Source of the DNA: Macrocystis pyrifera
Lineage: Eukaryota; Sar; Phaeophyceae; Laminariales; Laminariaceae
DNA: 64,000 nucleotides
Assembly (NCBI GenBank): GCA_031763025.1
Contig: JASSKH010000010.1
Coordinates: 3,467,901 to 3,531,900, forward strand
Direction: 5' to 3'
The notes under the pieces are model-generated. The model was not told the origin of the DNA, did not search any database, and was given only the letters and a program-made list of their open reading frames with translations. Position 1 is the first letter of the stretch. Every line of letters starts with the position of its first letter. Of the stretch, positions 1-64,000 are shown piece after piece. The position numbers were made by a program, and so were the translations under genes.

Positions 1-2173
1 TTGTACCCTCAGCTGCCTTGTCGACAAATCTATTGTAGAACGGCAAACGCTCCTCCGAATACTGTAGCATTGGCAACGCAGAGCCTGTACCGGTGCTACA
101 GCAGTACCTTAGGAGATATGGATCAGTATGGTGTCTGACGCTTCTCCGCGCCGTCCTGTTTGCTCTGTATCACTGATGCGTTGCATTCATGCCTCGTGAA
201 CCCACAGGTGGCTACCAGGACTGGCGCTGGGGTATTCCTTATGATAGTCGACCGGGTTTGACGTATCACAGTTGCTATGGAAGAGGTAGACTGGTACCGA
301 CATTTTAGACGGCTGTACCCGATCAGTGTCTTAAGACGAGAGACGAGACGGGTCGAGAAGGGGGTTGGATGAAGGAACCAGTAGGCACGGAGAGGGTTCG
401 AGGTGACAAGGTGGGTACTTAGCGCAGTCATCTGCTACAAATAGCAGCAACTACTGTAGAAGGCTATGGGCTTCCAGAAGTTAAATGGCTGTGATTTTCG
501 ATGTATAACATACGTTGTCGAACAGTCTAGATATTGAAAGCTTCGCCAGTGCCGAAGCCACCGTACCTGCTTCCACCGTAGACAAGGTCGCGAGACTCTG
601 GATTTCCGATTTGAAGCTCTTCCGGGTCCTTTGGCACCACCCTGACGTTGATACGGAATGTACTTGGTACGACTACTGGCATCACAACTTGCCGTTTCCC
701 GGGTGGTTGCTCCATTGTGAGCCTTCGAAAACGCCGTAAGGCCGATGCCTCTATCCACACATTAGTAGAGTTGAGGTGTTGCATGGTGTCCGTGGGGGCT
801 ACGAGGTAGCGAATAGGGGGCTACGAGGTAACGAATAACATGCCGAGAAACACCGTTCACACCTCCAGTTGTTTTTGTCCGCCATTAATAAAAAGCCCCA
901 TGCGAGTCCTCTGAAGCCTGTTCGCCTACGCCTAAAATCCCCGGCTGTCGACGTCTGGCACTTGATATTACTAGGCGACCAGATTCACTTCGAGTACATA
1001 TGCCTCGACCCAATGGCCTTCATTCTGGATGAAATCTGCAAGGAAAGAAGGATCAGAGGGAGTAGAGGTTGCCATTGTTTTAAGCCATTGAAGCTACGGT
1101 TGATACGTCCCCGTATTTGCTGTCACCTTCCAATGCGCTACTTCTCGCTGTCCCATCGCCTCCTTGAAGGAAATCAGATCGAAAATCAAGCACCTTCAAA
1201 TGATTTTCACCCCCCCCCCGTCATACGATTACGGGCATGCCTGATATCGAGTACGCCCTCTCCCCCCCCCTCCCAACGATAGTTTGATGAGTGTTGGTGG
1301 CCGTACCCCGAAAACGTTCCCATGCGTTGTCAATATGTAGTGTTGATAAACGTCAGTATTTAACATATTTGATACCCTGGTATATCTGTAGCCGAACTTC
1401 CTCGCCGCAGGAGCCACAGGAGATCGTTTGATTTTGATGAGGCATGCATGTCGCTACGGTTCCCCGGTATATAACCTGTGCTTTTGGTGCTCGTCCTGGT
1501 GATTATGTTGGAGGTTGTGCGGTGGGCAGCACCCATCATCACGACGCTGATGTAGAAGGTCAGGAGACTGCAGTCGGGCAAAAAGTAGCATCTCGCCGGC
1601 AAAGACACCGTCGGCGAAACAAGCGCCATCCTCTTTTTGTACACGCGAAACCTGCTGGCGGTGAAATCACAGGAAGTTGCCCGAGGAGTTCCCAAGCTGA
1701 TACACACCGGCGGGAGTAACGTCGGGGGCAGTACTGGGATCAAACTCTTCGCGATGATATTGAGCTGTGAGATGAGGTCGAGGCATGACTTGCAGTCCCG
1801 GACGACATCTCGCAAACATTTGTCGTAAAAACAGTACGCCTGGGGTTGACTCTCATCAAAGCCGTCCACCAGCTTCAGTTCCAGCTGAATTGGGTGGTGT
1901 CTCGCAATGAATTTGATGTCTTTGGCTTCGGCCTCACTCCTTTTGGCTGGGAGTCTAGATGTGAGGTGTCATACTTTCCATGACAACCCACAGAGCCACC
2001 CTTTCCAAGCCCAGGTGTCGAGCAACTTGGTGATTGTCTCAGTACAAAACCAAACGCCGAAACGATATCGACTACGGAAGCCCAAGCGTGTCAAATGCTC
2101 ACCTCTCAGGGGCGGCGCAGGCGGCACCCGGTGTGACAGGCATCAGGTACACCGCAGCTTGCATCATCATCCT
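1..2173. other. Repeat-poor stretch without a recognised gene
   Basis: Short frames on both strands, including 169 codons on the minus strand at 1360-1869, show no known motif. Only the RepA tail fragment at 1.22 kb was recognised. Confidence 0.4.
1224..1276 (+). repeat. RepA 3'-tail fragment
   Basis: CATACGATTACGGGCATGCC then GATATCGAGTACGCC and a C-rich run match the terminal 50 bases of RepA. It is preceded by another C run (1211-1219). Confidence 0.5.
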
Positions 2174-2728
2174 CCCCCCCCCCCCCCCCCATATATTGTA
2201 TATGGGTTGGGTTGGCGTCGGTGGCAACGACACTGTAAAACATGCCGCTCACTACGTGAGCTAGACATCCCGGGTACCGTTGCGTTTTTTTTTTTTTTTT
2301 TGGCGGTCGCCCACAGCTGGTCGTCGAGTTAGATAATTTGTGCGAGGTAAAGAACCTTTACTCTGCACAAGGGAATTGATCGTATCACGTAGTGTTCAAG
2401 GTAAGCCACCCAAGAGGCAGTTGCATAGTACTCCCATTGCTGTCTCTGGAAGTGGCCACACCGGAAATTAAACTAACTCATTGAAGCTGTCACCCATATG
2501 CAAGTCCGCCTCGGTTCTTAGTAGTATGCAGCTCACCCTTCATGCGACTCGCCGGACACCTCACGGCGCTTCGCGCTTGGTGCAAGCAATGTCTGCCTGG
2601 TTGGTGAAAACCCGACGTGCTCCGTCCCGGCATTGTAGGGATGCGAGGGTCTATAGTCATACGACTACGGCCATGCATGAGATCGAGCACATCTCTCCTA
2701 TCGAGTACACCCCCCCCCCCCCCCCCCC
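2174..2728 (+). repeat. RepA copy 1, full form, poly-C at both ends
   Basis: Begins with a C run (2174-2190) then ATATATTGTATATGGG, and ends GAGTACAC plus a C run (2710-2728). The interior includes an 18-base T run, CTACGTGAGCTAGAC and the 3' block ATGCGAGGGTC...CGACTACGGCCATGCATGA. Seven other copies occur in the window in both orientations. An ORF for KTRRAPSRHCRDARVY recurs in several copies but is too short and variable to be called a gene. Confidence 0.8.
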
Positions 2729-4487
2729 AGAAAAACTCGGCAGCCTAGGCAATAAGACCATGGCACCGCACTGTCCTCGCCAACGTTCTACCGTCACACT
2801 CGGACACGTCCGATGAGCTGCTGCGGTGCGTTTGTAGCAGCGAACTCGTATTGATCTCCGTTCATCCAAACGGAATATCATCGTCCTGAAATCTACCGCT
2901 GGTGTTGTACAGGGCTCCAAGCCCTTGTCCGGGAGGAGAAGGATCTCCTCTGACTATTTAGTGGGAATCACATGCACTTGTATGAAAAGCTGGAACGCAG
3001 TAAATTATGGCGCCGGTGTTGACCTTCATGAGGAACACACCGTTCCAGTAAGCCTTGCGACATGTCGACAAAATCGTAGCACAGAGGTGATGGATCCCAT
3101 GAGATCACCCTAGACTATCAATAGCTGGAATTGCGGACTGTCGGCTTTGTGCGTGACTTTGCTCGGGTGAAGCTGCTGCGTGCTGTCTCCGGGGGCGCAG
3201 AAATTGTTGGTGCTTCCCATATTCAGCCGCAGTTAAACATAGCTGAATGTGCATAGGTATCCCTCCCTTGCACGACGAGGGCGTAACCAAATCATTATCG
3301 AAACATGGAACAACGTAGCACACGATTGGTCGTACCGCATCGAGAAGTTGTCGATGCCTTGTGGGGTTTGCTACATTGTTCACTGTCTTTCAAAGTTTTT
3401 TTTCGTCCGCCTTGCGTAGGCGGGGGGGTCCAGGCCACCTGTTTGGTAACGGTTCCGAAGTGTGGTGCCGCTCGCTCCCGCACGTAGCAGATGACGCCCG
3501 GAATCAGGCGCGTTGATTCCTGGAATGAATTGGGTGTTTCTTACCGTTGTGCTCGGCGAAGGTACTGGCATCAGTAACGGTGCGAAAACCATCCGACGCC
3601 TCCCAACAGGAGGTATTTTGCCATCATGAGGACCCGGTGAGGCTGTTCCAGCCTCGCGTAGTTAGTCGTCCCCTGTAGCACTTCGAGGGAGGGATCCCCG
3701 TAGACGGAGGATTCTGATGCAAAGCTTCCCACAAGCACGGCGAGGGAGATGCTGGTGCCACGCCCTCGATCTTCAACCTTGCCCATAGTCTGTGACGCCT
3801 CCAGGTAGGTCACTCTTTTCATCCAGAGCTCCTCCGAAGTAACATTTCAATGCCCCGAACAGCCAGCCTCAGGTGTTTTACGTTACCTTTGATGTGAACA
3901 TTGTGTCCAGACAACCATGCGAGCTCGAAGAAGGGTTATCTATGGGATTTCTCGTCGTAGCTGTCATCGCGGCCTCCCCTGCCACGACGGGAGAGAGATA
4001 ATAGAAGCACTAAACGATAGCTGCTCGGTGGGCTCCGCTGCCGGGGTAGTGTATGAGCTGCCCACATGCGCGTCATTGCGCTGACCTTCTCATTGCTCAA
4101 AGCCCTTTGGACGAGGCAGTTGGCTCGTCGGTTCGGGTGTCTTGTCTCGGGCGAAACACTGTATGTCGTCTTACCGTCACCTCCTGTCTCCGCCATTTAC
4201 TCTCTCGCTGTGGCCGCTAGTCCAGCAGTTCAGGGCGCGTGTTGCAACGGTGACCATGTCTGCTACTGTTGCACTGCAATACTAGACGGCTTGCTGAGGT
4301 TGAATCGCCGTTATTGTCGCTTGCATGGCCACGCCACGGCCTGCAACGGACTAGGCGGAAGGACGAAGCAGATGGTCGATGATTAAGGTCGACATCATCG
4401 AAAAAATGCGCATCCGTCAGTCTGAAGCTAAGACCTGGAAAAAAAAATCTTAGTTTTCTGCCCGTGGTCATTCTTGTCGGTGATGGC
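2729..4487. other. Unassigned stretch between RepA copies 1 and 2
   Basis: These opposite-facing RepA copies flank 1.76 kb with several 60-100 codon frames, mostly minus strand, that do not assemble into a recognised protein. Confidence 0.4.
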
Positions 4488-5064
4488 GGGGGGGGGGGGG
4501 GGGGGGGGGGTACTCGATAGGAGAGATGTACTCGATCTCATGCATGGCCGTAGTCGTATGACCATAGACCCTCGCATCCCTACAATGCCGGGACGGAGCA
4601 TGTCCGGTTTTCACCGACCAGGCAGACATTGCTCGCACCAAGCGCGAAGCGCCGTGAGGTGTCCGGCGAGTCTCGTGAAGGGTGAGCTGCATCCTACTAA
4701 GAACCGCCTGTGAGGCGGACTTGCATATGGATGACAGCTTCAATGAGTTAGTTTAATTTCCGGTGTGGCCACTTCCAGAGACAGCGATGGGAATACTACC
4801 AGGTATGTAACTGCCTCTTGGGCGCCGTACCTTGAACACTACGTGATACGATCAATTCCCTTGCGCAGAGTAAAGGTTCTTTACTTCGCACAAATGATCT
4901 AACTAGACGACCAGCTGTGGGCGACCGCAAAAAAAAAAAAAAAAAAAAAAAAAACGGTACCCTGGATGTCTAGCTCACGTAGTGAGCGGCATGTTTTACA
5001 GTGTCGCTGCCAACCGACGCCAACCCAACCCATATATAATATATGGGGGGGGGGGGGGGGGGGG
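4488..5064 (-). repeat. RepA copy 2, full form, minus orientation
   Basis: Reverse complement of copy 1 over its whole length, with G runs at 4488-4510 and 5045-5064. It carries a 7-bp CCTGGTA insertion that copy 1 lacks (at about 4797-4805 on the plus strand). Confidence 0.8.
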
Positions 5065-5302
5065 ATCGTTGTATGCTTGTCTGACCTTCCGTTTTTAGCC
5101 GTAGCCACGGGACTGAAGGTCATTTTTGGCGGTGACGATACCCTCTCGGTCTTGTCTGGTCTTCAGTTTGGCCGTGGGTAGTAATCTTGATACTTCGTAT
5201 GAATACCATGCACACGCTGCGCCTCGTTTGTGTAGACTTCGTACTTGGTGGCGAGGGCTCTCCACCACGTAGTCATATATTGCCTTCGCAGAGACCCCCC
5301 TC

Positions 5303-5546
5303 CCTGCCACACCGGAAAATGCATAACCTAACCGAAGCTGTCATCCATATGCAAGTCCGCCTCACAAGTGGTTCTTAGTAGAATGCAGCTCACTTTTCAT
5401 GCGACTCTTCGAACGTCTCACGGCGTTCCGCGCTTAGTGCAAGCAACGTCTGCTTGGTCAGTGAAAACCCGACGCGCTCCGTCCCGGCATTGTAGGGATT
5501 CGAGGGTCTACGTTCACACGACTACGGCCATGTATGATGCCCCCCC
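5303..5546 (+). repeat. RepA copy 3, 3' part only
   Basis: Matches the 3' part of RepA from CCACACCGG to GCCATGTATGATG and ends at a short C run. The 5' half of the element is missing. Confidence 0.7.
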
Positions 5547-5558
5547 TGCCTTCTATCC

Positions 5559-5829
5559 TGGAAATAAAATTAACTCATTGAAGCTGTCATAGATATGCAA
5601 GAAAATCCGCCTCCCAAGCGGTTCTTAGTAGGATGCAAGATCACCCTTCATGCGACTCGCCCAACACCTCACGTTTCGCTTCACGCTTGGTGCAAGCAAT
5701 GCCTGCCTGGTTGGTGAAAACCCGACGTGCTCCGTCCCGGCGTTGTAGGGATGCGAGGGTCCATGATCAAACGACTACGGCCATGCATGATATCGAGTAT
5801 GCACCCACCCCTGCCTTCTATCCCCCGTG
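5559..5829 (+). repeat. RepA copy 4, 3' part only
   Basis: Directly follows copy 3 in the same orientation and again contains only the 3' part, ending GATATCGAGTATGCACCC. The tandem placement suggests either a local duplication or repeated insertion next to a previous C-rich tail. Confidence 0.7.
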
Positions 5830-6987
5830 ATACCGGGAAATCTGCAACTTGCAAATGACGTGCTGGTTTACGCGGTGCCACTATTAATAGTCATATGGCC
5901 TGCGCGTTCAGTGGGGCTCACCATATCGTAAACGCGTCACTGGCAGCGGCACACCCACGTTTACTACAGAGAGCAGCGCCTCCTAACGGGGCGCGTCCCC
6001 AAACGTTGCGGTAAGCAATACTACATACACCTCAATGAGTTTTTTACGTGGGCAAGTTCCTGCTGCGCTAGAACAGCGCCCCCTCGCCCAGCGCCTGGTC
6101 GGTGCCTGCTCGGCGGGCACACCAAAGAAGCTGGGGAATGCGTTTAACGCCCAGGGTGGCTGCAGTTGACAACCATCAAGCGACTGTTTGGGAAAACAAG
6201 ATGGGTTGCTCAACATCTTCCAACGGCGAAAAAAAAACGGTGGTCGGGCGTGCTCTGTCCAGCACTTGGCCAAGCGCTTTACTAAGAAAAAGAGGGTATA
6301 CTACGATGATTCTGCACGACACTAGCATTTTCCTTCTCGCCCTGTGCAGGGACGCACGTACGATGTAAAGTATTCAGCCCGCGGATATAGTGTCGTCCAG
6401 ACTCCGTTGCTGCACGTCTTGCGTGCAAAACCCTTTCACATGTGCAGCTATTTGATAGATACGCTGCACTCTTCCCCTCGGCCAAAATAAAGTTATCGGA
6501 ACAGCCCAAGCCCTGGGCAAGATCCAACGCTCCCATGGCAAAAACATATCCACCACGCCGCGCAAAGTGTCATGCCATTGAGACCCTGCTGCAGCACGCT
6601 GCGCGTGATGGACCCTCCCCGAATACCGAATACGCCCCTGCAAAGTCACGCTCGGAGCGGTTGCACAGCAACGCTCGCCGCAAGAAGAAAACCCAGATAC
6701 TGCAGATACGCTGGCGCTGAACTCTTACAGCATGACCTCCGAAAACGACCGAAGTCTACGTGGTGTATGTAGACGGAATACGCCCCAGATACGCATCTAA
6801 ACGCCATGCTCTAACCGTATTTTTGGAGGGACGTCATGCTGCTTTTCACCGCCCCTTTATGCGTCCCTCGACCCGGGGGTTGACATCCCTTCAGATCGAA
6901 CCAGCAGCGGCACACGCACAAGACATGATCACGCAATGATCACATACATGTGCCACAGTATCATACCGCAAGACAATGCGTCTATGT

Positions 6988-7222
6988 GACCGTATCACAC
7001 GGGTGATAAGACAACACATCGCCTGGGTCCAATTTCAGAGACTGGTTTCTCCTAATCCAGGGGGGGCGCACACAACCAAGATGGTGGCTTTGGACAGATC
7101 TGATCTTGTCGAGATCTCCTTCCATAGACGCGTCGCTCGAATATTTGCACCCTCCCCGCTGTCGAGCAAAAAATCAGCGTGGACCGTTTTCCGAGGGGGT
7201 GCGCAATCTTGTGTGACACCAG
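6988..7222 (+). mobile_element. Element C copy 1 (inverted-repeat MITE-like)
   Basis: About 235 bp. The left end reads ATCACACGGGTGATAAGACA and the right end is its diverged inverse (AATCTTGTGTGACA). The interior ATGGTGGCTTTGGA is shared with copies 2 and 5. Non-coding. Confidence 0.6.
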
Positions 7223-7494
7223 TATTCCGTATGCAGACCGACAAGGGGGAGGAACAGAGTCCTGCCGCAAGCGAGGCCCATCCCAGTCGTCTAAACGCAC
7301 CTACGGCCCCGAAATCAAGCAGCCCCGCTGTCGCGTCTCAAGCACCGATCCTTTGTTCTTCTAAACCCCCACAGCAGCTGCCCTGGATGTATCAGGAACC
7401 AGGGCATCACTTCGGATGAACTGCTGTCACCCCCCCCCCCTCCGCCTGAACGCGGCCTGGGTGTGTTGGCACTCTGTAGTAATTCCTTGCAAAA

Positions 7495-7570
7495 CACCCC
7501 CCCCCCCCTAAAATATACCTGGGATAATATACAGGTTGGGTTGGCGTCGGTTGGCGACGACGCTGTACGT
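7495..7570 (+). repeat. RepA 5'-head fragment
   Basis: A C run (7496-7508) is followed by a degenerate ATAATATACAGGTTGGGTTGG and GGCGTCGGTTGGCGACGAC, the RepA head. The remainder is missing. It shows that the leading C run is a reproducible part of the 5' junction. Confidence 0.55.
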
Positions 7571-7888
7571 AACTCGGACGGTACGCAATAAACAAGAATG
7601 GACAGGGCTCTACGGTGCGAGGATACACCCGCTTTGCGCTTCGATATCTCGTTCGTTGCCGACTGCAACTCTAGAGTGTTTTTACTGTTGCCAGTAGCCG
7701 TCGCTGTCTGCGCAGTTAGCGCTCTGCTGCTCAAATGGGCTACATATTGTTGGTATTGGGAAGAGCGATATATCTCTGAACGCCCCAGAGCGCACGTACA
7801 GCAGAGCACAGCAGTACCACTACTGTAGTACTCGACGACGAGTTTGGAGATTGCACTCTGGTGCACTCGTCGAAATTCGAAGGATACT

Positions 7889-7995
7889 ATTACGGGGGTC
7901 CATAGTTAACAGGACCTACGGTATAGATAAAAACCTATATATTACCTATTTTTAGTAACAAAATTTGGTCCCGTTAACTATGGACCCCCGTAATA
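7889..7995. mobile_element. MITE B copy 1
   Basis: Palindromic element of about 105 bp whose ends read TTACGGGGG...CCCCCGTAA, flanked by TA on both sides. The inner arms CCATAGTTAAC and GTTAACTATGG pair, and the centre has AAAAACCTATATAT. Non-coding; TA target duplication is typical of Tc1/mariner-type MITEs. Confidence 0.8.
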
Positions 7996-8405
7996 CGTAC
8001 AACAGTAGTATGCACTATTTATTAGCCCTAGATGATCCGAGGTCCGCTAGCAATCTGGGAGAAGGGATCTTTAGGTTGGTAGGCTGTTCAGGTGTTTGGG
8101 TCCCTGTTCCCTGTTGGGATCAAGGTACGGGCGGAGACCCAACCCAACCCCTGACTCTGATGATGGATTTGCGGTGGATTTGCGGCGGGAATTTAGGGGA
8201 GTTCAAAGTTCTCACGAAGCGTTCTTCAGCGGCCTTTTCGGCGGTTTCAATCCCCGCTCCCCTTTGTTTAGAGTCCAGAAAAATTAGACCCGTCGATACG
8301 ACGGCCCGACTCTAGACAGTCACGCTCGCCGCGGCTCGGGGTCAATCCAAGTTTGTGTTGCACACACCAGGACACCCCAGACCACTGGATACCCCGGAAT
8401 AAGCC

Positions 8406-11400
8406 ATGGCGAGGCATCTGACATCGGCGGACATTGGGTCTGTGGCGGACGCCACGAATGCATTCGGCGAAGACAAGGGACTGCTCATATGCCGCCCGAG
8501 GCGCAGGTAAGTACTCTAAGTACCCGACGATATTATACAGCTGATATTTTACACGCACGAACGAATATGTATGATGCATGGTGGCCGTATCATGTACTCC
8601 TACCTGGCATTCTCTTATACTTACAACAGGTACCTCGTACCAGTATACTCTCGTCCCATGCAATAGTTCGGTAGGGTGTAGTGCGCATACAAGCTCTGTC
8701 ACGAGCAGTCACGAGCCCCGACGCACCGAGAGATCGTCATTTGGCCACGACGACCGTAGTTTCGAACGCCAGATGACAACTGACTGCTGTGTGAGGAGGC
8801 GCTTGACAGTACCAGACGTCGAGTTTGGACTGCCGAGGGATCACTTTGTGCATGACGTACGTATTCGACCCCATTTCTGTAGGACTGCACGAAAAAAACA
8901 CCTAGAATTACTGTAGAGCTATACTGCAAGTACTGTGCAGTACGAGTAGTAGCCACAAGAGTTCACGACTTTCACCGCTATCATAGACTACGAAAATGTT
9001 TTGCATCACTCGGCAACCTACTTTAAGCAGGTGTTAGGCTATTATACGCACAGCAGTAGTCCAACTTTACTGCTACTTACTACAGAAATACAAAAACGAA
9101 AACGCGCGCAAAAATAAACCAGACTGCACCATTGATAAAGTACGTACATACTGCGTATCATACGTACACGGTGTCTGCCGGGATATACAGGAAGCTCTTA
9201 CTTTCGGGAGCCGTTGCGCTGAAGATATACTTGTACGTTACGTTGCGCAAACAAAAAAAAAACTCCAGCCTGAGCCAATATCCCTCTTTCAAGTATGCGA
9301 GTATAGGTATCCTGTCGTGTATCGTATGTCGTCGACCTTTTGTTCATTTTCCGAAGACGAAATTCACGACGCTGATTGGCGCATTTACGTATTGAGACTG
9401 GCTGCGCGGCCGTCTTGGACAAGACACCCGAAGGGAAGGCTACATGCACATACCGTCTAACACGTAAGATAACACACCGGCTGGGACCAATTTCAGACCC
9501 GGTTTTCCTCCGAAACATGGGGAGCATACACAACGAAAATGGTGGCTTTGGAAAGACTTCATCGAGAAGGTTGCACAGTAGACGCATCGCTCGTCGTACT
9601 CGGTACGCCTGTCGAGAAACCAAGACTCGAAAATCGTCCGAGGGGGTTTGTTATCTTAAGTGTCATTATACGGTACTTATCCCAAAATATAAAAACCATT
9701 TTTTATCAAGTATTTACCAGGTATATACAAACAAACAATCCTTAAATATCGGGGCAAAATTGGGACCAGGCGTAAATACAAGGACCGCTTGGTCTTCATA
9801 TTGATGTCTAAAATAACCTTATATTTCCGGCCAGAGTGGTAGGACAGATCAGCTCACCGCAGCTCGGAGCTGCGAGTACAGCTCTGCCGTGAGAATTATC
9901 ACTCCAGACCTACCGGATACCGTATAACACTTAAGATAAGACACCCCCTCGGACGATTTTCAAAGTTGGGTTTTCTCGGCAACGGGGAGGGCGTACTGAG
10001 TACGATTAGCGATGCGTCTATGCAACCTTCTGGACGAAATAATTCCAAAGCCACGGTTTCCGCTGTCTGTGCCCCCCAGTTTTTGGAGGAAACCAGGTCT
10101 GAAATTCGTTCGCAGGGGGTGTGTTATCTTATCACCCAATGTGATATTTGCCGAGTGTGAGGTACTACCCTGCCAGGTACGATATTGGTTCTCCTTCGTA
10201 CTTGTACACATGCCTTTTTTTTTCGGCGGTGAACAACGTATGGGAGATAGATGAGCTACATGAATGCATCTTCGATGTGTGAAAAGGGGTTGCCACGCGC
10301 CAGTAGAGAGCGCCAACGGATACGATGTTGGGGCAAGCGTTCGGAGTATACAGCAGTTCCAAAAGCAAATGCATTCCCGCTTCAGAACTGTATCCAACTT
10401 TTTCTGTGCACATAAACTGCTTAAAATTCGAGTGGGAACCAACTTATTATCGAAAGCGAGTGTAAGGCAGCAACCAGGGAAGGTCCGGTGGGGAGGGGGA
10501 AGGAAGGGCAAACAGATGTATTTGATTTCGGGTCAGCGTGTGTCGCTGGGTTCACAGCTCACCTGCCGGCAAGTTAAGACCCGACCCGATCGGAAAACGT
10601 TTTCGTCCTCACGTGGAACAAAACAGATCAGATCAGATCGCCACTCGTGATTTAGATACTTGGGGGCAGATGAATCCCAGATCTGCACGATCTATGTATC
10701 TCATGTTGTCGCGGGGGGGGGGGGGGGGTGACAGGACAACGACAACATCGACAGGGTTATGTCTTGTATGTCACGCAGGTTGCAAAGTTAAGCGTCAACG
10801 ACTCCATCGGTCGAATTCACAGCTGACTCATCTGTACTAACTTGATATAAAAAACGTACGCATCGTAACGTCATGGGAAACTACAAATCGCAAAAACAAA
10901 AACACTTACTACTGCTGCACTACATCCGTCTGCCGTCTCTTTTCTCTCTGCCTGCTGCCGCCTCTTTTTTCTCGTCCCGTCCCGACTCCGCCTTCCTATC
11001 ATGCCACACGGACCACGCTACAAGTTCCTGGAAGCCTTTCTTCACCATCCCCGAGGGGTACTACGCGCTCGTCACCAAACACGGCGCTGACATGAACCAC
11101 GACGGCAGCGTGAGTAAAAAAAGTACGCTAGGCATTACCTTGTATGCAATTACTGGGTACAACTCTACTGTAAGTAGGTCGAACGAAAACATTGGTACTG
11201 ACACTGTTGCGGAGGACCATAGTAAATAAGACCAAATATTGTTAGTAACAAAAGGGAAATATGTAGGTTTTTGTGCGTACCGTAGGTCCTATTTACTATG
11301 GTCGCCCGTAATAAGCGGTCTTTCTCTACGCCCAGAGCGGTATTCAATATTAAGACGCGAGTTGACGAGGGAAGAAAGGGCTTTAAGTCTCACTCTCGAG

Positions 11401-14400
11401 ATGAAAACAAATGCAAGGCACGGCCCGTAGTGGGGGGGGGGGGGGGGGGGGGAGAGCTTGCTAAAATAAATATGTGACCCCGGATCTGAGTTGCGACTGA
11501 TGATCGGACGGCGCGAGAGAAGCAAAAAGAAGGGCGAAGGTAAGAAAGACAAGATTGAAGAAACAACCAATCAACAACAGCAACAAAGATCGTGTACTGT
11601 AGGTCCACGAATAGGAAAGAGCCTACCAGGAACTTCACGCTCACATGTTTCAGGGGCAGTACGAATACTCCGGGATTAAGTGATGCTGCTACGCGAAGTA
11701 TTCAGGGTATGTAGTTTTGTAGAGTACGTTCACCAACAAGGGCTGTTCAAGGTCGAAGCACAACAAGGTGTCGAGCCCCCGGCTCAAATGTTGGCGTTCT
11801 TGCTGTGTGGCAATAATAAGTATGCACTCCGCCCACAAGAAACACAGTGGTTTTATTGCCGGGGAACAAGGTAATCAGGATCAAATGTGCCTCGTAAAAG
11901 TACCGCAATATATAGGTTTTTGTGTATGTTACGGGTCTTGAATACTGTTAATATGCCCCCCCGAAAAATCAAAAGCCTCAGAACTGTATGGTGACACCAT
12001 CCTTGAACAACCTTCAGAATGGACAAGCTGTTTTATACCTGGTGCCTGGTGCCTGGTTACCTGGTTACCTTGTAGGGCGCTCCCCGGGGGAGATGTTTGC
12101 GCCCACTGTTGCTGTTTCGAGTGTTCGGTTGTTGACAGCGAGTACGGCTCTTACCCAAGGCAGGTCTAGTGCGTCACCAGCCACCACACAATCCATTCAA
12201 CCTCTCACCGGGTCTCCCTCAGCACGGCGTCCAGTAGCAGTCCATCTCGAGCGGTCCACCGCCCGGCGAACGAGTTGCCCCCTCATACCTGGTACCTGGT
12301 ACCTAATACCTGGTACCTGGTGGAGGCTGATACGCGGTAGTTGGTACCTAAAAATGTACCTGGTACCTGGAAGGATTTAATGTAGCGCTCGCCGCTGAGC
12401 ACGGTTTCTTAATCCAAGTTTCTTGTAGCGTCATCCAAATTGAGCCTCGTGTTCTTATTTACTGTAGGCTGATTCTTATTCGCGGGCCTGTACACACTAC
12501 ATTATACCCGAGTACACATCTTATACGGCGCCCGGAACAAGAAGGAACGTGCTTTTCGTGGTCGTTATATTTTCAATTTTATTTTCTGATGCTGCTGCTT
12601 GCTCGCTCTCTCGCTTGTTTATATATACATACCTGGTACATATTTATATATGTATACTGGCAGGAGGTCTGGCCGCCAGGCTTCCACTCGGGCCCGCCTT
12701 GGCTCAAGGTGTCCAACCTCGTGACCAAGCAGAGCGTGGTTTTGGACATGCCTGTGAAGGGGTGCAAGACGAAAGACAACGTTTCGGTGACGATCGACGT
12801 TGCCATCGTGTTCCGAATCATGGGTGATGCGGCCAAGGTGAGCCCTGAGCAAGAAGAAAGACTGCAATGTATAAAGGGGGCTTGCAAGTAGTAGTATGCT
12901 ATACGATATCGGATGCAACTAGCTCCCCAGTTTAGAATAGTTCCGATGGCCTTCTGGCGGCGTGTAGCGCAAGCTTGTTCCAATCACACCATCCACATAC
13001 CAAAGGGAACCTATTACGGGGGACCATAGTAAATAGGACCTACGGTACACACAAAAACCTACCAGGTATGTGTTTACCTGTTTTTTTACCGACAATATTT
13101 GGTCCTATTTTCTGTGGTCCCCCGTAATAGCATCCAACGACATGGAAGATACTATCAAGCAGACCTGGACGCCTACTTGACGAAAGCATGCCAACAATGT
13201 AGTCCCTCACATGCTTGACTTGCTTGCTTCTAACCGGCGTTTCACGAAGCTACAGCTGAAGGGGTGACATTTACGTATGCTTCATCATGTATCATCAGTT
13301 CAGTAGTTAAGCTTTTTCGTTCCACAACACGCAGCACGATGCTGCAACACTGCTCACTCGAAAACATCCCCAGAACTATGAAAAAAAAATGCGAAACAGG
13401 GGAAACCTAAACCAGCAAACATATGCGCGTCCAGTAGATAGGTCTACAAAATACGAAACAGCCTACTGCAACGAGAACATAAGACTCACTTTTTTTTGGG
13501 GGCGGGTGGTAAGAAAGTTGGATCAAGAAATCGTGCTCGGTGGCGAGCGCTACACCAAACCCTACCAGGTACTGGTACCAGGTATACAACAGCTTATGCT
13601 CAAGGTTGAGCAAGGATGGTATCACAATGGGTTCTAAGGCTTGCTCAGATTCTTAGGGGTACCGCGTTGGTGGGCTCACACTGTAATCAAGTATTTATAG
13701 TCTAAATCCATGACGTACCTATTTCAGGCCTGTCGTAGCTACTCCGCTGGCTCTCCCTTGCTCCACCTTTCGCTTTTATATTACCAGACTATCTATCAGT
13801 ACGTAGCTTTTCTAACGAAGCGAGTTTGCAGGAGTGCACGGACGCCCACAAAAAGTTATAGGGCATGCCTTACTTTTTGAGCCTGGTGGACGAAGCAGGA
13901 GATTCGGCAGGAGATCTGAATCTCGAGGTCGAGATCCGCGCCGCCCGACCGAAAATCTCCGTTTTTTTACATCATTTTTAAACCAATTACGTCAAGTCAA
14001 CCCAACACACACGACCAACTAGCGCGCACAGTTGGCGACAGATACACATATCCACCAGCGCGGGTTCTACTTGTAGCCTATCGTACGTCTGTGTGTATGC
14101 ACTTGGCTCTGCTTCACGACGTACCATTTCACGTTTATAGGCCATTCATCCATCCGCCCATCCATCTATCCATCTATCCATCTATCCATCTATCCATCTA
14201 TCCATCGATCCATCCATCCACTGGTTTCCAACCCGAATCGCCCCCCCTAATCCCTGTTAACGTTTATTATTGCAGCAAGAAAACCCGAATCTGGTGCGCA
14301 CTTTCGTTCAACAAGTTGGCGCCCCTGGTCTGGAGCAGCAGCTGAGCGGGGCGCAAGAAGAGGTACGATATGGAAGAGGTACAATATTAAAGAGGTACAG

Positions 14401-17400
14401 CATAGAAGAGGTGCGGTGTGGAAGAGGTACAGTATGGAAGGCATTCAGTATGAAAGAGGTACAGTGCGGAAGGCGTGCACTACAGATGAGGTACGGTATG
14501 GAGGACGTACAATCTGGAAGAGGTACAGCATGAAAGAGGTACAATATAGAAAATGTACAGTATAGAAGAGGTACAGTACGAGAAACGTACAGTATGGATG
14601 ATGTACAGTATGGAATGGGGACATTATGGAAGGAGTGCAGACGTATAGTTGAAACCATAATGTTACACCGACCTTGAACAATCTAGGCTATTGCATACCG
14701 ACGCCCTTGGCAAACTTTATCGCAGCAGCTCCCGCCGCTGAGCATAAAAATCTTAGTCCATTTTCCTTCGCGTCTTCGCCGAAACGAGTCTCAGTTTCTC
14801 ACTGCTGGCGGCTTGATTCTCACTCCTGGGTCCATACTGTAGCCTGGATGAACGAGCTAGCGACCAGGCAGGCGGGGACAGCGGGTGCAGTAGCGGTAGA
14901 GGGACGGGGTGGGGATATTGTTGCCTCTCTGGCGACGACAAGCAGTTGCGCTTCGCCTCCTCGCGATGAGTCCGACCTGAAGACAAGTCAAACATGATAC
15001 AGCAGTTTTGGGCCACGAATAAGAGATAACAGAATAAGAACGTCAGCACAGGCTCGCTCTTTTGGAGGACGCTGCTGCCTGGTAAATTCCGGATTGAGAA
15101 GTCGTGCTCAGCGGAAACAAAAGAACCTAAGAGCGACCCCCCTCTCATAGACAGCCGTTCGATGGTCGTGGTTGCTCAAGTTTATTGTTGGCTCAAAAAG
15201 TTCAAAGCGTTTTAGCATACGTTAGTTGTTTCCTGCTGTGCAGTATTGGTCCTCTCGTGAAAAAAAAACAGATTTTTTTCAGAGCGCTAGCCTCGAGAAC
15301 TGTTGCAACGTGAAGGGAAACATATAGCCCATCCTATTAGCGGTAGGCGCTCGTCGTCTAGGTAGGAAACTGTGATAAACCTAACGCCTTTTTGCTTCGC
15401 CACGCAGTAAGTATGTGGTACCCATGTAAGACATCCCGAATTTCAGGTTTCTGTCAAAAAAAAAACGAGAACAAAATACACATCCAATCTGTGAGATCGA
15501 AAATTTCCTCATCTTTCCAGAGCTTACGAGAGGGCCGGTTGTATACTGCTCTATGTTATCGTGCGCAAAACAAAAATCGACACACACCTACACACTGACT
15601 CGATCGCGCAGGAAGTGCGGTCACTCGCGAGAACAATGAAGCACACCGAGGTCTACGGGCTGAGGACCAGAGGCACCAAGCCCGTCGTGAAAGGGGTGAT
15701 GGCAGTCATGGAGAAGGAGGGGGAGGGTTACGACGGGGACGAGGCGCCGCCTACTCCGATGGGAACTCCTCCCCCCGCCGAGGAGGTGCGTGCGTGAAGC
15801 CGTTTGGCGCGCAGCAACTGTTGGACAGATGCTGCTGTCGTTTTGCTTCTTCAAGAACGAAGGATTGACGTCCGGTTGTCGGGATGAAAAATACCACGTA
15901 TCTCATTTTTATTTTGTTTGTGTGTACCCCTTCTTTCGTTATGAGATCTGCACTACAGCATTCACTTCTTTAGCCCCCTCTCCCTTTCGAAACCCAGATT
16001 CGGGGTCGGTTGGCGGGCACTCCTACCCCGACTACGGTGCATGCCCTCCTCTTTATCGCGGGAAAAACTTCAGCACTTTTTTCCCTCGTCGGCTCGCGTC
16101 TTATTTTTTGCCTACATTCGCACACTACCGTAGGTAGACGATTTCTGGAGTCATGTTTAGCACGAAAATAAATCCTCCTTGGGGGGACTCGAGCTCGCGA
16201 AATTGACTCTAAAGTGGGTCGATACATAAGCAGTCAGCCATCCGGGGGGCCGGCAGCTGAAATGAATCGGCTACAGGTGGTTAACTGAAGTCAGCGTTTG
16301 GAGCCAATGAATGGAAAACACCGCTAAACGGCGGGTGCGTTTGAGTCACCCCCCTGGGGTTGATCGCTTTATCTGTAAAGGGGTTTCCAATTTATACACC
16401 GGGTACAAGGTATTAATGAGTAGAATTTATTCACCAGGGGATAGACGACACAAAAAACCTGATGTTACGGTAACTGCCGTCGAAGTTAGTTACCGATAGT
16501 TTACCGGCATGTCGGCAACTGCCACCTCTGAAAAAACACGGGTACGCCCGAAAGACGCGAGCTTTATTCCTCAGCTTTACGTTGGTACGTTTGTCTATTG
16601 GCGTGCCATTCGTATTAGCTGGCCCCGCGGACACGTTACAGGAACACTCCTTCGACGACGTTTTACGGTGTGGGTCCGCTCGCAAGAAGAACCCAACGCG
16701 AGGAAGGCTTTGCTGCCTTCTCCAGTATTCATAGTTCACCTTGCGTTTGCCATCCTCAACAACCTGCAGCATGGGTCTCATAGTGTTGGATATATCGTGT
16801 CGAACGTTTCGCAAATATCGAACGTGTCTTTCTTTATCCTCCATCCCCTAGCATCCGCCGTGTTTTGTATGCTGACACTGAGCAGAAGCTTCGACGCGTA
16901 TCAAATATCGACATCGTATCGACTACATACGGATGTTTTTTTTTGGGGGCTTTTCGGTATTGTGTCGAAGTCGATTCTCCTTCGATACCCAACACTTGGA
17001 GCCTCAACGTTGATCACCCATGAACATTTCCACAAACAAGAAATATAACAACCCCGAGGGAAACAAAAAGACAGGGAAACATAAACCTCGGCACGAGCCA
17101 GACACCCATACACATGCATCTTGCCCACGGCAACCCCGATGCGATGATTACTTAGGCTTTCCAATCCTAAAACCCAGGGAACCCCTGTACGCGGTCAAAC
17201 TCCAGACATGCTGGTATGTCGTGTCCTTAAAAAAAAATTATCTACTGTAAATGTACAACATCGTTTTAAACCCTTTGCAACCAATGTGATGTACTCGTCT
17301 GATGCACCTTGTATCTAGGAAGTCACCTTGGAAGGGCGATACGACCAAGTGGACGCGGACAACGCTATAGTCGCAACGGCCAAGGGGAGCTTGCACTGCG

Positions 17401-20400
17401 AGAAAATGAGGGCTAACTTGAATGAACAGTTTCAGTCACAGGCAAGGACCAGTCTATGTCTCAAGTGAGGGGGGGGGAGTGGGGGGTGTACTCATTTTAT
17501 CATGCATGGCCGTAGTCGTACGACCATAGACCCTCGCATCCCTATAATGCCGGGACGGAGCACGTCGGGTTTTCACCGACCAGGCGGAGATTGCTTGCAT
17601 CAAGCGCGAAGCGCCATGAGGTGTTCGGCGAGTCGCATGAAGGGTAAGCTGCATCCTACTATGAACCGCTTTAGAGGCCGATTTTCTTGCACATGGATGA
17701 CAGCGTCAATGAATTGATTTAAGTTCTGGCGTGGCCAGTTCTAGAGATAGCAATGGGTTTACTATGTAGCTGCCTCGTGAGTGCCTCACCATATACATAG
17801 GAGGAAAACCGGGTCTGGAATTTGTCCCAGGGGGTGTGTTGTCTTATCACCCAGTGTGATAGTCTTATACGGTATATATAAACATACCAAGCAGGATCTG
17901 TATGGCACATACACAACTCAGGACAAATGTCGCTGTCATACATAGGTCTTGCAAGCTTACACAGTGCGGGTTCCGCCCGGCAACTTGACCTACACTACTG
18001 CTGTACATCATTTCACTCTTGTATCAGAAATAATGTTTCGCTCCGTTTGGAGTCAGTTTTCCCAAAATACCAAACCCTCCGGGGACAGGTTCAAGGTTTT
18101 GGCCAGGGTTCCGTAATTGTGAGGGAGTACATTCTGCCCCGAAGGATCTACACAGTACTGTTGTAACATCGCGTCGTACGTTAATTCGTATATAGTTTGG
18201 GATCAATGAGGCCTCCTGCTGCGACCAGCCGGAGACTCTCACCCAGGGTTACTACTCCCGCGTTGGTTGTCTAGCAATCAACGCGGCACCTCGTCGCAGA
18301 GAGTAGGTATCCCGGTTAAATAAACACTAACAAAAGTGATGTCGTTGTCGACGGTACACCTCGCTACCAACGATGGGCGGGCGGGATGGTCTGTTTTTTT
18401 TTCCTAGCCTCTTTCTACTTTGTCGTGCTGTTGTAGAGCTGCGATATCGCTCACGGAGTGATACTCAATCACTGTCTCCCCACACAACAAGGAGGCTTTC
18501 CTGAAAAGGGATCCACCCTGCTGGCGTCCCCTCTCTTCTGGTCCAGAATTATGTTGTAACATCGCGTCGTACGTTAATTCGTATATAGTTTGGGATCAAT
18601 GAGGCCTCTCTCTGCTGCGGCATGAGATCACACCCATACTTGTTGACCCTTCTCTTATCTCAATGTCGTCACTCTTTTGATGCGTTTCCTTTTTTGCGGG
18701 TGCCTTCTATTCCTTATTGTCCCCAAACTTGTAGCCTAGTTGATTAGGGGTTCTGCTACCGTTGGTTGTCCCGTGGGAACGTCGTGTACGATTTTCCAGA
18801 CCCCTCTGACGGTGATACGCGCTGAGGTATGCGATCGCGGTGTGATGCACCCGGAACGCGTTTACCTGGTTGTCGGCACGCAGTGTTGTAGCGTGTCTCC
18901 GTGGGGTTCTTCCGGAACTAACATACGCTTATGTCGTGCTTGAGGGGCGACAAAGGCGGAGCGTTTATGCAGGTGGTCTCCCACACTATATTTTCTCAGA
19001 TACCGCAGCCCGCTCCCCACCGCAGTTACCATACGCTTTCGTCTAACGAAGCACGCATAACGTCTGCCACAGTCGGCATGTTTTCTACGTTTCGCTTGGT
19101 CCTCGCCCCCTCATCCCATTTGTTCCTCGACTTTCAGATTTGGGGGGGAAAAATGGGAACGAGCAACCTACTTCTCGGTGCCTCCGTGATAGGGTCACGA
19201 GCCATACACTGGCAGATCCCACCACGCTTGATACGGCACGATGTACAATTATGTTTGTTATAGCAAGCAATTACAGGCACCTGAGATACGGTGCACCACT
19301 CACTACCGTGGGTTGCGACCTACACTACTGCTGTACATCATTTCACTCTTGTATCAGAAAGAATGTTTCGCTCCGTTTGGAGTCAGTTTTCCCAAACTAC
19401 CAAACCCTCCGGGGACTGGTTCAAGGTTTTGGCCAGGGTTCCGTAATTGTGAGGGAGTACATTCTGCCCCGAAGGATCTACACAGTACTGTACATCACGA
19501 AGTGGGGATCTCGGTGACCTGTCGCGCTGTTCTTGAACGTTCGGTTGAATGTAGACGAGCGCTGTCCTACCTTGGGACGCGCATACTGCTGTGCACCGAG
19601 CGTAGACAGCTCGTGTCTGCTGGGAAGGGAACATACAACCCCTCATACACCCCGAGGCACCCAAATACTTCCCACCGCGACTGCTCTTATCATAAAGTGG
19701 AGAGGGATCTCGACGGTTTGTCCCGCTGGGCTGTTCGTTGCTTGTCTTTTCTTCCTTTTTGTATGTTCTTTTCTCGACCTGCTGTTTGAGGCAGGGCGTG
19801 GAAAAATCACGGCCGTGATCATCAAGAACGTCGAGCTCCCCGCCAACATCAGCGAGCAAATGTCCGGCAAGACCTTGGTGATAAGCAGCGTCGCCGAGCA
19901 GAAAATGAACCAGCAATCCGACATGCAGCAGGTGAAACAAAAAACAAGTCCATGATACAGGCCTGAACATATGGAGTCCAGCAGTCAATGGTAGGGCTGC
20001 GAGAGGTGGCTGTACTTGTCGGCTACCGGTACAGTAGTTAACTTTTGAGTTTCGGCGACGCGTATGGTAAGCGATTTAGCTAACCTTAATGTAGTATTTG
20101 TCATTAAAAAACCACACGTCAAAAATGCGACAAACGCACCACAGTTAGATGCAAAAAATCGCCAGAACTCCGCACAAAACCCGTGCGTAGTAACGAACTG
20201 CTGTAGTGCCTAGCCAACTAATGCCTAGCCTGTGCGACTCACAGGCAGACAACTCGCAGCCCTGTGCGTACCAGTCAGACATAATAGACACGCAGCAGTC
20301 AAAATATTGTCATGCAACGAGCCGAAATGAGCAAGCAGACAAGTATGCATGCACGCGGTCTCATAGGCGGAGAACGACGCGCGCCTGGTGCGTGCAGAAC

Positions 20401-23363
20401 ACGACACAAGTTGAGGAAACTGCCTTCCTGCCTATCTGATTAATGAGCTGGGGTGACACTCTGTAGCAAATACAACAACAGCAAAAACAAAAACAACGAA
20501 AACAACGAAAACGACAACAGGAGCAACAACAACAACAGCAGCAACAGCAACAGCAACAACAACAAAAGCATCTATTCGGAAGCCGTACGTCCGGATGACT
20601 TGGCCCCCCCCCCCCCCCCCCCTCCGACCCGACATGGTCCGTCCCGGCATTGTAGGGATGCGAAGGTCTACGATCATACGACTACGGCCATGCATGAGAT
20701 CGAGTACATCCCTCCCATCGAGTACACCCCCCTCCCCGCGCCCCCCCCTATATAGATGCATCACGATGCACAGTATACAATCTAGATCCTTAACATGTCA
20801 CCATGAGTCGTTGTGCAAGGTATGTATTGGTACAGACCCGACCTCTCAGGAAACGTGTTCTAGCTCATGCAGCTCCCACTCAGCAATTTGAGAGATGCCA
20901 TACAGGTCAGGACAAACATTTTGATCATGAAGTGGGGATTGCTGAGCCGTCCTGAGTCTGAAAGACTATTAACCCCTCATTTCGATGATAAAAAAGTGAC
21001 GAAAATCCTGATATTTGTATGTATATAGTATGTCCGTGCCACATGGTGTCCGTTTCTAGACTCCCAATATCCGTGTGCGCGTCGTTGTCTGCCGAAAAAT
21101 CATGCGCTTCGCAGCCGTGCTGTGCTGCCCACTTGTCGCCGCTGACCAAGAATGAATCGGGATCTTCTTGTCTCGTCCCCCATGTTTACCCCATGTTGTC
21201 TGCCGTAAACCCTCGCTTTTCACCGCCGCGCTCTGTCGCCCGCTTGCCGCCGATTGCTGCTGCCACTGCCGCCGCTTTAGATCGTGTACGATCAAGAAGT
21301 AGACACATTGGACCAGGCTCACGCCGAGCAGAGAGAAGAAGAGAAGCAATCGGCGGAGCAGAAAATCAACGAAATCCAGGTAATAACTTTTTTTTTCTTG
21401 GTAAGAAGTTCAGGTATTGACCAATTTTCTTAATAAGTGCAGCAAAATGAATGCTCCACTAGTTCCAAGTAGTTTTCCTCGAAGGGGTCAAGAAGGCGAG
21501 CATGAAGGGAAAACGAATATGCGAGCTGCCCCTCGACGCGGCCTGGGAAATCACGAGTAGGAAGGTAGGGGGAGCACGTGATGATAAGGCAAGAGCATGG
21601 ACGGTCCCTGAGATATTCGACGCACGTACCAGGTATGTAGGTCTTATCGACGCTGATGCTGAAACTTGTTGCTCCTCTTCCTTACGCTTGCGCGCATTTC
21701 TATTGCACGAATTTAAACTAATTTCCCCCCTAAAAAACGTGGGCTGTACTCGGACACACCGCCGTAGCGCCTTTGTGAAGGTGTTACCTACTCACCTAGA
21801 GGGGTAAAAAATCGATATTTTGGGGCGTCGGTACCGTGTACGACGGCCGTACGCTGACCTACCCGCTTCGTTTCAATACCTGGGGAACCAGGGAGATATG
21901 TTTTCAGGGACCGGACGCGCAAGCGTTTTGTATGAAAGAAACGTTCGAAGTGATATTCGAACGCGTGTCCTGCCGACGACGCCAAATGTGATAGGTAACA
22001 TGTTCACACTGTCCTGTGCCACACATGGGAACACTTACGGGGTTACCGAAAAGCTAGACACTCAGTAATTTTACAGCGAGTCATATGACTCGCCCCCCCA
22101 AAAAACAATCGTGGGCAGTAACGCCTCTTCCAAACAAACGGTTGGGGTGCGGGAATTCCTCCACAGCTTTTATATCGACTGCTGAGGAAAGCGTGTGCGC
22201 TAATGTGCGAAGCCCCGTGATGCTTTCAGATCCGGCTGGGCAAAATGAAGGCGGAGGCGATGAAGATTAAGATGAACATAGCCGAGGAAAGCGCGGTCTG
22301 TGTCCAGCAGATAGAGGCCGATGTGGCCCTACAGGTGAGCATGGCACAGTCATTCGGGATGTGCCCCCCCCCCACCACCTCCATAAGGTGGCCACAGAAA
22401 GGAAAACAGGAAGGGCATACATAAGGTAGGAAAATATTTCGTAACGTCATGTATGGAAAAAAACGCAATGAGCGCCCAAATGTTGGAGGTGTCTCTACTA
22501 GGAGTGGGAACGGTGCTCCGCCTCGAAATGGATGCGTGGTCGATGGTCAAATGATTAAGGCGAGCAACAAATGAGTACGCCCCCCCGCCCCCCCGGTGCT
22601 CCGTCTTGAAAGGGATGCGTGGTTAAAATGGTCAAATAACTAACGCGAGCAAGACATACGTTCACCCCCCCCCGCCCCCTTCCGGTGGCGTGCAGAATAT
22701 CGCGTCTTTTTCGAATCACCTTCCGTGTGGTACACTTTCCTCTCGTTATCCTTTTGAGAATGGCGGTGGTGTATAACGCCTTTTTCGTGAAAAAGCCTTC
22801 GTGTCTCTCCAAAAACCCTCGGCTTTTTTTTTGTTCTTGATCTTTTTCCTCTCTCTTTTTTTGGGTTTGTCCAGGTTGTAGTTGAGGCATGTTCGTAAAT
22901 ACCTTTGCGCCTTCATAACTCTCTCCTATTCCACTTTTTTCCTCTCTCACAGGTCGCGCAGATAGATCCTGATCCACAGATAGATCAGATAGATCATCTA
23001 GCTCCTAATTTGCCGCTGTGATGAGATGCTGTGCAAGATCTGCGTATATCTACCGATCTCACCCGGGAATATGTGCTCGATCTCACAAATCTGGGATGTA
23101 CATATTCCCTGAATTATTTGAATCAGCAAGTGGACGGCATTGATGATCCGACGTGTCCGATGTGTTCATCCTTTGGTGTCGGTGGTAATGTGTTTTTCTT
23201 CCTTCATGTGTCGGCGGGAAGATGTCGTTTCTTTGTATTGTACGTCGGTGGCAATGTACTGTTTATATTTTTTTGTTCTAGAGCACTTCGCTCTTTCAAG
23301 CCTGTGCTTGTTTTTTTTCTTCCCTAAATACCTACCGGTGTGTCAGGTCTCTTCTTTCTCTCC

Positions 23364-23448
<85 letters not shown>

Positions 23449-26400
23449 TTCTTATCTATCTTACTCGCGATGTATTGTGAAGGTCGTCTGCATCGCCTTG
23501 TTTTAAGCCTCTTTTCTCCCTCTTTCTTACTCGTTACCTGGTACCTGGTACCTGGTATGTTTTTGTTTTTGGTGAAAAGACGTCGCGCCTGAAAAACTCT
23601 CAAGACGCTGCTGTCACGGACTTACACGCCAAGTCGGAGCGGGCAGCTGCCAGGATCGCCGCCGAGACGGGGGTTTTCGTCACAGAAAAGGTACAACACC
23701 GTCACGTAAAAGGTACCGGGTACCGTGACATGAACGGTACAGGTACAGTCGCATAAAAGGTACCGCCACCGTCGCACACAAGGTACCGGTACAGTCACAT
23801 AAAGTTTACCGGTACCGTCAAAATACAAGGTACCGTACCGTCAAAGAAAAGGTACCGTGCCGCCACCGAAAAGGTACGGTACAGTCACAGGACAGGTACC
23901 CTTCTGTCACAGAACAGGCACCGTGCAGTCACCGAATTCATGCCGCACGGCCCCGCATCACAGTTCAGTTGGTGGTTGTTCGCCTCGTAAAGGCCATCGT
24001 ACCGTCACAGGCAAGGTATCGTACCGTTGCATAAGCCCTCGTTTTAGTTGGTGGCGGTGGCGGTCGTGGTACTGGTAATAGTGCCGTTGAATTGTATTCC
24101 TTCGGTTGATAAGATAGCCGTGCGTTTTCGTTGAAGCTTGTTGCCAACGTTTCGCCCAAAAACCGACGCTATTTACAGACTAAAATACCGAGATGTCAAA
24201 AGAGTAGGGTAGGGCCATGTGGCGCGTTGTCATGCAGACATATATCGCCGAGTTCAGGCCTTCAAAAATACAGAGAAAAACACCACCACTATTTACAAAT
24301 AAAAGTCAGGGCAACTTTCCTGGTGAAATATCTCCCTCTATACTTAGGTAGAGTTGTTGGGCGCTAAGAGCAAGACTCGCACATACCCTGGTAGCTCTTC
24401 TGACCAGCTTTTTTTTTTCTGCAAATTTTCTGACCTGTTAAGGTCTGTCTCGAGTGAGCATCTGCCGGGTTTGCAGTCCTAAACGTGTTGACGTTGAAGC
24501 TCTCCTTCTGCATGCACATTGTTGAAGGATGGCAAATACACACCCGTTCAACTTATTTATCGGCGTATCCCAACGCGCTTTTTCTGTTTCACGGGGTTCG
24601 GTCCTCCGGTGTGCAGGCGTCAGCGGCTGCCTTGACCGTCACGCAGAACAACGCCAGCCAAACGTCGATTCTCGCGGAAGCAGAAGGACGGGCGGCCCCG
24701 ATGGTGAGAATAATAGAACCACGACCGAATAAAAAACCGAGTCCTTCCTTCCTGGTGTCGCGATCGAATAGAAAACCGAATCGACCCCTCTTCTTGGTGA
24801 GAACTTTTGAAACTTGGGCCCCCTGCTCGTCTTGCCTGAGACTGCTTTTTCTTCTCGAGAAACTCACCCCCCTCCCTTTTATGTTAGATATAGGTGGGTT
24901 TGGCGTCGGTTGGCAACGACACTGTTAAATTTGCCGCTTGCTACGTGAGCTAGACAACCAGGGTATCGTTTTTTGTCTTTTGGGGGTCGGTCACAGCTGG
25001 TGATCGAGTTGGATCCTTTGTGCGGGGTGGAGAACCTTTACTCTGCATAAGGGGAACGATCGTATAACCTACCAGGCAGTGTTTATGGTAAAACACCCAA
25101 GAGACAGTTACATAGTGCCCTCATTTCTGTCTCTGGAAGTGGCCACACCGGTAATTAAATTGCCTCATTGAAGCCGTCATCCAGTTGCAAGTCCGCCTCA
25201 CAAGCAAGTCTTGGTAGGATGCAGCTCACCGTTCACGCGACTCGCCGAAAACCTCGCGTTTCGCTTCGCACTTGGGGCAAACAATGTGTACACGGTTCGT
25301 GAAAATCTGACGTGCACCGTCCCGGCATCGTAGGGATGCGAGGGTCTATGGCCATACGACTACGGCCATGCATGATAATGAGTACTCCTGGATTAATGAC
25401 AAACACTCCACACAAAACGACCCCTCCCCCTTGTGAAGGCGTTCGCCTGTTGGGCTGCATACTGGTAAAGTGTTTATAACCAATCACTACCCACTCTAGG
25501 CCTTGAAACAATACCCCCCTCTGGAGCGGCAGGATGTTCAGGTCGACCGGATATACGGGTCGACGTGCCAAAGCCTTTTCGATCAGCTGTTCTAATTCTG
25601 GGGATCTCGATACCAAACAATCTACCCCCCCCCCCCCCCCCTCCCACATTTGTGACACACAACCAAAACGGTATACGAGTAGCTTGCTGCCGTGAAGCAG
25701 TTCGAGACTGAACAGCGGCGGCTGGATGTGGTGGACAGCTTATCGAACAACCCCGACCTGGTGATCTCTTCAAGCGCCAGCGACGACGTAAACGCCATGA
25801 TGATGTGCGACGCGGTGCTGAGCAGCGTCCAGCCGGGACAGCCCATCAACCGGTCCCAGGTTAGATCAATCTCTGTCTACAGTACCAGGGGAGTCTACGT
25901 CGAAATATACACGACACGAAAAAATCGATACCACTCCACGTTTGTTTTTTTGAGACGCACAGAGGGGGGGGGGGGGCGGAAGGGCAGTAAAACTAGCTTT
26001 TTCTTTTTTTTTTCGTAAGAAAGTTGCCACTTTTCATAGAACTAGTACAGAAATCCCCATCCCATTGATTTTATTTTCATTTTGTTGATTATTTTTTAGG
26101 AGTGTGGTGTCGTTTTTTTCCTTTTTTTTTTGACGTGTACCCCTCGTAAAAAAACCCGTAGTGTAGAGAAATCCCGTCCGCTTGGGAAAACCAATACCCA
26201 CAGCGATCCGCTGGCACTAGAATTCAACGCGTCGTTCACTCACATCAGTCGCGCCGCGTGGTAAAAAATAATAGATCGTGTTACGCCGTAGTACGTAAGG
26301 AACTCTTATGTACACATCACACCGCTAGTAAGGTGCACGTGTGTCTGTCTGTCTTTGCGTCTTCCTCGTGTCAATCTCTTCCCCCCGGTGTGCGTCGTTT

Positions 26401-26513
26401 AAACGTTAAACACCACCAACCGCTCGCTCCCTCAGGTCCTGGCGGAACTGGTAATGCTGCAGAAGGGGTCCAGGGTCTACATGGGCCACGACATGGCCGA
26501 GCGCGCCGCCTAA
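8406..26513 (+). CDS. SPFH/band-7 domain protein, 13 exons
   Basis: Spliced model of about 513 residues with the exons listed in the summary. Exon 1 starts at ATG 8406 and ends at a strong donor (CAG|GTAAGTAC) in phase 2; exon 2 begins at 11025 with the single base completing a Ser codon. All later junctions are phase 0. The band-7 core runs from exon 2 (FFTIPEGYYALV) through exon 3 (PPWLKVSNLVTKQSVVLDMP, then KDNVSVTIDVAIVFRI) and exons 4-6 (LVRTFVQQVGAPGLEQQL; MKHTEVYGLR) to exon 7 (GRGKITAVIIKNVELP). Exons 8-12 encode a Gln/Glu/Ala-rich likely coiled coil, and exon 13 ends at TAA 26511-26513. SPFH proteins form membrane-associated oligomeric scaffolds; no clear transmembrane helix is seen, so the compartment is unknown. 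Intron 6 uses a GC donor at 17442. The exon 1-2 link rests on phase and context only. It could belong to the prohibitin, stomatin or flotillin branch; I cannot say which. Confidence 0.82.
9451..9672 (+). mobile_element. Element C copy 2
   Basis: Left end AACACGTAAGATAACACACC, interior ATGGTGGCTTTGGA, right end TTGTTATCTTAAGTGT, the inverse of the left. It lies in SPFH intron 1. Confidence 0.65.
9908..10150 (-). mobile_element. Element C copy 3, opposite orientation
   Basis: Ends AACACTTAAGATAAGACACC and GTGTTATCTTATCACCCAAT. It is inverted relative to copy 2, from which it is separated by 235 bp. The arms extend about 60 bp (GAAACCAGGTCTGAAATTCG pairs with the head of copy 1). SPFH intron 1. 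Confidence 0.65.
11206..11313. mobile_element. MITE B copy 2, in SPFH intron 2
   Basis: Same palindrome in the opposite orientation with one decayed terminus (TTGCGGAGG instead of TTACGGGGG) and an intact CCCGTAATA end. It lies about 100 bp after the exon 2 donor. Confidence 0.7.
13014..13127. mobile_element. MITE B copy 3, in SPFH intron 3
   Basis: Both termini (TTACGGGGG and CCCCCGTAA) are intact, with TA flanks. It is about 7 bp longer than the other copies because CCAGGTA is inserted after AAAACCTA at 13061-13068. Confidence 0.8.
14143..14221 (+). repeat. (CCAT/CTAT)n microsatellite in SPFH intron 3
   Basis: CCATCTATCCATCTATCC repeats, 54 bp before exon 4. Confidence 0.9.
14360..14647 (+). 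repeat. 16-bp minisatellite repeating the exon 4 splice donor
   Basis: Eighteen 16-bp units (model GAGGTACAGTATGGAA) start with the last three exon bases and continue without length change to 14647. Unit 1 contains the real junction GAAGAG|GTACGA. Most units keep GAGGTAC and several keep AGAG before GT, so intron 4 begins with a ladder of possible donors. Because 16 is not a multiple of three, use of successive donors would shift frame. Confidence 0.85.
15990..16250 (-). repeat. tRNA-derived SINE copy, SPFH intron 5
   Basis: Minus strand: a tRNA-like head has an A-box-like GGATGGCTGACTGC and a B-box-like GAGCTCGAGTCCCC. Body sequence TTTATCGCGGGAAAAACTTC is shared with the copy at 31.5-31.8 kb. 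The head does not fold into a complete tRNA by eye. Confidence 0.45.
17466..17791 (-). repeat. RepA copy 5, in SPFH intron 6
   Basis: Minus orientation; the 3' tail ends at the G runs 17467-17475 and 17480-17485 (GTGTACTCATTTTATC). Truncated at about 17791, where it abuts an element C fragment. Confidence 0.7.
17797..17876 (-). mobile_element. Element C terminal fragment
   Basis: Only one arm remains: GGAGGAAAACCGGGTCTGG to GTCTTATCACCCAGTGTGAT. It abuts RepA copy 5 in SPFH intron 6. Confidence 0.55.
17989..18164 (+). repeat. Direct repeat, left copy (176 bp), SPFH intron 6
   Basis: CTACACTACTGCTGTACATC to TCTACACAGTACTGT. It is almost identical to 19319-19494 (three base differences read by eye). 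The flanks differ and there is no TG...CA end, so an LTR reading is not supported. Confidence 0.8.
18485..19165 (+). repeat. Element E copy 1, in SPFH intron 6
   Basis: About 680 bp, matched almost end to end by the reverse complement of 62300-62980. Landmarks are AAAAGGGATCCACCCTGCTGG, ACATCGCGTCGTACGTTAAT, CCCCAAACTTGTAGCCTAG and TTCTACGTTTCGCTTGGTCC. No protein domain was recognised. A 55-bp piece of it (from TGTAACATCGCGTCG) is also present at 18163-18218, beside the left direct repeat. Confidence 0.75.
19319..19494 (+). repeat. Direct repeat, right copy (176 bp), SPFH intron 6
   Basis: Partner of 17989-18164; between the two lies the 0.68 kb element E. The repeat ends 296 bp before exon 7. 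Confidence 0.8.
20466..20575 (+). repeat. CAA/AAC-rich simple repeat in SPFH intron 7
   Basis: Irregular AACAACAGC and AAAACAACG units, immediately upstream of the C run and RepA copy 6. Confidence 0.85.
20605..20750 (+). repeat. RepA copy 6, short 3' fragment, in SPFH intron 7
   Basis: Starts just after an 18-base C run (20605-20622) and contains only the last 120 bases of RepA, ending GAGTACACC and C-rich sequence. It is a strongly 5'-truncated copy abutting a C run. Confidence 0.65.
22362..22590 (+). mobile_element. LINE 3'-end fragment, poly-C tail
   Basis: Lies in SPFH intron 9. The translation resembles the WPQ...KQEG and KKRNERPNVG blocks of the LINE at 27.8-28.6 kb, followed by its 3' tail ending AATGAGTACG and C runs. 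A C run also precedes it at 22364-22373. Confidence 0.65.
22592..22676 (+). mobile_element. Second LINE 3'-tail fragment in tandem
   Basis: Repeats only the last 75 or so bases of the LINE tail (GTGCTCCGTC..., GGATGCGTGG) and again ends in a C run. It sits directly after the C run of the preceding fragment, so two insertions appear stacked in one C-rich site. Confidence 0.55.
22956..23165 (+). repeat. GATC-rich repeat G, copy 1, SPFH intron 9
   Basis: AGATAGATCAGATAGATCATC, then GATGAGATGCTGTGCAAGATC and TGTGCTCGATCTCAC, shared with copies at 36.8 and 47.8 kb. Confidence 0.55.
23349..23447 (+). repeat. (CT)n microsatellite in SPFH intron 9
   Basis: About 45 CT dinucleotides with a few interruptions, ending 130 bp before exon 10. 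It may contribute to the pyrimidine-rich environment of the acceptor. Confidence 0.95.
23677..23960 (+). repeat. 22-bp minisatellite repeating the exon 10 splice donor
   Basis: The end of exon 10 (GTCACAGAAAAG) plus the first intron bases (GTAC) form the seed. Downstream GTCACGTAAAAGGTACC, GTCGCATAAAAGGTACC, GTCAAAGAAAAGGTACC, GTCACAGGACAGGTACC and others repeat it about 12 times with variable 5-8 bp spacers (GGTACC-rich). A weaker unit appears at about 24004 (CGTCACAGGCAAGGTATCG). Confidence 0.8.
24880..25388 (+). repeat. RepA copy 7, near full length, in SPFH intron 11
   Basis: Begins after C-rich sequence with a decayed ATATAGGTGGG head and runs to CATGATAATGAGTAC. It carries a 7-bp CCAGGCA insertion at the position where copy 8 has CCAGGTA and copy 1 has nothing. 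Confidence 0.75.
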
Positions 26514-27784
26514 CAGGGGGCCTCATTGACGTGCAGCAATGGATTATGATAGACACGTCTTTGCCTGCACGTTCTGCAGCCCGCATACACTACCCAAAAG
26601 CAAACTTTGTACGATTGTGCACTACCTGAACGAAGAAGGGTGTTTTCGTGTACAAGGGAAGGAGAATATGTTATAATGGAAACTACTATTAATATTTGCT
26701 GTCGTCGAGGCCTTGGGGAGGTCGTGTCTTTCGACACAAGGACGAATCGGTACATCTATCTATCTCTTCACCGCGACTCTGCCCGTGCTCCTAGAAAAAT
26801 ACTACTATTTACTAAAATAGTCGTAGTCGCGTAGGGAGAGCAATGGCCGCTCCGGTGTCAAATAATGCCGCATGACGGCAACGTTGCCCCTTGACGGAAT
26901 ACCGTCAAGCAACCCCCCTCCCCTCACTGAATCCAGTATACTACGTCTAAAGAAGCCTTGACGGGCCAAACCTAGACCGCCACAAGAAACATTTTGATCT
27001 GGGGGGATGGCGTGTGGGACGCTGTTTGATTTTATAGCGGAGTGGTGCTAACGTAACACCGTGAGAAGCGATGCATTTCTGACAACGATCGACCCTACGA
27101 TGAACGTATACTCAGGGGCGCGGAGTGTCGTCGTCGAAGGGGCTGGAGGTCGTGCTGGCTCTGTAGGAGTGCTCATCTGTTTGTAGTCGGAACATCACTG
27201 AGTACTTGCCGCAAACGACCAAAAAACAAAGACAAAACTGCAATATTGCTTCGTAGGAGGGGGTGTCCCTTGCGGGGTTTACGGGTGGGGTATTGTATAG
27301 TAGCACGCGAATGTCCTCTGCCGGACCGGATTGTCAGGAAGAGTTCCCTCGGGTTTTTTTCACGGCTTCAGCCGCGGTTTTTCGAGCATTCCTCGCATCA
27401 AGTTGGTTTGGTTGTGGTCATGTGCGCCCCCGAGTATCAGATTTTTGGATGTAAATTTCAACCTAGACGCTCCATGTTGAAGTAAGACATATCGGTATCA
27501 GCTGTCGAGTCGTTGCTTGAGATGGTTAGACGCCATAGGGCTGACTGTTGACTACCAACTGTTTTCTCGCGCGCATTGCTTGGTGGAAGGCGCCGGGTTC
27601 GGATCCTCGAAATATTGTAAACAGCATCATTGCCGCTGTATGCAGCTTTTTTATGTTGCCGTCTTTAGTCGCGGGAAGCACGCGAGAGAGAAAGAGAGAG
27701 CGCGAAAAAAATGCGCAAACCTCGACGAAAGTCGACGAACCACGGGGAATTCGAAATCCTGTGCATGCTAACTAGTGTAGTGAA
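26514..27784. other. Downstream flank of the SPFH gene
   Basis: No clear polyadenylation signal or further coding exon was recognised between the SPFH stop and the LINE tail. Confidence 0.4.
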
Positions 27785-28623
27785 GGGGGGGGGGGCGTAC
27801 TCCTTCGTTGCTTGCCTTAGTCATTTGACCATTGACCATGCATCCCTTTCGAGACGGAGCACCGTTCCTATTGCTAATAGAGACACCTCCAACAATTGGG
27901 CGCTCACTACGTTGTTTCCATATGTTACATAGAAACTTTTTGCTAATCTTATCCCCTTCCTGTTTGGCCTCCTGTGGTCACCATCTATCTCCTGAGATCG
28001 CGATCGTTTTCTCGCTGCTATTCATTGTATCAAACTCCTCCATGTCATATTCGCCTATTTCCCTCATCTCCTCTTCTAATACATCCCGTTCCTCCTTGTA
28101 TATTTTACACACTCTCCTACTATGTGAGTTCTACTCTCTATTGCTTTGCCACACGGGCACATCTGTGCATCTACTTCTTCCTCCTCCCGGCTACTGGTAT
28201 ACCTCTTTCTTCTTTCTGGCAGGTCCAGGTCCCCTACACGAAAGCGCAATTTAAGCGTTTTCGCGAAGTCCATTGGGCCATGCAAATACATTTTCATTCC
28301 TATCCCTTCCCTCAATCCCCCGTATACCTCGAAGTGTTTTTTCCGGTTCCACCTTGTTTCTTAGCGCTAGCCTTTCCCTTCTTTCTATATTTTCTTCTAC
28401 TTCTGCCTTGTACCTCCCAAACTTCCCGGCGGACATCATCTCTTCTTGGTTTCCCCCTATATCCTTCCATACTTTCTCAACTACGCCATCCTACCTTATT
28501 CCAGCTCGCCCTTTCGTTACATTCTCCCATAGAGCTCTGTCAACTATGGCTGGCAACCTCTTTTTTGGCATGTTCCTTGCTGTATATTGCCAGTTCAACT
28601 TTCTCATGTCTCTGTTTGGCTTG
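27785..28623 (-). mobile_element. 5'-truncated non-LTR retrotransposon (LINE), C-terminal part
   Basis: Minus-strand frames give in order LNWQYTARNMPKKRLPAIVD, MMSAGKFGRYKAEVEENIER, LKLRFRVGDLDLPERRKRY, then the cysteine/histidine cluster CPCGKAIESRTHIVGECVKY, and finally WWPQEAKQEGD and FLCNIWKQRSERP. A CxC...H...C cluster in the C-terminal tail is usual for non-LTR reverse transcriptase proteins. Several frameshifts separate the blocks and the RT domain itself is missing. The 3' end on the coding strand finishes in a C run (G run 27786-27795 on the plus strand). The 5' truncation lies a few bases from a G run of about 50 (28630-28679). Confidence 0.7.
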
Positions 28624-28627
28624 AGTG

Positions 28628-28630
28628 GGT

Positions 28631-28680
<50 letters not shown>
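28628..28680 (+). repeat. Long G run (about 50 G)
   Basis: Longest mononucleotide tract in the window, a few bases from the truncated 5' end of the minus-strand LINE. G/C runs of 9-35 bases also occur at both ends of RepA elements and at 10711-10728, 11432-11452 and 25624-25642. Confidence 0.95.
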
Positions 28681-31539
28681 GGCATTGATTTGGGCATGGT
28701 TTATGGCACATAGACATGCATCATGCGTTCTAGGGCGTGGAGTACTTCGTCTCTCCTTCCATGCACTACCTACGCCGCTATTTGGACGACCCAGCGCCGC
28801 AATAGTACACGGGACCGGTGGCATTCAGGAGGGGTGTGCGCGTAAAAAACCCCCGCCCCGTTTGTGGTCTGAGCTATCTGGTAGCTGAATCCTGCTACGG
28901 CAACGACCACACATAGGGTTTGTGTTCTGATGCGATGGTTGTTTTCGAGCAAGAGCTGTGTGCAGCGATATTGGGGAGAGCAACAAGCTTGTATAATTGC
29001 TTGACAAGAACGCGTCAGGGGGTGATCCTGAGTTTTTTTTTTCTGACGGGCACAAATGGATATCGCTTGAGTCTAGTTGCTGTGTCGAAACACCTCGTGG
29101 ACAGCGACCACCTCCTCCTCCTCCTCCTCCTCCTCCTCTTGCTTAGACCTGGCGTTCCGGTCTACTAGTTTATGTAGGTGAATTAAAAACTGATGCACAA
29201 ATAGAAAACCAATCACGCGACCCCCGCCGACGTTATATTGCTTTAAACGTTGCATCAGTCGCCGACACGAAAATCGGATGTCGGTACTCCTGAAAGTTCT
29301 TAGGCCTTGGCGTTGATGTTGTTGGTCTGCTTCCTCTGAAACTGGCACTCGCTGCCTGAACGAGATGTAGTCCGGTGTACGGAGCACCACTAGGATCTTC
29401 CTCCGTCCGCTTCTTCTGGCGATTTCTTCGTCCGCGTTCTGTTGGGGATCGAGTTCTGTTGGCTTCGTACTGAACGGAGCGAGACGTCGTTTTGGAAATA
29501 TCGCCGCCCGACGTGTCTTCCTCTCCTGGCGTCCCTGCAGTAGTTGGGCTCAAACTCGGAGCAACCCTCCTTGCTGTGTCTAAGCTGCTTACCCACACGG
29601 GAGATACTATTGTTCGTAGCCTCAGGCAACGGTAGCCCAGACTGCATGGCAGTCTGTGGATGGGTGTTTTAGGTAGTGTATTGTTGGCCTCTCACAGGAT
29701 AGGGGCAGAGAAGAAGTGGGCCTCGTGCCTCACAACATACAAACTCAGACGTCAAGAGTCACATAATCCACAATAGACAATGGTAACAACCGGTACGTAA
29801 CTGCCAATTAAAGAGACCGAACGAACAGCCATTGCGTCTATGGTACACTCGTGGAATCGTGGTATCCCATCCGGAATGGATTCAAACCCTGTAACGGCCA
29901 TACTATCATACGGAACAGAGCACCTCGGAGAAGTTACAACAATGAGTCGGTGTTCAGACCTCGGGAGAAAGCAAAAGGACCCAGGCTTGGCGCTCCCCGG
30001 CTCGGGAGAGTCTGTTACTCCGTTGTCTGTGGGACTATAGGGCGTCATTCAAAACTCCAGACAAACAGACAGACAGACAACGACCGAATTCCGGGACAGA
30101 ACCCCCAGAAAATACGTTTTCTCTGTGGCAACCACGGCCACGCAGGACGTCAAGTAGCGCATGGTAACAGCCCTGCATGTTCGGGACGCCGGTGCGCTGG
30201 TCCGAAAATGGTCTCAATGGACCCTAGATCGCGACGCTTGGGCTGTTTGCTACTTTTGGACCTTCCTCGCGCACTTCCACGTACGCCCACGCGCGCGTAT
30301 TCGAACCAGTATGATATGTCGATCTTGCCGTGAACATAAGACTTACATGAAACAACACGTCGACAGGTTCCAATCAACGGAACTGGAATGGAGCTTGGCT
30401 CTGCGGCTAGAAAAACAGGGTCTACTGTAGCCCGAAATCGCTGGAAAACTCACCCCGTGTATTTACATGCGCGCACCCCATACCATACCCGCCCTGGTAA
30501 CCTCGTACTTGTCCTGTTGACATGTGCTTGTTAAAATCAGCTTATTGACTGTGAAAACCACCGACCTATCTATATTGCATATTCACATACGCTTCACGGA
30601 ATCACGCCCAAGTCGCGGACAAGGGTTTTGTACGCCTCTGCTAACCCTATTTCCATCGCCCCAGGGGAGCCGTCGACCTATGCCATTCACTAGGGTATGT
30701 AATAAACACGTGTAAACACGCGTGATCACAGGTAGCATTGCACGCAGCTTGCAAAGCATGCGCGCGCCACAAGAGAAACGAAATCTCGAGAACGTATCAA
30801 ATTCAGCGCAAAGTAGAAAATAAGACCCCCTCTACTTTCATACCACAGGTATGCAATTTTCCTTCCTGCATACCTGGTACCTGGTATCGTTTCCCTCTGT
30901 TGCCAAAAATGATAAATGCACACTCGCTCAAGTCATGAATTCATGAATGTTATCCATCTCTATACTCCTTTAGTAGATTGAATGTTATTTCCGGCGTACA
31001 CGTGTATATACCACAAGTACAACATATACCTTGTGCCTCGTATGCCAAAAGTAGTTATTCTACGCTACTGCTTGCACCTCGTGTCATTAATTTCAACATT
31101 TCATCCACCCCTACCCCTCTGTGGCTGTAGAATAATCACCGGTACATATATACGCCAGGCACATACACACATGTAGAATTACCCATGGAGGTTCACGCTC
31201 ATCAGTTTAAAAGTCGACTTTGCTGTACGTTTTGAGCCGAAAACGACCTATTAATAGCTGTAACTTGATGACACATCCACCTCTCGGTGCGCTGTCTACA
31301 CCCCCCGACCCTCAATAAGAGGTATATAACATATCCTGCATGATGAGGCAATGAAAAACCTGTAACACACGCGATCGAAGCATCACACACAGCCTGGAAA
31401 TAGACACCCTGCGGTGAGTTTCGACGAAATCTTCGCAGTAGTATGTGTGTGCTTTATTTTTTAATAATCACTTTTACGCTTAACTCGTAGGAGATTTTAC
31501 CCTCAGCAATCTTCAGGACATGCCGTGGTAACAGGTTTC
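28681..31539. other. Unassigned stretch
   Basis: Contains the TCC microsatellite and only short frames. A minus-strand region (29233-29647) has two overlapping Arg/Ser-rich frames without a recognisable domain. Confidence 0.4.
29108..29137 (+). repeat. (TCC)n microsatellite
   Basis: Ten uninterrupted CTC/TCC triplets; no coding context. Confidence 0.9.
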
Positions 31540-31770
31540 GGCCCTTCTCCCCCCCTGTACGTGCCTTCATTTTTATCGCGGAAAATAGGGTTCAGCAATC
31601 CCACTGCTCGTCGATTCTCATCGATTTTGTTCGTAACTCACTCTCTCGCGCTTCTTCGCTAATCATTTTGCAAGAAAAAATCGTACGAGTATGCACTCGG
31701 TGAGACTCGAACCCACGAAACTGATCTTGATAGGCACGCGGATCACCTACCAAGCCACCGGGGACGCCGG
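31540..31770 (-). repeat. tRNA-derived SINE copy
   Basis: Minus strand: A box GGTGGCTTGGTAGGTG and B box GGTTCGAGTCTC are good Pol III promoter matches. The predicted acceptor strands do not pair, so it is a tRNA-like SINE head rather than a gene. The body (TTTTATCGCGGAAAATAG, TTCAGCA) matches the intron 5 copy. Confidence 0.5.
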
Positions 31771-32687
31771 TAAACAGCTATAGTACAGTATTAAGAGCCG
31801 CAGTACTTCCGGTAGTATTATTTTTCAACTCTGAGCCAACACACAATATCCCGTGTGTATGTGTTAGACAACTGCTAGTAAGGTGCCTCGAGGCATTTCA
31901 AACGAAGAAACGTAAAACGAAAACCACACACGGTATACATTACCTGGTATTATTGCATTTCGAGGTATCGTGAAAAAACCCGCAGTACTCGTGCTCGGGG
32001 TATCACAACTGGAGTATGATTGCTCTAGTATCGCACACAGCTCTTGCACAGCTTGCAAGTATGAGTTTTGACTCAAAATAGTCTGACGATGTCTATTTCA
32101 ATAAAGCAGCTGTACATATATACTCGTACCTCGTACAAGCATGCGAATCGCGGCCATTCTGCGGTTCCGATGTCGATGCTATCGTACGATTCAATCGGAT
32201 GAATCGACTTCGATTCACTGCTCTCCCCATCATGATAGGGCCTCTGTCAGCGAGTACTTACTGGTGATTGTGGTGATGAGGCGCGACCTCAGTATCTGCA
32301 GCACAGTCAAATCTCCAATGCGTCATGCTGGGCGAAAACGGATTGTGCTGAACCCACACAAACGAACATCTATGAGGAATGGGGCTTCTCACAACGGAGG
32401 AGCTGTTGTTCCCTAGTGTTTATGTTCGTTTGTGCAATATTCGGTGTAAACCTAGCGTGGGCGGTGGGGATTGCTCATGAGCGTGCGCGTTTTCTTGGAA
32501 AAAAAAATGTTTTTGGGTGATATGAAATATAACGGGCTCTTCGAGTGACGAGCCTCAGGTGAAAAACTAATATTGTATGTACGTACCACCGTGGCATGCC
32601 TCGATATATGGGGGTGGCAATTTTAAGCGCCAACATTTCTCACTTGACGTGGAGGAGTTATTCCAAGATATATTGGGATCCTGTTAA

Positions 32688-32992
32688 AATCTTAGTCCGT
32701 TGGCTACCGGTAAAAAGGTTAACCGATCGCCTAAACCTTATAACGCTCTCCCCCCCTTCACAATAGCGGGGTCCTTGGTCTTCGTGTGGGGCCGTACGTG
32801 CCTAGTCCGATGTTCTTAGCAACCTCTGCTGACCCAGAGTGTTTTATCGCATTCTTGACATGAGGAAATTCGCCTTCCTTTGAAAAGCGCTGCCGGCACA
32901 CTCACCCAACCCCTTCTAGGCCTTCCGTCGTGCGGAAGATTCGAACTCACGGCGAACGATCCATGTCCTGCCGCTAGACGCCATTTGTTAAG
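32688..32992 (-). repeat. Second tRNA-like SINE family, unit 1
   Basis: Minus strand: head ATGGCGTCTAGCGGCAGGAC (A box) and GTGAGTTCGAATCTTCC (B box), then a body with CCTCATGTCAAGAATGCG and GGGAGAGCGTTATAAGG. A second copy follows head to tail. Confidence 0.5.
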
Positions 32993-33205
32993 GTCTTACT
33001 CTGTTGGGCTAATGGTAAAAGGTCAACCAGTCTCCTATCCAATCTAAGTCTTATAACACTCTCCCAGGAAGGGTGTTTTTATCAGATTATTGACAAGAGG
33101 AAACTCATTTTTCTTTAAAAAAAACGTTTTTATTATGGACGTGATATTCGAAGTCACGACCAACGACCCATGCCCTGCCGATGACGCCAGTGCTACGCTT
33201 AAAGG
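32993..33205 (-). repeat. Second tRNA-like SINE family, unit 2
   Basis: Tandem partner of the preceding unit: head TGGCGTCATCGGCAGGGCAT and GTGACTTCGAATATCACG, body CCTCTTGTCAATAATCTG and GGGAGAGTGTTATAAGAC. A related head also occurs on the plus strand near 48770 (TGGCGTCGTCGGCAGGACA). Confidence 0.5.
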
Positions 33206-33309
33206 CAGCATGGACCTAGAGGTCGACTACTTTTATGCAGGTAGTGCTTTTGGCTCTGCTTTGGTCTCTCACTATGTGTGTAACAGCCCCGTGAGTTTGA
33301 ATAGCTGAT

Positions 33310-35190
<1,881 letters not shown>

Positions 35191-35686
35191 GGAGTAGGGA
35201 AATTTTACCCCGTTCCCCCGCAATAGTTTAGTGTGCAGTACGCGTAGGTTACAATAACGGCTTCGTCTTGTTTTTAGGAAGAATAGGGGAGGGGGGGGTG
35301 TTTCCTTATGCTACAGAGGATCTTATCCGCGGCCCCATCGTCGGGTTACGGGCAACTCTAAATTCTAGATATTGTTTCGGTACAGTCAATCACGCCGCTT
35401 TTTTTACAAATTGCGCTTAGGCCTTCGGCTGGTTCCTTAGCAGAGAACGGAGTGTACTGGCCTGCTGTTTCATCTACGTCAGCTCGTAACCGTCTCTAGA
35501 TTGGCTGAGCGCGCTTTCCCAACGTAGGCCCTCACCTCGATTGCTGCAGTGGTCGAAATTGGCCGAAATTCGGCATACACCAAACTAGACGAAAATGTAC
35601 CCTCAACACGTTTGTATTTAGCGGAACAATTCCACTTTGCTACTTGCAGACAGCTGTAGCCCCTCACAAACAGAAACAGCTCGTCC

Positions 35687-36160
35687 TTATGGGATGTGTG
35701 AGGGCCTCGGGTGAAACAGACTGCAGTCGTAGGTAGCCAGAAAGGACTCAAGAGATGCTTTCGTGCAATCAAAAATGCCGGTCAGCGGCACAAAAAAAGC
35801 CTTAAGATCGCGGAATGCTTCTCTTTGCGCTCCTTGCCCTGGTAGCATGGCTACAGCACCCATGAAATCACGGTTTGTACCAAACAATAGCTGGTTTTCT
35901 CGCCGATCGTCTGCACCAGGTAACTGGCGTACCTGAAAAACAGTGCGGGAACAGGTCATTCCCATGAGAGAGATATAGATACCTGGTAGAAGTTGTTGAT
36001 TTCCCAAACAGTCAAGAAGGGCATAGAATAACCCCTCGATTCTTAATGTCTCGCAACAGTTTTCTTGAACAGAAACAGTATATCTTGTTTGCATAGCCTT
36101 TAGTCTACTGTAGAGGTCTTCCGATTCCCTTGTAATTTTTGGCGAAACGCCTACTCTCAC
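35687..36160 (-). other. Unidentified 157-codon ORF
   Basis: Opens at ATG 36160 and is free of stops to 35687, with plausible composition (GLFYALLDCLGNQQLLPGIY, QREAFRDLKAFFVPLTG). It contains a TACCTGGTA motif, so part may be intronic or repeat-derived. No family recognised. Confidence 0.25.
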
Positions 36161-36785
36161 TCCGCCGTGGCCTTAACTCCTTTCGCACTGCACTGTACAA
36201 TAATATACTTTTGACTCTAAGTTCAAGTTTTCTGTTCCCACAACGGGAGTGCAGTCCTTAAGGGGGCTAAATCCCTTAAGGAAGTTAAATCCCTGTCTTC
36301 AAGGCGTAACCAGGGTCTCACGTAAGTTTGTACCCCACGAATGTTCAAGAGCTTCCCCCCACCTGCTGGTAGACTAGAGCTATGTGTCCAGAGGTCGTTG
36401 TTTTGACGACATGTAATATGATAGATCGGAGCACACGAAACAAAAGCAATAACAGCGTGTTCGAAGACGACCTGAGGTGGTGGATGACTTGCGCACAAGC
36501 CGCAGCGCCGACAAAAAAGCCGCGAACCAGACCACTGCCATCGAAATCTATGCAATGTGTGCGAGGAGTGCTTGCTTCATCCGTCGTCGGCTTTCAGAAA
36601 TGGTCAAGAATCGCTGTTTTGGTGTGTGGTCGTTTCGGTTCTCTCTGGCAAAAAAAATCGACATGGGTTTTCGATTAGGTGTGCTGTGGTAGGGTTAGCA
36701 CATTTGGACCACATAACTTGTGACTGGTTAGAATATCGTTAGAAAACAGTCACTGTACGTAGTGGTTACAAGCTTCCATACCTCG

Positions 36786-37060
36786 GACAAATAGATCATC
36801 ATCTAGATCATCTAGTTCTTCACCAACCTTAGTGAGAGGTTTTGCAAGGCCTACGTATACTGTGGTATCGATCCTAACCAGGGACCACGCGTTAGATCAC
36901 GCAGATTATACGGGTCCCACCCGGCAACACGAGCTACAATCATACTCGACCGGTAATGGATCTGCCTTGAAAGGTCTAGATCATCAAGCGCTAATCGATG
37001 ATGTGTCCGATTCTTCGTGACATGCCTAAGCCACCACGGGATTGGTCCCTGGGTTAAGAT
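36786..37060 (+). repeat. GATC-rich repeat G, copy 2
   Basis: AGATCATCTAGTTCTTCACC, TTATACGGGTCCCACCCGGC and AACACGAGCTACAATCATAC align with copy 3. Confidence 0.6.
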
Positions 37061-37545
37061 TTCGTTTCGTCTCTAAAATCAATCAGGTTTTGGCTGTGAG
37101 GTGTAAAAAAACTTCCTCAACAAGTGAGCAGCCTCTAAAAAAACACACACAGGTCCAACCCTATACCGCTGGCACGCGTCCGACGAAAGCGAACCTCCTC
37201 CCAAGGAGACGCCGATTAAGAGACCTCCTGCAGCGGCTAGAAAATGGAAGGTGTACGGGGAAACGTCGGCAGGCGTCGTGATTCAATATGTCAAATGTCA
37301 CATCATAGTCACGCCTGGAACATTTAGAGTTCATTTTGATGCCACCACGTGACATCGTTTCTGACATGACCTGACTGAAAATATTCGTACATAAAAATAC
37401 CTGTGCGTTTTCTGGTCACACCGCATCATGAGTGGGGTTGTCACCAGAGGTGTCTTCTTCAGGAAGCCCGGGACTCGATTCATCAACTTAAAAGTCGGAA
37501 GAATTTACGAAGTACATATGGAACACGCTTCGGCACCTCGACCAT

Positions 37546-37914
37546 TTACGTGCTGTTCCAAACAACCCGCGTCCTTGAGGCACTAATGTCTTCCTCGTTA
37601 TAAGTAATAGCGACAGGTAAAATCTGTAGTTTAGCGTTCGGGGGGTGTGCTGTAGTCAATAAAGAGTACGTGTGCCCGTTGTCATCGTGTTCAGCCGTAT
37701 TCCGTTTATCGTACTCGCTGGGATTTTGTTTCGTGGCGACAACATCAACCAAGACTACTGCCTGTAAAAAAATGAGAGGCCATGATATACGAAGTATGGA
37801 AACAATGGCCAGCACTTGACGGGTGTCCGACAAGAGTTCGGTGCCTGCAGACCCTGCACAAACCAGAATGAGTAATGCGTGAAACGTGTACACGGTCACC
37901 ACGATGAGATGCAT
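37546..37914 (-). other. Unidentified ORF, possibly an exon
   Basis: 122-codon frame with a hydrophobic start (FHALLILVCAGSAG) and a good internal acceptor (C/T-rich then TTTACAG at about 37764, before GCAGTAGTC), after which AVVLVDVVATKQNPSEYDKR has protein-like composition. No family recognised. It could be the end of a minus-strand gene whose upstream exons are the frames at 38.1-38.7 kb. Confidence 0.25.
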
Positions 37915-38112
37915 TTTTCATGGTTTCCTGAATCAACGCGGTTATGTTGTCCTTGAAAAAAACGAAAAAAAAAACGAAAACAGTTTAGGCGCCATCAGTA
38001 CTGAATATGTTTACACCAAGCCAAGTTGTATGATGATCGTGTAGCCTATCACCACAATTGTCCGGGGGTTCGTTTAGTGGCCAGCTTGTTTGTTTTCTGA
38101 GTGTGTAGATTT

Positions 38113-38683
38113 TTATATTAAATATGGCCTTTCCGAAACCGTACCGAATGCGATTTGAGGGATACCACTATGTACAGTCTGAGGGATCACCAGAGCACTT
38201 CTAGTGTCTGTCGAGGTTATAACGGCCGCGGCAGCCGCTTCCGCGGCTGATCTCTGCGAAAGTGTAGCCGTAGAAGCCGGGGCAGTAGTATTCGTCCGTC
38301 GTTCGGGGGTGTTATATACTGGCGTTGGCAATCTAGCCCCCAAACCCCGCAGACGGCCAGGTCTACAGTTGCTGGAGACATATAGGTCGCCACCCGAAGG
38401 CATGTGACGGTGTTGGTCTCGAGAATGTAGGGGGCGCCGTTGGCACCAACGCTATTACCGGGTCGTGCTCATCATCAGTGCTGTCGCACTCTTGTTCTCC
38501 GTTACCGTCGGCGTGCGTCGAGCGCGTCTTGGCAACGGAATTAGTTGGGTCGGACACAGGCATCAAGGCGTCCGAAATCGCTTTCGGGATGAATGCATGC
38601 GCCGCGGTCGGTGTAGTCACTAAAATCGTCGAACTCCTCGCTTTTTTCAGGCACGAGCAAAATCTGCTCCGTTTTCCTCTCAT
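38113..38683 (-). other. Two overlapping unidentified frames, possible coding exons
   Basis: Minus frames 38363-38683 (PKAISDALMPVSDPTNSVAK, acidic Asp/Glu-rich stretch) and 38113-38403 (Ala-rich) overlap and look protein-like in composition. They could be joined only by a frame change. No domain recognised. Confidence 0.2.
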
Positions 38684-39448
38684 AAGTTTCCATACTAAAG
38701 CACATTGGTTTTAATGTTAGACTGCTGCTTGTACTGGTTTTGGACTGCTGATAAGGTCACATTTTCATAAGTCATGCTTTCACGATCGTTGCTATACTAG
38801 CTTTCGACTGGTGACTACTGCGCCGGTTTTAGACTGGTAGGATGAGGGTCGAAAAAAAGAATTTTACGTTTGTGAGCCCCCAGGCTGAAGCCTGGAGAAC
38901 AGCAGCAGGCGAACTCGTTTAGTCACGCGTTCGAGTTCGAATGCAAAAGAGGCGTGCGTACGTGCGCAGCAACAGAATACTCATGCTACTGTGGGCTACC
39001 ACCGCTAGTAGATGACTGGTAAGAACTCACGCTTCATCGTGGTGGTCGCTATACCTTCGTCTCAAAATGGCTGACAACCGGATCCCCGTACCACTTGGGA
39101 GATAAAGGAAGAATGTTTACACGCAGCAAGAACAGCCGGCAGAACTCACGACGCTGCTCTTTTGTCTGTACGTCATCACAAAAATGATAGTAGGGACACC
39201 TGCTTCCTATATGTAGTTGGTCGTGGTGTTAGCCCAGTTTATTTATAGCTGTCCACGGCGAGACGTTTTCGGCGACTCGACAATGAGGAGGAGCAGGTGG
39301 CGATAGACCCATGTATCCCTTTTAAAATGAAATGCGTCCTGTACGTTATTTCGCTTTGTGCTTCGTCGCGTGGTACGCATTTAGCAAGTGCGTACGTGTC
39401 TTATGTACGCTAAAGGCGATGGGCACAGTGCTACCAGACGCCCCTCCC

Positions 39449-39982
39449 CACCCTGCCTACATATTATATAGGTGGAATTGGTGACACTGTAAAACATGCC
39501 GCTCGCTACGTGAGCTAGACAACCGGGGTATCGTTTTTTTTTTTGGCAGTCGGTCACAGCTGGCGATCGAGTTAGATCATTTGTGCGGGGTAAGGGGAAT
39601 GATAATATCACGTACCAGGTAGTGTTTATGGTAAGGCACCCACGAGGCAGCTACATAGGACCCCCACTGCTGTATCTAAAAGTGGCCACACCAGAAATTA
39701 CATTAACTCATTGAAGTTGTCGTCCACATGCGAAAGTCCGCCTCACAAGCGGTTCTTAGTAGGATGCAGCTCACCCATTCACGAGACTCGCCGAACACCT
39801 CACGGCGCTCCGCGCTTGGTACAAGCAATGTCTGCCTGGTCGGTGAAAACCCGACATGCTCCGTCCCGGCATTGTAGGGATGCGAGGGTCCATGGTCATA
39901 CGACTACGACCATGCATGATATCGAGTACTCCCCCCCCCTCCCCATCATACGACTACGGCCATGCATGATAATGAGTACACC

Positions 39983-40014
<32 letters not shown>

Positions 40015-40019
40015 ACCCC
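39449..40019 (+). repeat. RepA copy 8, near full length with doubled 3' end
   Basis: Runs from CCTGCCTACATATTATATAGG to a long C run (39979-40013). The last 45 bases (CATACGACTACGGCCATGCATG) occur twice, separated by a C tract, as if a second very short copy inserted at the first tail. Confidence 0.75.
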
Positions 40020-42282
40020 GCCTTCAATCGGGGGCTTCTATTATTTTATTGTTTCATACAACAAAGCGCATGCATATGAAACGTACCAGCCATCAAACGA
40101 GCCGGATACACGAAGTACACAAATAGTTGATACCAGGTACCAGGTATATTATACGTGGCGCACAGCAGCGTGGACGTACGAGACCCCACCAACTGTTCCC
40201 GAGGTACTGATACCACTGCTGGAGCAATACTATCGCTAATACTACTGTTGGTAGAATAGCTACGTTTCGTCCTGCAACAAATGGTGCAAAACAGAGGCAG
40301 GCGAGAGCATCAGCTTAGGTCCGTCCAGGTCGCAGCTCTAAATAGATTACATAGTACTACACTTGCGCCATATTTTTGCGCGCTCTACTCACCCCCCCGC
40401 CCTCTTTCAAAATACTCATCGAGCTTCCTCCGGGAGACGGGTGCTGCTGAAAACAAAATCCCTGGTTGGAAAACATCCTCGATACCGCTCCCACACCATT
40501 CGCACTTTCGCTCCTGCTAATCCTCTCCCGTCTACTGTAGCACAAAAAAAAACAAAACAGAGACACACACAAGCTGAACGCGGCGACACGCAAGGCTTGT
40601 TGTATACCTGGTATACCTCGTCAACACGATCTAGCACCCGCCGCCGCCACTGCATCCGCCGCCGCCGCAGCCACCACTATCGCTACGTACCACCCTGAGG
40701 AGGCCAATCCCACCTACTCACCCACCCACCCACCCACCCACCCACCCACCTACCTACCCACCCATTGGCCATCTATCGCATTTAGCACCAACAAGGCAAA
40801 CCAAGCAGATGAACACTTCACAGTCTGGCACATTCCTGCAAGAGATAAGGCTCCGTTCGAGGAGCAGCGGAACCGAGCCAGAACCAAATCAAACCAAACC
40901 GAAACATCAAACCCGCAATACGAGCTCGAGAACCCCTCTCACTACAACCACACCGGCGTTTCGGGGGCAATTTACTTGGAAATGGAGTGTGATAGTTTCT
41001 TCGGCAGGCATATAAAAGGGAGTCCGTCTGTTCCACACAAGGCAATACGCACAAAAAAAAAAGTACCATAAATAGCCGCTCCCGTCCCACACTTCTCCTC
41101 GTTGGTGTGAAAAATCCACGCATGAACCCCCCCCCCCTCCCCATCTCTCTGCCGCGATCGCTGAACTTCAAGCCACCTATGCATAGAGAGCTATATATAC
41201 TATATATACGGGATACATAAGTATCACACCAGGTGTGCATCTCTCTATACAAACGTGTATACTCCGTTGAGTGCTGCTCTTCAAGCGCTACGAAGTAGGA
41301 CAGGCCCCCAGAGGAATCTCTACAGGGGGCATCCTGGGTCGATCCCCGGGTTTCTCAAGTGGATAAACAAGCTCTCATGTTTTGCGATCGCGCGCCCCAT
41401 CGAATGCTTCTTCTTGCGACGGGCTCGGAGGGAGGCCCAGAAACCCAGGGTCCGCACGCCAGTCCGGATGGACAAAACAGCGCTGGTGCTTTCACTGCTG
41501 GTGTCCCTTTGAGGCGACGAAACCGAGAGCAGGCGTCACACTGAAATGTACAATAAAAATTCGTACGAAAAGCTCTTAAAATACCATAAAACAAAAAAAA
41601 GTTTCCGTCCGGAAACAATGGAGCTAACGTTTTGAAACCGAACAGATAAAAAACCGAAACGTTAGAATGTTAACAACACCCCCCCAACCCAGCCGCCCAC
41701 CCGGCTACCCACCCATCCCGGACCAACGACGAGCAGCACTCGGCGATGGCGCCTGTCTGTTAGTCCCGCTCTCACAGGAGGTGAGTACGAAAGCTGTAAA
41801 AACAAAATTCGTCGCGATCTGACGAGATTCGCGCTTGCATTCGCCACAGGTAGAGTCCGGACCTCCAGCCACGACGTGGCTTCTGGCTTCCAGAACCTCC
41901 CTGCCCCAGACGACAAGCCATGCATGTATGCTGACTGGCCGCCAAAGCCAAGAGTATCGTGCTCTGTGATCTGCGATCTGAGAAGCGCATCAAACCCTGA
42001 AACAAACAACCAAAATACAGCACGTGACGAATTTAAGGGGTAAATTCCTACTCTCTGACAGTGCGGTGTGACCACACAAACTTCTCCGCGTACTGCTTTG
42101 CCTGTATGGGGCAGAAACCATCAAATAAAATATAGTAAAAGGAAGCTTCACGTCAACCCAAACGACCCCGTTTGCTTCACCCCGAGTAGGGCAGATGATG
42201 CCACTTCCGCGCAAAAGTAGGTGACCTCGTTTCAGTCGTAACGATAGCACCACCACCACAACCACCACCAGCTACCGCCTCC
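40020..42282. other. Unassigned stretch downstream of the kinase gene
   Basis: Contains tandem TACCAGG units (40131-40146) and CCGCCG- and CCCA-rich simple sequence. A donor-like GAG|GTGAGTACG at 41770 on the plus strand is preceded by a frame open for at least 25 codons, too little to call a gene. Confidence 0.35.
40714..40763 (+). repeat. (CCCA)n microsatellite
   Basis: CACCCACCCACC repeats in an otherwise unannotated stretch. A CCGCCGCC-rich segment lies just upstream (40630-40675). Confidence 0.9.
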
Positions 42283-45200
42283 TTAACTCCACAAGAACAC
42301 CGCGTCTTTCAGAGCCTCCTCCGCGCTAGGCCTCGCGTTCACATCCTCCGTCAGCAGACGCTTCACCATCGTCAGCACGCCAGCAACGACAGCACTTTCC
42401 ACCCCCGCTCCCGCCCCTACCCCAACCACCGCCCCGGTTCCCACCCCGACCCCCATCCCCACGCCTGACCCAAGGCTTCGATTGTCTCCGCTGACGCCAA
42501 ACTCACTCCGGCCGCCCCCTGCGCCGCCGCCGCTGCCACCGCCACCACAGCCACCACCCCCAGCGCGGCTATCACTCCCACCGCAAACGCTGCCGGCCGC
42601 TGCGCGCACTCGGTCACCCGTGACAACCTCGTGCAAGATGCACCCCGCAGCCCACACGTCCACCGCGGGCCCCCAGGCCCGCCCCTCTCTGGCCTCGGGC
42701 GACAGGTAGGACGGAGTGCCCGCGGTTACTCCCGGAACCGCGTCGGCAGCGAACACGGCATTGCCTAGGTCAATGAGGCGTAGGTCGAAAGGGGGCGTGG
42801 AAGCTGCGGCAGAGGCTCTGCCGCCACCCCCAACCCCAACCCCAGCCCTGACCCCAACGCCCGAGAGCTGGCCGGGCGCCGTTCGCAAGGAGTCGGAGTT
42901 CGATGATGCTTGGGTTGGGGAGGGAGCGGGGACGGCGGCGGGGGGGGTAAAGGGCCACGTTCTCCGGCTTGATATCCGCGTGGATGAGGCCGACCGAGTG
43001 CAGGAAAGCGATACCCTGGGCGCCGGAGAGGTCAAGGGGGGGGGGGGCGGGGGTGTGGGTGTCGTTTGAGGGCGGGAATGGGGTGGGTTGGGGTTGGGTT
43101 GGGGTGGGGTGGAGTAAGGAGGAGTCGAGAAAATGACACATATCATGGACGTATACGTTATTGATGGATGGGGTCGGCCGGCTTCGGAGCTCAGGCGGCC
43201 TCGCGACCACGGTGGAGGCGTTGCAGTAGACAGTGGTACAAATGGATTATGCGAGACAGCACTTTCACTAGTGCGGGCCGTTGTATATGGTCCTGACGCG
43301 TCGGCGTCGTACGACAGACAGACAGCGGCGGCAGCGGCACCAGCAAAAGCAGTAACAGTAGCACACGGCCTTCAATCCCGCCGCTCGCGCCGCTATAAGT
43401 AGAAAGGGCGGCCACCATTACCGTCGCCGCCCATGCATACCGAACCAAAACCAAAAACGAAATATTAGCCTCAAAAACTAAAAGCATAAGTCATAACCGA
43501 AGTAAGAAATAAAACTAACTCCAACCCCTAAAAAAAATGAAAACCCCCAAAAAAATCTAACCCAACCTAAAAATCAAAACTAAATCCCTCCCCCCTCTTA
43601 AAACATCCCACCTTGAGGAGACCGCGAGCAAGCTCCACCAGTTCGCGAGCCCCCCACACCAAGGGCGGCGCGGACCTCTCGACCGCCCCCGCGCTCAGCG
43701 GCGGTAACCTTTCGGACATGGCTTCCCTAAGAGACACGCCTCCCCCGCGGAAAACTAGGCACACGTGGTCCACTCCGCCAATGGCCGACCGCCGGTAGAA
43801 CCAGGAGGCAAGCTCGGCGAATCGCGCGTGGGGCAAGCCGGCCTGTTCTCGCTTGACCTTGAGGAAGGCAAGGGTCTCGACTTCTCGCAGAGCGGCCCCC
43901 ATGCCGGATTCGCCGCCGGACATGACCTATAGATGGGCATGGATGTTTTGACGGGAAAACATGGTTGACGGCGGCGCTGGTTGACGGAAAGAGGCTAGGC
44001 TAGGAAACCGCGGTTTGACCCCCTTGACTGGCCGCTCCCTAAAACTAGTATGGTAAGGACAAAAACGGTCATCTAGCATCTTTGGTTATGATTGACAACA
44101 AAGATGCTATCATAAGGGACCGCGGTTTGACCGCTTGACTGACCGGTCCCCTACACAAAAAATAGTATATTAAGGCCCAAACTAGACTTTGACGCGCCCA
44201 AAATGATCGTTCTTCCGGTTGCCGGCGGCGATGGTAGACGGCAAAGGCGCTCAGAGACCGCGGTTTGACCCCTCTACTGACCATCCTACAGTGAAGCTGG
44301 CATAATAAGATCAAAAGAGGTCTCGGAGCAACCAAAACGACCAGTCTTGAAGCATATTTGGTTCACGGCAGCGATGGTTTGACGGCACACAGACTCGGAG
44401 ACCGCGGTTTGACCCCCTTGACTGGTCGGCCCACACACCTAAACTAGCATATTAGGGCCAAAAGAGGCCTTGACGCGCCCGAAATGAACGGTCGGGTGCA
44501 GCGGTGTCGGATGCGGCGGCGGCGGTGGCGAGTATCGGTGTTGTCGAACGATGCCGTGTCGCGTTAGAGCAGTCAAATCAATATCATGAATATATTGTGT
44601 GCTCGTACATGCTTACATCATAGGCTGCAAGGAAGGGATTGTGTTTCGGTATGTATGTGATATTTTTTGGTTGCGCAGGGTGCGGGAGGGACTTCATGCA
44701 ACAACTGCAGACGTTCTTGACTAATAGTGATTTTAGCACGGGGACGCACGGCTACTGCTGTCCCACCTCTGCTGTCATCGGTGGATCTAGACGTTGGGGT
44801 CATCATAGCCTATCGTGATACACGTGTACGTGGGCACTTGGTGTAAGTTTTAAGTTTGGACCGGAAAAAGCAAGAATTTCCAAATCGAAAACGTACTGCT
44901 GACTGACTCGTCATTATTCCGGACAGGCAACCATACACAGGATATATGTACCTGGTATATACCTGGGATAGATTAGTGTAGTGCGGGATTCCATTGTATA
45001 TTCGAAAAAAAAAAAAACGCCTGCGGCCTGCAGGCCATTCGGTCTTTTGACGTGGCTACCAACATACCTGGTACCCGTCCATGAAATACAGCAGTACTTG
45101 TGCATACCGCAAACATATCCCCACTCTAACGTGAAGTACCGTGCAAATATAACACTCAAGACTTATGCCAATGGAAACGCAAAATTCCCATAAAAAGTGT

Positions 45201-47107
45201 GAATTCCAAAGATTCCCGTTAGAAGTTTTCAGGTGCAGCTTGCTTCCAAACTTTGGGGAAACCCCAAATCATCAATTCTGGGGCCGATGTTGAGCCAAGA
45301 TCCGTTTCAGAAAAACCCAGGCAGACGTTTGGTTCGAAGCGGCGAGATTCCGAGTCCTCGACAGACATCGATCGTCAAAACCAACGTGTCAAGATTTCTG
45401 AACGGAGTGCGCTCTTTAGAGCCTGCGACCCACCCTAGAGTCACCGTGTTCACAAAATGGCCGGTGATATGTGTTGGGCGCTGGCCAGGCGTATGATAAA
45501 AAAAAATAATTGGCCTTTGGTGCACAAAACAGATGACAAGATCTCTCGACCCGTCTCGAATGGCACAAAATACCGGTAGGCTTTTTCTCAGGTTTGGGAG
45601 GACACCGCAAGACGCCGCCGACAAGCTCTCGTCCCCTAGACCATGAATCCACCTGCTATTTTCGAGGCCGTCTTCTATACCTGGTACTCGTTGGCTTTAC
45701 CCGCTACCAAGCGGGCTGGCCGTGGGCTGAGTACAAGTCGCTATCGAGCGTGTATCGTCGCACGAGCTGATTTTTCATCAGCGTGTTGACAAGCTGCAGC
45801 CGTTAGAAAAAAAAAAAAAAAAAAAGAAGAAGAAAGAAAAAATCAAACATTTCTTCCCTTTTTGGCCACAGCGGTGGTACGAGGATATATTTTCGGCTGT
45901 TCTTTGAAAGCAATCTTTTTGAAAGAAAACCTTTTGACTTCATGTTTCCATTGGCATACGTAGGTCGAAGTTATTAAACCCTTTTGGGGACTTCAGAGAG
46001 CAAAATTGACCTTGAAAAAAAAAAAAAAAAAAAAAAGTACTAGGTATCGATTTAGGCAACGGTCACCGCTGCGTGATTGGGAGGATGATATTCTACAACA
46101 TGGTGTCCAAGTTACAATGGTTGAATGCAAGGAGTCGTACGGCACGGGCGCAGCACGACCTCTCCACCCCTGCCTACTGCTTACATACTTATGGGCGCTC
46201 ACGCTGCTGCTTCATATACTACAAGTATAGACGGTTGATAACACCGAAAGAGTTATCGTTGTTTTGGTCGGCATCCCTCCCTCTAAAGGGGGGCCCAGCC
46301 ACCCACCCCCTGCGACGGATTTCAGAGCCGAGTTATTACGCCAGCAGTGGATAAGGATTGGGGCCACACACGCAACGAAAACGGTGGCTTTTGTTGGAAA
46401 GATCTCGTGTCGATGTATTTTCACAGACAGACACGCACCGCTCGGCGGTTTGCACCCCTCCCGATGTCGAGAAACTCGGCTTGGAACTACTCTGCACTCT
46501 GCACTCGTATACTGCTGGTATATCTTGCGTGTTTCACGGTGCTGCGACTGCCTAAAAGTTTGCACTACAGGGCATATCGTACTACTGACAGTAGATTCCG
46601 ATTCAAACACCCACCCACCAGACACCTCACCTTTACTGTTACTACGCGTGGACCATCATCCCCAGGCTTCCCCTCCACACCGGCCACCGCCGCCGCCGCC
46701 GTCGCCACCGCCGGCGATGCCTGCTGCTCTCGCTCGCACTCAAACACGACGCTGGAGATGCCCATGCCCCGCCTCTTGACGACTCGAAAGGGCACAGTCT
46801 TGCCGGACAGCGGGATGTTCATGGTGGACCCCTCGAGGCAGGATATGGAAAGATCGACGACCCCACTGCTCGTTTGGCGACCCTCCTCACTAGCGAAGGG
46901 GAGTTTTGGGGCTTTTGAGGCTATCGGACGAGTAGCAGAACCAGTAGCAGTTGTATTAATAGTTGCAGTCTCGGTGTCTCTGGCACCAACACCGCCACCG
47001 AGCGCAGCCACGCCGGGTACGGCGACAGCAGGGGGGAAAACGGGTTGAGTTGCTGTGTCGTCGCTGCTGTTGGCAGCGGCAGCGGTGGCGGAGAGGTGTC
47101 CACGCAC
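42283..47107 (-). CDS. Serine/threonine protein kinase, split gene
   Basis: Read right to left. The N-lobe exon (46631 to about 47107) has a Gly-rich loop (RRGMGISSVVFECE) and ends at VVTVK|GTGAGG. The next exon (43926-43612) opens with VM, giving VTVKVM (the VAIK lysine), carries the helix-C Glu in LREVETLAFL, and ends at LLK|GTGGGA. The last exon starts at 43015 after CAG with GIAFLHS, then HADIKPENV (catalytic Asp present, HRD Arg replaced, so non-RD), LIDLGNAVF (DFG is DLG), GTPSYLSPEA, DVWAAGC and LLTEDVNARPSAEEAL, with its stop at 42283-42285. A Gly/Val-rich low-complexity insert of about 80 residues sits between subdomains IX and XI. The frame changes by one base between KPEN and LIDLG, at or after an 8-base C run (42940-42947 on the plus strand): frameshift, sequence error, or a short intron. 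DIKPEN and DLGNA recall SRPK kinases, but GTPxYLSPEA is not CMGC-like. The true start is not certain; the first exon's frame is closed by a stop at 47150-47152. Confidence 0.75.
44004..44500 (+). repeat. Four-unit minisatellite in the kinase intron
   Basis: Units of about 115-146 bp start at 44006, 44122, 44252 and 44398 with ACCGCGGTTTGACC, then CTTGACTGGYCGG, ACTAGYATATTARGGCC and TTGACGCGCCC. The SacII-like palindrome CCGCGG marks each unit. The unit ends about 80 bp from the acceptor of the second kinase exon. Confidence 0.75.
46305..46490 (+). mobile_element. Element C copy 5, partial, in the kinase intron
   Basis: Shares ACACGCAACGAAAACGGTGG and CTTTTGTTGGAAAGATCTCG with the interior of copies 1 and 2; the arms are decayed. 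Confidence 0.5.
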
Positions 47108-47238
47108 ATCGTCCTCTTCTTCCGCTTCGTCGAACCAAGGCCAGTCTCTTCACAAGCAGCAGGAGGAGTAGCGGCTATGGAAGGGGTTGTAACAGAAGCA
47201 ACTTGCACGTCGTTTTCGTCCGTTTGCATGGGGTCCAA
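46921..47238 (-). other. Possible N-terminal extension of the kinase gene
   Basis: An overlapping minus frame begins MDPMQTDENDVQ and carries a basic KRKKR cluster, Pro/Ala/Thr-rich like a disordered N-terminus. It overlaps the first kinase exon in another frame, so it could join it only through an undetected splice or a frameshift. Base composition and lack of stops are the only support. Confidence 0.25.
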
Positions 47239-47754
47239 CGCTGCTGTCTGGTGCTGCCGACAGGCCGAGAAAAGCTGCGGCGCGGTGTTGACGGGGCCAC
47301 TGTTGAAGGAGAAGCCGCGTTCACCGATGGTCTGCGCTCGCCTTCGATCATGTTGGGAGATATAGCAGCGTGTAGCTGCTGTGTTGGAGCCTGAGAGACA
47401 GAGCTCAGAGCTGGAAGCAGGAACATGAGAAGACTTCGTATAGATAGTAAGGCGTACACCAAAAGGGACAAGAACATTGCAGAATCACGGCCGATTTCGA
47501 GAGCAGACCCACAGCAGAGCAGCCCACCGCCAGCACCTTCCTAGAGACAGCACCACCGCCAGCTGTTTGCAAGTGAGAGAGAAAACCGTGAAGATGAAGA
47601 AATCGCCTACTTGCGTTGGCGCAGTGATTGCCTTATGGGCAACAGGTAACCACGAAGTCACTTACCAGGCATCAGAGTATTCAGTGCTTCATGTCAAAGT
47701 TGAAGGTTTCGGTTTCGTAGAAGGTAAAACACCCCTCGGACACATCATGATCTA

Positions 47755-48060
47755 CAGCTGCAGCAATACTGTAGATCATCCACAGATAGATCATCTAGGT
47801 CTTCACCTGCTGCTGTGAGACGTTGTGCAGGATCTGCCTTATAAGGCAGATCCAACCCAGGAAGCATGTACTCGATCGTGTTGATTATATGGGTCCCATA
47901 CGGCGACACGAGCTACTGCTGTAGATCATACAAGATCAGACACAGATCCGCCTTGCAAGATCTACGAGCTAGACCATGGGAGTCGATGACCTGTCCGAGG
48001 TGTGAGAGGTTTCACATGTCAGATAGATCATGGATTGCCTCATCTGGAGTTGGTCGTACG
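47755..48060 (+). repeat. GATC-rich repeat G, copy 3
   Basis: AGATCATCTAGGTCTTCACC, GATTATATGGGTCCCATACG and GACACGAGCTACTGCTGTAG, the fullest copy at about 300 bp. Partial copies follow at 48515-48620 and 48795-48905. Confidence 0.6.
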
Positions 48061-48419
48061 TATCAACGGGTTGCCATATATAAGGTACCAGGTATGTATA
48101 GGTCATGCGTATCCTATAGATCATCACGTGGAAACCTGCGCAGGATCAAAGAGACCGCACCGTGTGGCTGCTGTAGGAGTACAATAAATATGCTTGACAC
48201 GCACGATTAACAGTACCACGACCTGGTCACAACTAACTCTTGTAACTGCGGAACCATGTACGCATCGTTCAGCTAGGTCAGACCCATGGGAAGATTGTAC
48301 CGGTGATGTAGACCCGTGCAAACGAGCTGTGTGACCTGTACAGTGATCTGATCTGCGCAGTGATCTGATCTGTCCGTGTGCTGGTATGATAACAAGTACT
48401 CGTACTAGCCGCCTTACCG

Positions 48420-48502
48420 TTTTAGGACCGCAGTCCCGTTTTGGGTAAAACCCACTCAGACTATTAGTAGGTTATCCCCAAAACGGGGCTGCGGTCCTTA
48501 GT
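48420..48502. mobile_element. MITE H copy 1 (palindrome)
   Basis: Arms AGGACCGCAGTCCCGTTTTG and its inverse CAAAACGGGGCTGCGGTCCT flank about 40 bp. Within about 700 bp of a second copy. Confidence 0.7.
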
Positions 48503-48625
48503 GGTTGCGCGCATCGGACAGATCATCTGCAGATCGTCTAGATAGTTCGGATCCTAACCTACGGATATGGGATGTTGTGCAGGATCTGTCTTGGGACACG
48601 CCACGATCTACAGCAGTAGAGGCCT

Positions 48626-48652
48626 AACCCTAACCCTTACCCTAAGCTGTTA
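48626..48652 (+). repeat. Interstitial telomere-like repeat
   Basis: CTAACCCTAACCCTTACCCTA: about four CCCTAA-type units inside the chromosome. Confidence 0.6.
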
Positions 48653-49116
48653 TGAGATAATATAGCACATACCCAACCCCGGACACATACGTGTTACAAG
48701 GATTTATCCTGGGCTGGATAATTGATGGATATTTTACCCCTATAGCTCAGTAGGTAATACCTTCACATTTGGCGTCGTCGGCAGGACACGGCTACAACAG
48801 CAGTAGATCATGCTGACTTTACGGGTTTCATCCGGCAACATGATGAGCTACTTACAACTGACAGTAGATCATACAACATCTATGATACCCTGAAATGTTT
48901 GAGACCGTTTCGTGGGGATCGGTTACCCGTTCAAGGTGTGGAAGGTCGGCGGCTTGCATCCACTGCGTACCGTTCCTGTTCTTGAAACCTGAACGCTTTT
49001 TACTGCAGTATTTCCTTCCTGGTGCAGACCACTCTAGACGGAAAATATAAGGAGCGCTTGAGCATTAACATGAAGACCAAACGTACCGTACATTCCCGTC
49101 CAGAGTGGCTTAAATC

Positions 49117-49203
49117 TTTCAGGACCGCAGTCCCGTTTTGGGGACAAACTACTTGGAATTTGAGTGATTTGTCCCCAAAACGGGACTCCAGTACTGAAGG
49201 GAT
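49117..49203. mobile_element. MITE H copy 2 (palindrome)
   Basis: Same arms (AGGACCGCAGTCCCGTTTTG ... CAAAACGGGACTCCAGTACT) around a different-looking centre. It creates an ORF in both strands that is not a gene. Confidence 0.7.
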
Positions 49204-49517
49204 AAAGCCTACTTCTGCGCGCGTTGCCGTATAAATGCATTCACGCGTACGGCGTACCTTTTCGATGTCGTGGTGAGATACTCTGTCCCTTTGACTGTTT
49301 TGTACACTCGATCGCGCGATCGCGCCTACCGGTACAGCCGCAGCTACTTCTGTAGCTTTGTTTTTGTTGTTGTTGTTGCTGGTGTGGTGTTGACGCCTGC
49401 TTGACAAGGGGCGTTCCCGCAACTTTATGCTCTTTACACGAACGGCGCCACCCCAGAGGGTTGCTTTAGCGCTTATTCGAGAAAATGATTGACACACACT
49501 GTGTACGAGGCGAATTG

Positions 49518-49614
49518 AACTAACCCTAATCCTGACCCTAAGCCAAATGAGAGCAACCCTAACCCTAATCCTGAGCCAATTGAAGCAACCCTAACCCTGA
49601 CCCTACGCCTATCA
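49518..49614 (+). repeat. Telomere-like minisatellite, about 33-bp unit
   Basis: Three units of AACCCTAACCCTAATCCTGA plus a CCAATTGAAGC-type spacer. Either an interstitial telomeric block diverged into a longer unit, or a subtelomere-derived repeat. Confidence 0.6.
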
Positions 49615-49619
49615 GACTA

Positions 49620-51489
49620 AATCTCGAATAAGCGGGAAGCTCTACTGCCACCCCACCCCGCTCCTGCGGCCACAAAGGCATGAACGACCAGCAGCACAGA
49701 AATATCTACAGTAGTACGGCACAGAAGAAGCGGCCAGCACATCCAGGTCACGAGAGACAGAGAGAGAGTAGTCGCTCGGCACTCCACTCCGATGTATTTG
49801 TTGTTACATTTTGTGCTGCTGTAGCGCACACCGCCACGCCTCTTTCCTCTTGCGCAACACGCCGCGCTCCCTAGAAAACCTTTCCTGCACGTATTGTGAA
49901 TAGTTGGCTTGCGTCGACGGCTAGTGCTATCTTTGTGTAGGAAGATCAACGCTGCCCGGCGCGGAGTTTGATGCAAGAGAGAATACTGCCCCACCCAGGA
50001 GGCGGGAGGCGCGACAGTAACTCAGGACTAAGCTATTAATAGTCTAGACTGCTGTGTATAAAACCCGGCTCAGCTTAGACAGATGAGGTAGTCCCCTCCT
50101 CCTCACATTCTTCGTTCCGGCTAGTTTTTTTTAAGTCGGTCGGGGTTAGAGCTTGTAGGGCTTCAGGTCGAGCACGTTTCAACGGTTTTATCGAAGCTGC
50201 GCCAACGTGTGTGCATAAATCGCTAGCCTAGCCTAGCCTAGCCAAGCGTGCGTGCCATACGAGTACTGTGATGGAGTGCGGCAACGGGCTGTAGATGTAG
50301 GGAACGTACGGCTGCTTTAGATACGTATGATTTTGTTATAGACGGTGTGACGTCACGCTTCTGACCGGCGGCACGTAGGTCGTAATAAGGGAACGTCAAC
50401 TCTGTTCGATGTCCCCCCCCCGAAGGGATCAGTCACTGCTTCGTGTGAACCTAGCTTTGTTCCAGTTTGAGGTTCCCGTACGATACCTTGAATGGAGGTA
50501 CCTTAACAGTACCGTCGAGTGGCGTGGCGTAGCGTAGCGTAGCTTAGTGTAGCATAGCGAAAACGTCGGGTTGGGCTTCTCCTGTCCCCACCACACTGCC
50601 CCGCACTTCACCGCCTCGCACCGCACCGTCCGGCCCCGCAAAGATGAAACAGCAGCAGCACAATAGTAGTACCAGGGCACGAGTTTTGCCTTGCCCATCG
50701 CCACCGCCGCCGCCTATTGTCTCTTGTCCGCCCTCATTCCTGCCAGGCTGCGTTGTCACCGAGGCATTCCTGCGCGCGCCCTTCCCCAGGCAGACACGGG
50801 CACAGGCGCGGGGGCGGGGGCAGCGAGAGCGGGAAATGCTAACGCCAAGCGTTGTGGGCATCGAGCACACCTTCAGGCAAGTCAGGCAAGCGTCTGGTGA
50901 GAAAGATCGATTGACGGCGGGGGGAAGCGCTCTAGTGACAAAGCCGCGGGCCATTGCAATCACGACAACAACGGCGATTCCAGTTTCGCGTCGGTTCGAA
51001 GGCGGGGAAGATGAAGCGCTCCACGCGCGACAAGGTGGGTACACAAGGTGCCAGGTACCTGGTCACGGGTACCAGGTGTGTATTACAGCAGTAGTTGGAC
51101 ATCTCATCGAACAATTTTGATTTTTGTATATAAACAAGGTTCCCCTCCGTGATGTGGGTAACGTGAAATCCCGGGGGCATCGCAAAGCGAAAAGGAAATG
51201 ACAGGGAACACACGTGTAGCTGTTTGACGGAAACGTGAACCATGGGTTAGCGTATTGCTCGAAGGAAAAAGTAGTAGTCAGCAGGAACTGAGTACTACTC
51301 TTTCTTTGGAGCGATACACTAGCCTATGCCACACGTTTCCTCCAAGAACAGCCGTGAGTTGGAGCTGTGGATACGCGCTGTACAATGACAGCAGGTACGC
51401 GCAAGCGAGGATTTTCGCTCGCCGTGTACAGTGTCCGCACAAGCGAAGGAGTGCTCAGGGGTTGTTGTATCGCAATGTGGAGTAGTGTT
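49620..51489. other. Unassigned stretch between telomere-like repeat and Helitron
   Basis: Short repeats TAGCC (50222-50243) and GCGTA (50522-50556) plus a GC-rich ORF region described separately. Nothing else recognised. Confidence 0.35.
50644..51040 (+). other. GC-rich ORF ending at a donor-like site, unidentified
   Basis: Open plus frame with MLTPSVVGIEHTFRQVRQAS and RRFEGGEDEALHAR, ending at ACAAG|GTGGGTA. The base composition is exon-like, but the opposite strand is also open (50544-51044) and no domain is recognisable. Confidence 0.2.
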
Positions 51490-51499
51490 TTGTTGCAAT

Positions 51500-52020
51500 A
51501 TAGCACGTCACATGTGTTTGCGCTTGGCGGTAATGGTTAGGGGTGACCAGCGAACGTTATTCAAACTTGGATATTGTACAATTTTGGTTGGCGGCCACAA
51601 TTTCAGTATATGTCGCAAACGTGGTGGGATTTGCCATGAGTTCAAGGTAGTGTACAACGCTTTGGTACCGTGTATGAGGGGAGCCAAAAGTCGTGATGTA
51701 CTCCTCGTTTATCCCCGTGGACAGAGCTAGATGAAAAGTGTTACCACCTGAACCCGCCACTACATCATCATGTGAACAGACATCTGATTAATTAGTTGGT
51801 GTCGCACTGTGTTATGCGATTCAGGATTGCTGAACACATGACGGGCGATACATCTCAGCAAGCAAGCTCCATCTCCAGTCTCGTTCACGATGGACCAAGA
51901 GCTATGACTTCGATTGTGCTTTGACCTTTTGTTGTTATTGGAAGTGGCACGAGTTAGATCGGTGTTGAAAATGGGGGGAGCATGTCCTGCAGCGGCAGCG
52001 ATGAACTCAGAGATAGACAA
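51500..52020 (-). pseudogene. OTU-family cysteine protease domain of the Helitron
   Basis: After ATG 52020, IVNETGDGACLLRCIARHVF carries the OTU catalytic D-G-x-C, followed by NPESHNTVRHQLINQMSVHMM. The domain continues in a shifted frame from 51760 with VVHYLELMANPTTFATYTEI, the conserved OTU middle block, and after a stop (51557-51559) comes TPNHYR with the catalytic-His NHY at about 51530-51538. All catalytic elements are thus present but split by one frameshift and one stop. The ATG overlaps the end of the helicase frame by 14 bp in a different frame, so in an ancestor it was either fused or translated from an overlapping ORF. Confidence 0.75.
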
Positions 52021-53880
52021 TATTGTGAACGTGGGACACTCCGTTGATAAGTCGTTCGGGTTTAATGAGGCAAAGGAGGTTGTCCTGACAGGTGGTTCTA
52101 CTCAAAGCGACATACATTTGTCCATGGGAAAACACTTCGCCTCTAACGTCGAGCCCTACTCTTTGCGATATTTGCCCTTGTGATTCATCAATGGTCATAG
52201 CGTAGCATAAACGCACAGGGAATTGAAATCGGTGGAAAGCAATACCACGGGCTCCATTGAACTTCGAAATATATGCGTGGTATTTTGACAATAAGAGATT
52301 CTTCCGATATGACTTCATCGTCAATAACCGGCTGTGAAATACCTCTGATTATTCCTCTCTTTTTCCGTTGACGAGACCACTGTCGAAATTTATGTTACGA
52401 ATAAAAACCCAAAGCTCCAATTTTGAGGTGTAGGTCATCAGGAGGAGTGCCAGGCACTTGTACACTGTTCAAGTACTCGACCGAAAGGACGTCCGGCATG
52501 TTTTCGTCGTAGGTTGTGATTTTGTCTGTACTTAGTAGGTGGTGGCCTCGTCCTGGAGTTTTGTCGAGGATAAAATCGTTGATATGGTCGATGTTGACCT
52601 TGGCGGGAGCCAAAATGCCCCGGTCATTTGTTGTTGTTGTATTTGGCCAGTACTGTAGGAGATCTGGGTATACACTGTCGATGAGTTGTTCGAAGTCTGT
52701 GGTTCCTTCAATAGAGCATGTGGTTTCAGAACCGTCTTCGTTTGTCACGGTGTGTTGCGAGGGGATCGCAAGAGTACTATCTGGAGGAAGACGGGCTCTA
52801 TCTTGCCCTCGCCGATCGCCAGCACTGTTTTTGCGAATGGGATATCATCTTTGTCTCTCATTGACACAGTTAGACGGAAGCGTTGAACATGTTGCCACAG
52901 ATTAGAGGAAAGGAAGGCGTGTTCCACTGTTTCAGTTTCAGTGCCAAATTTGAGGACAGGGCCAACTTGTCTCCAGTCTCCGCTAAACCAAACAGTTTTG
53001 CCGGCGAATGGCAAGTAACTGTTGCAAAGGTCTTGAAGTGTTAAGTTCAGGGCTTCAGGGGCGAACTTTGAGGACATCACGGCTTCATCCCAGACGATGA
53101 GCGATGCTCGCTTGAGGACATCAGCACGCTCAGACTCAGCTTAGACGATACAGACACTTCCGTCAACGGCATAGTCACCAAACGGCAGTTTAGAAGTAGA
53201 ATAGGCGGTGAGACCACCAGGCAGTTTGAGGGCGACAATGCCTGTGGAGACTGCACAAAACACTAATTTTCCTTGAGAACGTAGGCGGGCTGCGGTGGTG
53301 CATTATGTGAAAGGTTTACCTGTCCCGGCAGGTGCATCTATCTTGTAGAGGCCACTCAAGTCTTGAAGAGCATGGTTAGTAACAGTGTCGAAATTTCTCC
53401 TTTGTTGTGGCGTCAGCTGAGGTATGAGTGTCTGAGCAAGTTCAGTCTGTTCTGTCTTGTTGAAGTTGTTGATTAGGCGGTCAAACTCCGTGTTGTCATG
53501 GTGGACATTTGGAAGGCCAAATTGGTTTGTGGAACGGCCATGTTTGTTGAGCACGAGATACATATGTTTGAGAGCGCCGTCTGAGCTAGCAGCGGCGGAC
53601 ATCGTCACTGTGAAGTCAAATGAGAAGCTGCACCTGAAATTATTCCCATAATGGGGGTGCGGGGGCGCCGCACAGTATTAATGTTATAAAAAGACGACGG
53701 AGTTCCCGTGTAGTGGTGAACCCCGTAGCCTCTTGCATTGAAAAGGCGTACTCGTCAATGATTTGAAAGAGGCCAAGTTGTCTTGCACACTGTTCTTATG
53801 TTTCGTACTCGAAGCCGTTATTAGAGCGTAAGTGGAGGAAGCTACTGGCCGGGCGACATAGCAGCAACAGGCGCAAGAAC
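52007..53880 (-). pseudogene. Helitron SF1 helicase domain, broken
   Basis: The upstream linker FLRLLLLCRPASSFLHLRSN (about 53880-53820) contains a stop shortly after it. Helicase motif I reads DAPAGTGKPF, with the usual Thr after GK replaced by Pro, and a stop (53303-53305) follows directly. The same frame continues as LRSQGKLVFCAVSTGIVALK and LPGGLTAYSTSKLPFGDYAV to a second stop (53141-53143). Motif II is LIVWDEAVM (near 53090) and motif III FSGDWRQVGPVL. The C-terminal end has FQFPVRLCYAMTIDESQGQ and VFSHGQMYVALSRTT (52010-52250), the usual motifs V and VI. In live elements this helicase unwinds donor DNA during rolling-circle transposition. Confidence 0.85.
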
Positions 53881-54360
53881 CAGGTATCCCCTTGGTCGGA
53901 CTCATATATTGTATGCGGTTGACGTTTGTGGTAACTTTTTGACAGACGAAGTGTCTATCTGTCTCGAAGCGTTGTGGTTGAGGATTGAAAGTCGTCATCT
54001 CCACTGCTACCATTGTCGTCGTCGAGAGCGATGTCGATTCGACGCCGTTTGGAAGTCCTTTGTGTTCTCTCAATCGAAAATTACTCGAAGTATTGGGGGT
54101 AAGTCAAGTCATCGCAGAGCGGCGAAATAGGGCGGCCGAAGTACCTCATAAGATTGGAGACGGCTGCGCCTGCAGCAGCTTGTCGTTTGTCAGACTCGCC
54201 GGCTTCCTCGTGAACAACTGGCTGTTCTCTCTTGTGGTGAACGTAAAGCAAGTTAACTGAAGGTGTTACCTCTTGAGTGGTGAATCCGAAAATATGCCAT
54301 ATGGCCTCAGAACTGGATCTGTACCGGACGCTTCTGTAAGCCTTTCCCATCTTTGCCGTA

Positions 54361-56160
54361 CAAAACCCTTGCACATATTGTGTCTGCCTTTTTGTCTGCG
54401 TACTTGTAATGGTATACAATGACCGCCATGGCGGTCACCAAATCCACACAGATATGGCAGTCATGTTTCATGAATTAATATGGGTTGTATGGCACAATAT
54501 CCCTGTTAACGATCACGGTGTCAACAGTTTTGTTTTCGCAGTTTTTGCACTTAATAGGGGCCTTGTCACCGTTGTTAAGACGTTCGTGGTCGGCTTGACC
54601 AGAGTTTTTAGTGTAGAGGAAGGAGCGGAAAGGTTGTGGATAATTGTTCTGGCAGTACTTTTGTGTTTTTTTTGTTTACTTTCATGCAAGGTGCGGATGG
54701 ATTGTGACTTCCACATTTCTTGTGGACCATGTATTTGAGCACTTTGGCACGAAGCTCTCCGTTTGCGATGAAAGGGTCTGGGAGGTTGTTCCAAATCCAA
54801 TCGTCAACTTCTGCGCGCTGTTCTAGAGTAGCCCCTTCGTATTTGACGATGCCATGTGCGTGCACAGCATCTCTGGCTTGGCATTCAATAACGTACATAG
54901 GTATGCACATTTTCCAAATAGTTTGCTTTTTAGATCAACCAGGAGGTGTTTGAGCTTAACTTTGAAAACACGGTCGACGAGGTCAGGTCTGTCCGTGCCG
55001 GTTTGACCTGGAAGGAGGTTTAGTTGTACTTCAGGCCAGGTCGGCCATTCTGTGACGGTCATCATTAAGGTGGGAGGGCCCATGCGCGCGACCACGGCCA
55101 TTGCGTCTAGTTGCTTCCTTTTTATGTTGACGTGTGATCCGTGAAAGCTCGCGGGTAGTCGTTCACATTTAGCTTGTTGAGGAGGAGCGTTATGAATGGC
55201 ATTCTTGGTAGTCAAACGTTTTTTGGGGAATTGTTTCTCCGTGTAAGACAAGTTGAGTTCATCTGTCCTGACGTATTGATCGCACGCCCATTCCTGTGCG
55301 ACGGAGGACAACAGGTGGAACACCGGCTCTATTGGCAAACGTTGTCGGCAATAATAAAAGTTATTTGCAGGCGTTCCTGTCGTTGATAAAGTACGATCTT
55401 TGCGTCCATCCATGAAATGGTCTGGTGACCACCCGGCGTCACCGGAAAGTATAGAAATGGGTATTGCAGAGGGAGATAACTACTTGAGTACCCTGGTATA
55501 TAGGTACAAAACGTGACTTTTCACATTCTGATGTTGGTCTGTTTCGCGGGAAGGTGTATACATGGCGCTTTGTAGGTGCGGCTGTGTTGTCTTTATACAG
55601 CAAGGCCGTAATTTCTGTCTTTGCAGTGGGTTCAACACGCGAAGTTTCTTCAAAAGAAATGCTCATGTTGTCACCATCTGAGTTGTCTATTTCAACAAGC
55701 GAAGCAAGATATTCCTTAACCCAAGAGTTGTGTTGCTTGAGTTTGTCGGCAATAAACTTGACTGTTTCGTCGTCAAGATGTGAAGCCTGCGTTTTTTGTT
55801 GTAATTCATCATCGTAGATGTACATGCGAGCGTTGTTGTGGGCTGTGTTCTCGTACGAACCACGGCAGCTATTCATCACCCTGTGGTAAGGGCGCCCATG
55901 CAACTTCAACATGCTAGGATATGCAGATTGTATTCCATGCTGGGCCGGGGCTAGCCCCGAGGCATGCGAAAGAAAATGTGCGGCTATAGGCTCTTTGTCT
56001 TTTCTAAAATTGACGACTGCTGAACGCGTTCAAGACATCTGCAGGCAAAGGTCTTGATCCGTGCACAACGAACTTTCCTTTCTCACAACAATTGATGCTC
56101 TTTTCTCTTCAAGTCCGGGCCTTGCAATAGTTGCAAATGTTGTTGGCATCGTGCATTAAA
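54361..56160 (-). pseudogene. Helitron Rep N-terminal part (zinc finger and HUH/Tyr nuclease)
   Basis: Around 56040-56160 two frames encode ICNYCKAR and INCCEKGKFVVHGSRPLP, the Cys-rich start typical of Helitron proteins. From 55912, KLHGRPYHRVMNSCRG and ARMYIYDDE match the usual region before the nuclease. Near 55080-55140, LPASFHGSHVNIKRKQLDAM and MTVTEWPTWPEV are the classic Helitron_like_N block. The HUH metal-binding motif appears as ARDAVHAHGIVKY near 54857, and the catalytic Tyr region as VIVYHYKYADKKAD near 54400-54425. Helitron Rep nicks a single strand and forms a 5'-phosphotyrosine link. At least three reading frames are needed to read these blocks, so it is inactive as read. Confidence 0.85.
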
Positions 56161-56869
56161 TTAAAAAATATCATTGAAAAGGTCTTGGGCAACTGCACGT
56201 TTAAATCGCCGAAGCTTAAAACACCTAGTCGTGGAAGTTCATCAGCCTTTCTCCCCTACCACGACGACTCATCAACTCCTTAAACCCTCCAGAACGTACA
56301 GTCTACTTTGTGCTATGGTCAGTGTTCAGGTAATAAGTATTGAGGCGGAGGAGAACTGTCTCCTCAACTCGCAAGAAAAGGTCTCATATAGCGACACCGG
56401 CAGCCAGCTCCTGAGGAGGCCTCTTCGATTATTGTTCCAGCGAAGAACGTGCCTGCTTCTTCGCGCTGCTGTTCTGGAGGCGGATGTCGGCGTCGGTGTT
56501 GACGTGGTCCTCAATCTCTTACCTGTACTTGATAGCGCAGCCGATGTGGTAGGGACTCGCACCCCTCGTCACCAACTGGTCGGTGGTAAGGATAGTGCTG
56601 TCCTCCCTCTTGCAATCGCGGCAGGTCTTGCCAACCTGATGTGATGGGCGGCGCAAGAGAGGAAGGGATGGACGGCATGACAGAACGTATGTTGTTAGTG
56701 CCATTAAAGGAATGTGAAATGCAGTACTCGTGGCAGCACCCACGTGGTACGATGGACTGGAACATGACAAAACTTATACAACAACATATTGTGCGAAGAA
56801 GCATGCAGCCATTATAGCCCCTGCAGTAAATACCACTAGTTGCAATAGAGAGGTCAGCACGGGTGGGGA

Positions 56870-59800
56870 CATGGCAAAACAAAACGAAACGCTCATACAG
56901 CAGCAAGAGCATCAACAGAGACTTACTGCTACTGCTAGCCCAAAAACCAAACGCTGATACAACGGCGAGAGCATCAACAGAGACTGCTGCCTCTACTGTT
57001 GCCACTACAACACTACTACTACAACTACCAAAACCTAACGCTCATGCAACAGCGACAACATTGATACTGTAGTACCACAGCTACTACTATTAATACAACG
57101 AGTAAACAACGGCAACAGTTGCATGCACGTCTACTCCACTTGAGACTATACAGCACTATTAAAACTAAATACTACTGTAGATGTAGTAGAGGTAGAAGCA
57201 GCATGAATAAAGGGTACACGACTACATGCACGCGGTACCATGGGTTGACTATTACGGGGGTCCATAGTTAATAGGACCTATGGTATACATAAAAACCTAT
57301 ATATTTTACTGTTTTTACTAACAATATTTGGTCCTATTTACTATGTTCCCCCGTAATACCATACTGAGAAGCATGCAGAACACGAAACTACTACTACGAC
57401 CACTAACAATACCACTCTGGAGCATGAGCAAATGCTTATACAATACAGACAAACTCATGGGAAACAGACAGATTAAACGTAACCACGCGGCACCATGGGT
57501 TGGGGCTTAACTATACTGTTCCTATGCACCACTGCCACTACCACCACACCTCTATACAGCACTACTGCTACTACAGAAGTAGCATGAATAAATAGTACAC
57601 TACAGCATGCACGCGGTACCATCGGTTGAGTACTGCTGTACTGTTACTATACACGAACACCACTATGACGCTGAAGTAGTACAGGTAGAAGTAGCATGAC
57701 TACAATACTCTTACTATATCCCACTGCCACTACTACTATACTGAGACTATACGGCACTACTACTACAGTTTAGGTAGAGGCTGCATGATTAAATAGTACA
57801 CAAAAACATGCACGCGCTACCATGGGTTGACTACTACTCCGTATACTGTAAACATACACCAATACCACTACTACGCAGTAGTACAGGTAGAGGCAGCATG
57901 CGAAAAAATATACTACTATGACAACTAATAGTACCACGCTAAGTACTACTGCTGGAGCATGACGAAACGCATATACAATACCGACAACCTCATGGTAAAC
58001 AGGCGAAATAACCACGCGGCACCATGGGTCGGGGCATGACTACGATACTGTTACTATACACCACTGCCACAATTACTACACGAGCACTACTACAGATGTA
58101 GTATGGATAGAAGCAGCATGAATAAACTGTACGCTACAACATGCACGCGGTACCATGGGTCGACTACTATACTGTTACTATACACCATTACCACTACTAC
58201 GCTGAAGTAGTACAGGTAGAACAACTACTACACGGACACTACTACAAACGTAGTGTTGGTAGAAACAGCATGAATAAACAGTACACTACAACATGCATGG
58301 GCACCATGGGTTGACTATTGTACTGTTACTATGCACCATTACCACTACTACGCTGAAGTGGTACAGGTAGAGGCAGCATGCGAAATATTGTACGACCACT
58401 AAAAAAGCTAATACTACAGTATGTAATACTGCTGGGCCATGACCAAACGCTCATACAATACAGACAACCTCATGATAAAGCAGACAGGTGAAATAACCAC
58501 AAGCATGGGTTGGGGCATTAGTACTATGCTGTTACTATACACTGCCACAACGACGTACATGCAATACAGGTAGAGATAGCATGATTAAAGACCACGCTAC
58601 TACCTACCTACTACTAGTGCTGCTATTACAAACTTTCGTACAACGGCAACAGCAATACTGCTGTACTGTTACTATACATCTCTACTACACAGATTTGTTG
58701 CCACGATTCAGCTGCTGTTGCCGTGAGTACTTATTTGACAGTCATTCGATTATTATCGACGTATTATACTGAGATTATACTGCACAACTACTGCTACAGA
58801 TGTAGTACACCACTACCGCTACTGCGCAGAAGTAGTACAGGTAGAAGCAGCATGCAAATTATTACACCACGACTACTAAAAATGCTACTAGTAATACTAC
58901 TTTAAGTACTACTGCCGGAGCATGATCAAACGCTCAAACAATACAGACAACCACATGGTAAACAGAGAGGCTAAATATCCACGCGGTGCCATGGGTTGGG
59001 GTATGATTACTATACTGCTGTTGCTCTGCACCACTACCACTACTATGTACATGCAGTACAGGTAGAAGCAGCATGAATAAATACTACACAACTACCTAGT
59101 ACTACCGCTACTACTAACTTTCATACAACGGCAAGAGTAGCAAGCGGTACCATGGGTTGGGGGCATGACTACTATACTGTTACTCTCAATGTACACCACT
59201 ACCACTACTACGCAGGTAGATGTTGTAAGAGGTAGAAGCAGCATGCACTCTACAATATGCTATACTACTGTACTTTCGAACACTAGTGATGCGACCACTA
59301 CTTGCTGCTGGAGCAGACGAAACGCTCATACAGTACAGAAAATCTGATGGTCAACAGAAAGGTAAAATTTTTTTTCGAAAACATGAAAACCAATCGCTCA
59401 TACAGCGGCAAGAGCATCGACAGAGACTACTACTGCTACTGCTACTACTACTGCTCCTGCTATTAATACTACTACTACTATAACCAAACGCTCATACAAC
59501 GGCAAGATCGACGGGGAATATTATTACTGCTGGTAGTAGTACTACAACTGGTAATACTCTTACCAACATAGACTATAACCACTACTTCTGCTATACTTTT
59601 ACTATACCTGACTACTACCACTACCATTACTACTATACTGTGACTCTACAACACTACTACTATCAATACTTCTACATATTTAGTATAGGTAGAAGCAGTA
59701 TGAATAAATAGTACAGTACTACACGCACGCAGTACAATCATTACTATTTTTACAGCGACTACTACTACAGCTATGCTATACTATAGTACACTACTGCTAT
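56870..59800 (+). repeat. About 2.9 kb degenerate tandem array, ACT/TAC-rich
   Basis: Recurring blocks are AACGCTCATACA, CACGCGGTACCATGGGTTG, TACTATACACCACTACC, GAAGTAGTACAGGTAGA and AGCAGCATGAATAAA. The CCATGGGT block is seen at about 57238, 57491, 57618, 57820, 58021, 58153, 58306, 58507, 58988 and 59149. Two versions tend to alternate, one continuing GACTACT and one GGGGCATGA, so a higher-order unit is likely. No long ORF. Confidence 0.75.
57252..57356. mobile_element. MITE B copy 4, inserted in the tandem array
   Basis: Intact termini and TA flanks. It interrupts an array unit right after ATGGGTTGACTA, where other units continue CTACT, so the insertion postdates the array. Confidence 0.8.
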
Positions 59801-60040
59801 ATCTGCGTGTCAAAAACAGCGTCAATAATGCAGAAAACCTCGTGATAAACAGAAAGGCCAAAATAACCTAAAACGTCACTATTTACAGGAAGCAGCTTAT
59901 CTGTATTTGTTAATGTGCAGGCATACGTACGGTTGGGGAACAATGAAAAAGTTATCCGCAGTTGTCATGGAAAGTTTGTAGCGACTGTCAAATACAGTAC
60001 TCACGGCAACAGCAGCTGACTCGTGGCAACAGCAGTTGAA
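58690..60040. repeat. Inverted pair of foldback-related arms
   Basis: 58692-58742 (GCTGCTGTTGCCGTGAGTAC, TTTGACAGTC) reappears inverted at 59986-60035. Both resemble the outer arm of the foldback element at 63.0-63.8 kb (GTGGCAACAGCAGCTG). This may be a decayed relative of that element spanning the end of the tandem array. Confidence 0.45.
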
Positions 60041-62299
60041 GTCTAACATCACTATCAATAGGCAGCAACTCGGCTGTAATTATTAATGTAAGCATGATAA
60101 TAATGTACAGGTACAGGGTTGAGGGTATCATGAAAAGAAAATCTGCATTTGTCATCCGCGTGGAGGATAATCTTTGGAGGGAAAAAGTTTTTTTTAGCTT
60201 ATTGATGTGTGCGTACCTGCTGAGTTTATATTTACAGCAAAGCAGCAGTATACATACTACGTACTTCGTACCCGGACGCGGGGTAAAACATTCAGCGGCC
60301 ATTGGCTCCGTTGGACCGGAGGTTTTGCTACGAAAGGGCGCGAGAACCGCGAGGAACAATAGAACGGTACCATCGATGGAAACCATGCCTATCGTATGGC
60401 GGTTCAGGAGAGCGAGGACAGGGGGGGGTGTTTGTAGCCGGAATAACCACGAGAACGGTGGCGACGGCAATACTAAGGGACGGTGACCTATCAACGCACG
60501 AGAGGATAGAGTGCGATGACACCGGAGGGCGGTCGCACATGAAGTAAGGGGAGTAGCGCGACGGCTGACTCTCAATCGCACGACACGTACATGTAAGCGG
60601 GGCGTACAGCAAACAATAGGGTCGCCGTGCCCAGCTGCTGGAAATAGGGACGGGGATGCGACACTTGACGAACGATAGCACAGGAGTAATAGAGAGCTGG
60701 GCTATGCATAGCGACCTGTGCGCGACAGGCGAATCGAAGTCAGGAGTGCACCAGCGCTCGCGACAAGACTAGCGGCGGTGTGGAACGGTAACGGGAACAG
60801 CGGGAGCGTAAGGTGCTAGCGTTAATACAAGGGGGAAACGTGCATGGGCCACGCACCTGGCGACAAATATGACGAGACGGGCAAGCGTCGAGGCGTAATC
60901 CCACTTTTCTATATACAGTTAGAATATACATACCGGTATATAGTGGCAAAACAGTATAAATAAGAACTACTGTACATGTCGTATACATGCGAGTTCTCGA
61001 GCGCATACGCGAACACGTTGACACACGCGCAGACAAACAGCGAGCGCACGTTGCGCCAACACGAACCAGCATCATTTGCATCCGTGACACTTATTTTGAC
61101 CAATCAAGTCTATATCACATATAGTCGACAATCGTTTCACGTCTGTACCCACGTGGTGGAAACTGTGCGGAATATAAATATATGTGTATACAAGGCGCTT
61201 CGCTCCGCGGGCGGCCTACGCCGCCCGCTACGCTCGCTCAGGAAGGAAACATCAAATTATGCGAAGCGGACAGAGGTCCATGATTGAATATTGTTATTTT
61301 TTATGGCCCCTGTAGTTAGCTGCAAACTGGCGACTTGATAATGCCAAGAGTCCCGCCGCCATGCTTCAGGAGAAAACAGCTCGGACGCCACATATGCTTC
61401 GCGTCGCGGGCGGTTTTCCGCTACGCTCGCTCACACGTCGTACACACGTACATACCCCAGGTAGGGTACTTATTTTCTTCTTTCGATGCTCTGTGTCTGT
61501 GTACTCGTCGTATGTACGAAAGATAAAGCACAGAACGGCACAGCAACACAGCAAAAACAATGAAAATGAAACCGAAAAATTCTAAAAGAAAAAAAACCCC
61601 CGTCCCCTTTCGTGTAATAATTTACTACTTGAGTGGAACACCTTACACCAGTCAAAAAAAGAAAAAAATGAAAAAAAGAAAAAATCTTACAGCACAGCTT
61701 CTCTCTCAGCCTCGTACGCCGCCCGCCCCTCTCGCGACCATCTCGCCACCGATTCAGTCCGGGTGAAGCTTCCCTCCCTTTCTTCCACAGTGAGCCCCGT
61801 CGCCCGCCTCGCGTGAAGCCCCGGTGCTCACCGTGGACCTCGACGCAAGCTCGACAATGTTGGTGTTCATTCGGGGTACCTCCCTCTTGTGACTCTCATC
61901 TCGGTCGCAAAAATAAGCACCGCTTGAATATTATCTTACAATCCCGAACGACCCTTAAATACTCGTACGTACTCTATCCAAAATCACAAATGGAGGCCAG
62001 ACAGAGCCTATTGATACATCCCTCGTGTCTCGAGGCACACGCGACGCCTAGGCACGAAAGCGGCGACCGCGCTCCTTGCAACTCCCCCTCTACTCGCCAG
62101 CATCCGCTGACACCCGCGACGGTGCCGGGTTCGCCCGCGCAACCGTGCTCGGAGTACACGCACGCACACGAAACGAAAGAAGAAAAAAGGAAAGAAGGAC
62201 TGAAAGTACGACGAGAAATGGAGAAAACAAAGACTCGCTGGAACGGTCCGGCAAGTAATAAACGGAGGCGATTCCCAAGTGGGAGCTCTGAGAGGCCAG
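60041..62299. other. Unassigned stretch
   Basis: Includes a perfect GC-rich hairpin near 61210-61235 (GCGGGCGGC with its inverse) followed by CTACGCTCGCTCA, a block that recurs at 61421-61433. Open frames at 59988-60581 (-) and 61813-62409 (+) show no domain and are probably chance. Confidence 0.35.
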
Positions 62300-62980
62300 G
62301 GATGTTCCCATCTTCCCCAAATCTGAAAGTCGACGAACAAAGGGGATGGGGGTGCGAGGACCAAGCGAAACGTAGAGAACATGCCGACTGTAGCAGACGT
62401 TATGCGTGATTCATTAGGCGAAAGCGTTTATATCTACGGTGGGTGGCGGGCTGCGGTATCTGGGGAATATAGTGTGGGAGACCACCTACGTAAAAGCTCC
62501 GCCTTTGTCGCCCCTCAAGCACGACATGAGCATATGTTAGTGCCGGAAGAACCGCATGGAGACACGCCACACCACTGCGTGCCGACTACCAGGTAAACGC
62601 GTTTCGGGTGCCTCACACCGCAATGGCATACCTCAGCGCCGTATCACCGTCGAAGGCGTATGGACAATCGTACGTGACGTTCCCATGGAACAACCAACGG
62701 TAGCAGAACCCCTAATGAACTAGGCTACAAGTTTGGGGACATTAAGGAATAAAAGGAACTTGCAAGAAAGGATACGCATCAAACGAGCGACGGCAATTGA
62801 GAAAAGAAAAGGGTCAACAACTATGGGTGTGATCTCATGCCGCTGCTGAGAGAGGCCTCTTTGATCCCCAACTATATACGAATTAACGTACGACGCGATG
62901 TTACAACAATAATCTGGAACAGAAAAGCGGGGACGCCAGCAGGGTGGATCCCTTTTCGGGAAAGCCTCTTTGTTGTATGC
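62300..62980 (-). repeat. Element E copy 2, inverted relative to copy 1
   Basis: Reverse-complement match to 18485-19165 with scattered substitutions and small indels. It abuts the foldback element at its right end. Short ORFs across it are not conserved between copies. Confidence 0.75.
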
Positions 62981-62984
62981 AGCT

Positions 62985-63840
62985 CCTAAAGCAGTTAAGG
63001 TCCCATTTGTTAGGGCACGGCAGTAGCGCTCTCGTGGCAACAGCAGCTGCCAAAGCATTTGAGGTCCCATTTGTTGGGACACGACAGAAGAAGCGCTCAC
63101 TATTCACGGGGGACCATAGTAAATAGGACCTACGGAACACACAAACACCTATATATTTCCCTGTTTTTACTAACAATGGTAAATAGGACCTACGGAACAC
63201 ACAAAAACCTATATATTTCCCTGTTTTTACTATTACGGGGGTCCATAGTTAACGGGACCAAATTTTGTTAGTAAAAATAGGAAAATATATAGGTTTTTAT
63301 GTCATAGCTCCTGTTAACTATGGACCCCCGTAATAACAGTATTTGGTCCTATTTACTATGGTCCCCCGTAAATAGTATCCTTACCGTCGCTACAACGAAG
63401 TACTGCAAAGTAATAATACTACTACACTGCGCAGAGAAGAACACGGGTCACTCACGTCGTCCTCGCCTGCGAGTCGTACGCTGGTTGGGATGTTGTTCTC
63501 CCTCTTCAGAAGGCAGGAGTTTGGCCGAGGCACCAGTTCAGATTGCCCCTCGGGAGGCGTTGACCCCCCCGAGTGCTATCTAAACTGGTGCCTCGACCCG
63601 AACTCTTGCCTTCTGAAGAGGGAGAACAACGTCCCCACCAGCGTACGCCTCGCAGGCGAGGTCGACGTGGGTGACCCGTGTTCTTTTCTTCGCAGTGTAA
63701 TATTAATAGTATTAATACTTTGAAGTACTTTGTCGTAGCGACGGTATTGTGTCTACTGTAGGGAGCACTTCTTCTGTCGTGTCCCAGCAAATGGAACCTC
63801 AAATGCTTTAGCAGCTGCTGTTGCCACGAGTGCGCTACTA
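62985..63840. mobile_element. Foldback element with about 175-bp inner arms
   Basis: Inner arms 63378-63553 and 63575-63752 are strongly complementary (ACACGGGTCACTCACGTCG, GAACAACGT/ATGTTGTTCTCC, GCACCAGTT) around a loop of about 20 bases. Outer arms 63003-63100 and 63755-63838 also pair (CTCGTGGCAACAGCAGCTG, GGGACACGACAGAAGAAG). The MITE B cluster interrupts the left arm between inner and outer parts. No coding capacity was recognised. Confidence 0.75.
63102..63371. mobile_element. MITE B cluster: nested and internally duplicated
   Basis: An outer element (from about 63106 to CCCCCGTAA near 63368) has a direct internal duplication of its left part (63119-63176 and 63179-63232). A second complete element (63234-63333) is inserted in it at TTTTTACTA, duplicating TA on each side (63232-63233, 63334-63335). 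The outer sequence resumes as ACAGTATTTGG, exactly the continuation seen in uninterrupted copies. The cluster lies in the left arm of the foldback element. Confidence 0.8.
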
Positions 63841-63865
63841 CAGTAAGAATGTACAATCAACTCTT

Positions 63866-64000
63866 GGGGGGGGGGGGAGGGGGGGGGTGCTCATTTTGTT
63901 GCTTGCCTTAGTCGTTTGACCATTGACCACGCATCCCTTTCGAGACGGAGCGCCGTTTCTACTCCTAATAGAGACACCTCCAACAATTGGGCGCTCAAAA
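63866..64000 (-). mobile_element. LINE 3'-end copy running off the window
   Basis: Matches 27785-27915 closely on the same strand (GCTTGCCTTAGTC..., TTTGACCATTGACCA..., CTCCAACAATTGGGCGCTC). The coding-strand 3' end is the interrupted C run (G-rich at 63866-63888). The rest of the element lies beyond the window. Confidence 0.65.

Follow-up and report, generated by a model that had tools for sequence, protein, structure and literature searches.

A 16-bp minisatellite lies across the exon 4/intron 4 junction of an SPFH/Band_7 gene in the kelp Macrocystis pyrifera, and we consider it very probable that this is a junction-straddling ('mirage'-type) array that expanded on an old phase-0 intron and then decayed. 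The gene is located in a 64,000-nucleotide stretch of contig JASSKH010000010.1, referred to here as the window (Table 1). An old phase-0 intron would already have been present in the gene when a tandem duplication captured 6 nt from the end of exon 4 together with the adjoining 10 nt of intron 4. The duplicated segment would then have been amplified intron-ward to 18 units. The cost may have been low, because exon 4 remains connected to its own donor through the outermost first copy, so that the protein is unchanged if the first donor is spliced. Afterwards the units would have drifted apart, acquiring A at +5 and losing AG/GT. We observe the array and its edges, an unbroken frame, the intron common to the paralogues and the donor scores, and we infer the duplication route and the neutral decay, as well as use of the first donor (from frame and homology).

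Table 1. Features of the SPFH/Band_7 gene and its arrays, in window coordinates.
Feature	Position	Strand	Details
SPFH/Band_7 gene with 13 hand-predicted exons	8406..26513	+	Frame unbroken; introns 2 to 12 phase 0
Exon 4, 29 codons, starts and ends in phase 0	14276..14362	+	Ends with the 6 exonic bases of unit 1
16-bp minisatellite, 18 units, consensus GAAGAGGTACAGTATG	14357..14644	+	Spans exon 4/intron 4 junction
Intron 4, 1249 bp	14363..15611	+	Donor GAAGAG/GTACGA in unit 1, acceptor CGCGCAG/GAAGTG
Unit 4 donor GAAGAG/GTGCGG	14411..14416	+	9.4 bits, strongest copy; in frame at +48 nt, 16 residues added if used
Unit 9 donor GATGAG/GTACGG	14491..14496	+	8.1 bits; +128 nt, frameshift
Exon 5, begins phase 0	15612..15785	+	
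Exon 10, both ends phase 0	23580..23690	+	
Second junction-straddling minisatellite, ~22-bp unit CGTCACAGAAAAGGTACCGTAC, ~11.5 copies	23678..23936	+	Begins 13 nt inside exon 10 (GAAAAG/GTACAA)

The array and its donor copies

The coding frame of the gene is unbroken when the first donor, that of unit 1, is used. The donor of intron 1, at 8507, is free of arrays, and the start of exon 2 (11025) was set by an AG acceptor. Only two of the 12 donors in the gene are of the GTAC form, those of introns 4 and 10, and both carry arrays. Codon differences to the paralogues were counted as silent and replacing in exon 3 (9 and 23), exon 4 (5 and 13), exon 12 (9 and 9) and exon 13 (3 and 4). These differences are not mainly silent, so constraint on the gene may be weak.

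TRF places the array at 14357-14632 (period 16, 17.2 copies, score 228); 20 randomised versions of the whole window (first-order Markov) gave a best TRF score of 58. Read by hand, it consists of 18 contiguous 16-bp units with no indels, 282 nt of it intronic, and the 16-mers flanking it agree with the unit at 7 of 16 positions at best. The sequence-only reading had described eighteen such units beginning in the last bases of exon 4, as hand reading confirms, and had set the end of the array at 14647, which is 3 bases too far. It had also given every unit a version of GAG/GTAC; GT in fact occupies the donor position in 16 of the 18 units, and AG/GT is kept in 10. Across the array, 234 of 288 positions match the consensus (mean 81%), leaving 54 mismatches. 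The complete lack of indels in the same 288 bp is cleaner than neutral drift predicts, and the mirage explanation does not account for it.

Adjacent units are about 0.68 identical. Mean similarity between units is 0.65-0.73 at lags 1 to 13, and 0.44-0.65 at lags 14-17, for which there are 4 to 1 pairs. This flat profile is as in an old array in which homogenisation is over, and suggests little recent turnover of units in the one assembly considered.

Donor strength was scored with a matrix built from 31 kelp donors, whose own scores range from 4.2 to 13.1 bits (median 9.5). Unit 1 scores 8.8 bits, with 35% of the matrix donors scoring lower; the corresponding shares for units 4 and 9 are 42% and 23%. 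The remaining fifteen units reach at most 5.4 bits, although several of these weak units (4.7-5.4 bits) are still above the lowest real donor. Most rungs of the ladder of potential 5' splice sites proposed from the sequence alone are thus weak, and units 1, 4 and 9 alone lie comfortably inside the range of real kelp donors. Unit 1 is likely the main donor, given that drift has left A instead of G at +5 in 15 of the 18 units and has removed AG/GT from eight. Units 4 and 9 are predicted to be competent and are plausible competitors, the former adding residues in frame and the latter shifting the frame. Because three units make 48 nt, every third unit is in frame, and units 4, 7 and 10 (+48, +96 and +144) are also open, so the earlier statement that alternative donors would shift the frame is wrong for these.

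Age of intron 4 and competing explanations

The order of events rests on the paralogues and on unit divergence. Intron 4 recurs in a tandem paralogue at exactly the same place and in phase 0, with the ordinary donor GAAAAG/GTAAGG, and a distant paralogue has an intron at most 6 nt from that position; TRF identified no array in the corresponding intron of either. Within the unit the exonic bases encode EE, and this aligns with EK (GAAAAG) in the tandem paralogue, which indicates that the unit carries ancestral coding sequence. Intron 4 thus seems to be older than the array, the junction having come first and been amplified into the intron. Identity to the two paralogues is 55% and 48% in exon 4, and 28% to the tandem copy in exon 5; given this divergence, loss of an array from both copies is conceivable in the strict sense. 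An orthologue search with a 120-residue peptide from exons 3-5 returned 26 pattern matches in genome_contigs and one in viral_contigs, none of them a relative.

Of the two origins offered by the sequence-only reading, expansion of an existing junction agrees with these comparisons. The other, birth of the intron when an exon segment containing AGGT was duplicated in tandem (the Rogers model), is very unlikely: the repeat does hold AGGT and starts in coding sequence, but the paralogues contradict such a birth for intron 4, as does its acceptor. Repeat units make up neither the 3' splice site nor most of the 1249 bp, and the intron runs on for 967 bp past the array. For intron 10 only, the model gains something from the distant paralogue, in which one exon aligns gap-free over exons 9-11 (21% identity, E 0.039), though other introns are also absent there. 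Could the GAAGAGGTAC array instead have arisen within the intron near its 5' end, with the donor later sliding into it? AGGTAC is common to both arrays of the gene, and the genome is rich in minisatellites: over its two strands it holds 1082 triple ladders of AGGTAC (519 + 563 places), against 1922 (958 + 964) for a reversed control pattern. Exon 4, however, is also exactly 29 codons long in the tandem paralogue, and the donor has therefore not moved; we regard sliding as quite improbable.

Selection for a donor ladder appears unlikely as well. Here several units would serve as alternative 5' splice sites, giving proteins lengthened by 16, 32 or 48 residues or a controlled output of non-productive transcripts, comparable to human IFI6. 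It would fit with the slightly higher score of unit 4 than unit 1, with the open frame at the three in-frame units, and with a tripled consensus that is free of stops in all frames, although the actual array contains stops. Yet just three of the 18 units exceed 5.4 bits, and the other open in-frame units are weak (4.7 bits for unit 7 and 1.0 for unit 10). Retention of AG/GT is also close to the neutral expectation, which by hand arithmetic is about 8 units for independent decay of columns at 81% match. An assembly artefact is hardly credible: no point in its favour was found, the array consists of divergent units, and the M. pyrifera assembly combines PacBio and Hi-C data. Searched against the whole genome as DNA, the array was found at a single locus, in a search that passes over simple repeats and words of very high frequency. 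An introner-like element would be expected in many similar copies at unrelated intron positions, and the same search, with the same words passed over, gave this one locus.

Arrays at other splice junctions

A second array in the same gene, at exon 10/intron 10, has the architecture of the first. Its first donor is weak (5.6 bits); 183 nt further on another copy reaches 8.3, although the frame closes upstream of that copy. Also identified was a 90-bp two-copy duplication of an exon end together with its donor in a TCP-1 gene (L061). The intron 10 array and this duplication show that the process recurs in the genome.

Array positions were examined at 62 donors (12 SPFH and 50 TCP-1), counting TRF arrays with scores of at least 50, periods of at least 9 and starts between -60 and +580. 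Four of the 26 merged arrays straddle the donor (starts at -14, -13, -6 and -3) and 22 start at 0 or beyond. If arrays were as dense as those 22, a 14-bp span should by hand arithmetic contain about 0.5. The comparison is post hoc; two of the four straddlers come from the SPFH gene under study and one (L099) is GGGT-rich. Eight of the TCP-1 donors were placed at scores below 5 bits, and the thresholds were chosen by the analyst. By gene, 2 of 50 TCP-1 exon ends are straddled and none of 20 kinesin exon ends, two of which lack GT at the chosen place. An earlier count, with a TRF threshold of 40 and at least three copies, gave 0 of 30 TCP-1 exon ends; the difference arises because the later count admits two-copy repeats and 20 further exons. 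At L057, a 5-bp GGTGT run straddles the donor at a TRF threshold of 30 and was left out of the count.

On the acceptor side of 30 TCP-1 loci, where the part of the exon covered by the match stands in for a placed exon start, the right edge of no array (score at least 50, period at least 5) falls within that part; the closest array stops 24 nt short of it. AGGTAC ladders are not special in this genome, as they are fewer than the reversed control pattern, and a genome-wide excess was rejected on these counts. TRF on 30 partly overlapping ladder loci identified many other minisatellites and was uninformative on exons.

It is doubtful, if worth considering, that 5' splice junctions are hot spots of tandem duplication in this genome, with array starts lying just inside exons, by a few nucleotides, more often than the density of arrays in introns predicts, at donors and not at acceptors. 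The cause would be seeding at the transcribed donor together with the near-neutrality of copies that straddle it. If so, two independent arrays on the only two GTAC donors of the gene would be the visible tip.

Comparison with known systems and significance

Judged by its anatomy, the kelp array is a 'mirage' minisatellite of the amphioxus type, and so of a known kind, with human IFI6 as a functional parallel. In PMC3087553, amphioxus 'mirage' minisatellites are described from Adh3 and the globins BflGb6 and BflGb9 as minisatellite-like tandem duplications across an exon/intron boundary, in clusters reported to be of unstable length. A minisatellite of this type would also be expected to leave regular splicing undisturbed and to differ in copy number between haplotypes. 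The kelp array likewise spans such a boundary, with 6 nt in exon 4, and many, although not all, of its units keep AG/GT. Its 16-bp unit, and the ~22-bp unit of the second array, fall within the 10-72 bp given for Adh3. The host differs, being a brown alga rather than a cephalochordate, and so does the state of the units: those of BflGb6 are 81-100% identical, whereas the kelp units appear old and bear no trace of ongoing homogenisation.

In the human IFI6 (6-16) minisatellite, two downstream repeat units are reported to be used as donors (Turri 1995, as cited in PMC4526556). The kelp minisatellite is similarly placed at an exon's donor with extra candidate donors downstream; in contrast to the two IFI6 units, the two strong-looking downstream kelp units are candidate donors. 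Intron gain by AGGT tandem duplication, as outlined in PMC4974935 and PMC3629103, takes both splice sites of a new intron from the duplicates, and the fission yeast cases consist of several 24-nt units. The kelp locus shares the repeated segment with AGGT at the junction and the short multiple units, but differs in that its acceptor is outside the array (15611 versus 14644) and its intron is common to paralogues and not new.

These comparisons carry a caution, as AGGT repeats at the start of an intron need not mean intron birth. They also yield a predicted isoform, with 16 additional residues, through the unit 4 donor. With the intron 10 array and the TCP-1 case, whether tandem duplication is drawn to donors becomes testable genome-wide. 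Gene copies within one genome indicate that an old intron can be the site on which an array of this sort expands. Boundary-straddling minisatellites, known from amphioxus and paralleled by IFI6, extend with the kelp array to an independently evolved multicellular lineage.

The array at the exon 4 donor and its gene

A 16-bp minisatellite straddles the junction of exon 4 and intron 4 in the SPFH/Band_7 gene (plus strand). TRF places it at 14357-14632 (period 16 bp, 17.2 copies, score 228), and reading by hand gives 18 units over 14357-14644 without indels, matching the consensus GAAGAGGTACAGTATG at 234 of 288 positions. As exon 4 ends at 14362, the sequence-only reading of eighteen 16-bp units opening in the last bases of the exon holds. 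The flanking 16-mers match the unit at 7 of 16 positions or fewer, and TRF scores peaked at 58 across 20 first-order Markov-randomised versions of the window. A 391-bp query around the array matched only the array locus in the whole source genome (537,376,219 bases, 223 contigs), in a search that ignores simple repeats and words of very high frequency. The Macrocystis pyrifera PacBio and Hi-C assembly is given as 537 Mb in 35 scaffolds and 188 contigs, with 223 in Table 1 (PMC10498591). Mean pairwise identity between units is flat over lags 1-13, the pattern of an expansion that is old and has seen no recent homogenisation. With 54 mismatches to the consensus and no indels in 18 diverged units, the array is cleaner than drift predicts.

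Joined by hand, the 13 exons of the gene form one open frame, and the predicted protein (query without exon 1 and the first three residues of exon 7) matches Pfam Band_7/SPFH (E 1.3e-12). Codon differences between this gene and its paralogues are not mainly silent, so we do not claim strong constraint. Intron 6 has an apparent GC donor at 17442 (CAG/GCAAGG; slash, splice junction), which is also the best reading for some TCP-1 exon ends. Two of three MITE-like elements lie in introns 2 and 3. A dispersed repeat family occurs in both orientations, often adjoining poly-C or poly-G runs, and recurs in the tandem paralogue, within its intron 4 (L019).

Features of the SPFH gene and repeats in the window
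Feature	Position	Description
Exon 2	start 11025	
Exon 4	14276-14362	
Exon 5	15612-15785	
Second array (exon 10/intron 10)	23678-23936	~22-bp unit, ~11.5 copies; starts 13 nt inside exon 10, at GAAAAG/GTACAA
MITE-like short elements	~7888-7996, 11207-11315, 13012-13130	inverted ends (e.g., TATTACGGGGGACCATAGTAAATAGGACC)
Tandem pair	63119-63232	sequence related to the MITE-like elements
Dispersed repeat family	2160-2740, 4480-5060, 5334-5791, 17460-17790, 25000-25420	shared sequence GTCCCGGCATTGTAGGGATGCGAGGG, CATACGACTACGGCCATGCATGA
Telomere-like interstitial repeat	49513-49609	AACCCTAACCCTAACCCTAAGCC

Donor strength along the ladder

Potential donors were scored with a matrix built from 31 kelp donors picked by eye, both array donors excluded. 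Unit 1, the outermost, scores 8.8 bits, unit 4 scores 9.4 and unit 9 scores 8.1; the remaining fifteen reach at most 5.4 bits, mainly because +5 is A (15 of 18 units). Given that the 31 real donors span 4.2-13.1 bits (median 9.5), units 1, 4 and 9 are predicted to be ordinary donors rather than strong ones, and use of the weak units would not be strictly impossible. Each unit had been said to carry a version of the donor; GT is indeed present in 16 of 18, but AG/GT is intact in only 10. By our own arithmetic, about 8 would be expected to survive if positions decayed independently, each at the mean match rate, and thus nothing suggests that the rungs are being maintained. Nor would all alternative donors shift the frame, as had been proposed: splicing at unit 4, 7 or 10 would keep it, adding 16, 32 or 48 residues. 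Reading on past the end of exon 4, the frame closes after 56 codons.

Age of intron 4

Searched against its own genome, the peptide of spliced exons 3-13 identified two more gene copies on the same contig. In the tandem copy just upstream (L019/L020), exon 4 is exactly 29 codons and ends ACACAGGAAAAG/GTAAGG, and exon 5 (28% identical) starts GAAATTCGG. Phase-0 intron 4 is common to both genes (1326 bp by coordinates, versus 1249 bp in the window gene), and TRF found no array in the tandem copy's intron 4. In the distant copy (L017), one exon covers exon 4 together with the latter part of exon 3, followed by GCTGTG/GTGAGA, and the next exon starts GAAGAAGGC. This phase-0 intron lies within 2 codons of the window gene's intron 4 position, and again TRF found no array in it. 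Since the position is occupied in both paralogues without the array, the simplest reading is that intron 4 predates the array. The sequence-only reading had also offered birth of the intron by duplication of an AGGT-containing segment; its presence in array-free paralogues and an acceptor not made of repeat argue against this origin. The acceptor outside the repeat also sets intron 4 apart from the Rogers model of intron gain by AGGT tandem duplication (PMC4974935).

The distant copy (L017 and L018, assumed one gene from adjacency) is 84% identical to the window gene over exons 12-13 and 44-69% over the earlier exons matched, as if the end of that gene had been swapped or converted. The tandem paralogue has 11-bp arrays, decayed and built on a CCATGG core, downstream of its exon 6 (L020:3972-4980). 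Together with CATGGA ladders that outnumber AGGTAC ladders genome-wide, these hint that palindrome-cored minisatellites are common in the kelp genome.

Recurrence and parallels

The exon 4 and exon 10 arrays are the window's only arrays with a period of at least 10, at least 5 copies and a unit that we judged not to be of low complexity. Arrays straddle 2 of 12 donors in the gene. The first exon 10 donor is weak (5.6 bits); 183 nt downstream a copy reaches 8.3 bits, the frame closing upstream of it. Intron 10 is not shared with the distant copy, in which exons 9-11 align to one exon at only 21% identity (E 0.039). As other introns are also missing there, we draw no conclusion on its age.

Elsewhere, arrays straddle 2 of 50 TCP-1 exon ends (from 54 matches, four at the profile end excluded and two similar ones retained) and none of 20 kinesin exon ends sampled from 131 matches. 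A TCP-1 family exon (L061, C207:4985969-4986142, minus strand) has a clean 90-bp two-copy tandem duplication including its last 14 nt and the donor; both copies read GTCGAGCAG/GTG, which makes this the second gene to carry a junction duplication. No array extends to the matched exon start at 30 TCP-1 loci, and AGGTAC ladders show no genome-wide excess (1082, versus 1922 for the reversed control).

In amphioxus, Adh3 (10-72 bp units) and globin genes have 'mirages', described as exon/intron boundaries duplicated in tandem in the manner of a minisatellite, unstable in length and reportedly without disturbance of regular splicing (PMC3087553). The kelp arrays share the anatomical features of that description. 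Human IFI6 is the functional parallel for the putative alternative donors of the kelp array (PMC4526556). We found no brown-algal report of boundary-straddling arrays in top-ranked open-licence literature, mostly titles and abstract openings. The kelp array is an ordinary mutational process in an unusual place, in a lineage without an earlier report in the literature searched. What makes it interesting is that it recurs, and that it warns against inferring intron gain from AGGT repeats.
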